This document shows positions 1-64,000 of a stretch of 64,000 bases of DNA, one piece after another. The position numbers and the translations under genes were made by a program. A model generated the notes under the pieces. The model saw only the letters and a list, made by a program, of their open reading frames with translations. It was not told where the DNA came from and ran no database searches. Source of the stretch: Candidatus Acetothermia bacterium (GTDB lineage Bacteria; Bipolaricaulota; Bipolaricaulia; RBG-16-55-9); the NCBI GenBank assembly GCA_016201405.1, contig JACQCZ010000014.1, forward strand, positions 356,631 through 420,630, given 5' to 3'. Each line of letters opens with the position of its first letter. The stretch's first letter is position 1.

Positions 1-215
1 CTCCCCAGCTCTTTGCGGTTGATTTTCTGGTCTGAATTGAGAATCCGATTGCCAAAGTGCTCAATAAGCTTGATGTAGACCTCAGTGCCAGGGTTGTAAC
101 TCTCCCAGGCGATGTTATCGACATCAACGACTGCGACGCCAGTCTCCTGGCTCCAAGCCTGAGCAACAAGACTCTTCCCGCTCGCAATTCCGCCCGTCAA
201 GCCCACGATAAGCAT
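1..215 (-). CDS. coaE: Dephospho-CoA kinase, N-terminal part (runs off window edge)
   Basis: Reverse-strand translation MLIVGLTGGIASGKSLVAQAW... has the P-loop GGIASGKS and VDVDNIAWE typical of CoaE; truncated at base 1. Confidence 0.85.
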   Translation of the reverse strand, partial: MLIVGLTGGIASGKSLVAQAWSQETGVAVVDVDNIAWESYNPGTEVYIKLIEHFGNRILNSDQKINRKELG

Positions 216-217
216 GG

Positions 218-919
218 TCAACCTCGTGAAGAGAATTCGAGAGTGCTCTTCCAGCGCCGGTAAAGCTCTGCGGTCGCCTTTACATCTTCCAGGCAGTAGA
301 GCGCGATCTCGCGATGCAGCCCCTGCTCATACATGTTTTTGATCTCAAATCCGGTGATGCCATGGCTCTTGGGGCTCTCAATACCAAAGATGTGGCAGAA
401 GAAATCGAGATTGAATCGCCGGGTCGCTCCATAGAAGGTGAGCTGGTCGAGCAGATCGCAATGAGACCTCGCGTCATAACGGTTGGTCATCAAGTTGCGG
501 GATGGCCTGATTCCATGTAATGCTGAACGCATCATCAAAAAAGGACAATCAAAGCGTCGGCCATTGAAGGTGACGACTCGATCGTAGACGGCAATATCTT
601 TCCAGAATTTCCCCAGAATCTCGGCTTCGCTGCCTGTCTCAAAATGAAAATTTCCATCATCAGACTGCCATGGCTCCTCTTCGAGCCCCTGATAATAGAC
701 TCGACCGCGACCACTCTCTACGTTGGTCATGCCAATAGCAATAACTTGCGCGGTCATCCCATTGAAGGCCAGGCTGCGGAGAATTCGCTCACGTCTCAGC
801 TCTTTTGCCTCCGGTGTCTCTTGTCTTTCCACAGATCGGAGCAGATATTGCTGTTGCTGCTCACCAAAATCTTCGAGAGGGATCGCTACGCTCTCAATGT
901 CAAAGACTAGCTCGGCCAT
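218..919 (-). CDS. Predicted 3'-5' exonuclease, PolB exonuclease-like (RNase H fold)
   Basis: MAELVFDIESV (DIE motif), VVTFNGRRFDCPFL and the C-terminal YCLEDVKATAELY fit a DEDD exonuclease. Confidence 0.8.
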   Translation of the reverse strand: MAELVFDIESVAIPLEDFGEQQQQYLLRSVERQETPEAKELRRERILRSLAFNGMTAQVIAIGMTNVESGRGRVYYQGLEEEPWQSDDGNFHFETGSEAEILGKFWKDIAVYDRVVTFNGRRFDCPFLMMRSALHGIRPSRNLMTNRYDARSHCDLLDQLTFYGATRRFNLDFFCHIFGIESPKSHGITGFEIKNMYEQGLHREIALYCLEDVKATAELYRRWKSTLEFSSRG

Positions 920-1159
920 TCTGTCGGTCCTCCCTATTGAGCTGGCTCAAAACTCGACAGCGCATTGTAACTCTCTGGATGACTCCAAAAAAAGAGACGC
1001 CTGCCCTTGGTCTCCCAATAGAAACGATTTACATCTCATCCTTGTGTTTGTGATGTGGATTACAAAGGAGGTTTCCTATCGAAGGCCCGAGAGAGAAAAG
1101 AACGATTCTAGGTGAAGGTCAATAGACGAATTATCACCATGCATTGTGTATAACTACCC

Positions 1160-2281
1160 ATGAAAGACTCATTTAAAATATATAATAGGCTTATGATGAA
1201 ATCGTCGGCATCAGTTTTCAAACTGCTTATGATTTTAAGTTTTATCTTAACAGTATCAATAATAGTAATTCATGTTTCGGCAGATCAGAAAGAACCGGGC
1301 CCCCCTGGTGATTATGGAGACGCTCCCCAGAATATGCTGTCGGGTTACCGCAGCATCAGCCCTGAGCCGATTGCTACCTTCCCAACGGTCTTTTTTGCTC
1401 CTTTTGATCCGAGCTATATTGTCCACCGCCTTGCCAACCAGGGTGTCATCTTGGGCAAGTCTGTGACCAAAGAGCTCAATGCCAATGTTGTCAATAACGA
1501 TGATGGCGACGATGGCTGGGCTCCTGGAAGCTTTCTGATCTGTCAAAAACCACAGCTTGAGCTCACAGTTACAATCCCAAATAATGTCAACTCTGGCCCA
1601 ATTTATTTCAACTTGCTCGCGGACTGGAACCACGACGGGCGCTGGGCCAAGAGCTCCGAATGCCAGTCCCGCACGGCGGTCACAGATGCAGCTGAGTGGA
1701 CGATCCGCAACCTGCGGCTCGACCAGCCTCCGTACAATCTGAGCCCAGGTTTTAGTGGAACGATCCAGTTGCCAAAGATTCAGACTGGGCCGGATGTTGG
1801 GGAGATGTGGATGCGCTTCACCATTACAACCGTGCCCGTGAGTGAAGATATATTCGTGCCGGAGGAGCGAGGCGGCTTTGGCTGGAATGGCCAAGGGGAT
1901 TTTGATTATGGCGAGACCGAAGATTATTTCAGTTGTGCGCTTAAAGACCGCAGTCATCTTCTATTCAGCTGCCCAGCCAATATCATCGAAGAGGCGCTTC
2001 CAATCAATCATCCTCCGGTGGGGAGAGATGACAATTCCCAGACCGTGAAAAATACCAACATCGTGGTACAAGTCTTGTCCAATGACTTTGATCCTGATGG
2101 GGATAAGATTCTTGTCTTCGACGCCTCCATACCCAACAATGGTCAAGTCTTCATCAACCCAAATAACACAATCAGCTATCTGCCAAAGATGGGATTCCAG
2201 GGCATGGACTCGTTCAATTACACGGTCTGTGATCTAAAAGGGCTCTGCTCCAAAGCGACGGTGCTGGTCACCGTGAAATAA
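1160..2281 (+). CDS. Secreted protein with GEVED-like domain and C-terminal cadherin/Ig-like repeat
   Basis: N-terminal hydrophobic signal; GDYGDAPQNM...DDGDDGW...GEMWMRFTIT...DFDYGETEDYF pattern; C-terminal VVQVLSNDFDPDGDKI...GMDSFNYTVCD. Confidence 0.65.
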   Translation: MKDSFKIYNRLMMKSSASVFKLLMILSFILTVSIIVIHVSADQKEPGPPGDYGDAPQNMLSGYRSISPEPIATFPTVFFAPFDPSYIVHRLANQGVILGKSVTKELNANVVNNDDGDDGWAPGSFLICQKPQLELTVTIPNNVNSGPIYFNLLADWNHDGRWAKSSECQSRTAVTDAAEWTIRNLRLDQPPYNLSPGFSGTIQLPKIQTGPDVGEMWMRFTITTVPVSEDIFVPEERGGFGWNGQGDFDYGETEDYFSCALKDRSHLLFSCPANIIEEALPINHPPVGRDDNSQTVKNTNIVVQVLSNDFDPDGDKILVFDASIPNNGQVFINPNNTISYLPKMGFQGMDSFNYTVCDLKGLCSKATVLVTVK

Positions 2282-2355
2282 GACCCGTTGCAATCCAGCT
2301 TCAAAAAAATTACGCTTGCTCCTAACAAATTCAAGCCAGTCTGAGGAGCATTCTT

Positions 2356-3393
2356 TTGCAAGCAATCATTGATCTTCGCAGCGATACCGTGACAGAGCCC
2401 ACCGAAGCGATGCGCCGAGCTATGGCTCAGGCTAAAGTCGGAGATGATTATTACGGTGAAGACCCCACCATCAAGCGATTAGAGGCATTCGCGGCTGAGA
2501 TTCTGGGGAAAGAGGCCGGGCTCTTCGTCACGAGCGGCACAATGGGAAATCTCGTCTCGATCATGACGCATACCCAGAGGAGCGATGGCGTGATCATGGA
2601 AGAGAATGCCCACTGTTACCACAATGAGAATGGGAATACCGCCGTCATCGCTGGTGTTTTGCCGCTTCCAGTACCTGGCAAGCTGGGTGTCATCCATCCC
2701 GAGTCGGTTGTCGACAATATGCGCGGATCAGAGGTCTTGCACAGCCGGACTCGTCTCATTTGCATTGAAAATACGCACAATGTCGCGGGTGGCACAGTCT
2801 GGCCGCTCGCTGACTTGATTTCCATTCGAGAGGTTGCAGATCGCTTCAACCTGGCAATTCATATAGATGGAGCCAGAGTCTTCAATGCTGCCGTCGCTCT
2901 GGGCGTCGCGCCTGCCAAAATCGCAAACTTTGGAGACTCGGTCACATTCTGTCTCACCAAGGGTCTTGGCTGCCCATATGGCTCGCTCATTGCCGGCGAC
3001 TCTGAGTTTATCATAGAGGCTCGAAGGAATCGCCAGATGGTGGGGGGCGGGTTGCGACAAGGGGGCGTCGTTGCAGCGGCAGGCATTGTGGCACTGGAAT
3101 CGATGATCAAGCGCTTGGCCGAGGATCACAACAATGCAAAAGCTCTTGCCAATGGACTTGTGGAGCTGGGGCTAAAGGTTGATTTAGAGGCCGTTCAGAG
3201 CAATATGGTCTATGTTGAGCTTTCAGGGAGCTCAAAAATCTCGCCCGTCGAATTGGTCCAACAATTGAGAAAAGATGGCATCTGGATCAACACACCCTTC
3301 AAAAGTCGAATGCGTTTTGTCACCCATTATGGCGTTGAAGAGAAGCACATCACTTATACTTTAAAGGCCATCGAGCGTGCACTCAGCAATTAG
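2356..3393 (+). CDS. ltaE: Low-specificity L-threonine aldolase (PLP-dependent)
   Basis: IDLRSDTVTEPTEAMRRAMAQAKVGDDYYGEDPT, HIDGARVFNAAVALGV, FCLTKGLGCPYGS. TTG start. Confidence 0.92.
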   Translation: MQAIIDLRSDTVTEPTEAMRRAMAQAKVGDDYYGEDPTIKRLEAFAAEILGKEAGLFVTSGTMGNLVSIMTHTQRSDGVIMEENAHCYHNENGNTAVIAGVLPLPVPGKLGVIHPESVVDNMRGSEVLHSRTRLICIENTHNVAGGTVWPLADLISIREVADRFNLAIHIDGARVFNAAVALGVAPAKIANFGDSVTFCLTKGLGCPYGSLIAGDSEFIIEARRNRQMVGGGLRQGGVVAAAGIVALESMIKRLAEDHNNAKALANGLVELGLKVDLEAVQSNMVYVELSGSSKISPVELVQQLRKDGIWINTPFKSRMRFVTHYGVEEKHITYTLKAIERALSN

Positions 3394-4175
3394 TGAGCTG
3401 GCGGCTCTATCATGCTCACGCCGGGGATCTGTAGCGCAAGCTGGTAATACATGCCATACTCTTCGATAAAGCTACCCCAAGGGCTGTTATTGACTACTTT
3501 CCAGGCAAACTGCAAGGCATCTCCTTCAACCCAGGCTCCTTGCATGGCATCTCGCAGTCTTGTTTTGGCACGGGATGGCCAGTTCAGTGTAGTTGTGCCA
3601 TTGGGTGGATCAGGACTTGATATTGGGAATGAAGTCAAAAATCCCTGCGCTGGAGCGAAGTCGGTGGAGACCTTGCCCATTCCACTCCAAATCTGATTGT
3701 AGAGAGCATGAAAGGCTTCAGGAGCGCCACGGTAATATTCGCAAACACTCTTCTCTTTTGCGATCAGCTTTACATGAAGGCATTGCCACGGCATATCGGA
3801 GATGGTGTTGTCTGCATACTCATCCTTCCATTGGAAATAGCCGGCCTTTACAAAGCTCTGAAGGGTCTCTTGAAGCTGCGCTTGAGTGAGCTGGGATTGA
3901 TGTACGATCCGTTGCCCGCTCTCTCTGTTTTCGACCCAGATATAGCGCCCGTCGCCCCAAATCTGGGCGTCCGGAATGTAATTGAGCGGCACAATCTGCG
4001 TGACAAAACCGCAACAGAATGTCGCCTGAATGATCGGGTCTATCTGGTTCAGATTCCACTCAAGCTTGATGCTGCTTTGCGATGAGAAGATCCCACAGCC
4101 TGTTATCCAACTGAGACAAAAAATAATGACGATAGAAGTAAATAAAAATCTGCGCACGATTGAGCCTCCTTTCAA
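3390..4175 (-). CDS. Hypothetical lipoprotein
   Basis: Hydrophobic leader ending in lipobox WITGCG; no recognised domain. Confidence 0.6.
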   Translation of the reverse strand: MKGGSIVRRFLFTSIVIIFCLSWITGCGIFSSQSSIKLEWNLNQIDPIIQATFCCGFVTQIVPLNYIPDAQIWGDGRYIWVENRESGQRIVHQSQLTQAQLQETLQSFVKAGYFQWKDEYADNTISDMPWQCLHVKLIAKEKSVCEYYRGAPEAFHALYNQIWSGMGKVSTDFAPAQGFLTSFPISSPDPPNGTTTLNWPSRAKTRLRDAMQGAWVEGDALQFAWKVVNNSPWGSFIEEYGMYYQLALQIPGVSMIEPPAH

Positions 4176-4214
4176 GTCCTTAATAGTACCAGAGCAAATT
4201 TTAGCATTGACACT

Positions 4215-4715
4215 TTAAAGATGGAGGGCCACAAAGAAAAGAATCTGTCCATTGTCATCTTCAATATCCAGTTGTTCTCCATAGAGATGATATCCGCGGA
4301 CCGACCCTAGAAGAGTAAGAAAATGAGCCTCTTGTCTCATGAGGCCATCGGGTGCCGCGCAATATTTTTTTGTGGCGCCAATGCCAGTTATCTTGATCGA
4401 GTCTCCTGAAATTTCATACGACCCGAAGTAATTATTGCAGCCCGAGTCGCCGCTGATCCGCCCCTTCAGGCCAGCGCCAGCCCCCGTAAAGTCGAGCGTG
4501 ATCTCTGTTCCATCGAGGAGGCTCTCTGGATCATTGTCCGTTCCCCAGCCAAAGAGAGTCCAATGAGTTCCCAATATGGCTGGCAGCGAATCTGGAAGCG
4601 CAGTTGAGACGGGTACAGAATTGATCAGTGAGCACCCGGAGAGAGAAGAGAGAGCAACAAGCGCCACAATCAAGATCAAGCTCTTCCACTTAAACAGAAC
4701 TGCCTCCTTGGGCAA
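4215..4715 (-). CDS. META-domain (HslJ-like) lipoprotein; start codon uncertain
   Basis: Lipobox SLSGC; GDSGCNNYFGSYEISGDSIKITGIGATKKYCA is META-domain-like. No obvious ATG start. Confidence 0.7.
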   Translation of the reverse strand: MPKEAVLFKWKSLILIVALVALSSLSGCSLINSVPVSTALPDSLPAILGTHWTLFGWGTDNDPESLLDGTEITLDFTGAGAGLKGRISGDSGCNNYFGSYEISGDSIKITGIGATKKYCAAPDGLMRQEAHFLTLLGSVRGYHLYGEQLDIEDDNGQILFFVALHL

Positions 4716-4797
4716 GCTAAATGGCTAGCCGCACCGAAGAGCGTAGCAGCAAAGCCTACCCGGCTGCAATCTGTGTTGTAAGATAGAAAAGTGAGGG

Positions 4798-4829
4798 CGG
4801 CGGCCCTAAGGAGGCAGATAGGGCCGCCG
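4798..4829. repeat. Strong hairpin (10-bp stem) with SD/anti-SD loop
   Basis: CGGCGGCCCT-aaggaggcagat-AGGGCCGCCG. Confidence 0.8.
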
Positions 4830-5096
4830 TTTAGAGGTTTGTCCTCAAGGTAAAACCCTGCTCGCAAAACTCGCAACGTGGGAAAAACCCTTGAGGCAAA
4901 AGTTGTGATAGGGGGTCAATTTCCTGTTTGCTCTGTCGCTCATGTCTAGCAAGTTCAGTTCGGTTCCTTTTCATTTCCCTTAATGTCACCAGTCTATTCT
5001 CGCAATGGAGCTAAAACATCGTAATAATGTCGGGAGTTTTGAGAGACAAATGAATCAGGTGAGTTGAACTCATCTACATCATTTGATGTAGTGTCC

Positions 5097-5156
5097 TAGG
5101 CTTTGCACAATATCTCAATTCTGCACAAATTCTCACCAGGCTGCACAAAATCTTAC
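5097..5156 (+). repeat. Left-end array of three direct copies of a ctNtgcacaaWaTct-like motif
   Basis: gcacaa cores at 5105, 5123 and 5143. The third copy, gcacaaaatcttac (5143-5156), matches the right end exactly over 14 nt. Confidence 0.7.
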
Positions 5157-5262
5157 ATCTTCTGAATTTTGATAGAGGAGCTAATGTGGTTTTCTAGATC
5201 ACAATGAACCTTGTATTTGCAAGTATGTTGTGATACGTTGGGTAGACAACATAGGAGGGCTT

Positions 5263-5517
5263 ATGGCCGACAGATTGATTGGTCTTGCCGATCCAGATTT
5301 TAAGCAATTTTCTGATGACAGGCAGTGGCTTAACTCTCAATATGAAGAGTACAAGCTGAGATATCCAAATGAGTATGTGGCAATCTATAAGAAGGATTTG
5401 GTTAACCACAATCAAAGCAGTGCAAAATTGCTTACTGATCTCAAGAGCCAGTTAAATGGATCATTCAAGAATGTTGTTATTCAATATATCAATGCTCCAG
5501 TTGTCAGTTCTGATTGA
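5263..5517 (+). CDS. DUF5678-like small protein
   Basis: DRQWLNSQYEEYKLRYPNEYVAIYKKDLVNHNQSSAKLLTDLK resembles the DUF5678 pattern. ATG at 5263 preceded by ggaggg. Confidence 0.6.
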   Translation: MADRLIGLADPDFKQFSDDRQWLNSQYEEYKLRYPNEYVAIYKKDLVNHNQSSAKLLTDLKSQLNGSFKNVVIQYINAPVVSSD

Positions 5518-5966
5518 ATTACATTGGTGTTTGGGGGCATGGGGCATACCCCGAACTAATAGGCAGAATATCTAGTTCAAACCCGCCTTTTAATGGCGAT
5601 ATATCTTTCTGCATAAGTCCAGCCAGCGAGTTTTCGTACATTTCACAAGTGGACTGTGAGCGTTTGGGAATTTCTATGTTATCCGCTCTACAAACAATTC
5701 AGTTCAGGTATCGTGGACGGTTATATGATGGAAAATTGGTGCCATTTTCTAATTTCTTTCCGAATAATGCAGCGGATCGAGTCAATATCCCTGATATTAT
5801 CATTCCTCCCACAATTCAGGTTGCTGGAGAAATAGATAGGCCGAGCATTATTGGCGTGAGTTTTCTCCGCATGTATAACCTTTTGATTGAGAGAAGGCCC
5901 GGACACATAATCGTAACAGATGAAGCTATTCCGTATCCAATGGAAGATAACTCAGAAGAGACTTAG
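5514..5966 (+). CDS. Retropepsin-like (clan AA) protein with degenerate catalytic motif
   Basis: ISFCISPASEFSYISQVDCERLGIS aligns by eye to the xxxVDTGAxxTxIxxxxAxxLGI region; PSIIGVSFLRMYNLLIER resembles the C-terminal ILGxxFLxxFxLxID segment. TTG start overlaps the upstream stop. Confidence 0.5.
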   Translation: MNYIGVWGHGAYPELIGRISSSNPPFNGDISFCISPASEFSYISQVDCERLGISMLSALQTIQFRYRGRLYDGKLVPFSNFFPNNAADRVNIPDIIIPPTIQVAGEIDRPSIIGVSFLRMYNLLIERRPGHIIVTDEAIPYPMEDNSEET

Positions 5967-6016
5967 CATACTTACACCTATTGGGAACTTACGTCAATCC
6001 CAAACTCAAACATTGA

Positions 6017-7185
6017 CTAAATCAGACAGCAAACGTTATGACAAAGCACTTTGCACAACACTTCATTCTCCTGAGCCTTCAGAGTCTTACTCCGCACATG
6101 GGAGCAAAATTTAGCCTTAATCGCGGCAAATGTGCTTTCGACATTCGAGCGCATGTGATACCGAGCAAAGAACTCATCCCGATGGAATGAGAAGTAGTGA
6201 AACATCTTATTCCTGAGTTCATTATCGCTTCTGAAAACAGCCTTATCTTTGAAGGGGATCAGGGCTGTGCCTCCCAGTGAATCTATGAGGTCGAAATTCT
6301 TTCGGGAACTGTAGGCTTTATCGGCTGCAATCTCCTTAATCTGGAAATTCTGTGCCGTTGTTTGAACCAAAGAAGGGAACATCGGGGAATCGTGGCTTTT
6401 AGAGATTTCACACGCTGTAATCACGTTTGTCTTGACCCCTGTCATGATGTGGCACTTGAGCCAATAGTTGGAATTCAGAGACTTCCAGCCCTTCATGCCT
6501 GATCCGTATTTCGTTTCATACCAAGAGTTCTTTCGAGAGGTTGAGAATCCACAGCAAATTGATTCTCGATTGCTGTCAAAGGCTTGCTGCTCTCAATGAT
6601 TAGACCCTTCAGCTTCTCGGTTAGGTCTTCCCGCTCCAAATGATTCAGCACAGAATTGAAGTGCGGAGCTTTAAAGATCAGTCCCTTAGCTTGTGTCTCT
6701 CTCAAGTCCGTTGAGAATTTTCGGGCTGAAAGGGTTGAATAGACCTTCAATGTGGCTGCAAAGGTCATGTCACTATATGGGAGAGGTTTGCGACCACCGG
6801 GAGCTTGTCCTTGCGTTCTGACTGGCTCTGGAAGAGTCTTGCATAGATTGGAGAGCAGGATTTCAAAATATTCCTTCTCCTGAGTTTGTGCAGCATTATA
6901 AGCAGGCCAGTTCTGAGTGTACGATACTTTCACAGTCTTAGTGTTGGTGCTGGAACCATCCTCGTGAACCTCATGCTTTATCGTGAATTCAACGGCGTAT
7001 ATGTGCTTGCAGGGCTGATTCCTCAACTCAAAATCTGGACAATTACACGTTGGGGTCTTGTCCATAAGAACCTGATATTTCCCAAATCCCGTCTGTGACG
7101 GCACAATCCAGACTCTTCCGGTAAATGAGATTGTCTTCTTTGCTGCTATTTCGTGTCCTTTTTGTTCGCGTGTAGTTATTGACAT
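6017..7185 (-). pseudogene. SWIM zinc-finger/DDE transposase, frameshifted (ORFs 7185..6493 and 6496..6017)
   Basis: N-terminal ORF has the SWIM motif CNCPDFELRNQPCKH. The C-terminal ORF has KCHIMTGVKTNVITACEI, ADKAYSSRKN and RSNVESTFAAIKAKF. The two halves are in different frames, with the join near FAVDS/GFSTSR. Confidence 0.8.
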
Positions 7186-7318
7186 AGTGAGGCTTTTCCT
7201 TTCATTTTGATTTACCTAGGAAGCACATTATGATTGGAGTGTGCAGTCTAGGAACCTACGTTTCCTTGGCTGCATTTGGGTGAAGGAGCTGATGACTTCT
7301 TCACCCATGTTTATTATT

Positions 7319-7379
7319 GTACTGCATCTTGCATTACAAGTCAACGCATATCCTTGACATGTGGTGCATATTGCAGTAC
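7319..7379 (+). promoter_or_regulatory. 26-bp imperfect inverted repeat (probable RHH operator) overlapping a possible promoter
   Basis: GTACTGCATCTTGCATTACAAGTCAA / TTGACATGTGGTGCATATTGCAGTAC (20/26 paired, 9-nt spacer). The right arm contains a TTGACA -35-like box. Confidence 0.6.
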
Positions 7380-7406
7380 GCTGTGTTATTAGGAGTGAGA
7401 AATATT

Positions 7407-7613
7407 ATGGGACAAGATAAAACAGAAGTGCTGCAAATTCGGCTTACTGAGAAAGAAAAAGAGGGTTTGCAACTTGCCTCAGATCTGGCAGGGATTTCTC
7501 TTTCATCATGGGTGAGAGAAAGGCTTCGATTGGCCGCGATCAGAGAGTTAGAGGCAGCGAGAAGAAGAGTCCCGTTCATTGAGCCCTTGGCTTTCGGAGA
7601 TGATCATGCCTAG
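7407..7613 (+). CDS. Small ribbon-helix-helix (Arc/MobC-like) DNA-binding protein
   Basis: MGQDKTEVLQIRLTEKEKEGLQLASDLAGISLSSWVRERLRLAA. aggag upstream of ATG 7407. Confidence 0.7.
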   Translation: MGQDKTEVLQIRLTEKEKEGLQLASDLAGISLSSWVRERLRLAAIRELEAARRRVPFIEPLAFGDDHA

Positions 7614-9294
7614 ATCAATTGAAGAAATTGGATACCAACAAATCGGAATTGCAAATATCTTCCACCAATATTGGTTAAAAGTGCCTCCGAATCAAAGGGA
7701 GTATGCGTGGGAAGATGATGAAGTAACAGAATTGTTCCAAGATTTGTCTGAAGCAATCAATCAGGGGGAAGAAAGCTACTTCCTGGGGAGCATAGTTGTG
7801 GTTCCCAAAAGTCCTCAACAACTCGAGGTTGTAGATGGTCAACAAAGGCTAGCCACAACAGCAATTCTTCTTAATTCCATGCGGGAATATTTGATCTCAA
7901 TAAAAGAAGATATGATTGCTGAAAGCATTATGAGGCTTTTGAGTGACATTGATACTGACGCCCGCAACTATGTCCCAAGGTTAACTCTCAATACGGATGA
8001 CAATGAATTCTTCCAGAGATCAATTTTGACTTTGAGTGGCGGTGAGCCAATTGACGCAAGACTCCGCTCACATGAACTGCTAGCTAGAGCTAAAGAACTA
8101 GCCAATGAGCACGTACAAAATATTCTGCGCGAACATAAAGTCTCCGTGCATGGAGATGTCATCAAAAATTGGGTCGATTTCTTGAGGTTTTACACAATAA
8201 TAATATTATTGAAATCACCGAGCGCATCTAATGCTTACAAAATGTTTGAAACATTGAATGATCGAGGTATCAAAACTTCTCAGTCAGACTTAATTAAGAA
8301 TTACTTGTTTGGTCAGGCTGGCTCTCGATTAGTCGAGGCTCAGAGCAAGTGGTCTCAAATGAGGGGCACATTGGAAACGCTTGAAGAGGAAGAGATAACG
8401 CTGACATTTCTTCGACAAGCAATCCTGTCTTATTATGGCCCAGTTCGCAAAGAGAGACTCTTTGATACTGTTGAAACTCAAATACGCGGCACGCAAAGAT
8501 CACTGAGTTTCTTGGATTCTTTGGAATCGACTTCAATTGATTATATTGCATTATTGAATCCAGAGGCCGATAAATGGAACTTGTACCCCGCAACAACTAG
8601 AAAGTCCGTCCAAACATTAAATCTCATCCTAATTCGTCCGATGTGGCCGTTAATGCTAGCTGTTGCAAGGCACTTTGATCCAATTGAGGCCGATAAAGCT
8701 TATCGGGCTATGATTAGTTGGTGCGTCAGATTACTAGTTACTGGTAGTGGTCGAAGTGGAGCCATAGAACAGCCTTTTTATTCTGGTGCTAAAGATATTA
8801 CCGATCAGAAAATCAAGAATGTAAAGGACTTATTCACCGAAATTGAAAATGCAATTCCGAACGATATACGATTTCAACAGGCTTTTGAAATAGTCACAGT
8901 CAGCAAAGCGAGTTTGGCGAGATATTTTTTGAGATCAATAGAGATGACGGCAAAACATGAGCCTGAGCCATGGTTTATACCTAATGACGACAAAGTTGCC
9001 ATTAACCTTGAACACATCTTGCCTAAAAAACCTGATGACAATTGGACACAATTCAATCGAGATGAATTAAAAGCATATTGCAATAAAATTGGCAATCAAG
9101 CCCTGTTGCAAGCTTCAAGTAATTCATTCTTACGTAATTCTCCATTCATTGAAAAGAAAATTGTATTCGGGAAATCTCCCTATGAATTGACCAGGCAAAT
9201 ATCAAATTATGCAGATTGGACTGGGAAAGAAATACTTGAGCGACAAAAACTGCTGGCAAAACTTGCTCTTAAAGCCTGGCCTCTTTTACCTTGA
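7606..9294 (+). CDS. DUF262 + DUF1524 (GmrSD-like) protein
   Basis: DUF262 core NQREYAWEDDEV, VVDGQQRLATTAILL, MFETLNDRGIKTSQSDLIKNYL; C-terminal DUF1524 NLEHILPKKPDDNW and GNQALLQASSNSFLRNSPFIEKK. Starts 8 nt inside the preceding gene. Confidence 0.85.
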   Translation: MPRSIEEIGYQQIGIANIFHQYWLKVPPNQREYAWEDDEVTELFQDLSEAINQGEESYFLGSIVVVPKSPQQLEVVDGQQRLATTAILLNSMREYLISIKEDMIAESIMRLLSDIDTDARNYVPRLTLNTDDNEFFQRSILTLSGGEPIDARLRSHELLARAKELANEHVQNILREHKVSVHGDVIKNWVDFLRFYTIIILLKSPSASNAYKMFETLNDRGIKTSQSDLIKNYLFGQAGSRLVEAQSKWSQMRGTLETLEEEEITLTFLRQAILSYYGPVRKERLFDTVETQIRGTQRSLSFLDSLESTSIDYIALLNPEADKWNLYPATTRKSVQTLNLILIRPMWPLMLAVARHFDPIEADKAYRAMISWCVRLLVTGSGRSGAIEQPFYSGAKDITDQKIKNVKDLFTEIENAIPNDIRFQQAFEIVTVSKASLARYFLRSIEMTAKHEPEPWFIPNDDKVAINLEHILPKKPDDNWTQFNRDELKAYCNKIGNQALLQASSNSFLRNSPFIEKKIVFGKSPYELTRQISNYADWTGKEILERQKLLAKLALKAWPLLP

Positions 9295-9360
9295 CGGATT
9301 AAGCATGATCGAGATTTTATGCAAAATCAACGTCTGCCCATTATCTTGTCAAATTCAGTA

Positions 9361-9379
9361 AGATTTTGTGCAAAGCCTA
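9361..9379 (-). repeat. Right terminal inverted repeat of the 5097-9379 element
   Basis: agattttgtgcaaagccta is the reverse complement of taggctttgcacaaaatct. A related subterminal copy, gagattttatgcaaaat, lies near 9311-9327. Confidence 0.65.
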
Positions 9380-9404
9380 TGGTTTTATTTCACGGTGAAT
9401 CGGA

Positions 9405-9881
9405 ATGAATGAATTTCAGATCTATCCAGCAGGAACTGCTAATGATCTTGCTTCGGTGCGAGAGCTATTTCAGGAGTATGCTGACTCTCTCCCTGTGGAA
9501 GTACTGCCAGAGGATTTTCAGAGCGAGCTTCAGAAATTCCCACAGCCGTACGTTCTTCCAGAGGGCCTCTTACTCATTGCAAAACGAGATGAAGAGATAG
9601 CCGGCTGTATCGCCCTGCGAAAGTTTTCCGGGAAGATTTGCGAGATGAAGCGGCTCTATGTGCGGCAGGAATTTCGAGGCCACTCGCTGGGACGCAGACT
9701 GGCTGTTGCCATCATCCAGCAGGCGAGTGAGCTGGGCTATTCAACGATGAGATTAGACACACTCCCGGCAATGAAAGCTGCGATTGCGCTCTATCATTCC
9801 TTGGGATTTATCGAGATCGAGCCCTATTTTGAGACGAAGATTCAGAAGACAATATTTATGGGGCTGGACTTGAAAGTATGA
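9405..9881 (+). CDS. GNAT family N-acetyltransferase
   Basis: MKRLYVRQEFRGHSLGRRLAVAIIQQA and MRLDTLPAMKAAIALYHSLGFIEI. Confidence 0.88.
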   Translation: MNEFQIYPAGTANDLASVRELFQEYADSLPVEVLPEDFQSELQKFPQPYVLPEGLLLIAKRDEEIAGCIALRKFSGKICEMKRLYVRQEFRGHSLGRRLAVAIIQQASELGYSTMRLDTLPAMKAAIALYHSLGFIEIEPYFETKIQKTIFMGLDLKV

Positions 9882-10390
9882 AAATTGACCAGAGCTGGTA
9901 CATTCGTAATCTCGGCGGCACAGACCGCATCTCGGCTGGTGGAGTCGTCGCTCGAATTGAGCAGAGCCAAATCTATGTGGCTTTGGTCAATGAGACTGGC
10001 GTGAGTGATCTCGTCCTGCCCAAAGGCGGAGTAGAGCCTGGCGAGACGCTGGAAGAGGCAGCCCGGCGCGAGATTCTGGAAGAGGCCGGGCTGTCCAAGA
10101 TTGAGTTTATTGGGAAACTTGGAGTGCGCGAGCGCTATGATCTTTTCAAGGAGCGCTGGATCACAACTCATTATTTTCTGGCTCTTACCGAGCAAATCGA
10201 GGGAACCCCAACGGACTGTGACCACCACTACGGACTCACCTGGGCGCTTATCGATAAGCTTCCTCCTATGTTCTGGCCTGAGCAGCGCGAGCTGATCGAA
10301 AGCAACTGTGCACGAATCATCCAGGACATTGTAGAGGCTTCCAGACTTCCTCATTCTATTCAGTGGCGACCTGAAGGAGATCCTGTGTGA
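9878..10390 (+). CDS. NUDIX hydrolase
   Basis: Nudix box GGVEPGETLEEAARREILEEAGL; ATGA overlap with the GNAT gene. Confidence 0.9.
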   Translation: MKIDQSWYIRNLGGTDRISAGGVVARIEQSQIYVALVNETGVSDLVLPKGGVEPGETLEEAARREILEEAGLSKIEFIGKLGVRERYDLFKERWITTHYFLALTEQIEGTPTDCDHHYGLTWALIDKLPPMFWPEQRELIESNCARIIQDIVEASRLPHSIQWRPEGDPV

Positions 10391-11100
10391 GCTATCTGCT
10401 CATCCTGTTCTTAATTGGCCTATTCATACTCATCCATGAGATGGGGCATTATGCTGCCGCGCGCAGAGTGGGTATTCCGGTGGCTCTGTTATCCATCGGC
10501 TTTGGTCCAAAAATCTGGAGCTTTCGAAGAGAGCGGACTGAGTTCAGACTCTCCTGTATTCCCCTGGGTGGATATGTAGTTCCAGTCATCAATAGCGAAG
10601 CTGATTTTTATGCTTTCTCAGTGAGCCAGAGAACAATCTTTTCACTCGGTGGCCCAGTCGCCAATCTCATCGTGGCACTCTTTCTCTTTGCCATTTTAAA
10701 TCTTGTCACAACAGAATTTTCTCTCTATGGAATCCTGATCAAGCCATTTGCGCAGGTCATCAGCATGATTGCCAAGCTGATCTCATTGATTCCGCTGGCC
10801 ATCACTCGCCCATCTGAGCTTTCCGGTATATTGGGGATTGTCTCAGTTGGGGGTGCCTTTGTTGGGCTGAACGCGGAGAAGATTCTCAATTTTTCCATCT
10901 TGCTCAGTCTCAATTTTGCCATATTCAATTTGATCCCCATCTTGCCGCTCGATGGCGGAAAGCTCCTTCTCTATGCGCTGGAAAAGCTCGATGCGCGCCT
11001 GGCGAGGCTGCACATGCCGCTCGCTCTCACCGGCTGGGTGGTTCTGCTCGGACTCTTCTTCTATCTAACCTTTCAAGACATTCAGCGGCTGGTTCGCTAA
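10387..11100 (+). CDS. Site-2-protease-type M50 membrane metalloprotease (compact)
   Basis: HEMGH active site, GFGPKIWSF, PLGGYV, LPLDGGK; several hydrophobic segments. GTG start overlaps the NUDIX stop. Confidence 0.85.
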   Translation: MSYLLILFLIGLFILIHEMGHYAAARRVGIPVALLSIGFGPKIWSFRRERTEFRLSCIPLGGYVVPVINSEADFYAFSVSQRTIFSLGGPVANLIVALFLFAILNLVTTEFSLYGILIKPFAQVISMIAKLISLIPLAITRPSELSGILGIVSVGGAFVGLNAEKILNFSILLSLNFAIFNLIPILPLDGGKLLLYALEKLDARLARLHMPLALTGWVVLLGLFFYLTFQDIQRLVR

Positions 11101-11123
11101 CTCGTTGAGCTCGATGAGTTAGC

Positions 11124-11166
11124 CCGGGAGCCCTTAAGGAGGTTGGGCTCCCGGATCTTATTTTTT
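11124..11166 (+). terminator. Rho-independent terminator after the M50 gene
   Basis: CCGGGAGCCC-ttaaggaggtt-GGGCTCCCGG followed by atcttatttttt. Confidence 0.8.
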
Positions 11167-11187
11167 GATGACTGTCTCAACCAACTC

Positions 11188-11697
11188 TTAGAGAAGTGGA
11201 ATGATCTGATCTCGAAAACGCATCACCGTCTTTGCCACCAGCCCTTCGCTCTCTACGGAGATGACTCCAGAGGTCTGGTTGTAAATAGCTGCTCCGACTC
11301 TGCTAAAGGCCATGGCCGTGATGCGCACTTGACGAAGCGCAACTTGAGCCACTTTGAAGAGAATCACAGCATCGGCATTGACTTTGGCGGCAAAGAGGCT
11401 CACATCCCGCGGAGTCGACCGATCTGTGATTACAAAACCTAAATCATGCTGGGCATCCCGAACTCTGTCGGGGGGAATCACTTCAAATTTTGGCTTGCCA
11501 TTGAGATATCCTGCAGCTGCACCCAATACAGCCTGCACGAGCTCTCCCGTTGGAGTGAGTGGCTCTACTGCCTGTATGACGATTGCGATCCGGATGGGAG
11601 CGGGAGCCGGGTCGGCACTGACGACTCCGGCATTGAGAAGCGTGAAGCTGAAGATGAGCACCAGCGCTGCTAGACCTGCTTTGCGTAGATTGATCAT
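11188..11697 (-). CDS. Hypothetical secreted protein (start probably MINLRKAG)
   Basis: Signal peptide LAALVLIFSFTLLNAGVVSADPAPAP; no recognised domain. Confidence 0.6.
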   Translation of the reverse strand: MINLRKAGLAALVLIFSFTLLNAGVVSADPAPAPIRIAIVIQAVEPLTPTGELVQAVLGAAAGYLNGKPKFEVIPPDRVRDAQHDLGFVITDRSTPRDVSLFAAKVNADAVILFKVAQVALRQVRITAMAFSRVGAAIYNQTSGVISVESEGLVAKTVMRFRDQIIPLL

Positions 11698-11908
11698 AGA
11701 CATCCTCTCCTTGCATCGAGATAGGCATATTGGGCTCCAAGACATGATAGAAAATCTATAGAAGGAGCTTCAAAAGCGACTAAAGAAGAGCTCAACAATT
11801 GCTCTATGCCAAGTCTTTGTAAGACAAAACTAAGTCATCGGGAAGGATCCTTTTTGCCAGGCGTACATGAGGGTGAGACCAGCGAAGCTGGCAAAGGAGT
11901 GACTCAAT

Positions 11909-12643
11909 ATGAAGAAGCTCGTCCCAGTCGCAGCCGCATCCCTTGGAATCTTATTGATCTTTGTTCTGGGTACTCAGTTCCCCGGACTCGTCAGTGCGCA
12001 AAGTACTGACATGGGAAGCACAGTGCTCTCAAATCCAAGAACAATCTCAGTCTCTGGCACGGGAGTTGCAGCTGCAAAGCCCGATCAGCTCAATGCCGAG
12101 ATCGGCGTCATCTCTGTCCAGAGCAGCCTGGATGAGGCAATGGCCGAAGCCAACGGCAAGATGGCCGCCGTTATTGCTGCGCTCAGAGGACTGGGCATCG
12201 AGGACAAAGATATCCAGACCTCCAATTTCACAATCTCGATCGAGCGACCCAATTATCCGGGGCCGATCACAGGCTATCAGGTCTCGAATACGCTTCATGT
12301 CACCATTCGCGATCTGAGTGTCGCCGGAAACGCCATGGACCAGGCCGTCAAGGCTGGCGCAAACGACGTCTATCGTGTCGCATTCGCCGTAAGCGACACA
12401 GCAATGTTGGCCACTCAAGCGCGTCAGTCTGCCGTAGCCGACGCCATGAGCACAGCCCGCGAGATCGCGAGCGCGGCAGGTGTACAACTGGGGCGGGTCC
12501 TTACAATCACTACATACGACTCACAAGCCTCGAACAGCTTCGACCAGAGGCTTGTCTATGACGCAAGCTCGAGCTCTGTGCCAGTTCAGCCAGGCGAGTT
12601 GAATTTCAACGCCAATGTTCAAGTGATCGTTGAGATCAAATAA
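11909..12643 (+). CDS. SIMPL-domain (DUF541) secreted protein
   Basis: ISVSGTGVAAAKPDQLNAEIGVISVQSSLDEAMAEANGKMAAVIAALRGLGIEDKDIQTSNF. Confidence 0.9.
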   Translation: MKKLVPVAAASLGILLIFVLGTQFPGLVSAQSTDMGSTVLSNPRTISVSGTGVAAAKPDQLNAEIGVISVQSSLDEAMAEANGKMAAVIAALRGLGIEDKDIQTSNFTISIERPNYPGPITGYQVSNTLHVTIRDLSVAGNAMDQAVKAGANDVYRVAFAVSDTAMLATQARQSAVADAMSTAREIASAAGVQLGRVLTITTYDSQASNSFDQRLVYDASSSSVPVQPGELNFNANVQVIVEIK

Positions 12644-12669
12644 TAAAACTTCCCCTTGTATCCCATGAT

Positions 12670-12709
12670 GAGAGCGCTCTGCGCAGCATGGCAGGGCGCT
12701 CTCGCTTTT
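12670..12709. terminator. Hairpin between convergent genes (likely terminator)
   Basis: GAGAGCGC...GCGCTCTC followed by gctttta. Confidence 0.6.
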
Positions 12710-12715
12710 ACTGGA

Positions 12716-13741
12716 TTATTTGGCTTGCAGTTCGCCTGTGATCTTGAGGTTGTCGCCTGATTTTGTGGGCGTTGCGATCAGGCACGATTCTTTGTCATCA
12801 CCCGACACGATCAACACAAACTTGTTCCCATCTTTGAGAAGAACAGTCTGTTTCCCTTTGTTAAAGAAAAGCATGGTTTTCCGCTCCCCTTCGGCAACAT
12901 AGGTGGCATCAACCTGCTGGGTCTTGGAAAGGGACTGGATTGTGAGGAGATTGGGAGAGTCCACGCCGATCTCAAACAGATCAGCACCCGATGAATCTTG
13001 CACACGCATGATAGACTGAGCGCTGCTCGTGGTGATATTGACATCTTTTACTTTGGTGAGTCCGGCAGGGCACTTCAGATCGCTGGTCGAGCCAGGAACA
13101 GGAAGAGTCGGCTGCGGAGCGGTCGAGATTGTATTTATCGTTGGCAATTCCACCAAGATCAAGAAGACTGCGCTGAGCGAATCGAGCGTCAAAATTGAAT
13201 AGGGGCTTGTGTTGTCCGTGCGCGGCACAACCACAAAGGCCGCGATCTTGCCCTCTTGGCTGAGATCAATGAGCACGATGATAAGAGAATCTTTGGTCAG
13301 ATAGACGACAGCGCCATATTGAATTTCAGAGTCACCCGGATTGACCGGATATTTCTTTGGAAATGTGAAGAGGCCGTAGTAGACAAAATTGACTTTGCCC
13401 TCAAAGAGCTGACCTATTTTCAGCGCATCCAGATAGAGAATTCCATTGACGCCGATGTCGCTGGTGGCATCGCCGAATTTGAGCTGCTTGTCAAACTCAG
13501 TTACCCACTGGGAGCCGCTGAGGTTGGTTGTCGTCTTTGTCTGGATTTCGTAATCGCCAAAGCCACTGTCATTGGGCAAAAGAATGGATACTTTTGGAGT
13601 ATTGGAACTGCTTTGCGCGCTCGCGGTAAGAAGTGGCCCGACATATCCGGTCGTGATCAAACTGCCTACGACTGCAACGAGTGTGACGAGCCAGAATCTT
13701 CGAATGGCCATCAGCATCCCCCCTTGCAACTTGCTGGCCAA
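12716..13741 (-). CDS. Hypothetical secreted protein
   Basis: N-terminal signal RRFWLVTLVAVVGSLITTGYVGPLLTASAQ; long ORF, no recognised domain. Confidence 0.6.
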   Translation of the reverse strand: MASKLQGGMLMAIRRFWLVTLVAVVGSLITTGYVGPLLTASAQSSSNTPKVSILLPNDSGFGDYEIQTKTTTNLSGSQWVTEFDKQLKFGDATSDIGVNGILYLDALKIGQLFEGKVNFVYYGLFTFPKKYPVNPGDSEIQYGAVVYLTKDSLIIVLIDLSQEGKIAAFVVVPRTDNTSPYSILTLDSLSAVFLILVELPTINTISTAPQPTLPVPGSTSDLKCPAGLTKVKDVNITTSSAQSIMRVQDSSGADLFEIGVDSPNLLTIQSLSKTQQVDATYVAEGERKTMLFFNKGKQTVLLKDGNKFVLIVSGDDKESCLIATPTKSGDNLKITGELQAK

Positions 13742-13887
13742 TCTTAAGCCGAAGAGCAGCGGATAATCAATACCCCTCTGAGTTGGGGCTGGATGCTGTA
13801 GATGAAAAGCATTGAATGATATGGAGTCAGTTTGAATGAAGATTTCGCGAATTAGCCTTTGGGGGCCGCTTACGCCTGCTTCAAGAG

Positions 13888-14030
13888 AAAGCGCTTGGTC
13901 GGATCACTCATTCGTCCCGCTTGAGCAAAAACCCTGGGCTGTTTCAGGAGGTAGGTCCCAAGGAAAACTCTGAGAGAGCGAAGAGCGGAATGCGCATTCT
14001 TCGGCAATCTTCTGGCCGACCAAGCACTTT
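13888..14030. ncRNA. Candidate structured RNA closed by a 15-bp long-range stem
   Basis: AAAGCGCTTGGTCGG (13888-13902) pairs with CCGACCAAGCACTTT (14016-14030): 14/15 Watson-Crick, and the remaining pair is a G-U wobble only on the minus strand. Confidence 0.35.
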
Positions 14031-14055
14031 CGTCTTGTAAGGAGGTGTCTGCAAC

Positions 14056-14163
14056 ATGTCTAGCAGCTTTCGTATATTTATAGTACCCATACAAATCATC
14101 TATGTACTCTATCAGGTATTATATCATCGAAAATCTAAATGTCAAGCGTTGAAAAAATTATAA
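14056..14163 (+). CDS. Possible 35-aa small membrane peptide
   Basis: MSSSFRIFIVPIQIIYVLYQVLYHRKSKCQALKKL; upstream taaggaggtg, 10-nt spacing. Confidence 0.3.
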   Translation: MSSSFRIFIVPIQIIYVLYQVLYHRKSKCQALKKL

Positions 14164-14199
14164 AATTAAAAAGGGCTCCCTCAACTATGTAAGGGAGCC
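14160..14199 (-). terminator. Rho-independent terminator downstream of the FadB-like gene
   Basis: GGCTCCCT...AGGGAGCC hairpin followed on the minus strand by ctttttaatttta. Confidence 0.75.
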
Positions 14200-14232
14200 T
14201 TTACAAGATTTGAACTCTGAAAAGAGGCTGCG

Positions 14233-16205
14233 TTATTTGCCTTTAAATTCGGGCTTCTTCTTCATCAGGAAGGCCGTTGTACCTTCAATCATATCTTCGG
14301 TGCTAAAGAGGAGTCCGAAGGCCTCGCGCTCGATGAAGAGCGCCGCCTCCATCGGTGCCTGACCTCCCCAATCCACAACCTTCTTGGTAAAGCGAATGGC
14401 GATGGGCGGGCCGGAGGCCAGCTTCTCGGCAAAGCTGCGCACCTCGCCATCAAATTTATTATTATCCACAACTTTGTTGATCAGACCCCACTGCTCGGCC
14501 TGCTCGGCGCTGATTCGGTCGCCGATCATGACCAGCTCTTTGGTGCGAGAGGGGCCGATCAGCCGCACCAGCCGCTGCGTGCCACCGCCTCCAGGAATGA
14601 GCCCCAGCTTGATCTCCGGCTGGCCCAGCTCCGAGCGCTTGGAGGCGATTCGAAAGTCACAAGCCAGGGCCAGTTCCAGCCCGCCACCGAGCGCGAAGCC
14701 ATCAATGGCTGCGATCACTGGCTTTGGAAATTGGGCAGGTGCATTGAAAAACTCCCCCAGCTCTGCGAATTGATAGGGCTTGCCGCCCGCGAACTCGGTG
14801 ATGTCGGCACCCGCGCTAAAGGCCTTGTCACCTGCGCCTTTGATGACCACCACCCGGACCGCATCATTCTTGGCCGCGTCTGCAAATACAATGGGCAGCT
14901 CTTCGCGCATCTCAGAGTTGATGGCATTGAGTCTGTGTGGGCGGTTGAGTGTGATCCAGGCGATGCCCTGCTTGTCCACTTCGAGCTTGATCGCTTTGAA
15001 CTCACGCGCGCCAGCGCTTGCGCTGCTGCCATACTTATAAAATCCTTCACCAGCAGCCTGACCCGTCTTGCCCTCTTTTACCATCTTCTTTAATAAATTA
15101 CTTGGCTTGTAGCGCTCATCTTTGTGCTCTTTTGCAAGCCCTTCGAGTGCCGACAACATCTTGTCCATGCCGATGCGATCGGCGCGAGCCAGAATCCCTT
15201 CTGGAAAGCCAGCGCCAAGCTGGACCGCCAGATCGATGTCAGATGGGACACTGACGCCATCATCAATGAGCTGACAAGCTTCGTTGACCATGAGCGCATA
15301 GATTGTGATTGGGTCGAAATTCTTGCCTGCATCACGGGAGAAGTTTGCGCCCTGCCCATCTTTGTATTGATAAAACCCGGCACCTGTCTTGCGCCCCAAT
15401 CGGTTCTTCTTGACGACATCTTCAATCAGACTTGGCACTGGCAACCCGGCCTCTTTGGTGAGGTGATAGCCAATGTCAATTCCGGTCAAGTCCTGTAATT
15501 CAAATGGCCCCATGGGAAAGCCCTCGTAGTATTTCATGCGGCTGTCCACCTCTTCGACTGTAGCCTGGCCTCGGCTCACAATCCAGGCCGACTCAAACAT
15601 GAAGGGTCCTACCAAAACTCTGTTGACAATAAATCCAAACGTGTCTTTCTCGACTCGAATGGGGGATTTTCCAAATTTCTTGGTGAGATCAACCGTGAGC
15701 TTCATCACGTTTTCGTCGGTCTCTTTGCCCTTAATGACCTCGACCAGCGCCATCTTGACAGGCGGGTTGAAGTAGTGCATCCCGACGACCTGGCCTGGGC
15801 GCTTCGTTGCTTTGCTGATCTCGGTGATGCTGAGCGAGCTGGTGTTAGAGGCTAAAATTGCATGTTTCTGAGCATATTTATCAAGATCTGTGAAGAGCTC
15901 CTTCTTCAATTTCATGATCTCAGGCGCTGCCTCAATGACGAAGTCTGCGTCCTTGACGGCCTCTTTGATATCCACAACGGCCTTGACGCGCTTTAGCGTC
16001 GCCTTGGCCTGATCGGGCGTCATCGTGCCCTTCTCGGCGAACTTGTTGAGGCTCCACTCGATGGCCTTATACCCCTTCTGGACAAGCTCTTCGTTGATGT
16101 CGCGCATGACGACGTTGTAGCCAGCGAGGGCGGCCAATTCAGCGATGCCATGACCCATGGTTCCTGCACCGATGACGGCAATGGTTTTAATATCTTCCAG
16201 TTTCA
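14233..16205 (-). CDS. 3-hydroxyacyl-CoA dehydrogenase/enoyl-CoA hydratase fusion (dehydrogenase N-terminal, hydratase C-terminal)
   Basis: N-terminal IAVIGAGTMGHGIAELAALAGYNV Rossmann motif; C-terminal crotonase GAGDKAFSAGADITEF and IAAIDGFALGGGLELALACDFRIAS. Confidence 0.92.
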
Positions 16206-16319
16206 TAAAAGTCTCCTCTGCACATGAATTTTGATTTAAGTAGACAACTGATCGTAGCATAGCAAGCCAGATCTCTCAAATTGAAATACTCGAAAATTAT
16301 AAGATGAAGCGGATGCTAT

Positions 16320-16598
16320 ATGTTAAAGCCCAAACCTTTAGAAGAATATAGAATTAAACCCCATGCCTTGTTCCAATTGAGGCGCAGACAAATCAGCGAA
16401 GTTGCCTTGCGTCACCTATTACAATCGCCTGACCAAATCATTGAAGACAGAAATGGACGATACATTTATCAATCGAAAATGCGTTTTAAAGACTCTGGAA
16501 AGGAATATCTTATTCGGGTCGTGATGGATTTGACATCTGATCCAGCAGAAGTTGTAACGGCTTATCAAACGAGTAATATAAAGAAGTATTGGAGGTAG
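16320..16598 (+). CDS. DUF4258-like protein
   Basis: RIKPHALFQLRRRQISEVALRHLLQSPDQIIEDRNGRYIYQSK...YLIRVVMDLTSDPAEVVTAYQTS. Confidence 0.75.
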   Translation: MLKPKPLEEYRIKPHALFQLRRRQISEVALRHLLQSPDQIIEDRNGRYIYQSKMRFKDSGKEYLIRVVMDLTSDPAEVVTAYQTSNIKKYWR

Positions 16599-16798
16599 GG
16601 ATGAAAGTCATTTATGACAAAGAATCGGACACACTTTCGCTTATCCTCAAAGAATCGCTAGTTGAAGAGAGCGATGAAGCGAAAGATGGCATCATCTTTG
16701 ATTACGACGCTCAAGGCAACCTCGTGTCCGTCGAAATTTTGAATGCCTCCGAACGCATTACCCAACCAGAAGCTCTTGAATTTCAACTTGCCCATTAA
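16589..16798 (+). CDS. DUF2283-like protein
   Basis: MKVIYDKESDTLSLILKESLVEESDEAKDGIIFDYDAQGNLVSVEILNAS; overlaps the preceding gene. Confidence 0.8.
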   Translation: MEVGMKVIYDKESDTLSLILKESLVEESDEAKDGIIFDYDAQGNLVSVEILNASERITQPEALEFQLAH

Positions 16799-16811
16799 GC
16801 CGATTGCTTTA

Positions 16812-16841
16812 TTGACAACCCGTCCGCAAAATCGCTACACT
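16812..16841 (+). promoter_or_regulatory. Sigma70-like promoter upstream of the MTH865-like/thiolase genes
   Basis: TTGACA, 18-bp spacer, TACACT. Confidence 0.55.
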
Positions 16842-16873
16842 AGACCATTACTTTAATTCGGAGGTCACTGAAT

Positions 16874-17128
16874 ATGACACCACACGATGAACTCGAAAAA
16901 CAACTCAAAACGATCTTCGGAAAAGCCAAATATCCCATCCGCAGCATCATGGATCTGCTCCCCATTCTGCCCCAGGGTCCCATGACCCAGTTCAAGGCAG
17001 GCACCAAGTCTTGGTCAGCGATGGAGCTTTCTCAGAAGTTCGGCGGCAAGGCCAAATTTCCTTACAACGACGTGGACACATTCGTAAAGGACATCCTCGA
17101 AGGACTCTCTCAATCTGGAGAGTTGTAA
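16874..17128 (+). CDS. MTH865-like family protein
   Basis: LKTIFGKAKYPIRSIMDLLPILPQGPMTQFKAGTKSWSAMEL...FPYNDVDTFVKDIL matches the family pattern. Confidence 0.7.
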   Translation: MTPHDELEKQLKTIFGKAKYPIRSIMDLLPILPQGPMTQFKAGTKSWSAMELSQKFGGKAKFPYNDVDTFVKDILEGLSQSGEL

Positions 17129-17131
17129 ATC

Positions 17132-18268
17132 ATGGCAAGCCGCGAGCCAGTCATCCTTGAGGCCGTTCGCACGGCCATCGGCAAACGAGATGGGGCATTC
17201 AAAGAGACCCGACCCGATAACCTCGCTGGCTTCGCACTCAAAGAGCTCGTAAAGCGCACCAAAGTCGATCCCAATCTGATTGAAGATCTGGTCGTTGGCT
17301 GCGTCACACAGCGCGGCGAGCAGGGAGGCAACCTCTCACGGCTCATCGGCCTCACTGCCGGACTTCCCGTCACAGTGGCTGGCACGACAGTGAACCGGCT
17401 TTGCGGCTCGGGCCAGCAGGCCGTCAATTTCGCAGCCCAAGAGATTTATGCAGGCGTCGCAGACTTTGTGATTGCAGGCGGCGTCGAGAGCATGTCCCGC
17501 GAGCCGATGGGCTCCGATATCGACAAGCCGCTCAACCCCAAATTAATAGAAGCCTACGAGATTGTCTGGCAGGGCGAATCGGCGGAGCGCATCGCCGACA
17601 AGTGGAAGATCTCCCGCAAAGAGCTTGATGAATTCTCGCTCGCCAGTCACACGAAGCTGGCTAAAGCTCAGGATGAGAAGCGCTTTGATTCCCAAATTGT
17701 GCCTGTCCAGATCAATGGCACGGCCATCATGAATGATGAAGGGCTGCGCCGCTCATCAACTCTTGAAAAGATGGGCACACTCATGCCCTCATTCCGGCCT
17801 GATGGCAAGGTGACGGCTGGGAATTCGAGCCAGATCAGCGATGGCGCATCGATGTTATTACTCAGCACACGCGAGAAGGCCAAAGAATTGAAGATGAAGC
17901 CGAAGGCGCGATTTGTCAGTTGGGCCGTCGCAGGCGTAGACCCCACTATCATGCTCACAGGGCCAATCCCTGCTACTCAAAAGGTACTGGAAAAGTCCGG
18001 GCTTTCGATGAGCGATATTGATCTATTTGAAGTAAACGAGGCATTTGCTTCTGTGCCGATCGCCTGGGGACGCGAGCTCGATGTGGACTGGGAGCACGCC
18101 AATGTCAATGGCGGTGCAATTGCTCACGGACACCCACTCGGCGCGACGGGAGCCATTCTCTTTACCAAAGCAATCTATGAGCTGGAACGAATTGACGGGC
18201 AGTATGCACTCATCACCATGTGCATCGGTTTTGGACAGGGGATTGCCACGATTATCGAAAGACTCTAG
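17132..18268 (+). CDS. Acetyl-CoA acetyltransferase (thiolase)
   Basis: NRLCGSGQQAVNFAAQEI active-site Cys; NGGAIAHGHPLGATGA; MCIGFGQGIATI. Confidence 0.92.
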   Translation: MASREPVILEAVRTAIGKRDGAFKETRPDNLAGFALKELVKRTKVDPNLIEDLVVGCVTQRGEQGGNLSRLIGLTAGLPVTVAGTTVNRLCGSGQQAVNFAAQEIYAGVADFVIAGGVESMSREPMGSDIDKPLNPKLIEAYEIVWQGESAERIADKWKISRKELDEFSLASHTKLAKAQDEKRFDSQIVPVQINGTAIMNDEGLRRSSTLEKMGTLMPSFRPDGKVTAGNSSQISDGASMLLLSTREKAKELKMKPKARFVSWAVAGVDPTIMLTGPIPATQKVLEKSGLSMSDIDLFEVNEAFASVPIAWGRELDVDWEHANVNGGAIAHGHPLGATGAILFTKAIYELERIDGQYALITMCIGFGQGIATIIERL

Positions 18269-18282
18269 TTAAAAGCAATTTC

Positions 18283-18430
18283 TGGATTCCTGCTTTCGCA
18301 GGAATGACATTCCATTTGGCACGCAACATTCTTTCTTCATCGAAAATCTTATCATCGAGCGCGAGAAGCCTCAACCTAATTTATCGTGCCCGTGATTCCG
18401 GCCAAGGCACAGCCGCGAGCCGGAATCCAG
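18283..18430. repeat. Dispersed intergenic repeat, copy 1
   Basis: tggattcctgctttcgcaggaatgacattc...cgcaacattctttcttcatcgaaaatctt...cccgtgattccggccaaggcacagc...ccggaatccag. Confidence 0.7.
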
Positions 18431-18480
18431 TGACTTTTGATTCTTATCTTATGGGTCTGTCAGAGAGAAATTTGAATGGC

Positions 18481-18626
18481 CTTGATTCCCGCCTTCGTGG
18501 GAATGACATTCTAGTTGGCCCGCAACATTCCTTCTTCATCGAAAATCTTCTCACCACGCATGAGATGCCACTCTCTAAACATGCCCGTCATTCCCGGGCG
18601 GAGCAAAGCGCAGACCCGGAATCCAG
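18481..18626. repeat. Dispersed intergenic repeat, copy 2
   Basis: cttgattcccgccttcgtgggaatgacattc...cgcaacattccttcttcatcgaaaatctt...cccgtcattcccgggcggagcaaagcgcagacccggaatccagg, same order as copy 1. Confidence 0.7.
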
Positions 18627-18692
18627 GAATCTAAAAGAGAGAGGGCAGACGCTCAGGCCTGCCCTCAAACTCATCAACTTAGAAATAAAAAT

Positions 18693-19148
18693 TTAAACAG
18701 CTACAGTGTGCTTAATCTCGTACTTGACGCTTCCCTTGACAGCACGGGAGATGATGCAGCGCTGCTCCGCCAATTTTACGGCGCGCGCAATCGCCTCATC
18801 ATAATGACCGTCAGCACCATCCAGCTCGATATGCGGGAAAAGATGAATCTCTTTGAAATGATAACCGTCGTAAGCATCTGCCGTGACAACGCCCTCTGCG
18901 GTGCAGCTCATCGCCCTGACCGGAAGCTTCATCTTTTCAGCAATCATGGCGAGTGTGATCAGATAACAGGAACAAGCAGACGAAAGAAAGATCTCTTCAG
19001 GGTTGGTCAGTCCGCCCGGTCCTCCAAAGCTCTTGGGGATGGCAAACTGCGTCTTTAAGGTGTGTCGCTCATTTTCGATGACCCCGTGACCATGTAGGTC
19101 CCCAGTCCAAGTCCCTTTGACCCGGTAGACCTGCTCTTGGCTGCCCAT
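18693..19148 (-). CDS. OsmC-family peroxiredoxin-like protein
   Basis: TQFAIPKSFGGPGGLTNPEEIFLSSACSCYLITLAMIAEK, and the C-terminal AEQRCIISRAVKGSV second Cys. Confidence 0.85.
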   Translation of the reverse strand: MGSQEQVYRVKGTWTGDLHGHGVIENERHTLKTQFAIPKSFGGPGGLTNPEEIFLSSACSCYLITLAMIAEKMKLPVRAMSCTAEGVVTADAYDGYHFKEIHLFPHIELDGADGHYDEAIARAVKLAEQRCIISRAVKGSVKYEIKHTVAV

Positions 19149-19294
19149 GGGTATCCACTCCTTTTCACTCAGTTTTGGTAGGTACTTGAGCATAGCCTAT
19201 CGAGTCCAAGATGGCAAATAGTGGCTTGGCTTGGATCAAAGCGATTTCTTCTCTATACTAGATGAACAGGGACGGCAAGACGTCGGGAGGACGG

Positions 19295-20530
19295 ATGACC
19301 CATCAAAGCTTTGAGACAACTGAGCTAATCTACGATTGGAACGAGCAGCAGCCTCTGAAACGCCCTGCGCGATTAGAGTTAAACGACGAGACGCTTCGCG
19401 ATGGGCTCCAATCTCCCTCCATCACCGATCCCGCAATTGAAGTGAAGATCGACGCCCTTCGATATATGGCAAAACTGGGCATATGCAATGTCAATATTGG
19501 CATGCCTTGCACCAGCCCAGCCGTCAAAGATGCGACTCTCAAGCTTGCTAAGATCTTGGCCAGCGAAAAGCTGCCGATCTACCCCAACTGCGCCGCCCGC
19601 ACTGTGGTCAGCGATGTCGTGCCAATTGTCGAGATCTCGCAAGCGGCTGGCATTCCCATCGAGGCCTCGACCTTTATTGGCAGCAGCCCCATCCGCGAGC
19701 TGGCCGAAGGCTGGGACATGGACCGAATGCTGGAAAGCACTGAGTCTGCTGTCACGTTTGCCGTAAAGAACGAGCTGCCTGTGATGTTTGTAACGGAAGA
19801 CACCACACGCGCACGCCCTGATATGCTCAAGAAGTTATATGAAACCGCCATTGATTGCGGCGCCACCCGTCTTACAATTGCAGATACAGTGGGGCATATC
19901 ACACCCCACGGAGTAAGAAATTTAATCAAGTTTTTCAAAGATGAGATTGTGCGTGGCAATAAAAACTTGAAACTGGACTGGCATGGCCACAATGACCGCG
20001 GTTTTGCACTGGCCAACAGCTTCGCCGCCTTCGAAGCCGGAGCCGATTGCGTCCATGGCTCCATGCTGGGCATCGGCGAGCGAGTCGGAAATACCGCCAT
20101 TGATCAGCTCCTCGTCAATCTCAAGCTGATGGGCTGGCTCGACAATGATCTCACATCCCTAATGGATTATGCAAAGCTTGTCCATCGCCATTGCGGCGGG
20201 CCGCTTCCCTTCAACTATCCAGTCTTGGGGCGCGATGCCTTCCGCACCTCTACGGGTGTACACGCCTCAGCCATCATCAAAGCCAAAAGGAAGGGCGACA
20301 ATTACTTGGCCAACCGCATCTATTCAGGTGTCCCTGCGGAGATGTTTGGCCGGGAGCAGGAGATCGAGATCGGCCCGATGTGCGGGCAATCCAACGTCGA
20401 ATATTGGCTCAATTCACGTGGAATTGAAGCTAAATCCGACCTGGTCGAAAAGATTCTGGCCCATGCCAAAAAGTCTTCCAAAGTGCTCGATGAAAACGAA
20501 GTGAGGGCGCTCATCAAGAAGCATTCATAG
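19295..20530 (+). CDS. Pyruvate-carboxyltransferase family (isopropylmalate/homocitrate synthase-like)
   Basis: LNDETLRDGLQSP, DWHGHNDRGFALAN, HGSMLGIGERVGNTAIDQLLVNL, GVHASAI. gggagg upstream of ATG 19295. Confidence 0.85.
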   Translation: MTHQSFETTELIYDWNEQQPLKRPARLELNDETLRDGLQSPSITDPAIEVKIDALRYMAKLGICNVNIGMPCTSPAVKDATLKLAKILASEKLPIYPNCAARTVVSDVVPIVEISQAAGIPIEASTFIGSSPIRELAEGWDMDRMLESTESAVTFAVKNELPVMFVTEDTTRARPDMLKKLYETAIDCGATRLTIADTVGHITPHGVRNLIKFFKDEIVRGNKNLKLDWHGHNDRGFALANSFAAFEAGADCVHGSMLGIGERVGNTAIDQLLVNLKLMGWLDNDLTSLMDYAKLVHRHCGGPLPFNYPVLGRDAFRTSTGVHASAIIKAKRKGDNYLANRIYSGVPAEMFGREQEIEIGPMCGQSNVEYWLNSRGIEAKSDLVEKILAHAKKSSKVLDENEVRALIKKHS

Positions 20531-20571
20531 CCTTTTTTATAAAGCAATTATTAATTTCCAGGAGGAGATTT

Positions 20572-21759
20572 ATGAGTAGAGAAGCGGTAATCGTCGCTGG
20601 AGCGCGGACGGCCTTTGGCAAGTTTATGGGAGGCTTTTCTAGAGTCTCAGCCGTAGATTTGGCGGCTCATGTAGCAAAAGGGGCGTTGGAGCGTGCCAAA
20701 ATCTCACCCAATGAGGTAGATCACATCATCTTTGGCAACGTCGTCCAGTCATCAGCAGACGCCATCTATCTAGCGCGACATGCTGGACTCAAAGCGGGTG
20801 TGCCCATTGACCGGCCAGCAGTGACTGTCAATCGATTGTGCGGCTCTGGTCTCGAAGCGATCGTTCAAGCCTCGCGACAGATCTTGTCTGGCGAAGCAGA
20901 CGTAGTGCTGGCCGGCGGCGCCGAAAATATGACCCAAGTGCCATTCGTGATTCGCGGAGCCCGAGATGGTCTCAGACTTGGCTCAGCGAAACTAGAAGAC
21001 GGCCTGTGGGAAGGGCTCTATGATCCCATGGGACGCTGCACAATGGCTGGCACGGCCAATAATTTGGCCAAGAAATACAATATAACCCGCGAAGAGCAAG
21101 ATCAGTTTTCGGTGCGAAGCCATCAGCGAGCCATCAAAGCTCAAGAGTCCTGCCGCTTCCAAGAAGAGATTTATCCCTACAAAATAGAATCCAAAAAAGG
21201 CACAACTGTCGTAGATAAAGATGAGCACCCACGCAAAGATACCACAATGGAAGGGCTCTCCTCACTCCCACTTGCTCCTTTTGATGGCAATGAATTTGTG
21301 ACGGCTGGCAATGCCTCAGGCATCAATGACGGAGCAGCGGCTGTAATAATTATGAGCAGTGAGAAGGCCAAAGCCCTTGGCGTAAGGCCGATTGGGAAAG
21401 TCTTGTCGTGGGCCACCGTGGGAGTCGAGCCAAAATATATGGGCATCGGACCGGCTCCGGCATCTCTGGCTGCCATCAAGAAGGCGGGACTAAAACTGAG
21501 TGATATTGACTTGATCGAGATCAATGAAGCCTTTGCGGGACAGTATCTGGCCTGCGAGCGTGAGTTGTGTCTGGACCGTGAAAAGGTCAATGTAAACGGC
21601 GGAGCCATCGCGCTCGGCCATCCGCTGGGTGCGAGTGGAGCGCGTCTCACGCTCACGGTGCTGACCGAGCTCCGAAAGCAGAAGAAGCAGCATGCCTTGG
21701 CCTCGCTTTGCATCGGCGGCGGCCAAGGCATCGCCGCCATCTTCGAGGCGCTCAACTAA
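20572..21759 (+). CDS. Acetyl-CoA acetyltransferase (thiolase), second copy
   Basis: NRLCGSGLEAIVQASRQI; NGGAIALGHPLGASGARL; LCIGGGQGIA. Confidence 0.92.
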   Translation: MSREAVIVAGARTAFGKFMGGFSRVSAVDLAAHVAKGALERAKISPNEVDHIIFGNVVQSSADAIYLARHAGLKAGVPIDRPAVTVNRLCGSGLEAIVQASRQILSGEADVVLAGGAENMTQVPFVIRGARDGLRLGSAKLEDGLWEGLYDPMGRCTMAGTANNLAKKYNITREEQDQFSVRSHQRAIKAQESCRFQEEIYPYKIESKKGTTVVDKDEHPRKDTTMEGLSSLPLAPFDGNEFVTAGNASGINDGAAAVIIMSSEKAKALGVRPIGKVLSWATVGVEPKYMGIGPAPASLAAIKKAGLKLSDIDLIEINEAFAGQYLACERELCLDREKVNVNGGAIALGHPLGASGARLTLTVLTELRKQKKQHALASLCIGGGQGIAAIFEALN

Positions 21760-21767
21760 AAGATCCA

Positions 21768-21965
21768 ATGAGCTTTGAGCTGTTGGGGCTTGTCGTTCTG
21801 CTCTTTGTCTGCTGGTGGTTTGGCTGGCAGCTCTATCAGCGCCTATGGATAGTGCAACGCGGCCAAGGGAAGAAATGCCTTCACTGTGGGCAAATCTATA
21901 AAGGCGAGCCGACCTACTGCCCTCATTGCGGTGAAGTGGTCGCCCAGTGGTCCAATCGGCGCTAA
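21768..21965 (+). CDS. Small membrane-anchored zinc-ribbon protein
   Basis: Hydrophobic N-terminus then KCLHCGQIYKGEPTYCPHCGEVV. Confidence 0.6.
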   Translation: MSFELLGLVVLLFVCWWFGWQLYQRLWIVQRGQGKKCLHCGQIYKGEPTYCPHCGEVVAQWSNRR

Positions 21966-22081
21966 ATTGTTTAGCGTAATCAAAATACAGCTATTTGACC
22001 TCACTCGCCATCAATGACATAATAGAAATGTGTGTAGTGAGAGGACTCACAAAGTTGCGGTGATGAAAAACCCCTAAAATT

Positions 22082-22576
22082 GTGAAGAAGATTCGGGCAA
22101 AACCAGGCCCAATAATCAAAACTATGGAGCTGCGGGATAATCTGATGAAGACCAAACAGTTGATCATGGACTTCGGTAGTTTGAAGCAGATTATGCAGTT
22201 TGAGGTCTCGCGTTTCTCCTTCGCACCCGGGGATCGGCAAAAATCACTGCGGAAAGCCTTTCGGGACTTTGAAGCTGTATTCCGGGACTCCTCTCGCGAT
22301 CTCGAAATGGGCTGGGGTGAGATCAACTCCATTCCTCCAAGACTTCTCTATTCCCGGCTGCAGGAGATTGAGCAGTCGCTCCGCAAAACCTATCTGGAGC
22401 ACCGCAGTATTTTGCCGCCAGAGATGCGCAACGGAATAGAAAATCTTTGCGTCCATCTGAACAAGCTGAAAAACGAGACCCAGACTATGGAACCCGCAGA
22501 GAATATCTCCATTCGAGACCTGTCCAATGGATTTGAAGCCCTCAAGCGAACCTTAGGCTCTGTCCACCGCATGTAA
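22082..22576 (+). CDS. Hypothetical protein
   Basis: 164-aa ORF with helical, charged composition; no recognised domain. Confidence 0.5.
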   Translation: MKKIRAKPGPIIKTMELRDNLMKTKQLIMDFGSLKQIMQFEVSRFSFAPGDRQKSLRKAFRDFEAVFRDSSRDLEMGWGEINSIPPRLLYSRLQEIEQSLRKTYLEHRSILPPEMRNGIENLCVHLNKLKNETQTMEPAENISIRDLSNGFEALKRTLGSVHRM

Positions 22577-22606
22577 TAAAAAAGAGTAGAAGGTCGATCG
22601 ACTCCT

Positions 22607-23965
22607 ATGAAGAATCATCTCCGGATCGCTTCGCTGGCTGGGCTTCTGCTGATTGGATTGGTTGTGACTCCATTTGCTTATGATGGTCTGGAGCCACTGG
22701 TAGTCGCGTGTGGAACATCGGGTCAGCCCGCGGATTTCTTCCCAGAAGTGCGACTCGCCGCAGGGCTGGCCGCAAATCTTGATTTGAATAGACAGATCAA
22801 AGACGACTTTCCAACGTTCTTGGGTGATACTGTTGGAGAAGTTGACCCAAAAACTCTTGCCAACAATCTTTCGCTAGATGAGCTAAAATCTTTAGATCCT
22901 AAATTATCCACTCGCATTGAAGATATCGAGCGCATCGCCCAAGGAGCCAGCCGCCAATGCCGCGAAGTGGCCGAGCCCTCATCCTATGATAACTACATGC
23001 TCTCGGAAGTCTTATCGAGCAATCTTGGCATTGAGCTTTCCAGCCCGCTCTCACAGATCTATCTGGCGCAGAGCCTGGTGCATGCCACAATTCATTCCAG
23101 AGAGAGCAACGACTTTTCACAACAGAGCTTCAACAAGTTCCTGAGCCAGGCCTTGCTGGACCAGGCTCACGGTTTTGTCGGATCGCTTCTCACGGCACCT
23201 TCGTATGAGTTAACCCTGAGCCGCTCGGCGCTCTACTTCTATCCGCTCTTTCTCGCTCTGGGAGACTCGAATAGCGAGAATGGCACGCTCGATGTGCTAA
23301 ACCCGGCGCGCTGGGTCGCCATCGCCTGTGGCAGCAGAGTGATCTTTAGCAGCTTGGGAGTCGAGTTTGATGGCTCCATTTTTGTCCAGAACAATGACAG
23401 CTCCGGCTATCCAGTGCGGCAGACAGCCGCCGAATTCTGGTCCCTTTCCAGCATCTTGCTCAATGTCTTGTATTTGATCTTCGATCCCAACTTTGCAGAT
23501 CGTTACATGGAGAACGCACTCCACGGCTGCTCTTCTGAGCTAAGAATGGCTGCGTCAAATCTTTATATTGCCATCAACCCCAGTCTCACAGCCGATGAAT
23601 TGGAGAGCCTCGCCAAAGTCGGAGGCAGCCCGGAGCTGCAGATCGCCGCAGCGTCGCATCTGGTGTCGTTTTGGTCACAAGATGCGACGCGAAGCGACGC
23701 CGATCTGCAACAAGTGGCCATCAGCGGAGAGACCCATGCCTTAAAGGCTGCGGCCAGCTATGCGCTCGGGCTGCGCTGGCTCAAACGCGTCGAGAGCGGA
23801 GAGCTCGATTTTGCTACACGCTTCACCTACCCGCCCAACGGAGGCATCGCGGCCACGGACGGGACATTGGGGCAATTCGCAGCCGTCCATGCGGGTGTCC
23901 ATCCAGAGCTGGCAGAGGCTTCTGTAATCCCGCTCTTTCAGATCTTTAGGTCAAACGCCAAGTGA
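22607..23965 (+). CDS. Hypothetical exported protein, possibly helical repeats
   Basis: Signal-like N-terminus IASLAGLLLIGLVVTPFAYDG; C-terminal repeated A/L-rich helices. Confidence 0.6.
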   Translation: MKNHLRIASLAGLLLIGLVVTPFAYDGLEPLVVACGTSGQPADFFPEVRLAAGLAANLDLNRQIKDDFPTFLGDTVGEVDPKTLANNLSLDELKSLDPKLSTRIEDIERIAQGASRQCREVAEPSSYDNYMLSEVLSSNLGIELSSPLSQIYLAQSLVHATIHSRESNDFSQQSFNKFLSQALLDQAHGFVGSLLTAPSYELTLSRSALYFYPLFLALGDSNSENGTLDVLNPARWVAIACGSRVIFSSLGVEFDGSIFVQNNDSSGYPVRQTAAEFWSLSSILLNVLYLIFDPNFADRYMENALHGCSSELRMAASNLYIAINPSLTADELESLAKVGGSPELQIAAASHLVSFWSQDATRSDADLQQVAISGETHALKAAASYALGLRWLKRVESGELDFATRFTYPPNGGIAATDGTLGQFAAVHAGVHPELAEASVIPLFQIFRSNAK

Positions 23966-24172
23966 GCTTGACCTCGGATCTTGATTCTGTTATAAGAGTG
24001 CTGTTATGCAGCATCTCAAATATTTAGTCTTGAGCTCGACAGCACAGGGTTTTGGAGAGACGCACTTCTTTTTTGCCCCCTAGGGGCATAATCACTCTTC
24101 TCAATTTGCTAGGCAGCGCACTGTTCCAAGTCGGAACCTCTTTTGATTACAATAGAGACCAAATGGAGGCAG

Positions 24173-25219
24173 ATGATGAACAATTTGGCTGAGCTTGAAA
24201 TGAGCATTGGCGTGATCGCCGCAGAGGGGCGAGCCGCCATTGAAAAGGCGGGCTCCCCCGATGAGTGTGAGCAGCTTCGTGTCGCGCTCTTGGGTCGCAA
24301 AGGGCGAGTGACAACTCTATTTGCCGAAATGCGGAATTTTTCAGACGGAGACCGCCCCAAAGCGGGTCTGCTTCTCAACCAGCTTCGCGGTCAGCTTGAG
24401 TCTCAGCTGGAAGCCAAGGGCACGGAGCTGTCAAGCGCCAGGCTGCAAGATCAGCTCATTGCAGAAGGCATTGATGTGACGCTGCCTGGCCGCCCCGCCC
24501 ATCTGGGCCATCTGCATATTATTACTCAGACATTGCGTGAGATTTACGCTATCTTCCAGCAGATGGGCTACCAGATCGTTCAGACACCGGAGGTCGAGAC
24601 GGATGAGATGAACTTCCAGCTCCTCAACTTTCCACCCGATCACCCGGCGCGCGAGATGCAGAGCACCTTTTTGACCAAGCAAGAGGGCGTGATATTGAGA
24701 ACCCACACGTCACCAGGGCAGATCCGGGTGATGCGGGAGAATTGTCCTGAGCCCGTGCGCGCCATTCTGCCTGGAAAATGCTATCGCTATGAGCAGATTA
24801 CACCCCGCTCCGAGATTCAGTTCGAGCAAGTCGAGGGAATTGCAGTGGGAGAGCAGATCACGATGGCCGATCTCAAAGGGGTCTTGACCGAATTCGCCCG
24901 CCAGATGTTTGGGGATGCGACCAAAATCAAGCTGAGAGGCAGCTACTTTCCATTCACAGAGCCCAGTATCGAAGTGGACGTCACCTGCATTCTCTGTAAA
25001 GGAAAGGGCTGCCGCATCTGCAAGGGGAGCGGCTGGTTGGAGATTCTGGGCTCGGGCATGGTCCATCCCGTCGTGCTTAAGAATGGTGGCTATGACCCTG
25101 AGAAATACTCTGGCTTTGCTTTCGGAATGGGGCCTGCTCGCATTGCGATGCTCAAATATCAGATCGAAGATATTCGGCTCTTATTGGGAAATGATTTGCG
25201 GTTTCTGAAGCAATTTTAG
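24173..25219 (+). CDS. pheS: Phenylalanyl-tRNA synthetase alpha subunit
   Basis: TEPSIEVDVTCILCKGKGCRICKGSGWLEILGSGMVHPVVL, GFAFGMGPARIAMLKYQIEDIRLLLGNDLRFLKQF. Confidence 0.95.
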   Translation: MMNNLAELEMSIGVIAAEGRAAIEKAGSPDECEQLRVALLGRKGRVTTLFAEMRNFSDGDRPKAGLLLNQLRGQLESQLEAKGTELSSARLQDQLIAEGIDVTLPGRPAHLGHLHIITQTLREIYAIFQQMGYQIVQTPEVETDEMNFQLLNFPPDHPAREMQSTFLTKQEGVILRTHTSPGQIRVMRENCPEPVRAILPGKCYRYEQITPRSEIQFEQVEGIAVGEQITMADLKGVLTEFARQMFGDATKIKLRGSYFPFTEPSIEVDVTCILCKGKGCRICKGSGWLEILGSGMVHPVVLKNGGYDPEKYSGFAFGMGPARIAMLKYQIEDIRLLLGNDLRFLKQF

Positions 25220-25260
25220 AAGTGACAACGTCAATATTCTTGAAAGAGGGTGGATGAAAG

Positions 25261-25452
25261 ATGGCCAATCAAGCAGACGAAAAGAAGAAATCAAATGCAT
25301 GTAAGGTGTGCAAGGGCACCGGAAAATGCCGTGCCTGTCGGGGACGAGGCATGATCATCAATCATGCTGGGGCTCCCACAACCCGCTGCGTCGATTGCCA
25401 AGGCTCAGGCGAATGCACCGTCTGCAAAGGCGAAGGAGTCCTGAAAGACTGA
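25261..25452 (+). CDS. Stand-alone DnaJ-type CxxCxGxG zinc-finger protein
   Basis: CKVCKGTGKCRACRGRG...CVDCQGSGECTVCKGEG: four CxxC units in 63 aa. Confidence 0.75.
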   Translation: MANQADEKKKSNACKVCKGTGKCRACRGRGMIINHAGAPTTRCVDCQGSGECTVCKGEGVLKD

Positions 25453-25456
25453 GATC

Positions 25457-27931
25457 ATGCTTGTACCGATTCGTTGGCTCAAAGAGTACGTAGAAATTCC
25501 CGTCTCAGTTGAAGAGCTGGCTCATCGCCTGACGATGGCCGGGGTGGAAGTCGCTTCCATCGAAAAGATTCCCTCAGGAGAAGTGGACTGGAAAGATATC
25601 ATTGTCGGCCAAATCGTGGCCGTAGAGCGCCATCCCAATGCCGACCGCCTCTCCATCGCAAAGGTCAATTGTGGTGATGGCGTTCTGACTAGCGTGACCG
25701 GTGCACCCAACATCAAAGTGGGTATGAAAGACTTGAAAGTCGCGGTCGCGAAGCTGGGCGCACGAATCATGAATGCCTATGCCACCGAGCCAACGACACC
25801 GGTCACAATCCAAGTGCAAGCAGCCACATTGCGCGGTGTTGATTCTCAAGTCGTGCTCTGCTCCGAAAAAGAGCTGGGACTTTCGGATGACCACACAGAT
25901 GTCATGCTCTTAGAGAAAGATGCGACCGTCGGAGCCGCGCTCGTCGATCTGCTGGGCGATCAAGTATTGGAGATTGAGCTTACGCCCAATCTGGGGCGCT
26001 GTCTATCTGTGATTGGGATTGCTCGTGAGGTTGCGGCTCTGACGGGTAGCAAGCTTCACATCAAATCACCCAAGTGGAAGACGTCAGATGAACCCAGCGA
26101 AGGTCAAGCCAAAATCGAGATTCTGGACGACGCTCTCTGTCCACGATATTCAGCCGCCCTCATCAAAGGGGTCAAGATCAAAGAGGCCCCATTCTGGATG
26201 CGCTACCGCCTGATGCTGGCCGGGATGCGCCCCATCAATTCGATCGTCGACATCAGCAACTATGTCATGCTGGAGTGGGGGCAGCCACTTCATGCCTTTG
26301 ACTATGACAAGCTGGTAGGACGTGCTGGGGGCAAGCATCCCGGAATTATCATTCGGCGCGCCCAAGCTGGTGAGAAGCTAGTCACTCTTGACAAGATAGA
26401 ACGCCAATTGACCGATGAGATGCTCATGATCTGCGATGAGAAGGGTCCTATCGCTCTGGCTGGCGTGATGGGTGGACTTGAGACAGAAGTCTCGGGTTCA
26501 ACTAAGAATATTCTGCTCGAATCAGCGAACTTTCATGCCATCAACAACCGCAAGACGGCCATGGCATTGCTGCTCCCCAGTGAAGCCTCGCAACGCTATA
26601 CACGCGGTGTGCCGCCCGAATCCACAGAGCTGGGAGCGATGCGGGCAGCTGATCTGATGCGCCAAATATCCAGAGGTACGATCGCCCGAGGGCTTCTGGA
26701 TGTCTACCCAAAGCCACGCCAGCCCAAGATCATCTCGCTGCCGATCCGTGAAGTGAAGCGGCTGCTCGGCATCGAGATGAGTGCGAAAGAGATCTCAGAG
26801 ATTCTTAAGCGACTGGAGTTCAAGAGCCGCAAGGTGAAAGAGAATCTTGAAGTGAGTGTGCCCTACTACAGACTGGATGTGGAGATTCCAGCGGATCTCA
26901 TTGAAGAGGTAGCTCGAGTCATCGGCTATGACCGCCTGCCGAGCACGCTGATGAGCGACCGCCTGCCACCCCAGAAACGCAATCGCTCCCAGGAGATGGA
27001 AGAGCGCGTTCGTGATCTTCTGGCTGGGATGGGTCTGACTGAAGTGGTCAACTATTCGCTCACGAATCTTGCGAGCCTTTCAAAACTCGATCCGAGTGGC
27101 AAGATGGCCAGCGGTGCTTTTGTTGAGCTAGCCAACCCCATCTCGACCGAGCGCTCTGTCATGCGAAGCACTCTGATGAACGGGCTGCTGGAGAGCGTCG
27201 CTGTCAATCAGCGCCATCAGGATCACATCGGAATCTTCGAAGTTGGCAGAATCTTTCTCAGCAACCCCGAGAGCCATGATGGGTTGCCGGATGAGCCGCG
27301 ACGCATCGGCATAGCGCTCGCAGGCTCACAAGAAGAGGCATCATGGACCGAACCCTCTCAATTCGTCGACTTCTATGCTCTCACAGGAGCGATCGAGGCG
27401 CTCTTCTCCCGGCTGGGACTGAGCAAGGCAGTCCATATATCGACTCAGCACCCGACCTTTCATCCAGGGCGCTCCGCTGAAATTCGTTTGGGGAATCTCA
27501 AGCTTGGGGTCCTCGGTGAAGCTCATCCAGAAGTTGCAGCAAAGTTCGATTTAAGAGGCCGCGTCTATCTGGCTGAATTAGATTTAGAAACCCTCATCGC
27601 ACATGCAACTGAAATAAAATGCTATGAGCCTCTGCCGCGCTTCCCAGGCATTCGCCAAGATATAGCCGTCGTTGTGGATCTCAATCTTCCAGCAAAGCGC
27701 ATTGAAGACCTCATCCGGCGCGAAGGCGGAGAGCTGCTCCGCGAGCTGACACTCTTCGATGTCTACGAGGGCAAGCCACTTCCTGATGGCAAGAAGAGCC
27801 TGGCGTATGCACTCGATTATCGCGCAGACGAGCGGACGCTAAAAGATGAAGAGGCGCAAGCCATTCACCTGCGCATCCAGAGCGCCGTCGAGAAGGAGCT
27901 AAGCGCTCAGGTTCGAGGCGCCGGAGGCTGA
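25457..27931 (+). CDS. pheT: Phenylalanyl-tRNA synthetase beta subunit
   Basis: MLVPIRWLKEYVEIPVSVEELAHRLTMAGVEV, VGQIVAVERHPNADRLSIAKVNCGDG, C-terminal anticodon-binding fold. Confidence 0.95.
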   Translation: MLVPIRWLKEYVEIPVSVEELAHRLTMAGVEVASIEKIPSGEVDWKDIIVGQIVAVERHPNADRLSIAKVNCGDGVLTSVTGAPNIKVGMKDLKVAVAKLGARIMNAYATEPTTPVTIQVQAATLRGVDSQVVLCSEKELGLSDDHTDVMLLEKDATVGAALVDLLGDQVLEIELTPNLGRCLSVIGIAREVAALTGSKLHIKSPKWKTSDEPSEGQAKIEILDDALCPRYSAALIKGVKIKEAPFWMRYRLMLAGMRPINSIVDISNYVMLEWGQPLHAFDYDKLVGRAGGKHPGIIIRRAQAGEKLVTLDKIERQLTDEMLMICDEKGPIALAGVMGGLETEVSGSTKNILLESANFHAINNRKTAMALLLPSEASQRYTRGVPPESTELGAMRAADLMRQISRGTIARGLLDVYPKPRQPKIISLPIREVKRLLGIEMSAKEISEILKRLEFKSRKVKENLEVSVPYYRLDVEIPADLIEEVARVIGYDRLPSTLMSDRLPPQKRNRSQEMEERVRDLLAGMGLTEVVNYSLTNLASLSKLDPSGKMASGAFVELANPISTERSVMRSTLMNGLLESVAVNQRHQDHIGIFEVGRIFLSNPESHDGLPDEPRRIGIALAGSQEEASWTEPSQFVDFYALTGAIEALFSRLGLSKAVHISTQHPTFHPGRSAEIRLGNLKLGVLGEAHPEVAAKFDLRGRVYLAELDLETLIAHATEIKCYEPLPRFPGIRQDIAVVVDLNLPAKRIEDLIRREGGELLRELTLFDVYEGKPLPDGKKSLAYALDYRADERTLKDEEAQAIHLRIQSAVEKELSAQVRGAGG

Positions 27932-27939
27932 GTCCTAAC

Positions 27940-27968
27940 TTGTTATTGGGTACCGTTTGACCTATAAT
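27940..27968 (+). promoter_or_regulatory. Sigma70-like promoter upstream of the agmatinase leader ORF
   Basis: TTGTTA, 17-bp spacer, TATAAT. Confidence 0.6.
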
Positions 27969-27996
27969 CCCGCGCGTCTACAACCCAAGGGAGGCA

Positions 27997-28050
27997 ATGC
28001 CACTTCCAAAACTTTATGCTGAGGAAGCGGATTTGAACAACATCACCTAA
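27997..28050 (+). CDS. Short leader ORF (17 aa), in frame with and abutting agmatinase
   Basis: gggaggca-ATG...TAA encodes MPLPKLYAEEADLNNIT; TAA immediately precedes the ATG at 28051. Confidence 0.4.
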   Translation: MPLPKLYAEEADLNNIT

Positions 28051-28950
28051 ATGAAGGAAAAGATGATCGCTGAGGGGCTGGCAATCCCGCAAAATTTTGC
28101 CGGCTTGCCACCGGACTTCTCCCGCTGGGAAGACTCCCACGTCGTCATCCTTCCTGTTCCGTATGATCTAACAACTTCGTATCAGTCAGGCGGTCGCTTT
28201 GGACCGCAAGCCATTCTAGAGGCTTCTCTTCAAGTCGAGCTTTATGATGACGAATTGGAGACGGAGCCGTATGAAATCGGCATTCACACACTTCCACCCC
28301 TTGAGCCGACTGTGGCCGGTCCAGAAGTGATGTCGGGCAAGATTCAAAGTGTTGTGGAAGATCTTCTCGAAGCAAAAAAATTTCCGCTCATTATTGGCGG
28401 TGATCATTCAATCACTATTGGCGTGCTCAAGGCGTTCGCCAAGCGCTACAAAAAATTCTCCGTCTTGCAGCTCGATGCGCATGCCGATCTGCGCGACAGC
28501 TATCATGGAACAACATACAGCCACGCTTGTGTTGCACGCCGGGCAACAGAGATCGTTTCATCACTGACGCAAATTGGCATTCGAAATTATTCTGCCGAAG
28601 AGGCAGAGTTTCTGGAAGGCTCTCAGGTCAAGCTGATCCCCGCTCGCGATCTGCAATCCAGTTTGGAGCCCGCTCTCAAAGCGATAGATTCCATCAAACA
28701 TCCGCTCTATATCACGCTCGATGTGGACGTCTTTGATTCTTCAATCATGCCAGCGACGGGCACACCTGAGCCGGGCGGACTCGACTGGTACGCTGTGATT
28801 GCTCTTTTGCGACGAGCCTTTGAAAAACATGAAGTTGTCGGGTGCGATGTGGTGGAGCTCGCTCCGATAGGCGGAATGAAAGCGCCTGATTTTCTGGTCG
28901 CCAAACTGATCTATAAAATGATCGGATATCTTTATAAAGCAAAATCCTAA
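28051..28950 (+). CDS. speB: Agmatinase
   Basis: GGDHSITIGVLKAF, QLDAHADLRDSYHGTTYSHACVARR, YITLDVDVFDSSIMPATGTPEPGG metal-binding ureohydrolase motifs. Confidence 0.92.
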   Translation: MKEKMIAEGLAIPQNFAGLPPDFSRWEDSHVVILPVPYDLTTSYQSGGRFGPQAILEASLQVELYDDELETEPYEIGIHTLPPLEPTVAGPEVMSGKIQSVVEDLLEAKKFPLIIGGDHSITIGVLKAFAKRYKKFSVLQLDAHADLRDSYHGTTYSHACVARRATEIVSSLTQIGIRNYSAEEAEFLEGSQVKLIPARDLQSSLEPALKAIDSIKHPLYITLDVDVFDSSIMPATGTPEPGGLDWYAVIALLRRAFEKHEVVGCDVVELAPIGGMKAPDFLVAKLIYKMIGYLYKAKS

Positions 28951-28961
28951 GGAGGTGGGCG

Positions 28962-29522
28962 TTGAGCAACCACGCTGCATACGTGCCAAAGCGAATGTTT
29001 TTTACCCATGGAGTTGGACATCACCGCGAAGAGCTTCGCTCCTTTGAGATGGCGCTGCGGGATGCGCAGATCGAGCGGTACAACTTGGTTCATGTCTCCA
29101 GCATCTTGCCCCCCCATTGCAAGATCATTCCCAGAGCAGAAGGGCTGAAGTGCCTCTTCCCGGGTCAGATCGTCTTCTGCGTGATGGCACGCAGCTCGAC
29201 AAACGAAGCGCGCAGACTGCTCGCCTCTTCCATCGGCTGCGCCATTCCCAATGACCCGAACACCTATGGCTATCTGAGCGAGCATCATTCTTTTGGCCAG
29301 AATGAGAAAGAGGCGGGAGATTATTCGGAAGATCTGGCAGCGTCAATGCTGGCATCGTCACTGGGGTTGGAATTTGATGATGCGATGGCCTGGGACGAGA
29401 AAGAGCAGTATTGGAAGATGAGCGGTCAGATCTTCCGCACCAGGAATGAGACTCAGACTGCGATTGCAAAAGGAAATGGTTATACAACAGTCGTATCGGC
29501 TGGCGTATTGCTCTTTGAGTAG
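28962..29522 (+). CDS. Pyruvoyl-dependent arginine decarboxylase
   Basis: LVHVSSILPPHCKIIP contains the self-cleavage Ser region; typical length and TTG start after ctaaggaggtg. Confidence 0.9.
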   Translation: MSNHAAYVPKRMFFTHGVGHHREELRSFEMALRDAQIERYNLVHVSSILPPHCKIIPRAEGLKCLFPGQIVFCVMARSSTNEARRLLASSIGCAIPNDPNTYGYLSEHHSFGQNEKEAGDYSEDLAASMLASSLGLEFDDAMAWDEKEQYWKMSGQIFRTRNETQTAIAKGNGYTTVVSAGVLLFE

Positions 29523-29538
29523 TCTTTTTAACTAAAAA

Positions 29539-30801
29539 TTATTGTGATTCGAATTTGCGGAAGACGAGAGTGGAGTTGTGCCCTCCAAAGCCAAATGAGT
29601 TTGAAAGCGCAACTTGCACGTTTGCCTTGCGAGCTTGGTTTGGGACGTAATCCAGATCACATTCTGGGTCGGGAGTCTCATAGTTGATTGTCGGTGCGAT
29701 GATCCCCTCCACCAGAGCCAGCATCGTGGCCACAGCCTCGACTGCGCCTGCTCCACCCATCAGATGCCCAATCTGTGACTTCGTTGAGCTGATAGCCAGC
29801 TTTTTGGCGTGATCCCCAAAGACAAGCTTGATCGCTTTTGTCTCAGCTGCGTCCCCCAACGGCGTCGACGTTCCATGGGCATTGATATAATCGACTTCAT
29901 CTACTGAGACTCCTGCCCGCTCCATGGCCATAATCATTGCCCTGCTCGCCCCTGAGCCTGCGGGATCAGGGGCGGTAATGTGATGAGCATCTGCCGTCAT
30001 CCCATGTCCGGCCAGCTCTCCTAAGATGCGCACGCCACGGGCACGGGCATGCTCCAGACTCTCCAAGATGATGACGCCTGCCCCTTCGCCTACTACAAAG
30101 CCATCGCGATTCTTATCAAAGGGACGCGATGCCTTTTCAGGCTGGTCATTGCGGCGCGAGAGTGCACGGGCTTGATCAAATCCAGCAAACGTCAGCGGCA
30201 GATTGACTGACTCTGTTCCACCAGCCACCATCACATCAGCATAGCCAAGTCGGATGCAGTCAGCAGCGGCGCCAAGCGCATGATTGGAGCTGGCACAGGC
30301 GGAGACAATGCCGTAGTTCGGTCCCTGCAAACCCCATTCAATAGAGACCTCGCCCGCTGCTGCGTTGGGCATAAACATCGGAACAAAGAATGGGCTGACT
30401 CGTCTCGCTCCCTCTGTGCGCCAGGTCTCTTGATTTTCGACAAGCACTTCAATGTTGCCAATGCCATTTCCAAACAAGACGCCAATTCGGGTCCTGTCTT
30501 CTGAATCTAGTTTTAATCCTGAGGACTCAATCGCCTCTTTGGCAGCGGCCATCGCCAGGCGGGTAGAGATGCCGAGGCGGCGCGCCCGCTTCTTATCCAT
30601 ATAATTATGGGGATCGAAATTCTTGACGGGAGCACCAATCTTTGATTCAACGCCATCGAGCTGAACAATCTCATCCATGCGCTGAGCGCCCGAGCAGCCA
30701 TTCTTAAGCCCCGCCCAAAACTCCTTGACGCCAAGACCGATGGGAGTGATCGCTCCCATCCCCGTGATCACAACACGCTGAGAATCGTTGTGACGAATCA
30801 T
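29539..30801 (-). CDS. fabF: Beta-ketoacyl-ACP synthase II
   Basis: RVVITGMGAITPIGLGVKEFW, VSACASSNHALG, NAHGTSTPLGD, IGHLMGGAGAVEA. Confidence 0.93.
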   Translation of the reverse strand: MIRHNDSQRVVITGMGAITPIGLGVKEFWAGLKNGCSGAQRMDEIVQLDGVESKIGAPVKNFDPHNYMDKKRARRLGISTRLAMAAAKEAIESSGLKLDSEDRTRIGVLFGNGIGNIEVLVENQETWRTEGARRVSPFFVPMFMPNAAAGEVSIEWGLQGPNYGIVSACASSNHALGAAADCIRLGYADVMVAGGTESVNLPLTFAGFDQARALSRRNDQPEKASRPFDKNRDGFVVGEGAGVIILESLEHARARGVRILGELAGHGMTADAHHITAPDPAGSGASRAMIMAMERAGVSVDEVDYINAHGTSTPLGDAAETKAIKLVFGDHAKKLAISSTKSQIGHLMGGAGAVEAVATMLALVEGIIAPTINYETPDPECDLDYVPNQARKANVQVALSNSFGFGGHNSTLVFRKFESQ

Positions 30802-30867
30802 AAAATCTATGATATGGATTCACTTCCATTCCTTCAAGTGCCTCCACGAGTGCATAAATAAATAGAA

Positions 30868-31617
30868 TCAGTTTTGAGCCAGGTGTTTGCGCTGCTGCAT
30901 CAGAGGGCGCAAGTGATGTGAGGTGAATTCATCAATCAGCTTTGTTCCAATAGCCGTCACGTCCTGCGAGAGCTTGATTCGCGTCAGCTTCTCGAAGGGC
31001 AACCGAAGAAGCATATTGAGCCCCTTTGCGATTCCCAGATTGAGCGGGCGCTCATGAGCCTCCCCACCACTTCGGCAGTTTTGGCAGAGCAGGCCGCCCT
31101 TCTCCAATGAGAACCAGCTTCGTTCAGGAGCTTTGTTACAGAGAGCGCATCGATCCAGAGTGGGAGCTAGGCCCATTGAAGCCAGTACTTTTAGCTTGAA
31201 AGACAGCTCATAGAGCGCGAAATGCTCAACCTCAAGCATGCTGCAGAGCATCTCCAAAAAGTCTTTATAGATGAGAAAGACAGAGGGCTCTCCATGATCT
31301 TCTTCTAGTAAGCGCTGCAGCCAACGGGCTGTGCGAAGCGCGACCTCTAAGCGATCATAATCACTTTTGAGTTTTGAGTATGGATTTAGGGTCGAGGCCT
31401 GGCTCAGCAGCTTCAGTCCTTCTTTCTGATAATAGACGAACTCTGTCAAGGTAAGCAGCTCAAGTGCAGATCCGAACTTGCTCTCTATCTTGCGTGCCCC
31501 TTTGGCCATGAATGAGACTTTGCCCTCATCCTGGCTGAGCACCGAGATGATGCGAGAGGTGTCACCATAATTGATGCTGCGAATGATAAATCCGGCGGTC
31601 TTCTTGATACGGCTCAC
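30868..31617 (-). CDS. recO: DNA repair protein RecO
   Basis: GFIIRSINYGDTSRIISVLSQDEGKVSFMAKGARK; zinc motif CALCNKAPERSWFSLEKGGLLCQNC. Confidence 0.92.
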   Translation of the reverse strand: MSRIKKTAGFIIRSINYGDTSRIISVLSQDEGKVSFMAKGARKIESKFGSALELLTLTEFVYYQKEGLKLLSQASTLNPYSKLKSDYDRLEVALRTARWLQRLLEEDHGEPSVFLIYKDFLEMLCSMLEVEHFALYELSFKLKVLASMGLAPTLDRCALCNKAPERSWFSLEKGGLLCQNCRSGGEAHERPLNLGIAKGLNMLLRLPFEKLTRIKLSQDVTAIGTKLIDEFTSHHLRPLMQQRKHLAQN

Positions 31618-32723
31618 GCGTGGAAAACCTTTTGCTCTCTCGTAAATCTCTTTAAGCGATCCTGGAGAACATGGACTCCAATTCCGGGTCCAGTGGGAAC
31701 GCTGAGAGTGCCATCCGAGTTCAGTTCAAAACTGGGCTCAATGATATCTTCTTTGTAGTAGCGGTTGCTGGCTGAGAGGTCGTTGGGAAGCGTAAACCCG
31801 GGCAGCGAAGCCAAGGCAACATTATGCGCCCGTCCAATGCCTGTCTCCAACATGCCACCGCACCAGACTGGAATTTTATTTTCCAGACAGAAGTCATGAA
31901 TCTTCTTCGCTTCGCTTGGCCCGCCCACGCGGCCCTGTTTGATATTGATGATCCGGCAGCTCTTCAGCTGCTGCGCCTGCCGCGCATCGCGACTCGATTT
32001 GATGCTCTCATCAAGACAGATCGGCGTCTTGATCTCTCGCTGAAGCTCAGCATGATCGACCAAGTCGTCATAAGAAAAGGGCTGTTCGATCATAATTAGA
32101 TTGAACTGATCCAGATTTTTCAATAAAGCTTTGTGGCTCAAATTGAAGGCTGCATTGGCATCCGCCATCAGTAGGATTTTTTGAAACTCCTTGCGAACCG
32201 GACCCAAGATATTCTCATCCCAGCCTGGCTTCACTTTGAGCTTTACTCTGCAATATCCCTCATCCACCCGTTTGTGGATTGTTTTTAATAGAGCAGGGAT
32301 ATTCTCATGAATCCCGATGCTGACGCCACTTGCCACGCGCTCTTTGGTTCCGCCCAACATCTTGGCCAGCGGTTTTTTACTGGCTTGCGCTAGGAGATCC
32401 CAAAGGGCCGCTTCGAGTCCAGCCTTGGCCATGGAGTGGCCCCGCACTCGGCTCCAGCGTTGGATAACTTCATCAATCTTTGTAAACGGGCCTTCCCACA
32501 AATACGGGATCAAAAAATCGTTGAGAACGTGCCATGCCGTCTGGATTGTCTCATAGGAATACCAAGGACCAGCACCCGCCACGCACTCTCCCCATCCGGT
32601 CAGGCCATCGGCTTTGACCGAGATGATGATAGCGGGCCGCAGCACTTCGCGCCCAAAGCTCGTCTCAAAGGGCTCGACCAATTCCATCTCAATATGCCGC
32701 AGCTCGACTTGCTCAATCTTCAC
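31614..32723 (-). CDS. o-Succinylbenzoate synthase / N-succinylamino acid racemase-like
   Basis: Enolase-superfamily KLKVKPGWDE, MADANAAFNLSH, IEQPFSYDDLVDHAELQ, CLDESIKSSRDA, NIKQGRVGG. Confidence 0.85.
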   Translation of the reverse strand: MKIEQVELRHIEMELVEPFETSFGREVLRPAIIISVKADGLTGWGECVAGAGPWYSYETIQTAWHVLNDFLIPYLWEGPFTKIDEVIQRWSRVRGHSMAKAGLEAALWDLLAQASKKPLAKMLGGTKERVASGVSIGIHENIPALLKTIHKRVDEGYCRVKLKVKPGWDENILGPVRKEFQKILLMADANAAFNLSHKALLKNLDQFNLIMIEQPFSYDDLVDHAELQREIKTPICLDESIKSSRDARQAQQLKSCRIINIKQGRVGGPSEAKKIHDFCLENKIPVWCGGMLETGIGRAHNVALASLPGFTLPNDLSASNRYYKEDIIEPSFELNSDGTLSVPTGPGIGVHVLQDRLKRFTREQKVFHA

Positions 32724-33574
32724 GTTCTCGTTAACAACTCCTTTAGTGAAATCTTTTCCAGCAAATAAAAAGATCTAGGTGCCCCTGTATCTTCGCTCTC
32801 CAGAAGCTCAGATACAATATAGCCTTGTTGGAAATAGGTCTGAATAATGCTGCGAAGCTCTAAACGCCATTGCAATGCGCCATCTGCGTCGATCTCTGCA
32901 ATCTTTCTTGGAATCTCTGCAAGCAGCCTTTTCTCTTTGAGATCTAGCTTCACGTCAACATTACTAAGAATGCCATTCTCTAGTTCTGTCTTATTGATGA
33001 CTTGAAGATTATGAATTGACTCGGGCTTACTACCCACCTTAATCCGAGAAGAGACTCTTGGGCTCTTCAGCCACCACTCGATCTCAAAGCGGTCTGTGGG
33101 CAGACCTCGATTGAGCTGATCCCGAATATCCCCATAATAATCTTCTTGGTAGGAGCGGCAGATGATTCCCAGTTTCTGGAAATTGAAATGGGCATTGCTG
33201 CTCTGCAAGGGATCAAAGGTCCAGCTGATCAGCTCGATCCCCTGAGCCAGCAGAGCCTCACGCTGTTTGAGTTTGAGCTGATAGCCAATGCCCTGAAAGC
33301 GAAATTCTGGCAGGACCGCTGCCATGATCGAGCAGTGCTTCAATCTCAATTTAGAAGGGCCACTTTCGATGATGTAACCCGGAAAACTGAAGGTGAATCC
33401 TATCATTTGGCCATTTTGAAAGGCTCCCAGAAGCAGCCCCCCTGAATCAATTGTGGTGCGAATCAGATGATGTGGAATGACGCTGATGTCCGAGAAGCCC
33501 CACACCTGCTGCTGCAATTCTTCACAGCGGTGGATCTCATCCAGCAAATGGATCTCTCTGATCTCAAGCCCCAT
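32720..33574 (-). CDS. GNAT-superfamily predicted acyl(succinyl)transferase (COG3375-like)
   Basis: LQQQVWGFSDISVIPHHLIRTTIDSGGLLLGAF, FRFQGIGYQLKLKQREALLAQGIELISWTFDPLQSSNAHFNFQKLG. Confidence 0.8.
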   Translation of the reverse strand: MGLEIREIHLLDEIHRCEELQQQVWGFSDISVIPHHLIRTTIDSGGLLLGAFQNGQMIGFTFSFPGYIIESGPSKLRLKHCSIMAAVLPEFRFQGIGYQLKLKQREALLAQGIELISWTFDPLQSSNAHFNFQKLGIICRSYQEDYYGDIRDQLNRGLPTDRFEIEWWLKSPRVSSRIKVGSKPESIHNLQVINKTELENGILSNVDVKLDLKEKRLLAEIPRKIAEIDADGALQWRLELRSIIQTYFQQGYIVSELLESEDTGAPRSFYLLEKISLKELLTRT

Positions 33575-33579
33575 GGAAG

Positions 33580-36162
33580 TTACGGGCCCTTCACGGCTTT
33601 GGGGACCTCGATCTTGGCTTGCCTTCGCAACGCCTTCTCGTCCAGGCGGGACTGGCGGCGGTGATACATGAATTGATCGGCCCTTTCCAGTACTTCTTCC
33701 AGGCTCTCATCTCCAGCTGGGTCCCATGAGGCCACACCAAAGCTGATGGAGAGCTTTAGGCTCGGCAGGTCAGGCTGCCATTCTTCAAATTTTACTCTGA
33801 GCCTCTCCATCACTCTCTCAGCATCTCCATGAGAGGTGCCTGGCATAATGATCACAAACTCGTCTCCGCCGTAGCGCACTACTGTGTCTGGCTTGCGCAC
33901 CACATTGGCCAGCATCCCCGCAACCACCTGCAGAATTCGGTCTCCCTCGGTGTGCCCAAACTTGTCATTGACATGAAAGAAATTGTCGATATCCACCATC
34001 ACCAATGAGATCGGCTTCCCTTGCTGAGTAGCCCGTTTGCCCTCTTCGTTGATAAATTGCGTGAAATAATGGCGATTGAAGGTGTTCGTCAATGCATCGT
34101 GGGTTGCCATCTCTTTGAGCCGCTCGTGATCGCGGGCACGGGTAAGAGCCAGCTTAGATTCGACAACCAGCTTCCAAACTTTTTTCGCATCTTGATCGCT
34201 AAAAGCACCCTCTGCCTTTTCGTTGCTGATATTACAAATAGCGATCAATCGGCCACTCACTTGAATGGGCAAGCTGATGGATGAGGCTGGATATTGCGTT
34301 CCCATATCCTCTTCCAATTGCGAGAAGTCATAGCGCTCAAGGTGGCTGGAGCGGTTTATGATGAGCGGCTCTTCGAGAGTGGGATAGACCCTTCTTATCT
34401 CGTCTTCCGGATATGAAAATTGTTGTAATAACTCCAGATCCCGGTTGACAGCCGCAGCATATTGAAAGACCTTTCTCTCTTCATCCAGAATGAGGAAGAC
34501 TCCTCCATCGGCTTTCGGGTCAACAATCTCCATGCCTTGGCGAATGATGATATCTAACGTGTCCTTGAGATCGGAGGCCTGATTCAATCCTTGCAAGAAA
34601 TCATTGACCCACTGGAGCTCACGCCGGTGCTGCAGCCCTTTGATTACGATGGCCAGTTGTCTGGCCAGCGCATTGAGAAGCTCCACGTCATCCTTGTTGA
34701 ATGCATTGACTCGTGTGCTCTCAATATTGAGTACGCCAAGGACCTCGCTCTCTGCCGCGATGGGTACCGCAAGCTCAGAGCGAATGGCGCTGTGCCCAAT
34801 GATGTAATCTGGATCTTTATGAACATCTCGCACTAAGACCGGCTTTCGTCTTTGTGCAGCTCTTCCAACAATTCCCTGATCCAGCTTGAGGTGCTTGAAA
34901 TTCTCCATCTCAAATTCACCCAGAGGCAGCCGGGTCTCAAAGCCGACCAGGGACAGCCCCTGCCCCTCCGAAGCGAAGAGAGTGACATGATCATAAGCAA
35001 AATTCTTAATCACCATCTGCAGGACTTCCTGGACTAAGGAATCAAAGCGATCCACATCGGCCAGCTGTTTGCTCCACTCATAGATTCCATGAAGGCGCCG
35101 CTGAAACTCGCTGACTTTCTCCATCTGCCCCGCTCTGTCCAGGGCCAGTGAGGCCAGCGTTGCAAATAGATTGAGCGGCTCCAGCTCACTCGCATTCGGA
35201 ATGCGTCCATGATTGGGGTCCCCCAATGAGATGCGTCCAATGATCTGATCCCCCTGCCATAAAAAGAAGTAGAAGTCATCATAGGGCCCCCAGGCCGCTG
35301 GACCACGAGCAATCTTCTTTCCCTTTACCCCTTTGGGAACGATCTCCGGGATCATCTCGGGGTTGACATAATATCCTCCTCCAACCGGGGTGCTCTTCTC
35401 CAGAATCTGCCAGGCCGGCACGATCTCACCAGTCTTGGCGAGGTCCTGAAGCATCTTCTCCTCTTCCGGGCTGAGCCCAGCGATGACGACCTTTTTTATT
35501 CTTTCATCTTGCTTCTTGACTGGATCGATCGGGCTCTCAAACAGGGAGATTGCAACCAGATTGAAAGGGGAGTGCTCGCGAATGCTCCGTGCGACTCTTT
35601 GCAGCACCTCGCGGGTATTTTGATGCTGGAGAATCTCACGCCCGATCTCTAAGAGCTGGTGGCGAAGGCGGTAGCTCTCTTCCGATTCTCGCTGGTGCTC
35701 AAGCTCCATGGCCGCACGTCGTGAGAGCAGCTCCATCAAGGAAAGCTCATCGGACGAAACCTCCCGCTCATCCTTGGACATGGCGACGAGGAGTCCCATG
35801 ACTTCACCCGCCTGATCAAAGAGAGGGATACCGGCGTAGAACGAGATGCTGTGCTTTTGTACGAAGTTAGCCTCCGGGAATTTTTTCGCGGCTTGATTGA
35901 AGAGACAGCTCTTCTTCTTTCTCTTTACTTGCTCGCACGGTGAGCCTTTGAGGGGAGATTCGCCTTCATGAAACACTTTTTTATTGTGGAGCCGGGAGAT
36001 GACTTTGATCTTCTCTTCCTCAAATCGCTCGACGATCGCGATCTCCACCTTCAGAATCTCGCAAACCCAGCGCACAATCTCATCAAAGATCTCCAGTGGC
36101 GTCCCAGAAAGCAGGAGGGCACCTGAGTAGATCTTCTCGATTCGATTTGTGCTCTCGGCCAT
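33580..36162 (-). CDS. Multi-GAF diguanylate cyclase (GGDEF) with intact I-site
   Basis: Several GAF-like segments; RKPDTVVRYGGDEFVIIMPG gives RxxD five residues before GGDEF. Start is approximate (MAESTNRIEKI). Confidence 0.88.
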   Translation of the reverse strand: MAESTNRIEKIYSGALLLSGTPLEIFDEIVRWVCEILKVEIAIVERFEEEKIKVISRLHNKKVFHEGESPLKGSPCEQVKRKKKSCLFNQAAKKFPEANFVQKHSISFYAGIPLFDQAGEVMGLLVAMSKDEREVSSDELSLMELLSRRAAMELEHQRESEESYRLRHQLLEIGREILQHQNTREVLQRVARSIREHSPFNLVAISLFESPIDPVKKQDERIKKVVIAGLSPEEEKMLQDLAKTGEIVPAWQILEKSTPVGGGYYVNPEMIPEIVPKGVKGKKIARGPAAWGPYDDFYFFLWQGDQIIGRISLGDPNHGRIPNASELEPLNLFATLASLALDRAGQMEKVSEFQRRLHGIYEWSKQLADVDRFDSLVQEVLQMVIKNFAYDHVTLFASEGQGLSLVGFETRLPLGEFEMENFKHLKLDQGIVGRAAQRRKPVLVRDVHKDPDYIIGHSAIRSELAVPIAAESEVLGVLNIESTRVNAFNKDDVELLNALARQLAIVIKGLQHRRELQWVNDFLQGLNQASDLKDTLDIIIRQGMEIVDPKADGGVFLILDEERKVFQYAAAVNRDLELLQQFSYPEDEIRRVYPTLEEPLIINRSSHLERYDFSQLEEDMGTQYPASSISLPIQVSGRLIAICNISNEKAEGAFSDQDAKKVWKLVVESKLALTRARDHERLKEMATHDALTNTFNRHYFTQFINEEGKRATQQGKPISLVMVDIDNFFHVNDKFGHTEGDRILQVVAGMLANVVRKPDTVVRYGGDEFVIIMPGTSHGDAERVMERLRVKFEEWQPDLPSLKLSISFGVASWDPAGDESLEEVLERADQFMYHRRQSRLDEKALRRQAKIEVPKAVKGP

Positions 36163-36176
36163 AGATGACTTGCGCC

Positions 36177-37088
36177 TCACTCGGGGCCTCCCAGCGCCTT
36201 CACAATCTGCAGCTCGCTCTCGTTCCACTTTTCCGAGACTTTCACCTTTAGCTCCAAGTACACTTGGATTCCTAATAAGTTCTCAATCTCTTTCCGGGCA
36301 AGGAGTCCGATTTCGCGAATCATAGCGCCTTGGCTGCCAACGAGTATCCCCTTTTGCGATTCACGAGCCACATGAATGCTCGCGTAAATCTCAATGAGCG
36401 GTTTGTCGTTGCGCTCCTTGATCTCCACTACCTCTACAAAGACGGAATAGGGAATCTCCTCATAGGTAAGCTGGTAGACCTTCTCGCGAATAAACTCGGC
36501 AATGATGAAGCTCTCAGGCCGGTCGAGCGAGGCATCTTCGGGGAAATAGCGAGGGCCTTCTGGCAGCTGCTCTTTGATCAGCCAAACAAGCCGATCCAGA
36601 TTGGAGCCCTTTTTGCAGGAGATGGGAATGTATTCATTGAATAGATTTAATAATGAATAATTATGGATAGTCTCCAGCAGCTCACTCTCTTTAGCCTGAT
36701 CAATTTTGTTGATGACCAGAATCTTCCGAAGTGCGCTCTTTTTGAGGTTTTCAAAGATGTTGGCATCATAGGGCTTAACTCGTACCCAGGGCTCAATCAT
36801 GTAAAGGAGCAGATCCAAGCCTTCCAGACCGCCCAGAGCCTGTCTCAAAAGATACTTGCTCAGCCGATCCGCAGGAGTATGAAGGCCGGGAGTGTCCATA
36901 AAGATGATCTGCGACTCTGGATCATTATAAATGCAGCGGATGCGATTGCGGGTCGACTGCCTCTTTTCTGAGACGATGAGAAGCTTTTTGCCCAAGATGG
37001 AATTGATCAGGGTCGATTTGCCAACATTCGCTTGACCGAGGACTCCCACAAATCCAGATTTAATCGGAGATGAGGTCATAGCTGGCAA
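36177..37088 (-). CDS. era: GTPase Era
   Basis: GFVGVLGQANVGKSTLINSILGKKLLIVSEKRQSTRNRI, MDTPGLHTP, NKID, and KH-domain GSQGAMIREIGLLARKEIENLLG. Confidence 0.94.
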   Translation of the reverse strand: MPAMTSSPIKSGFVGVLGQANVGKSTLINSILGKKLLIVSEKRQSTRNRIRCIYNDPESQIIFMDTPGLHTPADRLSKYLLRQALGGLEGLDLLLYMIEPWVRVKPYDANIFENLKKSALRKILVINKIDQAKESELLETIHNYSLLNLFNEYIPISCKKGSNLDRLVWLIKEQLPEGPRYFPEDASLDRPESFIIAEFIREKVYQLTYEEIPYSVFVEVVEIKERNDKPLIEIYASIHVARESQKGILVGSQGAMIREIGLLARKEIENLLGIQVYLELKVKVSEKWNESELQIVKALGGPE

Positions 37089-38541
37089 TCAGATCCCTAA
37101 GTCTGCAGATATCGTGATGAATAACCCGGTCTTCGGTCACAGGCGGAATCTCTGCTCTTAGTCTGTCGTACACATTTTTGATTCGTGGTGAAATCATACT
37201 TGTAACTCTGAAGCTTATCGCTTGTGACGCCGTCAAAAGCTCGATCGCCAAAATATACTCGACATTCTTGGCAATTTCATAGGCCTTGCGCGCGGAGATG
37301 CTTCCCAGGCTGTTGTGATCTTCCTTTCCGGCGGAAGTGGGAATGGAATCAACAACAGCCGGATGAGATAATATTTTGTTCTCGGAGACCAGCGCCGCGG
37401 CCGTATATTGCACAATCATCAGACCTGAATTTAGACCACCCTCTTCGACCAAAAATAGAGGCAGATCGGGTCTATCCAAGAGCAGAGCCGTGCGCCGCTC
37501 TGAGAAATTTCCCATCTCCGAGAGCGCCATGCAAAGCTGCTCAAAGGCGAGTGCCATCGCTTCGCCATGAAAGTTGCCACCCGAGATCGCCTCTCCTGTC
37601 TCGACAAAGAGAAGAGGATTGTCGGTGGTGGAGTTCATCTCGATCTCGATCTTATCTTGGACAAAATCGAGCGAGTCTATGCAGCTGCCTAATACTTGCG
37701 GAATACAGCGGAGCGAATAGGCATCTTGCACGTCCGGTGAATGGTTCACTAACCCGCTGCCATGCACCCAATCTCGTACTCGCTTGGCCGCCTCGCGATG
37801 GCCCGGATGGGGATGGCAATCTTGTAATCGCTCATCCAATGCTGCTGTGTGTCCACCGGCAGCTTCCAGCCCCATTGAGGCAATCATGAGCGCGTTGTCC
37901 ATCAAAATATGGGCTTTGCGCCAAGCCATAAACCCGACGGCCAGCATGATCTGGGTGCCATTGATCAGTGCCAAGCCCTCTTTGGGAGCCAGCTCCAACG
38001 GCTTCAAATCAAGTTTTGCCAATAATTCGGCGCCCGTCAGAATGAGATCATTCCATTTTGCCTCGCCTTCGCCAATGACTAAAAGAGCCATGTGGGCAAG
38101 CGGAGCGAGATCACCGCTCGATCCGACGGAGCCTTTGCTGGGAATGACTGGAATGACGCCCTCGTTCAAAAAGCGAGTCAAGTATTCAATCAGTATAGGC
38201 CGCACGCCTGAGCGGCCCATCAACAGAGAATTCAATCTGAACAATAATGCAGCTCGGGCTGCAGCATCGGGAAGAGGCTCCCCCACGCCAGCAGAATGGC
38301 TCCTCAACAGATTAATCTGGAGCTCTTTGAGTTTGCCCTTGGGAATTGTTTGGGTGCTCATCTTTCCAAAGCCAGTGTTGATTCCGTAGACAGGCCGACT
38401 CTCTGAGACAATTTTTTCGACCAGCTCTGCTGAGGCAGAGACACCCACAAGTGCTTCGGGAGCTGCGGCGACTGCTTCTCCCCCAAAGACGACTCGCTCT
38501 ACCTCTGCCAATGTGAGACTCTTGCCATCCAAATGAATCAT
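37060..38541 (-). CDS. hutH: Histidine ammonia-lyase (variant MIO triad SSG)
   Basis: YGINTGFGKMS, GSVGSSGDLAPLAHMALLVIGEGEA, ALINGTQIMLAVG, QDAYSLRCIPQVLG. Confidence 0.93.
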   Translation of the reverse strand: MIHLDGKSLTLAEVERVVFGGEAVAAAPEALVGVSASAELVEKIVSESRPVYGINTGFGKMSTQTIPKGKLKELQINLLRSHSAGVGEPLPDAAARAALLFRLNSLLMGRSGVRPILIEYLTRFLNEGVIPVIPSKGSVGSSGDLAPLAHMALLVIGEGEAKWNDLILTGAELLAKLDLKPLELAPKEGLALINGTQIMLAVGFMAWRKAHILMDNALMIASMGLEAAGGHTAALDERLQDCHPHPGHREAAKRVRDWVHGSGLVNHSPDVQDAYSLRCIPQVLGSCIDSLDFVQDKIEIEMNSTTDNPLLFVETGEAISGGNFHGEAMALAFEQLCMALSEMGNFSERRTALLLDRPDLPLFLVEEGGLNSGLMIVQYTAAALVSENKILSHPAVVDSIPTSAGKEDHNSLGSISARKAYEIAKNVEYILAIELLTASQAISFRVTSMISPRIKNVYDRLRAEIPPVTEDRVIHHDICRLRDLIASYDLISD

Positions 38542-38624
38542 GGTATTTATTGGTCGTGCCTCTGTGGACGTCCCAATGTAACAAGAGGGTTGTGGTCTGT
38601 CAAAAGCTCGATATCATTGCCGCG

Positions 38625-39095
38625 ATGTTTGAGCAAAAATTATATGCGATCTGTCACAACATTCGCAGCCTTCACAATGTCGGCTCGATCTTTCGGACTG
38701 CCGATGCAGCCGGGGTGGATAAGATCTTTTTGTGTGGGTATACCGGCCAGCCACCTCGTAAAGAGATCAGCAAAGTCTCGCTGGGGGCTGAAGAGAGCGT
38801 GCCTTGGGAGCATCATTACCAGACCTGGCGAGTGGTTGAGAATTTGAAGAGTCTGCACGTTCAAATTGTAGCGCTTGAGAATAATATTGGTTTTTATTCA
38901 CAGAATTTTCAAGAATTCAAGCCAAGATTTCCGACAGCACTTCTGATTGGCAACGAAGTCACGGGTCTTTCGGAAGGCCTGCTTAAGCGCGCAGACTCTG
39001 TCGTATCCATCCCCATGTTTGGCCAGAAAGAGTCGCTCAATGTCTCTGTGGCTTTTGGAATTGCGCTCTTCGAGTTGAACCGCCATCGGCGCTGA
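38625..39095 (+). CDS. SpoU/TrmH-family RNA 2'-O-methyltransferase
   Basis: HNIRSLHNVGSIFRTADAAGVDKIFLCG, LLIGNEVTGLSEGLL, IPMFGQKESLNVSVAFGIALFE. Confidence 0.92.
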   Translation: MFEQKLYAICHNIRSLHNVGSIFRTADAAGVDKIFLCGYTGQPPRKEISKVSLGAEESVPWEHHYQTWRVVENLKSLHVQIVALENNIGFYSQNFQEFKPRFPTALLIGNEVTGLSEGLLKRADSVVSIPMFGQKESLNVSVAFGIALFELNRHRR

Positions 39096-39137
39096 GCCTA
39101 TACTTTTGCTGAAACAAGATGAAAGAAGGGATCGGCA

Positions 39138-40805
39138 ATGGCCATTTCGACTGCAAAAGGCCGCGTAATCCGCGCTTCACGCGGGACTAAAATTGAATGC
39201 AAGAGCTGGCTTCAAGAGGCGGCCTTGCGGATGTTGATGAACAATCTCGATCCCGAAGTTGCTGGCGATCCCGCCAATCTGATTGTCTATGGAGGCACTG
39301 GAAAGGCCGCCCGGACATGGGAAGATTTCGATGCAATTGTCGCTGCATTAAAGAGACTGGAGAACGACGAGACTCTGCTCATCCAGTCCGGAAAACCCGT
39401 GGCCATATTCAAGTCTCATGAAGACGCACCTCGCGTATTGTTGGCCAATTCTCTTCTTGTGCCACACTGGGCCTCTTGGAAAGTCTTCCGAGAGCTGGAG
39501 AGACTTGGGCTCATCATGTACGGGCAGATGACGGCAGGCAGTTGGATCTATATCGGAACCCAAGGCATTTTGCAAGGGACCTATGAGACACTGGCTGAGC
39601 TGGCCCGCCAAGAATTCAAAGGCACACTGAAAGGCAAGCTGACCTTGTCCGCAGGGCTGGGGGAGATGGGCGGCGCACAGCCGCTCGCCATCACGATGAA
39701 TGATGGGGTTGGAATCATCGTCGAGATCAATCCTGAAAAGATCGCGCGACGTCTGCAGACAAAATATCTGGACACTTCAACTGACAATCTTGACCAAGCG
39801 ATCAAGCTGGCTCACGACGCCATGCATTCTGGTAAAGCTCTCTCGATTGGATTATTGGGAAATGCTGCCGAAGTCTTTCCCGAACTGGCTGAGCGCGGAA
39901 TCGTGCCAGCCGTGGTGACGGATCAAACTTCAGCACACGATGAGCTCAGTGGCTACGTGCCCATGGGCTATTCATACGATGAGGCACTTCGGATGCGTGA
40001 GCGCGATTCAAAGCGATATATCTGTGAGTCTTTTGATTCTATGGTAAGACACGTCGAAGCGATGATCCAATTTAAGAATCTGGGTTCAGTTGTCTTTGAC
40101 TACGGCAACAATCTTCGCGGACAAGCAGAAACGGGGGGGCTCAAAGATGCCTTCCAATATCCAGGCTTTGTGCCGGCCTACATCCGCCCAATGTTCTGCG
40201 AAGGGAAGGGCCCTTTCCGCTGGGTGGCGCTTTCCGGAGACCCGAAAGACATTTACCGCACCGATGAGGCGATTCTGGAGCTCTTCCCCAACGATGAAGG
40301 GCTGCTCCGCTGGATCAAGAAGGCTCAAAAGCAAGTGACCTTTCAAGGGCTCCCGGCGCGAATCTGCTGGCTCGGCTATGGGGAGCGCGCTCGCGCAGGA
40401 CTCTATTTCAATGAGCTGGTCAAGAAGGGCGAGATCTCTGCGCCGATTGTGATTGGGCGCGATCATCTGGATGCTGGCTCTGTGGCATCCCCCTATCGCG
40501 AGACGGAGAGCATGAGAGACGGCTCCGATGCGATTGCCGACTGGCCCATTCTCAACGCGCTGATCAACGCTGTTGGTGGTGCGACATGGGTATCGGTGCA
40601 TCACGGCGGCGGAGTAGGGATTGGCAATTCAATCCATGCCGGAATGGTGATCGTGGCTGATGGAACCAATGCCGCGGCCAAGCGTCTGGAGCGGGTTCTC
40701 ACGACTGACCCTGGGATGGGTGTCGTCCGCCATGCAGATGCAGGCTATGAAAAAGCGATTGACGTGGCGAAGCGCTCTGGCATCCAGATGCCTCGCTTGA
40801 AGTAG
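39138..40805 (+). CDS. hutU: Urocanate hydratase
   Basis: [70 protein letters not shown]. Confidence 0.95.
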
Positions 40806-40808
40806 CGG

Positions 40809-41153
40809 TCAATTTCCAAAATCGGTGACGGGGTTGTTTCGATAGGCTGCAATCAGCTCTTTGGCCTCCTCTTTGCGGTCCTCTGGCACTTGGACCTCGA
40901 CTGGGAGCATGGGAAATGAGCCATTCTGCAAAGCGCCTAGCACATTACATGGAATGCCATTGGATTCGAGCAGGCTCTTGACCATTTGGCCTTCGAAAGC
41001 ATCGGCCTCTTTGAGGACCGCCACATACACAGCCTCATGAAATCCATGTATTTTCCTCTCTTCTGCAAGAGAATTGACAAGAGGCACTTCGCAGTCTGGA
41101 CAATCTATGATTCTCTCTTCATACTCCGCGAAACAATGTGGGCAATATTTCAT
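40809..41153 (-). CDS. DUF2007-like protein with N-terminal zinc ribbon
   Basis: MKYCPHCFAEYEERIIDCPDCEVPLV then EAFEGQMVKSLLESNGIPC-like segment. Start inferred at MKYCPHC. Confidence 0.65.
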   Translation of the reverse strand: MKYCPHCFAEYEERIIDCPDCEVPLVNSLAEERKIHGFHEAVYVAVLKEADAFEGQMVKSLLESNGIPCNVLGALQNGSFPMLPVEVQVPEDRKEEAKELIAAYRNNPVTDFGN

Positions 41154-41254
41154 TCGGTTCCCCCATGGATTTTCTCTCAAAGTCTATACTACAATAGATC
41201 TGTTCATGATAAGAAGTCGAGAGCTTTACTTGTTCAAACAAATGAGGAGGAATC

Positions 41255-42487
41255 GTGAAAAAAGATATTCATCGCCTCATGGAAGAACGGAAAATCGACG
41301 TGGCGATTGTGGAAGGCCCGGATGGCATGGACTCGACAAACCCGGCTTTCGCGTATATGACGGGCGGCCAGCATCTGGTAGGCTCGGTCATCATTAAACG
41401 CGGAGAGAAGCCGATCGTCCTCTTCCGCTCCATGGAGCGGGATGCCGCTGCCGCAACAGGCCACGAGGCGATCAACATGGATCGCTGGCCTACTCATGAG
41501 ATCGTCCAAAAATTTCCAAATCCACTCGATGCCAGAGTGGAGCTCTATAAAAGAATTATCGGTGATCTAAAATTGAAAGGGCGGATTGCCTTCTATGGCA
41601 CGGGCTCAATTGGATCGCACTTCGCTTTTCTAAGGGGTTTGCAGCCCGGCCTCAATGGCTCAGAGATTATTGGTGAATATGACCGGGATATCTTTCAAGT
41701 GGCGCGTGAGACCAAAGACCCGGATGAGATTGCTAGGCTGGAAAAGCATGGCAAAGAGACGTGTGCAGTTATTGGCGAAGCCGTCGAATTTATCCGGTCT
41801 CACAAGGTAAAGAGCGAGACTCTTGTGACAAAAGATGGAACGCCACTCACAATTGGCAAAGCGAAAGAATTTATCCGCCTGGAATCGGCTCGTCGCGGTC
41901 TCGTGATGGGTGAAGACTTCATCTTCGCGCTGGGCCGAGATGGGGCAACCGGCCACTCCGTCGGAAATCCAGATGACCCTATCCAACTGGGTAAATCCAT
42001 CGTCTTTGACTTCTTCCCGCGAGATGCGAACGGGTATTTCCATGATGTGACCCGGACCTTTTGCTTTGGGCATGCTCCAAAAGAGATTGAGAAGATCTAT
42101 CACCAGGTGATGGATTGCTTCCAGACGGTCGTGAAGCAATTCAAAGTGGGCGAGACAACCCAAAAATACCAGCACATGACCTGCGATATCTTTGAGAAGC
42201 ATGGGCACACCACGCAGCGCTCCGATCCGAAGAGCCAGAGTGGGTACTTTCACAGCTTGGGGCACGGCCTTGGCCTTGAAGTCCATGAGCAGCCCTATTT
42301 TTCGACCTTCGGGCCACCCAGATCGACGTTGCAGCCCGGCATGGTCTTCACTGTCGAGCCAGGGCTCTATTATCCTGAGAAGGGCTATGGGGTTCGGATC
42401 GAGGATACGTATTACTGCGACGCTAAGGGCCAATTCCACAGCATCACTCCATTCCCACAAGATTTGGTCATCCCGATGAAGGGCTGA
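41255..42487 (+). CDS. M24-family metallopeptidase (Xaa-Pro aminopeptidase-like)
   Basis: [55 protein letters not shown]. Confidence 0.9.
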
Positions 42488-42517
42488 AACTTTTCGGAGC
42501 CTCGTGAATAGATAGAG

Positions 42518-43840
42518 GTGAGAGAGATGAAAGCTCATCTTTGTTTTGCTTTATTGATCACGGCTTCAATCTTCTTGGTAGCTCTGCCAGTCTTGGGCCA
42601 AGAAGAGATGAAGGTCGTTCCTGAGGGCATCATCGTTCAGCCCCAACCTAATGATCTGACAGTCAAGATTCTGGCAAACCGCCCGACCTACAGCCCCAAA
42701 GATCCGCTCGTGCTCTATGTCGATCTGAGTCAGGACGCCTACCTGTATATTTATGACATCAATCCACAGGGCAAAGTGACCTTGCTCTTTCCCAATGGCT
42801 TTTCAAAGAATAATTTCCTGAAGGCGGGAAAGCACACGCTCCCCCCTTCAGCCGATTACAGCTTTATTGTAAACAAGCCCTACGGGGCTGAAAGCCTGCA
42901 AGCCTTGGCTCTCCTCAAGCCAATTCCGTTATTGGATGTGACCACTCAACAGAATCTGGACGTCTATGCCTTTCCCGAGCTGAGCACAGCACCCAAGGAG
43001 TTGAAGCCCAAAGTTCAGCAGATCATCCAGACGACTGTGCAACCGGGTGAATGGGCTTCCGATTGGACTCAATTCATCATTGCAGCAGCAGTTGCCAAGC
43101 TCTCTGTGACTTCCAATCCTGCTGGAGCGCAAATCTTGCTCAATGGCCACTTTGTTGGCAAAAGCCCCCTCCAGTTTTCAGTTCCCGCTGGCCGAATCAT
43201 GCTGACTCTGACCCAAGATGGCTATGAGAGCTGGTCAAATCAGCTTGAATTGAAGAATCAAGAATCTAGAGAGCTGAATATTCAGCTCTCGTCCATCACC
43301 ACTGAGCCAGTGCCCATAAATCCAGATTTCCCCATCGAAGTGAGTCCCATTCCCGCAAGTCTTGTCTCCACTTTTCAATTTGGGTGGGATGTTGGCCTCA
43401 GAGCTGAAGGCATCTTGAGCACGGGTTTTGATATCGGCTTCACATCGGGGCTCGGTATTGGTGCATCGATGAGCTTCACAGGGGATGACGTGCCAGATTT
43501 CGTCGATATCGGGACAAAAATTCAGTTCACGCAAGAGCAGGTCTATAACTTTGGCCCAGAGATGGAAGCCTATCTCAAGCTCACTCTTCCGTTGGGTACT
43601 CACTTTTTCATTCAAGTTGGAGCTGGCGCAGCCATCCAAGAGCAGGCCCACATCGCTATCCCCAGTGAAGCAAACCAAATCGGCTCAGAAGACGTCTCCG
43701 TGCTCCCCAATGGCTATGAAGAGACTTTGAATTATTTGACTGGCTTTGGCGGGATCGGCTTTCAGGTTGGGAATAGCATTCTCAGCATTGAGCGCCACAC
43801 TCGCCGCGGCTGGATGCTAGGAATCACGTTTCGTTTCTAA
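42518..43840 (+). CDS. DUF4384-like + PEGA-domain secreted protein
   Basis: Signal peptide; YVDLSQDAYLYIYDINPQGKVTLLFPN; PEGA KLSVTSNPAGAQILLNGHFVGKSPLQFSVPAGRIMLTLTQDGYESW. Confidence 0.8.
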   Translation: MREMKAHLCFALLITASIFLVALPVLGQEEMKVVPEGIIVQPQPNDLTVKILANRPTYSPKDPLVLYVDLSQDAYLYIYDINPQGKVTLLFPNGFSKNNFLKAGKHTLPPSADYSFIVNKPYGAESLQALALLKPIPLLDVTTQQNLDVYAFPELSTAPKELKPKVQQIIQTTVQPGEWASDWTQFIIAAAVAKLSVTSNPAGAQILLNGHFVGKSPLQFSVPAGRIMLTLTQDGYESWSNQLELKNQESRELNIQLSSITTEPVPINPDFPIEVSPIPASLVSTFQFGWDVGLRAEGILSTGFDIGFTSGLGIGASMSFTGDDVPDFVDIGTKIQFTQEQVYNFGPEMEAYLKLTLPLGTHFFIQVGAGAAIQEQAHIAIPSEANQIGSEDVSVLPNGYEETLNYLTGFGGIGFQVGNSILSIERHTRRGWMLGITFRF

Positions 43841-43899
43841 AGATCTGCGACCAAATTTCCACCTCACTTCCATTCTCTTTCCACCAAACTCAAACTAGA

Positions 43900-44020
43900 A
43901 TGCTGCTGCTAGACAGCGATGAAACAATGAAGCTTAGAGAAACAAAGTCAAGTACCACCTCCTTACAGGTACACACCTAGCAGCGAGCCTGCCGGCCTAC
44001 GAGGCCGGTTGGCTTTTTTT
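43900..44020 (+). ncRNA. Candidate small RNA or structured 3'UTR with anti-SD loop and terminator
   Basis: CTGCTAG...CTAGCAG outer pairing, GTACC-acctccttaca-GGTAC hairpin, then terminator hairpin plus T-run. Confidence 0.35.
43986..44020 (+). terminator. Rho-independent terminator
   Basis: agcc-tg-CCGGCCT-acg-AGGCCGG-tt-ggct followed by ttttttt. Confidence 0.85.
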
Positions 44021-44495
44021 ATGGATTCTGTTGACAATCCGGGCAGAGACCCGAGACAACGAGCTGATGGCTGATGCGGCGAAATTGGAATCGCTCCGCG
44101 ACATCGGCCAGGCGATCTTCGATGAGCGGCTCTTCAAACTCCAGAATAACTCCACAATTGACGCAGACGAGATGCTCGTGACGTGGCCGTCCAATCACTC
44201 GCTCATAGAGCGCCCGGTTCTCCAACTCCATTCTTCGAACCAGCCCGGCACGACATAAAAGATCAAGTGTGCGATAGATTGTGGCAGGGGCAATTCGCGG
44301 CCCCTCGAGTCGCCTCCAAAGATCTTGTGCATCAAAATGATTCTGGCTCTTGAAGACCTCTTCAGCGATCTTTAGCCGGGTCTGGGTGATGTGCTGTTTC
44401 TGGCTTTGCAGATATCGTTGGAACAACTCAAGCGAGTCTTGCACGTCCATACTGGCCATTCTAATAAGGCACTTGAATCGGCCGCAAGCGAGCAT
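44019..44495 (-). CDS. Fur-family transcriptional regulator
   Basis: ITQTRLKIAEEVFKSQNHFDAQDLWRRL, IAPATIYRTLDLLCRAGLVRR, HEHLVCVNCGVILEFEEPLIE, C-terminal CPDC. True start probably slightly internal. Confidence 0.92.
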   Translation of the reverse strand: MLACGRFKCLIRMASMDVQDSLELFQRYLQSQKQHITQTRLKIAEEVFKSQNHFDAQDLWRRLEGPRIAPATIYRTLDLLCRAGLVRRMELENRALYERVIGRPRHEHLVCVNCGVILEFEEPLIEDRLADVAERFQFRRISHQLVVSGLCPDCQQNP

Positions 44496-44574
44496 TCTGT
44501 CGAAATGGTGAACATATTACTCTGGAATTAACGAAACATTCCCTCCAGAATTTAAGGCATATACTCTACAGGAG

Positions 44575-44766
44575 ATGAGCGCAAAGAAGACTTCAAAGAA
44601 AGCATCAAAGCCAAAGAAGAAGACGAGCCCCCTGTCGCTCAAAGAATGGGAGAAGCTCATTCTTTCTGACTTTGATCATTGCCCGATCTGCGACAAAGAA
44701 TTTTCGATCAAGATTGGCTGCCGCAAAATCTGCAAGTGCGGTTATCAAGAGGGCTGCGAGGATTGA
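44575..44766 (+). CDS. Small basic zinc-ribbon protein
   Basis: Lys-rich N-terminus then CPICDKEF...CRKICKCGYQEGCED. Confidence 0.5.
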   Translation: MSAKKTSKKASKPKKKTSPLSLKEWEKLILSDFDHCPICDKEFSIKIGCRKICKCGYQEGCED

Positions 44767-44803
44767 AGATTTTAGACTTGACCTGCTCTAAAATACCACG
44801 TTC

Positions 44804-44879
44804 TGGTGGAGACGACCGGATTCGAACCGGCGACCTCTGCGTTGCGAACGCAGCGCTCTCCCAACTGAGCTACGCCCCC
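44804..44879 (-). tRNA. tRNA-Ala (anticodon CGC), CCA encoded
   Basis: GGGGGCGTAGCTCAGTTGGGAGAGCGCTGCGTTCGCAACGCAGAGGTCGCCGGTTCGAATCCGGTCGTCTCCACCA folds as a cloverleaf. Confidence 0.95.
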
Positions 44880-44890
44880 CGACTTCCGGG

Positions 44891-44965
44891 TGGCGGGGGT
44901 GGGACTCGAACCCACTACCTGTCGCTTATGAGACGACCGCTCTAAACCGAGTGAGCTACCCCGCC
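44891..44965 (-). tRNA. tRNA-Met (anticodon CAT), elongator-like, CCA not encoded
   Basis: GGCGGGGTAGCTCACTCGGTTTAGAGCGGTCGTCTCATAAGCGACAGGTAGTGGGTTCGAGTCCCACCCCCGCCA. Confidence 0.92.
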
Positions 44966-45123
44966 AAGCGAGTGCTGTAGCATACTCGACGATCAGCTTC
45001 CAGTCAACTGATCCCATGATTTCAACCACTCACGCAGTGCGCGTTGACATATGGTTTCCCTCTGACATACACTTCAAGAGAAATCTGCTAGGTCGTGGAA
45101 CTGAGGAGGGGTTCTACCATCTC

Positions 45124-46275
45124 ATGAAAAAAATTTTAATTTGCGCTTGCTTACTTATTCTGCTTAGTATGACTTTCTCGTACCCCAACAAAGCTCAATG
45201 TAAACAATGTGTGAGCCCCATTTATACATCGACTAGCCTAGATGGCCAATTGATGGGACTACAAACGGCGAGTGATTTGACCATTAATGGCTTGTGGAAG
45301 CCAGACATTGCCTTTGCCTTTCCAACCGACTTTAGCTTCCGCACTATCCGCTATCGGCTCGGCTTGGGCGTCAATACGGGCTACACCTTTCCAGTCATTG
45401 AGCAGCGGATAGGCAACTACAGCCTTTCGTACATCGACTGGTTCTCCAGCCCAGTCCTAGGACGAGGGGGCCAGCGAGGTCTGGAGTCAAGCTTTGACTT
45501 TGGGGAGACGCACTACACTGGGTTCTTAGGAGATCTCTGGCCGACAGATACCCGTGATAGTTTTATACCTGCCGCATTCTTTGGCAGTGACGCCTCGCAT
45601 TCCGTTGATCTTCCGTATGGCTGGAGACTGAGCGCATCTTCAGAGAGCGTGATGGGTCTTGTGCTGCCGCCGGGAACAAGCGGTCTATCGCAGTCATTCA
45701 ATGCTCTTTTCGAGGCGCTTAAAGCTCAAACATCTGAAAATACATTTCGCTCTGCCGACTACACAGTCAGTCTCAGCCTCGAAGGCTTTCGGCTGAGCGG
45801 CCAGTTTGGGATGCTCCAGAACGAAGCGCATCTCAAAGGCTTTGAGTTTCTCTCAGGTGTCAGCGGAATCTCCCAGTCCCTGCATGGCAATCAGTATTGG
45901 AATTTTACGATTGAGCGAGTCTACACTATGTACCAGACGTCAATCCCCTTAACCCTGCCAGCACAATTTCAAGCCTTTCCATTTATTCCACAGGCGATTC
46001 CGGTCAAGCTGGAAGGACGGCTCTTCTTTCAGGGGGGCTCAGCCACCCATGAAGTCGAGGCATCCCCTCAGTGTGGCGGGCAAGGATCGGCCGATGCATG
46101 GCTTCTCTGCGGCCCAAGAGCGAGCGATGATGGGACTAAGCCCGTCTTGGAGACCGATAGGCTCTTTAGCTGGGGAATCTCCACGACTCTGTATGTCTAC
46201 ACGTTTAATGTTCGCGCAGAGATGATCTTTACGCAAGATGGCGAGACGAAGTTCAATTTCAATTTTAGCTACTAA
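45124..46275 (+). CDS. Hypothetical exported protein
   Basis: Signal peptide MKKILICACLLILLSMTFSYP; aromatic, alternating C-terminus. Confidence 0.6.
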   Translation: MKKILICACLLILLSMTFSYPNKAQCKQCVSPIYTSTSLDGQLMGLQTASDLTINGLWKPDIAFAFPTDFSFRTIRYRLGLGVNTGYTFPVIEQRIGNYSLSYIDWFSSPVLGRGGQRGLESSFDFGETHYTGFLGDLWPTDTRDSFIPAAFFGSDASHSVDLPYGWRLSASSESVMGLVLPPGTSGLSQSFNALFEALKAQTSENTFRSADYTVSLSLEGFRLSGQFGMLQNEAHLKGFEFLSGVSGISQSLHGNQYWNFTIERVYTMYQTSIPLTLPAQFQAFPFIPQAIPVKLEGRLFFQGGSATHEVEASPQCGGQGSADAWLLCGPRASDDGTKPVLETDRLFSWGISTTLYVYTFNVRAEMIFTQDGETKFNFNFSY

Positions 46276-46300
46276 TTTCATGGGGAGGGATTGGCTCACG

Positions 46301-49102
46301 ATGATTCGGTTCAAGCATATTTTATTCATCGCACTATTTTTACTGCCAGGGGTTGTACAAAACACAGATGCCCAGATCTTTGGTATACAAGTCGATCCCG
46401 CGCTGCAATGGCAGACTCTCACCACGGAGCACTTTAGAATTCATTTTCACCAGGGTCTTGAAGATGTCTCGTACGAAGTTGCCAGCATAGCCGAAGAGGC
46501 ATATACAAGCCTCGCTAAAGAATTTGGCCAGGCCCCAAAGACATTAGACCTCGTCTTAATTGACTCATTTGATTTTTCCAATGGATCCTCGAATCCCATT
46601 TATGGCGAAGTGATCTTGATCCCAAGCGCGACCCGGTTATCGGACTGGGCCAACGTGCGGCTTGACTCCTGGTGGCGAATGCTCATCTTCCATGAGCTGG
46701 TCCATGCTATTGAGCTTGACATGACCCAAGGAGTCCCACAAATCCTAAGAAACATCTTTGGCAAGATCAGCGTTCCCAATCTCATCAAGCCCATTCCATT
46801 CATCGAAGGGCTGGCGGTCTATGAGAAGTACAAGAATCTGGGCGAATCCCGATTCAATGACTCTCACACCCGCATGATTCTTCGACAGATGGTGCTGGAT
46901 AACAACATTCCCAGCTTTGATGAGATCAAACAGTACTACTCAAGAACAGAATGGCCAACCGACGGATTTTTGGTCTACAACTTCGGCTCCTGGCTGATAG
47001 ACTATATCGAAGAGACCTATGGCAAGGATGCGCTCGCTCGGTTTGATCGCGTCAATTCTGGTAATTTGATGAACGTCTTCTTCTTCTCCGATCTCAATGA
47101 GACAATCAAGAAGGCGTTCAATGTCTCTGCCGATGATCTCTATACCGGGTTCCGAGCATGGCTCAAAGATCAATTCTCCGGTGAGATAATCAAGCTTCAG
47201 CAAGAAAAATTGACGACTCCCGTTCAGATAACGTCATTGGGCTTCATTACTGGAGAGCCGTCATGGTCACCGGATGGCAAGTGGATCGCTTACACGCACT
47301 CGGATCCAGGCCGAAGAGATCTCCGGCTGATAACACTCAAGGGCGAGGAAGATCATGAGATCACAACGGGAGCGATCATCTCGCATCCGAGCTGGTCAGC
47401 TGACAATCTCTCGCTAGTCTATACCAAGCTTGACTATGACAGCCCCTATTATCTGCACAGTGACCTCTATCGCTATCATCTTGACACTCAGACCGAAGAG
47501 AGGCTGACCACAGGATCAAGAGCCTTCTTTGCCCGCTTCTCGCCGGATGGTAAGGGCATAGTCTTTGCACAAGATGTCGACCACGATGGAAGCACCGCGC
47601 TATCCCATCTTGATCTCCAGACTCGTGAGATTCAGGTTATTAAGAAATTCTCAGACGGCAATGGAATCATCCACTCATTCTCATTTTCGCCCGATGGAAG
47701 CAAGATCGCTCTCGCTCTGTTGGTACGGGGCGGCTATCAAGATATCTATGTACTGCCTGCTTCTGGTGGGGACTTGACGCCCGTCACTCAAGACAAAAAT
47801 CAAGATATGGACCCGGCTTGGACACCAGATGGGCAATATCTTCTCTTTAGTGGCGACGCAGACCGCGTCTACAATCTTTATGCCTTTCAGGTCAGCACAG
47901 GCTCTTTCTTCAAAGTGACGAATATGATGACGGGTGCCTTCACTCCAGCCATCTCACCCAAAGGCGATGCGGTAGCCTTTACCAGTTATGGAAGCAGAGG
48001 ATACGACATCGTTCAGATGCCGCTTGATTCGAGTACGTGGAAGACCGCGACTTTGCCTCGCGACACGATTCCGGCATGGAGTGGCTACGCGCCACACACT
48101 CAGTCCTCTCAGCCATATAATGCACTTTCCTATCTGATGCCCAAAGGCTGGTTCCCGGTTCCGACCAATACAGGAGCAAGCTTATTTGCCTTTGGAGCAG
48201 ACCCCCTCTTTCGCTTTATTTATAGTGGAGTAGCGGGCTGGGATTTTAAAGCCAACGTGCCAACGTACAATTTGTCATTGCAGCTCAATGCCAGCTTCCC
48301 GATCAATATCGAGCTCAGCCTGGCACCCGAAGGCATGAAGCAAGCCGTCAGCTTTAGCGTCCCTTTGGCTCTCTCTCTAACGGGTGGCCAGTCTTTGATG
48401 CTTGGATACGAAAGATCGAATCTAAAACCTCATCATGAGGATGACAAAGACGACAAAAAAGATGAAGATTCGAGTGACTTTGCCAATAAAGTGGTCCCGC
48501 TGACGCAGACTCTTCATCTGCAATATCTCTTCAATCATGTCCGCCATGATGATCTCTTTGCAGAACGTCTGAATATCACAACAGGTCTTGATCTCTGGAA
48601 CCGGGAAGGGAGCAATCAGTGGTACAAGCGCCTCATACTCGACTGGCACGAAGAGTTTCGCCTTCCTCTGTTGGATCTAAACACGCTCAGCACGCACCTC
48701 AAAGCAGGCTGGACCGATGGAACGCAAGCGACCGAAAAGTTCGAGCTTGGAGGCAGCTCAAGCTCGTTCCCGCTTCGAGGCTTTGATAAAAAGTCATTCA
48801 CGGGCAAGCAAGCGGTGACAGGGAGCTTTGAGTGGGCATCTTCTGTCATCTCAATTAAAAAAACCCTTGCTCACTGGCCCATCTTTATCAATGAATTGGG
48901 AGTCGACCTCTTCGCTGCCGCCGGCATGGCCGGTGACCAGCTCAACTTGAAAGAGATCCATGTAGGATTTGGTGTGGAGTTGACATTAACAACCACGATC
49001 AGCTATTTTGCCCAGGTTCAGTGGGTCTTCGGTGTTGCGCAAGGATTGGGTCAGCCCACTCCCAAATTCTATTTCAGCGTCAGCATCCCAGGTCTGCTCT
49101 AA
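46301..49102 (+). CDS. Secreted HExxH peptidase + TolB/PD40 beta-propeller + C-terminal outer-membrane barrel-like protein
   Basis: FHELVHAIELDM; repeated WSPDGKWIAYTHSDPG, FSPDGSKIALAL, WTPDGQYLLFSGD; barrel-like C-terminus ending FYFSVSIPGLL. Confidence 0.8.
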   Translation: MIRFKHILFIALFLLPGVVQNTDAQIFGIQVDPALQWQTLTTEHFRIHFHQGLEDVSYEVASIAEEAYTSLAKEFGQAPKTLDLVLIDSFDFSNGSSNPIYGEVILIPSATRLSDWANVRLDSWWRMLIFHELVHAIELDMTQGVPQILRNIFGKISVPNLIKPIPFIEGLAVYEKYKNLGESRFNDSHTRMILRQMVLDNNIPSFDEIKQYYSRTEWPTDGFLVYNFGSWLIDYIEETYGKDALARFDRVNSGNLMNVFFFSDLNETIKKAFNVSADDLYTGFRAWLKDQFSGEIIKLQQEKLTTPVQITSLGFITGEPSWSPDGKWIAYTHSDPGRRDLRLITLKGEEDHEITTGAIISHPSWSADNLSLVYTKLDYDSPYYLHSDLYRYHLDTQTEERLTTGSRAFFARFSPDGKGIVFAQDVDHDGSTALSHLDLQTREIQVIKKFSDGNGIIHSFSFSPDGSKIALALLVRGGYQDIYVLPASGGDLTPVTQDKNQDMDPAWTPDGQYLLFSGDADRVYNLYAFQVSTGSFFKVTNMMTGAFTPAISPKGDAVAFTSYGSRGYDIVQMPLDSSTWKTATLPRDTIPAWSGYAPHTQSSQPYNALSYLMPKGWFPVPTNTGASLFAFGADPLFRFIYSGVAGWDFKANVPTYNLSLQLNASFPINIELSLAPEGMKQAVSFSVPLALSLTGGQSLMLGYERSNLKPHHEDDKDDKKDEDSSDFANKVVPLTQTLHLQYLFNHVRHDDLFAERLNITTGLDLWNREGSNQWYKRLILDWHEEFRLPLLDLNTLSTHLKAGWTDGTQATEKFELGGSSSSFPLRGFDKKSFTGKQAVTGSFEWASSVISIKKTLAHWPIFINELGVDLFAAAGMAGDQLNLKEIHVGFGVELTLTTTISYFAQVQWVFGVAQGLGQPTPKFYFSVSIPGLL

Positions 49103-49159
49103 AGCCGCTTCGGCCGTGGGTTGCTATTGAAACAGAATCGTCGATATACTGAGCCTGTC

Positions 49160-49741
49160 ATGCGTCTGACTTTAGCCAACATCATCACGCTCTTACGGCT
49201 TCTGCTTTTGGTCCCGGCCCTCTATTTTCTATTGAATGACCAGCGCTGGCTGGCACTCTCGTTCTTGGGTGCTGTTCTCCTTGGTGATATGTTGGACGGG
49301 GCATTGGCAAGGCTGCGCAATGAAGTGAGCGCTTTGGGTAAGGTCCTCGATCCCGCAGTAGACAAAATCGTCTTCGCCTCGGTAATGGCAACGCTGGTGG
49401 TACTAGGCGATCTTCATTGGATTACACTGGCGGCGTTTGTGCTGCTTCAGATTATTGTGGTTGTGGGTGCTATTCTCTGGTTCAAAGAGGAGAAGTCACC
49501 GCCTTCTGCCCGTCCGCTGGGGAAAATAGCTTCATTTTTGTTGTCAGCGGGCCTTCTGATGGCCATCTTGCATCCAGTCTTTCACATATTTTACTACAAC
49601 TGGGTGGTCTATGGCGGCATGATTCTGATGTACGCGGCAGGATTTGATTATCTCATCAATCTCATTCATGTTCTTAAAGGCACCTCTCAAGAGAAGTCCC
49701 TGCGCAGTAAGCCAAAAATTCGGGCGGAAGAGGGGAGGTAA
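49160..49741 (+). CDS. CDP-alcohol phosphatidyltransferase (PgsA-like)
   Basis: DMLDGALARLRNEVSALGKVLDPAVD matches DxxDGxxARx8GxxxDxxxD. Confidence 0.9.
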   Translation: MRLTLANIITLLRLLLLVPALYFLLNDQRWLALSFLGAVLLGDMLDGALARLRNEVSALGKVLDPAVDKIVFASVMATLVVLGDLHWITLAAFVLLQIIVVVGAILWFKEEKSPPSARPLGKIASFLLSAGLLMAILHPVFHIFYYNWVVYGGMILMYAAGFDYLINLIHVLKGTSQEKSLRSKPKIRAEEGR

Positions 49742-50594
49742 ACTCCAGACTCTCTGTCGTGCGGGGGTGTCTGAATCGGAGCTTCCAGGCGTGAAGCATC
49801 ATGCGAGATGTGCCTTCAGGATCAAGTCTCTTCTTTCCATAAATCGAATCGCCCACCACATAATGATCAATGCCGGCCAGATGAACTCTGATTTGATGAG
49901 TGCGCCCCGTGATCGGCTTGACCAGCAACAATGATAGGTCTTCAATCTCTTTCAGAACTTCAAATTCGGTGATTGCCGACTTTCCGCCATGCAGTCTGAT
50001 CTTTCTATGTGGTGCATGCCGGAGATCCCTCCCAATGTCTGCCTCAATTCGGCCCATGCTCTCTTCAAAGCGTCCATGGACAAGAGCCAGATAACTCTTC
50101 TTCACCTGCCGCTCTTGAAATTGATCGGTAAGGGACTGCTGCGCAATGTCATTCTTGGCCAGCAAAATCACTCCGCTCGTCTCTTTGTCGAGTCGGTGAA
50201 CAACCCCTGGCCGCTCGGGGCTGCTTCCCTGAGAGAGCGGGCATTTGAGATAGAGCAGACCCTGAACGAGGGTGCCTTCCCCGTAACCGGCACCTGGGTG
50301 GACAACAAGACCGACTTGCTTATCGACCACGATCAAATCCTCGTCTTGGTAAATAATTTGCAGGGGAACTTCCATGGGCTTGAGAGACTCTCTTGGATCT
50401 GGAATCTCAATGACAACTTGATTGCCAGGCGTCAGCCGAGTGCTTGGCTTTGCAGTCTGTGCATTGATCAGCACACTTCCATCTTCTATCCAGTGTTGAA
50501 CACGGCTTCTTGAATATCCTCGAAGTTGAGCGGCCAGCCAGCGGTCAAGGCGCTCCTCTCCCACTTCTTCACCCACAATAAACTCATGTCTCAT
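49674..50594 (-). CDS. RluA/RluD-family pseudouridine synthase
   Basis: S4 domain EERLDRWLAAQLRGYSRSRVQHWIEDGSV; PGVVHRLDKETSGVILLAKND; GRTHQIRVHLAGI. Confidence 0.93.
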   Translation of the reverse strand: MRHEFIVGEEVGEERLDRWLAAQLRGYSRSRVQHWIEDGSVLINAQTAKPSTRLTPGNQVVIEIPDPRESLKPMEVPLQIIYQDEDLIVVDKQVGLVVHPGAGYGEGTLVQGLLYLKCPLSQGSSPERPGVVHRLDKETSGVILLAKNDIAQQSLTDQFQERQVKKSYLALVHGRFEESMGRIEADIGRDLRHAPHRKIRLHGGKSAITEFEVLKEIEDLSLLLVKPITGRTHQIRVHLAGIDHYVVGDSIYGKKRLDPEGTSRMMLHAWKLRFRHPRTTESLEFTSPLPPEFLAYCAGTSLERCL

Positions 50595-50685
50595 CTTGGA
50601 TCATTCTCCACTTTACCCATCTTTTCCCGATAGATACGGCGATTGCTGAACTCCGGGTTTCAAGTATAATGGATTCTGAAGTGAG

Positions 50686-51141
50686 ATGAGTCAGAGAGAT
50701 GAGCTTATGAGAATTGCTGAAGCCGTCGCCAAAGAGCAAGGTGTGGAGTTCTACTGGATCAAATACCAGAACTCTCCAGGCTATCAGCGGCTGCAGGTGT
50801 TGATTGATAAAGAGGGTGGCGTGAGCTTGAGCGATTGCGAGAGAGTGAGCCGAGCCTTGGGCGTCCAGTTTGACGGGCAGATTCATCATAGTTATGAACT
50901 AGAGGTATCGTCCCCAGGGATGGAGCGGCAGCTATTTATCGCCAGCCATTATCGTAGGGCCATTGGACAGACCATACAGATCAAGACATTCGCGCCTGTC
51001 AGTGGCCAAAAAGTCTGGAGTGGCCTTTTGACAGGCGTTCATGATGACCAAATCGATCTCCAGATCGCTCAGGGTCGGCTTGAGATTGCCATTGAGCAGA
51101 TCGCAAACGCGCACGTAACACCCAATTTCGACCTCTCTTAG
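50686..51141 (+). CDS. rimP: Ribosome maturation factor RimP
   Basis: LQVLIDKEGGVSLSDCERVSRALGVQFD, SYELEVSSPGMERQL. Confidence 0.9.
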   Translation: MSQRDELMRIAEAVAKEQGVEFYWIKYQNSPGYQRLQVLIDKEGGVSLSDCERVSRALGVQFDGQIHHSYELEVSSPGMERQLFIASHYRRAIGQTIQIKTFAPVSGQKVWSGLLTGVHDDQIDLQIAQGRLEIAIEQIANAHVTPNFDLS

Positions 51142-51173
51142 CGTCAAAGCCCCAAAGGAGCTGGGATGAAAAG

Positions 51174-52163
51174 ATGAACGTTGAATTCTTAGAGGCATTA
51201 GAAGAGATGGCCAAAGAAGAGGGCATTGAACGCGACGAGCTCTATGAGGCCGTCAACAAAGGCTTAGCCATTGCTTACATGGAAGAGTTTGGGGAGGCCA
51301 AAGACCTCCAGGTCGAGATTGACCGCACCTCTGGAGATATAAAAATCACGGCCGATGGAAACACGATTGAGCTAGACCTCTCTAAGCTCGGCCGCATCGC
51401 TACGCGCCGGGCTGAAGAGACGATCCGCCAGGAAATTGTCAAGCGCCGCAGGCTGATGATCTATCAGCGCTTTCAGACTCGCATTGGTGAGATTATCAAC
51501 GGGAGCATCCACCGCTTTGAAGGTCGAAGCGTTTGGATCAACCTGGGACAAGCCGAAGCCCTTCTTGGGGAAGATGATCGCATTCCAGGGGAGCATTACC
51601 GCCCGGGCCAGATGGTGCGAACGTACCTTTACGATGTCAAAGAGACACAGGGCGATCCACGAATTTACGTCTCACGCTCGCACAAAAATTTTGTCAAAAA
51701 GTTATTGGAGCTGGAAGTGCCTGAAATCGAAAAGAGATTGGTGGAAGTGGTGGCCATCGCCCGCGAGGCGGGGATTCGCACCAAGCTCGCTGTGCGCTCT
51801 CTCGTCCCTGAGATCGAGCCCGTCGGCACGTGCGTTGGCGCGGCAGGCTCCCGTGTGCGGGAGGTGGTCAAAGAGCTTTCGGGTGAAAAGATCGACATCA
51901 TCCGCTGGAGCGAAGATGTGCGTGAGCTGATCAAAAACAGCCTTGAGCCGGCCTCGGTCCTTCAGATTGATCTGGATCCAGAGAGGAAGAAGGCTGTCGT
52001 GCTCATTCCCCATGATGAGCTGAGTCTGGCCATCGGCAAGGGCGGCCAGAATGTCCGCCTCACCGCCAAGCTGACGGAATGGAGCATTGACGTAACGAGC
52101 CCAGAAGAGCTTAAGCAAAAGAACAAATCCTCTTCCACTTCTGAAGAGCCAGAAAAGAACTGA
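51174..52163 (+). CDS. nusA: Transcription termination/antitermination factor NusA
   Basis: FLEALEEMAKEEGIERDELYEAVNKGLAIAY, VGTCVGAAGSRVREVVKELSGEKIDIIRW, IGKGGQNVRLTAKLTEWSIDV. Confidence 0.95.
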   Translation: MNVEFLEALEEMAKEEGIERDELYEAVNKGLAIAYMEEFGEAKDLQVEIDRTSGDIKITADGNTIELDLSKLGRIATRRAEETIRQEIVKRRRLMIYQRFQTRIGEIINGSIHRFEGRSVWINLGQAEALLGEDDRIPGEHYRPGQMVRTYLYDVKETQGDPRIYVSRSHKNFVKKLLELEVPEIEKRLVEVVAIAREAGIRTKLAVRSLVPEIEPVGTCVGAAGSRVREVVKELSGEKIDIIRWSEDVRELIKNSLEPASVLQIDLDPERKKAVVLIPHDELSLAIGKGGQNVRLTAKLTEWSIDVTSPEELKQKNKSSSTSEEPEKN

Positions 52164-52172
52164 AGCCGTTCC

Positions 52173-55070
52173 ATGCGCCAACGCCTGCTGCTCGGGATCT
52201 ATCGCCTGACACGATATTACGCATGGGCTGTTCTTGTCTTTTTTTTGACGCTTGCCCTGCTTTCGCTCTTTTTTCTTCGAAACCTTCCGATCAACAGCTC
52301 CCTTCAAGAGCTCTTACCTCGCAATGACAGCCTGGTCGAGAGGATGCAGGAGCAGCAGAAACAACTCGAAGACACCGAAGAGATTACAGTGCTGCTCCAC
52401 CTCACTGCCGCACCTCCATCTGAACAAGCGGGAATTGACGAGCTCAAGGCAGCAGCTCAGCAGATCCATGATGCCATCTGTACCCCATCGCAGACCGGAG
52501 ATGCCACATGTGGTGAATTTATTTGGGTTCGCTATCAAGAACCGCCTGCACCAGTCACTCCTTTCTCGTTCAATCTCACGGATCTGGAAAATGGAGTCGC
52601 GGCTCTAAAAGCTGAGGTCGAACAGCTAAATAAGGCAGCCACGGAGACCCCGAATCTGGAAGAAAAATTCGGCAGCTTAACGAAGAGTTATAACGATATC
52701 ACGCAAGCGCTCGATCAATTGCTGAGCGGTCTGGTGGTCTTTAGCCCTCAGGCTCAACAGATCGTAAATCTGGGTGGGAAACTGAATGACCTAAAAAGTT
52801 TTAATGGCTCTGTCTACACAATCCTTGATCAGTTACCTTCTAAACTGACAGAGGCACAGGCTGAGATTGATAAAGTCCGCCAATATCTCAACAGCATTGA
52901 GCCCCAGCAGGCTTCTTCCATTGATGATGGATTGCGTCTATCAGAGGACAAACAATCTCTACTTGTATCCGTGCGCCCCCAGCGCTCTTCTCAAGAGGGG
53001 ATTGATTACAACGGCCATGTCATCGGAATCGTACGCGATTCCATTCAATCTTTGCACTTTGACGCTCAGGGAATCGAGACGGGTTTGGTTGGTCCCTATG
53101 TATTCTCGGCTGAATCCGATAGCGAAGTACGCCGGGACACAAGCTTGGCTACGCTGATCACGATTATTGGCGTCTTGATTCTTTTCATGGTCGTCTTGCG
53201 CCGATATTTCTATCCGCTGCTAGCCACATTTCCCATCTTAATTGCGCTCATCTTTACCGTTGCTGCGGCCAAGCTCTTCTTTGGAGGTCTCAACCTGGTG
53301 ACCGCATTCCTGCCTGCGATTGTGTTAGGGCTGGGCATTGATTACGGCATCCAGTTCATCACGCATTATATGGAAGAGAGGCGCGGCTCGCGCCGCGTTG
53401 CCCCTGCGCTGCGTGCCACTCTCCTTATCAAAGGGCGTGCCATGCTCAGCGCCGCATCCGCAGCATCATTGGTAATGCTTGCACTCGGTATAATTGCCAA
53501 GACTGCCGGGCTCTCCCAGATCGGCTACATTTTGGCTATTGGAGTCATTCTTTCCTGTTTTATGACGCTAGTCTTGCTTCCGGCACTGATTATCGCCGTC
53601 AATGCTGTGCTAGGCCGAAGGCTGCGAAGCCATCCACCGCGCCCCTGGAACCTTACTGGCGGCGCACGACTTATTATCAAAGCACGCTGGGCTATTATTG
53701 GCTTTACGATCATTGGATCTATCGTCATCCTCTTCCCAGCAAGCAAGGTCGACTTCAAATTTGTCGATGACAATCTTCAGCCAACCAATCTTCCCAGCAA
53801 TCACGTGAGCCAGTTCATTCAGGCCAATTTTAAGCAAGGTCCCAATCGCGGGAATGTCTTCGTCTTCTTTGTAGAGAATGACAAGGCAAGAATGGTCACC
53901 GAACAACTCTCGCAAATGGAGGCTGTGGACAGAGTTGAAGGTTTTTACAAGTCGATACCAGAACCAGAGAATTTAGAAAAAATCAAGGGGTTCTTGCAGG
54001 AGCTGAAAAGTCTAGATCCAGTCACTCCTCTTCAAGCCATAGACCGGAACCTTGAATATCTTCACCGACAACTTGAAGATGCAGATGCCATCCGAAGCGG
54101 CCTGGCCGCACTTTCGAAAGAGCTCAATGATGGAAAGAACCAGGTGAGCAATTCGACCGGAGATGAAGACTTGGCCTCAGAATTCTCTAGCCTCCGTGAC
54201 TCTACGGACCGCATCAACACCAGGTTGGGCGATCTTCAAGAGGCAAAGACTAGCTACACTTTAGGAAGCGCGCTTTTCAGCCTGGATGATTTGATACGCC
54301 GAATTCAGAAGGCGCAAAGCGATGTTCCGACTCCAGAAACCGTTGATGATTTTGTTGCCAATCCACAGAAGTATCTCTCCAAAGAGCTTCAAAACCGCCT
54401 CTTTTATTCGGATCCCGTCAGTGGAGTATTGAAGCAGCGAGTTCTGGTCTATCTCAAGAGCGAATGGCTCTGGGATAGCCGGAAGTATGGCCAGTTTATT
54501 CAAGATGCGTCGATAATATCGCCGGACTTTCTTGGGCTTCCCATGCTGCGGGCGGAACTCGAAGATTATATGAAAGTCGACTTTAAGTGGTCTACGTTAT
54601 TTGCCATCTTAATTATTATGCTGGTGCTCGCTCTTGATTTCCGCGGATTAAAGCTGCGTGGCGCAACCTTCTTCTCGCTGATTGCTCTGGGGCTGGGTTA
54701 TCTCTGGATGCTCGGAGTGATGGGGCTGCAAGGCATTAACTTTAACGTAGCGAACATCTTAATCTCGCCCCTGTTGCTGGGCCTGGGTGTCGATAATTGC
54801 GTCTATCTCTTCCATCGTTTTCATGACTTCCGCTCTCAAAAAGCACTGAACCATGGAGCCACCGCCAAAGAGCTCATCGAGCAATCCACTTCCTCGACGG
54901 CCATCCCGATTGTGGCCAATACCCTCGCGGCCATGATCTCCTTTGGCAGCCTCCTCATCGCCCAAACCCCCATTCTCCGCATCTTAGGGGAATCTGCGGT
55001 CATTGGACTTGGATTTATGACTCTCTTCAGCCTGACTCTGCTTCCCTCAATTATCTCCTTGAGGCGTTGA
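52173..55070 (+). CDS. RND/MMPL-superfamily transporter
   Basis: Two sets of hydrophobic segments; VLGLGIDYGIQFITHYMEERR and LLGLGVDNCVYLFHRFHD. Confidence 0.88.
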   Translation: MRQRLLLGIYRLTRYYAWAVLVFFLTLALLSLFFLRNLPINSSLQELLPRNDSLVERMQEQQKQLEDTEEITVLLHLTAAPPSEQAGIDELKAAAQQIHDAICTPSQTGDATCGEFIWVRYQEPPAPVTPFSFNLTDLENGVAALKAEVEQLNKAATETPNLEEKFGSLTKSYNDITQALDQLLSGLVVFSPQAQQIVNLGGKLNDLKSFNGSVYTILDQLPSKLTEAQAEIDKVRQYLNSIEPQQASSIDDGLRLSEDKQSLLVSVRPQRSSQEGIDYNGHVIGIVRDSIQSLHFDAQGIETGLVGPYVFSAESDSEVRRDTSLATLITIIGVLILFMVVLRRYFYPLLATFPILIALIFTVAAAKLFFGGLNLVTAFLPAIVLGLGIDYGIQFITHYMEERRGSRRVAPALRATLLIKGRAMLSAASAASLVMLALGIIAKTAGLSQIGYILAIGVILSCFMTLVLLPALIIAVNAVLGRRLRSHPPRPWNLTGGARLIIKARWAIIGFTIIGSIVILFPASKVDFKFVDDNLQPTNLPSNHVSQFIQANFKQGPNRGNVFVFFVENDKARMVTEQLSQMEAVDRVEGFYKSIPEPENLEKIKGFLQELKSLDPVTPLQAIDRNLEYLHRQLEDADAIRSGLAALSKELNDGKNQVSNSTGDEDLASEFSSLRDSTDRINTRLGDLQEAKTSYTLGSALFSLDDLIRRIQKAQSDVPTPETVDDFVANPQKYLSKELQNRLFYSDPVSGVLKQRVLVYLKSEWLWDSRKYGQFIQDASIISPDFLGLPMLRAELEDYMKVDFKWSTLFAILIIMLVLALDFRGLKLRGATFFSLIALGLGYLWMLGVMGLQGINFNVANILISPLLLGLGVDNCVYLFHRFHDFRSQKALNHGATAKELIEQSTSSTAIPIVANTLAAMISFGSLLIAQTPILRILGESAVIGLGFMTLFSLTLLPSIISLRR

Positions 55071-55181
55071 ACATGACTCTCGTTCGAAGCTATAATGGTG
55101 ATAATGACTTTATTCTTTTGACTTTGACAGACTGAGGAATGATGGACCTGTTGGTTATCACTAGAGAGAGGTGTGAGTTCG

Positions 55182-56801
55182 ATGTTCGGAGGAGATACAG
55201 CCCTCTTGCTGGGGGTAGCTCTCGCTCTGGCCCTCGCGACCCTGGGTATTGGCCTGTGGGTTGGCGGGCGTCGTTCCAAGAGCAAAACCTCCCAGTTAGA
55301 GCAACAACTGCACGAGACCAAAACGAAATTCCAGGAGATCGAGCGCGTCAGCGGCGAAAACCAGAAGCGATGGCAACAGCAAGAACAACAAATCCAAAAC
55401 CAGCTCCGACAAGAGCAGGGCAAGCAGGCTCAATCCCAAAAGCAATTTCAAGAGCAAGAGAAGCGGCTTCAGGAGGAGGAGCTCCGGCTTAAAAATCGCG
55501 ATGAGAAGCTGGAGCAGATGGAGACTCGCAATCTCAAGCGCGAGGAGCGCTTAGAGAAGAAGTCCCAAGAGCTTCAGCGCATTGAAAAGTCACTCCGTGA
55601 AGATGTAGAGCGCGTCTCGCAGCTTACGACTCAGGGAGAGGCTCTGCTCACCGAAGAGAGAAAGCGCCTCGAAGAGATAGCGGGTCTTACCCGCGAGCAG
55701 GCTCAAGAGCAGCTTCTACAGCGCGTCAGCGACGAGTGCGAGCGCTACTTCTCTAAGAAAGTCCGGGAGATCAAAGAGAACACCGAGCGGGAGGCCGAGC
55801 AAGAGGCTCGTAAGATCATTGCAACGGCCATCCAGCGCTACTCTCCCGATGAAGTTGAGCTCTCTACCGTCAGCCTAGTTCCGCTCCCTGACAATGACTT
55901 CAAGGGACGCGTCATCGGGCGCGAAGGACGCAACATTCGTACCTTTGAGGCACTTACAGGTGTTGATGTATTGGTGGATGACACACCGGATACAGTCGTT
56001 CTCTCTTGCTTCAATCCAGTTCGCAGGGAAGTGGCGCGACTGGCCATGCACCGGCTTGTCGAAGATGGCCGCATTCATCCCGCCCAAATCACCAAACAGG
56101 TTGACGCTGCGCGTGAGAATGTCTCCCAGCGCATCAAAGAAGAGGGCGAGAAGGCCGTCTTTGAGACAGGTCTCGATGATGTCAATCCAGAGCTGGTCAA
56201 GATGCTAGGCCGCTTGAAATTCCGCACGAGCTATGGCCAGAATCAGCTTCAACACTCTTTGGAAGTGGCCTATATTGCGGGGGCGCTCGCCTCAGAACTC
56301 GGCATGGACCCCAAACCGGCCAAGCGCGCAGGTCTGTTGCATGACATTGGAAAGGCCGTTGACCACAAAGTGGAAGGCTCGCACTCGCTGATCAGCGCAG
56401 AGCTGGCATGGCGCTATCACGAGACCGAAGAGATCATCCACGCCATTGCCGCCCACAACGAAGAGGTCGCGCCAACTTCTGTGCTGGACATTCTGATTCA
56501 GGCAGCGGATACGCTCTCTGCGGCACGTCCAGGTGCCCGCCAGGAGACGTTTGAAGCCTACATCCAGCGTCTGAGCGCTCTTGAGGACTTGTGCCGGACC
56601 TTTAAGGGCGTCCATGAAGCCTACGCCATCCAGGCCGGGCGCGAGGTGCGCGTCATCGTCAAGCCCGAAGAGGTCAACGACGACATGGCGGCAATGATTT
56701 CCTATGAGATTGCGAGAAAGATCGAAGAGGAGCTTGACTACCCAGGCGAGATCAAAGTGCAAGTCGTCCGGAGCGTCCAATTCTCTGAGCGAGCACGCTA
56801 A
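55182..56801 (+). CDS. rny: Ribonuclease Y
   Basis: TM segment, Gln/Glu-rich coiled coil, KH GRVIGREGRNIRTFEALTGVDVLVDDTPD, HD GLLHDIGKAVDHKVEGSH. Confidence 0.95.
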   Translation: MFGGDTALLLGVALALALATLGIGLWVGGRRSKSKTSQLEQQLHETKTKFQEIERVSGENQKRWQQQEQQIQNQLRQEQGKQAQSQKQFQEQEKRLQEEELRLKNRDEKLEQMETRNLKREERLEKKSQELQRIEKSLREDVERVSQLTTQGEALLTEERKRLEEIAGLTREQAQEQLLQRVSDECERYFSKKVREIKENTEREAEQEARKIIATAIQRYSPDEVELSTVSLVPLPDNDFKGRVIGREGRNIRTFEALTGVDVLVDDTPDTVVLSCFNPVRREVARLAMHRLVEDGRIHPAQITKQVDAARENVSQRIKEEGEKAVFETGLDDVNPELVKMLGRLKFRTSYGQNQLQHSLEVAYIAGALASELGMDPKPAKRAGLLHDIGKAVDHKVEGSHSLISAELAWRYHETEEIIHAIAAHNEEVAPTSVLDILIQAADTLSAARPGARQETFEAYIQRLSALEDLCRTFKGVHEAYAIQAGREVRVIVKPEEVNDDMAAMISYEIARKIEEELDYPGEIKVQVVRSVQFSERAR

Positions 56802-56808
56802 AGCCGAT

Positions 56809-56838
56809 TTGTAACCTCTGTCGGTACTCCTTTATACT
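56809..56838 (+). promoter_or_regulatory. Sigma70-like promoter upstream of spoVS
   Basis: TTGTAA, 18-bp spacer, TATACT; ctaaggaggg SD follows. Confidence 0.45.
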
Positions 56839-56865
56839 GCAGTAAGATTCTCTAAGGAGGGACGG

Positions 56866-57312
56866 ATGGATGTCCTAAAGGTTTCGGCTCAATCGAGCTC
56901 GATTGCGACGGCGGGGGCGCTGGCCAACACGATCCGCCAGCATGGTCATGCAGAGATCCAAGGCATTGGCCCTAAAGCGATCAATCAGGCTGTAAAAGCC
57001 ATCGCCATCTCGCGAAGTTATTTGGCATCGAGTGGCGCAGACATCATTGCCGTGCCGGGCTTTGTGGACGTAGAGATAGAAGGCCAACAGCGGACTGCGA
57101 TTCGGTTCTTCGTCAAGCCGCGCCATACTCTCTCGCAGATCGGGAGCAAAATTCTCTCTCACTCCGACGCCGCCGCATCCATTGACTCATCGCTCGAAGA
57201 TGATCTCTTGGATGAATCCCCAGAAGAAGAGTCACCCCCGCCTGCCCGAGGCAGCCGTTTTATCCAGGACTTTCCTGAAGCCCCCCTTGAAAAAGATGAG
57301 TTTGCTCCTTAA
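56866..57312 (+). CDS. spoVS: Stage V sporulation protein S family
   Basis: MDVLKVSAQSSSIATAGALANTIRQHGHAEIQGIGPKAINQAVKAIAISRSYL; acidic C-terminal extension. Confidence 0.92.
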   Translation: MDVLKVSAQSSSIATAGALANTIRQHGHAEIQGIGPKAINQAVKAIAISRSYLASSGADIIAVPGFVDVEIEGQQRTAIRFFVKPRHTLSQIGSKILSHSDAAASIDSSLEDDLLDESPEEESPPPARGSRFIQDFPEAPLEKDEFAP

Positions 57313-57387
57313 ACTCGCACAGGTGAGACATCCAGTTTGAAACTGAGCTACTCTGAAGTTCTCCAAAATCTGAGGTGAAAGAGAGAG

Positions 57388-60300
57388 ATGCCAGATCGTT
57401 CTAGAAAACAGAAGAGGTTTCATAAGCGGTTCTCCAATGTGATTATTTGGGTGATCATCTTCGCGTTCATGGGCGGAGTGATCATCTTCTTTGCGCCCAA
57501 CGGGCTCCAGATTCTCGAAGGAACCCCGACGACGCCAGATCAGCCTGCTCTTGTGGTCAACGGAGATGCTATTGGAGTGGCCAAACTTGATTTTGAGACC
57601 ATCACTGTCATTGAGCAGCAGAAACGCCTCTATAAGCAATTCAACTTGGGAAACTTTGAGGATCAGCTACTCGGGGCGAAGGGCGCGAAGCGCCATCTGG
57701 ATCTAAGGGATAGTGCAGCTGACCAGCTCGTTCGCCAACAGGTTCTGCTCCAGGAAGCGAACAAGCGCCACGTGGCAGCGTCCAGCACCCAGGTCGCGTT
57801 GCGATTCAGACAGCAGTACGACCAGATGCTGCAATCGTTTCAGATAAGCGAAGCGGATCTCGATAAATTCCTAAAGACGCAGGCCGGCCAGACGCAATTT
57901 GTGCAGATTCTTCACGACAACGGCATTATGGAACTGAAGACAGGCACGCTGGGAGAGTTTAAGGATGAGCTGCGAAAGGAGCAGGAGACTTCGCTCAAAG
58001 ATGAGAAGCTCCAGGACGCAGTGGTCGGGGATATCAACCCGACGGACAAAGATCTGATCAGCTTCGTCGAGGGGCGCAAGAGCCAGTATCAAAATACAAT
58101 GGTTGGCCCTTACGCGCCTACGGATGACGAGCTATCAGCTTATTTCAAAAACGATCAGGACAAATATGCAGTTGTGAAGGCCAAAGTCCGCCAGATTGAG
58201 ATCGATGTGCCGGCTGGGACAACCGATGCAGAGATGAAACCGTACAATAACAAAATGGCTGAGGCTCAGGCTCTCTTGAAGACGGGAAAGGATTTTTCAG
58301 AGGTCGTAAAGCAGTATTCAGATGATCCATATACCAAGAATACGGGTGGCGTGACCGATTACTTCGAAAAGGGGAAGAGCCCCTACGACACGGCCACGGA
58401 TACAGCCTTCTCCAATGCCGCATTTTCACAGGCTATCGGAGAGCAGAAAGTGATCCGGACTTCCAAAGGACTGCACCTGATTGAAGTGACTGACCGCAAG
58501 ACGACAAGCTTTGATGAGGCCAAAGACTCAGTCAAACAAGACCTAACAAGCGAGACCCAAGATGCCAAATGGAACAAGTGGCTCCTGGATGCCAAAGACA
58601 AAGGCCTCTTTCCACAAGCTGTAGAGATTCATGCAAGGCATATTCTGATCAATCTTCCTCAGACTGCGACGCCCGGCCAAGTTCAGAGTGCATCCAAGAA
58701 GATGGACGGCATCATCGTGCAGCTCAAGAGTGGAACCGATTTTGCAGCTTTGGCCAAACAATATTCAGATGACACATCGAACAAAAATAGTGGAGGAGAT
58801 TTGGGCTGGTTTGGGCGCGGCAAGATGGTGCCCGAGTTTGATCAGGCGGCATTTGCCTTGCAAGACAATCAGCTCTCCGCGCCTGTGCGCACCCAGTACG
58901 GATTCCACATCATCCAAGTTCTGGAGCACAGGACCACCGATGCCGAAAAAGAGCAGGTCAAGACGGATTACAATACGTCAGAGAAGCAGAAGCGCTTCGA
59001 TGAATGGGTAAAGAAGACGATCACATCTTCTAAGATTGATATCAAAGACCCGCTTCTCTTTGCCTATGATTTTGAGAAGAAGGCCAAAGATGTCCAGACG
59101 ATGGAAGAGAAGTTCAAGCGCTACGATCAGGCAATCCAAGCCTATGAGCAGGCCAAGCAGGGGGTATCCGGAAGTACGGTAAGTGATCAGTTCATTGGCT
59201 ATTACGAGAGCGATGTCTACCGCAGCAAAGTTGAACTGCTCCAACAGAAGCTCGATAAGCTCGGCAGCAGCGCGACGGAAGCCCAAAAGAAAGAGCTGCA
59301 AGATCAAATCACAGCGCAGCAAGCCCTGGCCACGAAATATTTCTTGGAGAGCGCGGCCGCCATGACCAAAGATGACTCGCAGATCTTTCAGCAGGCCATC
59401 TCGGATGACCAGACTAACGCCGATCTTCGCTACAGCTACGCGCTCTTCTTGCGGGATCAGATGAGTGATGAAGATGCTGCCTATGAACAACTGACCAAGA
59501 GCGTTGAGCTTGACCCCAATCGCACGGCCGCACATTTGGCGGCAGCCGATATTCAGATTAATAAAGGTGCATACGATCTAGCGATTCAGCACCTCAATGC
59601 GGCGCTACCCCTTGTGAAAGATGGCTCCACCGATCAACAAGATATACAAATAACGCTGGCTCAGGCGCATTTGCAGAAGGGCAAGGCCTCCAAAGATGCC
59701 AATGAGCTGGCACAAGCCGAGAAATTATTGAGTGGCTTGAAGACATCGATGCAACAGACGGACCCGCGATATGCGGACCTCTTGTCATCGCTTGGCGACG
59801 TCTATCTGGAGCAAAGCAAGCCCGATGCCGCGGAGCAAGCCTTCAGAGCCTCGCTCAAGCTCTCCAACAAAACGGATGTAGAAGTGAATCTTGGGCTGGC
59901 GCTGCTTGCGGAGAAGAAGCTTGATGAGGCCGTGACAACCTTGAAACGCGTCTCTGCCCGAGACGTCTATTCAGTCGCTGCACTCGTCGGACTGGGAGAT
60001 GCCTATCTCGCTCAGGGTAAGAAAGATGATGCTCTTGCCCAGTATAAAGATGCTTTGACACGCAACTCCGGCTCTTCCGATGATTCGAAGATAGCTATTG
60101 GAACAAAAATTCTGGGCGTAAAGCCTGATGACACCGATACACGGCTGGAGCTCGCGGATATCTACATGAGCCAGAAGGTCTTAGACAAAGCGCTGGATCA
60201 CTACCAGCAGATCTTGCAGACCGATCCGAAGTCTTGGAAAGCCCAAAAAGGAATTGGCGAGATCCATCGACAGCGCAATGAGTTCAATGATGCCATGAAT

Positions 60301-61023
60301 TTCTTCAAGTCGGCTCTGCTCAATCAGCCTCCCACGGCCGATCAGGTTGAGATCAATCAAAAGATTCTAGATGTCGACCAGGTGATCGTGGGATTCAACA
60401 ATCCTTATGACGCAGATGGGCAGGAGGCGATGCTCAATCTGGCCTCGCTCTATTCCCAGCAGGGGAATTACGTTGAGGCTCGAAAGCGGTTGGATGATCT
60501 CAAGAACAAGTATCCCAAGTATCAGCCGGACAAGGTGGCCAGCATGATCAATGACATTGAGGGCTCGGCGGACCTGGGTCCCGATGGCTTGCCTGGTCAG
60601 CCGGTCCAGGATCAGGGCAGAACTCACATTGATCAAGGGACAACGCACGACGCCTATACCAGCCTGCCCCCAACGTCGGGCCCGCATTACATAACGCCCG
60701 CTCCTTATGGCATCACGGATAAACCGATCCCTGACGAAAATCAGGTCCACGACCTGGAGCATGGAGCGGTGATCATCCAGTATCAGCCAAAGACGGATGC
60801 GTCAGTAGTGAGCACAATCACGGCCTTCGTGAACGGACTCCGTAAGGATGCTCAATACTGCAAATTGATCGTAGCACCCTATCCAAATCTGGATAAGCCC
60901 ATCGCGGTGACGGCCTGGGATCGCATCATGAAGCTCGACCAATTTGATGAGAAGCGCGTGACGACCTTCATCAAGCAGTTCATCAATAAGGGCCCCGAGC
61001 AAGTCAACGACTGCCAGCCGTAA
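57388..61023 (+). CDS. Membrane-anchored parvulin-type PPIase (two PpiC-like domains) + TPR + DUF3105-like domain
   Basis: IHARHILINLPQ...GGDLGWFGRGKMVPEFDQAAFAL; TPR-like repeats; C-terminal SLPPTSGPHYITPAPYGI...HDLEHGAVIIQYQP. Confidence 0.85.
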   Translation: MPDRSRKQKRFHKRFSNVIIWVIIFAFMGGVIIFFAPNGLQILEGTPTTPDQPALVVNGDAIGVAKLDFETITVIEQQKRLYKQFNLGNFEDQLLGAKGAKRHLDLRDSAADQLVRQQVLLQEANKRHVAASSTQVALRFRQQYDQMLQSFQISEADLDKFLKTQAGQTQFVQILHDNGIMELKTGTLGEFKDELRKEQETSLKDEKLQDAVVGDINPTDKDLISFVEGRKSQYQNTMVGPYAPTDDELSAYFKNDQDKYAVVKAKVRQIEIDVPAGTTDAEMKPYNNKMAEAQALLKTGKDFSEVVKQYSDDPYTKNTGGVTDYFEKGKSPYDTATDTAFSNAAFSQAIGEQKVIRTSKGLHLIEVTDRKTTSFDEAKDSVKQDLTSETQDAKWNKWLLDAKDKGLFPQAVEIHARHILINLPQTATPGQVQSASKKMDGIIVQLKSGTDFAALAKQYSDDTSNKNSGGDLGWFGRGKMVPEFDQAAFALQDNQLSAPVRTQYGFHIIQVLEHRTTDAEKEQVKTDYNTSEKQKRFDEWVKKTITSSKIDIKDPLLFAYDFEKKAKDVQTMEEKFKRYDQAIQAYEQAKQGVSGSTVSDQFIGYYESDVYRSKVELLQQKLDKLGSSATEAQKKELQDQITAQQALATKYFLESAAAMTKDDSQIFQQAISDDQTNADLRYSYALFLRDQMSDEDAAYEQLTKSVELDPNRTAAHLAAADIQINKGAYDLAIQHLNAALPLVKDGSTDQQDIQITLAQAHLQKGKASKDANELAQAEKLLSGLKTSMQQTDPRYADLLSSLGDVYLEQSKPDAAEQAFRASLKLSNKTDVEVNLGLALLAEKKLDEAVTTLKRVSARDVYSVAALVGLGDAYLAQGKKDDALAQYKDALTRNSGSSDDSKIAIGTKILGVKPDDTDTRLELADIYMSQKVLDKALDHYQQILQTDPKSWKAQKGIGEIHRQRNEFNDAMNFFKSALLNQPPTADQVEINQKILDVDQVIVGFNNPYDADGQEAMLNLASLYSQQGNYVEARKRLDDLKNKYPKYQPDKVASMINDIEGSADLGPDGLPGQPVQDQGRTHIDQGTTHDAYTSLPPTSGPHYITPAPYGITDKPIPDENQVHDLEHGAVIIQYQPKTDASVVSTITAFVNGLRKDAQYCKLIVAPYPNLDKPIAVTAWDRIMKLDQFDEKRVTTFIKQFINKGPEQVNDCQP

Positions 61024-61035
61024 GAGAGAAGATCT

Positions 61036-63336
61036 ATGCAAAATCAGGTACTGCTGATTGCTCTTGTCTTAGCTGTAGTGGGTCTGGTTGTAGGCATTCT
61101 GGTCTTCGGGCCTGCAAGCAGTCATAAAGACGTCAATCCCACGGATCATTCCGTGGTCACGCTCGGTGATAACTCGCAGCAAACCTCAGACCTGGCTGGG
61201 GTCGCGATTCTGGCCAATGGAGCAAAGATTTCTGACGAAGAGCTCGATTTTGCCACGCACGCTGGGATTCAGGTCTACAAACAACTCTATCAACAGCTGA
61301 ATCAGGATTATCAAGAGAAGCTGCAGGGCACGACTGGCGAATATCAGAGGCTTCAGCATGAAGCCCAGGCAGCCGATGGGCTGATTTACAAATCGATTGT
61401 TCGCGCAGAGATCAAAAAGCGGGGCATCACCGTTCCTCAAGATGAAGTCGATAAGGCTTTTAACGACAAATACCATGAGTATTTGCAATACATCTTTGGC
61501 ATCAAAGAAGAAGATTTTATCAGCTTTCTCAAAGACCCCGTCCAGCGCCAACAGTTTCAGCAAGCTCTCTTTGAGGCGGGCCTGCTCAACTTGCTGACCG
61601 GGACCTACGAAGAGTTCAGAGACGTGCTGCGCGCCAACGCTGAATATGATTTGCAAGAGCAAGCGCTCAAAAATACGCTCATCACCCGAGTCACACCGAG
61701 CGATGCGGAGCTGCTTGATTATATTGACAAGAACCGGGGGAAATATATGGCTAACATTGTCGAGGCCGTAGTCCCCTCGGACACTGATCTTCAGAGCTAT
61801 TTTGATATGCATCGCAATCAATATGCCGACGCGAAGAAACTAAATGACGCAAAAGATGCAGTCAAACAGGACTTTATGGTAGAAGCTCAAGGAAAACTTC
61901 TAGACGCCTGGCTGGAGCTGGCACGCAGCTCGGGAGTCTTTCCCAATTCAGATGAAGTCCATGCCCGGCATATTTTAGTGGCTGTAGAAGAGGGAGCATC
62001 TCCAGATAAAGTGCAATCGGCCCAGGTGAAGATTGAGCACATCCAAGCCGCGCTTCAGCAGGGAGCCGATTTTGCTCAGCTTGCCAAAGATAACTCCGAT
62101 GATCAATCCAACCGGGACAAGGGAGGCGACCTGGGCTGGTTTGGGCATGGAATGATGGTCCCTGAGTTTGATCAGGCGGCCTTTGCTCTCAATCCAGGAA
62201 AGACCTCTGGAATCATTCGGACTCCATTTGGATTCCACGTCATTCAGTTGCTGGAGCGAAGAAGCACAGATTCCCTCAAGCAGGCAATTGCCAAAGCGTT
62301 TGCTTCTGAAAAGTCAGATGATCAGTTCAAGAGCTGGACCGACGCCCAAGTCGTCCAGGCAACCATCAAGATTCTAGATCCTTTGCTCGCGGGTCATATT
62401 GCCGAGGAGAAGGGGCAAAGCGCCACGAATCCCTTGGATCAATTCAAATATTTCAATGAAGCCGTTCGTGACTTCGAAGGGGGAAAATCCAACCCTGCGT
62501 ACGCCAACTTCGTTGGCTACCTGGAAAGCCGCATTTATCTGCAAGAGCTAAAGGCCTTTCAGAGCCAGCTTGCTGCGCTTGGGCCCTCTGCCTCCGACTC
62601 CGACAAAGCTGCGATTCAGCAACGGATTGATGATGCGCAAAAGAGAGCCAGCGCAAGCTTCTTGCAGAGCCAATATAAGTCATGGGATGAGAGTGCCTTT
62701 CAAGAGATACTGACTGCTGACGGAAACGATCCAGAGCTTCACTATCGCTATGCTCAATTTCTCTACGACGAAAAGTATGACATTATGAAGGCTCTGGCTG
62801 AGCTGAAGACTCTTCAGACCCAGTTTCCGCAGTATAAGACCAAAGAAGTTGCAGATCTTTCCAGTACGATTCAGAAGAGCGAGGGGATTGGCCCCGATGG
62901 GCTGCCAGGCCATCCTGTTGAGATCATGGCAAATAACCACATCCAACCCGGAAGTCCTCATCCAAACTACAATAGCATTCCGCCCACATCGGGCCCGCAT
63001 TATCCCACGCTGGCTCCTTATGGCGTCAGCGATAAGCCCATCCAGGATGAATTTCAAGTGCATAACCTGGAGCATGGAGCTGTGCTCATCCAATATCGCC
63101 CCGGCACCGATGCTTCGATTATCTCTGACATGAATAAGTTTGTAACAGACCTGCGCAAAGACCCGAAGTACTGCAAGCTGATGCTGGCGCCGTATCCAGG
63201 TCTCGATCAACTGATTGCGATCACCGCCTGGGGCAGAATCCTGAAGCTCGATGAATTCGACCACACACAAGCCGAGGGCTTCGTAGAGAGCTTCATCAGC
63301 AAGGGACCCGAGCAGGTCAACGACTGCCAGCCCTAA
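61036..63336 (+). CDS. PPIase-DUF3105 fusion, tandem paralogue
   Basis: VHARHILVAVEEG...GGDLGWFGHGMMVPEFDQAAFAL; C-terminal SIPPTSGPHYPTLAPYGV...HNLEHGAVLIQYRP. Confidence 0.85.
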   Translation: MQNQVLLIALVLAVVGLVVGILVFGPASSHKDVNPTDHSVVTLGDNSQQTSDLAGVAILANGAKISDEELDFATHAGIQVYKQLYQQLNQDYQEKLQGTTGEYQRLQHEAQAADGLIYKSIVRAEIKKRGITVPQDEVDKAFNDKYHEYLQYIFGIKEEDFISFLKDPVQRQQFQQALFEAGLLNLLTGTYEEFRDVLRANAEYDLQEQALKNTLITRVTPSDAELLDYIDKNRGKYMANIVEAVVPSDTDLQSYFDMHRNQYADAKKLNDAKDAVKQDFMVEAQGKLLDAWLELARSSGVFPNSDEVHARHILVAVEEGASPDKVQSAQVKIEHIQAALQQGADFAQLAKDNSDDQSNRDKGGDLGWFGHGMMVPEFDQAAFALNPGKTSGIIRTPFGFHVIQLLERRSTDSLKQAIAKAFASEKSDDQFKSWTDAQVVQATIKILDPLLAGHIAEEKGQSATNPLDQFKYFNEAVRDFEGGKSNPAYANFVGYLESRIYLQELKAFQSQLAALGPSASDSDKAAIQQRIDDAQKRASASFLQSQYKSWDESAFQEILTADGNDPELHYRYAQFLYDEKYDIMKALAELKTLQTQFPQYKTKEVADLSSTIQKSEGIGPDGLPGHPVEIMANNHIQPGSPHPNYNSIPPTSGPHYPTLAPYGVSDKPIQDEFQVHNLEHGAVLIQYRPGTDASIISDMNKFVTDLRKDPKYCKLMLAPYPGLDQLIAITAWGRILKLDEFDHTQAEGFVESFISKGPEQVNDCQP

Positions 63337-63339
63337 GAG

Positions 63340-64000
63340 ATGCCTTCCCGAAGTCTGGAATCCCTGGTGGATCTGGTCGCTGAGCTGCGGGCTCCAGATG
63401 GATGTCCCTGGGACAAGGCACAGACTCATCAGTCTCTGACGGGATTTCTCATCGAAGAGTCCTATGAAGTCGTCCACGCCATCGAAGATCAAGACTCGGA
63501 TGCTCTGAAAGAAGAGCTTGGAGACTTGCTGCTGCATGTCGCCTTTCATGTCCAGCTGGCCCGCGAGAGTGGCGAATTCGATCTCAATGACGTCTTAGAG
63601 GCGATTCATGAGAAAATTATTAAACGACACCCTCATGTCTTTGGGAAGAGCACTCCCAATGAGATGTCGTCCATAAAGCTCAAGTGGGAAGAGCTCAAAG
63701 AGGAAGAGAATCAACGCAAAGAGAAGGGGGTGGTCTCTTTCCCTGCGCTGGTGGAGGCCAGAAAATTCTTAGAGCGCACGGCAAATCTTGGTAAGTCTCA
63801 CGAGAGCTTAGTCAAAACAGAAGATTCTGCACTGCTAACAAATCTTCGCAAGAAGATTGAGAGTGATCCTGATGCTCTTGGGAAGATCCTCTTTGAGATT
63901 GTGGCAATCGGGCGCGAGCTGGGCATTGAGCCTGAGATCGCTCTGAAAAAGAGGACTCGCGAACTCTCAAAAATATTGGAGACTAAACACTCCGGACAAC
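63340..64000 (+). CDS. mazG: MazG nucleoside triphosphate pyrophosphohydrolase (open at window edge)
   Basis: Own translation: LRAPDGCPWDKAQTHQSLTGFLIEESYEVVHAIE...ELGDLLLHVAFH...KIIKRHPHVFG; no stop before base 64000. Confidence 0.93.
   Translation, partial: MPSRSLESLVDLVAELRAPDGCPWDKAQTHQSLTGFLIEESYEVVHAIEDQDSDALKEELGDLLLHVAFHVQLARESGEFDLNDVLEAIHEKIIKRHPHVFGKSTPNEMSSIKLKWEELKEEENQRKEKGVVSFPALVEARKFLERTANLGKSHESLVKTEDSALLTNLRKKIESDPDALGKILFEIVAIGRELGIEPEIALKKRTRELSKILETKHSGQ

What the first reader, a model, noticed from the sequence alone, without database searches (positions are those of the whole stretch)
5097..9379. 4.3-kb transposon-like island with near-perfect terminal inverted repeats and no visible transposase of its own
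Seen: taggctttgcacaaTatct (5097-5115) and the reverse complement of 9361-9379, taggctttgcacaaAatct, match at 18/19. The segment contains DUF5678-like/retropepsin-like genes, a broken SWIM transposase and an RHH/DUF262 pair, and it separates ordinary chromosomal genes. Inference: a non-autonomous or trans-mobilised cargo element, or a decayed one, carrying candidate defence/toxin-antitoxin-like modules. This is the best candidate in the window for an undescribed system.
Basis: partly seen in the sequence, partly recalled or inferred. Interest (0 to 1): 0.75.

Follow-up and report, generated by a model that had tools for sequence, protein, structure and literature searches.

The report
Decayed IS903-like transposon carrying restriction gene
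The island is an old, broken "jumping gene" that carries an intact DNA-restriction enzyme; it belongs to a family of transposons, found here in both archaea and bacteria, that often carry restriction-modification systems from genome to genome.

Summary
The repeats are real (0.04 matches expected by chance). They are the ends of a 4,279-bp unit transposon, 5099-9377. I examined about 80 homologues. 55 sit between inverted repeats starting GGCTTTG-like, and 45 of these have a perfect 9-bp target duplication. A second copy in the same genome (contig C6) has the duplication GATTTAGGC and carries a Dcm-type methyltransferase, Vsr and an antitoxin-like gene. Ends and duplication length match IS903 (IS5 family), checked on a plasmid copy. 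Differences are a SWIM N-terminus in most members and several kb of passenger genes. Passengers are enriched in restriction-modification: 368 PADLOC families hit, against 18 for flanking genes, none of those a methyltransferase. The window's passengers are an intact GmrSD/HEC-06 enzyme behind a ribbon-helix-helix gene, and an uncharacterised gene pair. The window copy has no target duplication, and no relative offers an empty site. I found no published description of this family in the library held; ISfinder could not be searched.

The parts
5099..9377 (.). whole element, 4,279 bp, from end to end
5099..5115 (+). left terminal inverted repeat GGCTTTGCACAATATCT
5104..5148 (+). three TGCACAA units (5104, 5122, 5142) at 18-20 bp steps; same arrangement of repeated end units seen in other family members
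   Evidence: read; family count
5263..5517 (+). 84-aa DUF5678-like gene (weak match)
5514..5966 (+). 150-aa gene of unknown family, overlapping the DUF5678-like gene; retropepsin identity not supported
5990..7185 (-). transposase pseudogene: SWIM + first part of DDE domain (7185-6493), rest of DDE domain (6496-6017); frame lost after the first catalytic Asp, TAG near the C-terminus
7407..7613 (+). 68-aa ribbon-helix-helix protein (NikA-like/antitoxin-like)
7606..9294 (+). 562-aa GmrSD-type protein (DUF262 + DUF1524), HEC-06; motifs QR, DGQQR, FETLN, HILP present
9361..9377 (-). right terminal inverted repeat GGCTTTGCACAAAATCT

Best explanation
5099-9377 is a decayed unit transposon of a (mostly) SWIM-bearing branch next to the IS903 group of the IS5 family. 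Shown: the repeats are transposon ends, the transposase is its own and is broken, and the family makes 9-bp target duplications. Inferred: an intact enzyme binds the repeated end units and inserts the element at a staggered 9-bp cut. Passenger genes lie on both sides of the transposase; in the family they are often compact restriction-modification or antitoxin-like modules, which could protect the host from phages and also punish loss of the element. Here the cargo is an RHH-accompanied GmrSD enzyme, predicted to cut DNA with modified bases, plus an unknown gene pair. This copy can no longer move unless a related transposase acts on it.
For: TIRs far above chance. Intact homologues of the transposase lie between GGCTTTG-type ends with 45 perfect 9-bp TSDs; decoy best score 21.7 against 30.2 for the window and up to 51 for others. 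C6 copy in the same genome with TSD GATTTAGGC. Identical element at two sites in two genomes. Plasmid IS903 has the same end start and a 9-bp TSD. Cargo enriched in restriction-modification against flanks of the same loci (versus 64, 93). Low GC inside. GmrSD_N and GmrSD_C with motifs.
Against: The window copy has no TSD (tagtgtccta / tatggtttta). No empty site could be found. The GmrSD activity and the role of the RHH gene are untested. The cargo-stabilises-carrier idea is inference.
Confidence: 0.88

Rival explanations
1. The island is a composite of two related elements: left and right ends come from different insertions that recombined or were joined by a deletion, which is why there is no target duplication.
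For: No TSD at the window copy, while 45 of 56 family loci have a perfect one. Elements of this family do sit side by side in other genomes, and the genome holds at least two other copies or remnants.
Against: The two ends are 15/16 alike, closer than either is to the C6 ends, and the layout (one transposase between two cargo blocks) and size are ordinary for a single element.
Confidence: 0.2
2. A non-autonomous island mobilised by an unrelated transposase, with the SWIM gene a chance passenger or a nested insertion.
For: The transposase is broken today.
Against: Intact homologues lie between the same kind of ends with 9-bp TSDs in many genomes; no other transposase with these ends was found in this genome.
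Confidence: 0.04
3. The 19-bp repeat is a general intergenic repeat unrelated to insertion.
For: None found beyond the missing TSD.
Against: Only these two full matches occur in 2 Mb; the family has 45 perfect TSDs; GC is 8 points below the flanks.
Confidence: 0.01

Closest known systems
IS903 group of the IS5 family
   Same: Ends start GGCTTTG, 9-bp target duplication, DDE domain related to IS5 transposases (IS903B 9-bp repeats also in PMC9769513).
   Different: IS903 is about 1 kb with one gene and no SWIM domain; here several kb of passenger genes, usually a SWIM N-terminus, repeated units at the ends, and a long branch to IS5 proteins. All eight intact transposases score below the NCBIfam cut-off.
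Transporter ISs (tIS), as described for IS1595 (Siguier et al. 2009, cited in PMC3129680)
   Same: IS ends enclosing passenger genes unrelated to transposition.
   Different: Different transposase family; cargo here is mainly restriction-modification. The comparison of cargo with IS1595 elements was not made.
Restriction-modification systems on composite transposons and IS-linked movement (PMC3031569; Furuta et al. 2010 cited there)
   Same: Restriction-modification genes moved by IS activity, with the idea that they stabilise the carrier.
   Different: Those use two flanking IS copies; here a single unit transposon with one transposase inside.
HEC-06 / GmrSD type IV restriction enzymes
   Same: DUF262 + DUF1524 in one protein, motifs present, PADLOC E 2.9e-162; HEC-06 is reported to work as a single protein (PMC11411939).
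   Different: Here preceded by an overlapping ribbon-helix-helix gene and carried on a transposon.

Membership tests
IS903 group / IS5 family | terminal inverted repeat starting GGCTTTG | tested here: met
   window, C6 and most family loci; IS903 on a plasmid for comparison
IS903 group / IS5 family | 9-bp target duplication | tested here: inconclusive
   met by 45 family loci and by C6; not met by the window copy
IS903 group / IS5 family | IS5-type DDE transposase above the curated cut-off | tested here: not met
   eight intact relatives score 103-139 bits on NF033579, cut-off 140; window half 100 bits. So it is filed as a relative, not as a member
IS903 group / IS5 family | about 1 kb, transposase as the only gene, no SWIM domain | tested here: not met
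   median 5.0 kb with cargo; SWIM in window; IS5 transposases mostly align from profile position 88 or later
Transporter IS (tIS) | IS ends enclosing passenger genes with no role in transposition | tested here: met
GmrSD / HEC-06 type IV restriction enzyme | DUF262 with QR, DGQQR and FxxxN motifs | tested here: met
   motif list from PMC11411939
GmrSD / HEC-06 type IV restriction enzyme | DUF1524 His-Me nuclease domain | tested here: met
   GmrSD_C E 1e-21, HILP at residue 470
GmrSD / HEC-06 type IV restriction enzyme | cleaves modified DNA / blocks phages | not testable with these tools
   needs an assay
Type II toxin-antitoxin (RHH + DUF262) | partner is a toxin neutralised by the RHH protein | not testable with these tools
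   RHH matches are to NikA-like and antitoxin-like regulators; no toxin family matched

The most novel reading that the evidence does not exclude
A family of mostly SWIM-bearing IS903-like transposons is a main vehicle that moves restriction-modification and related defence systems between phyla of bacteria and archaea, and builds defence islands by inserting one element after another at the same 9-bp site.
Probability: 0.5. Interest if true: 0.72.

Novelty: new variant of a known kind. Interest (0 to 1): 0.56.

Why it matters
Restriction-modification systems spread very widely, but small dedicated vehicles for them are poorly documented. Here one transposon family with clear ends and clean 9-bp duplications carries a different compact restriction system in many copies. 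It is found in 46 of 295 genomes searched in one archaeal phylum and more rarely in others. Two questions become testable: how such systems move, and whether they stabilise their carrier. The end motif and duplication also give a simple way to delimit candidate defence cargo in unannotated genomes.

Tried and rejected
A single-protein search of genome contigs with the SWIM half found nothing; the two-copy alignment then found 20 loci. Plasmids and phages held no close relative of this transposase, viral contigs none. Programmed frameshifting in the transposase was considered and rejected: homologues are in one frame, and a second lesion (TAG) lies near the C-terminus. TGA read as tryptophan, suggested by the C6 copy, was rejected because ordinary neighbouring genes here end in TGA. 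Empty site in relatives: gene order is not conserved in the four family genomes, and no fetched locus shows one. Target consensus: none. The retropepsin idea for 5514-5966 was dropped, and no viral relative of that protein was found. The C12 pattern match is at chance level.

Full report
Observation. The two 19-bp ends match at 18/19 in inverted orientation and are far above chance (0.04 expected). In the 1.99-Mb genome they are the only perfect matches to the pattern. Comparison with relatives places the true ends two bases further in, at 5099 and 9377. The island is 41.8% GC between flanks of 50%.

The transposase is the element's own. The minus-strand genes 7185-6493 (SWIM, PF04434) and 6496-6017 (DDE_Tnp_1, IS5-like) are two parts of one protein. 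A homologue on contig C6 of the same genome is in a single frame, broken by a TGA at a conserved tryptophan. An alignment gives the likely catalytic residues: Asp in FAVDSSG, Asp in SADKAY, Glu in RSNVEST (the catalytic role is inferred from DDE transposases in general). In the window the frame is lost just after the first Asp, and a TAG cuts off the last residues, so it is a pseudogene.

Other copies in the same genome. The C6 element (L013:3573-9049) has ends GGCTTTGCCTCA and GGCTTTGCCCCA and a perfect 9-bp duplication GATTTAGGC. It carries Vsr, a cytosine methyltransferase, an unidentified 432-aa gene next to them (possibly the restriction enzyme; inference), a SocA/Panacea protein and a 100-aa protein. 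A third, decayed copy on C5 keeps one end and the tail of the transposase.

The family. Searching with the two-copy alignment gave 20 loci in Acidobacteriota, Planctomycetes, Rokubacteria, a deltaproteobacterium, Hyphomicrobium and several archaea. Phylum searches with a 12-row profile matched 6 of 297, 1 of 392, 46 of 295 and 17 of 394 genomes; the last two are the phyla of archaeal genomes. I took about 80 transposase loci, chosen only for the transposase, and looked for paired ends. 55 elements passed (score 27 or more); the best score for decoys with uncomplemented right arms was 21.7. 45 have a perfect 9-bp duplication, without a target consensus. Sizes run from 2.1 to 9.3 kb, median 5.0 kb. 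L108 and L109 hold the same element, essentially identical over about 5 kb, in two genomes at sites with different duplications, so it has moved recently. Ends often carry extra copies of the end motif at about 20-bp steps (50 copies against 0.55 expected). The window's left end has TGCACAA at 5104, 5122 and 5142.

Relation to known elements. The best NCBIfam model is IS5 (NF033579), always below its cut-off. A plasmid IS903-type copy fetched for comparison has the end GGCTTTGTTGAATAAATC and a 9-bp duplication GTTGGTAAC; that this is the IS903 end is from my own knowledge, and the 9-bp repeat of IS903B is also in PMC9769513. So these elements work like IS903. They are separated from six IS5-family transposases by long branches. 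Most also have a SWIM zinc finger in front of the region shared with IS5 proteins; 17 of 78 rows appear to lack it. The tree mixes phyla and puts the window and C6 copies with Acidobacteriota sequences.

Cargo. Of 144 cargo proteins, Pfam finds 11 N6_Mtase, 10 N6_N4_Mtase, 3 C5 and 3 D12 methyltransferase matches (a protein can match more than one family), 5 specificity subunits, 3 RE_MamI matches, 2 Vsr, 1 NgoPII and 1 Druantia DruA. Among 143 flanking proteins from the same loci, the 25 families listed contain no restriction-modification family (that list is truncated). PADLOC gives 368 families for cargo, the commonest matching 15 proteins, but only 18 for flanks, each matching one protein and none a methyltransferase (the flank list is complete). 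By motif inspection about 22 of 55 elements carry a DNA methyltransferase (approximate). The window element instead carries an RHH gene overlapping an intact DUF262-DUF1524 gene (HEC-06, E 2.9e-162) with DGQQR, FxxxN and HILP motifs, and an uncharacterised gene pair at 5263-5966.

How it probably works. Shown: ends, own transposase, 9-bp duplications in the family, decay of this copy. Inferred: the transposase binds the repeated end units and inserts at a staggered 9-bp cut; the cargo defends the host or makes loss of the element costly. GmrSD enzymes cut DNA carrying modified cytosines (PMC11411939), so the window cargo is predicted to act against phages with modified genomes.

Limits. The window copy lacks a duplication and no empty site could be tested. 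ISfinder was not available, and the library searches do not prove that the family is unnamed. Cargo genes are simple ORF calls, so some in GC-rich genomes may be false.

Noticed in passing
L205-L210 joined (Blastocatellia MAG contig DNNE01000076.1), 7899-61096: Five elements lie head to tail at one target, separated by GAACCATAG or GAACCATAGAACCATAG: 7899-10385, 10404-18301, 18311-50740 (32 kb), 50750-56101, 56119-61096. Elements seem to insert again and again at each other's ends.
   Followed up: partly
L023:11506-11530; L028:9393-9488: Further signs of side-by-side insertion: in L023 another GGCTTTGCC end starts about 10 bp after the right end; in L028 two right ends 95 bp apart are both followed by TCGATCCG.
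   Followed up: no
L109:5161-8275: The L109 copy has about 3 kb more than its otherwise identical sister L108, with part of the element repeated: a later insertion or duplication inside the element.
   Followed up: no
window 5074-5091: An inverted repeat CTACATCA-TT-TGATGTAG lies just outside the left end; the array in DNNE01000076.1 also starts at a palindrome (TATGGTTCGAACCATA). A preference for palindromic targets was not tested.
   Followed up: no
L036:3256-3558: An archaeal element carries a TATA-binding-protein-like gene beside its restriction-modification genes.
   Followed up: no
L013:5171-6469: 432-aa gene between the cytosine methyltransferase and the transposase with no Pfam match; a candidate restriction enzyme.
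   Followed up: no
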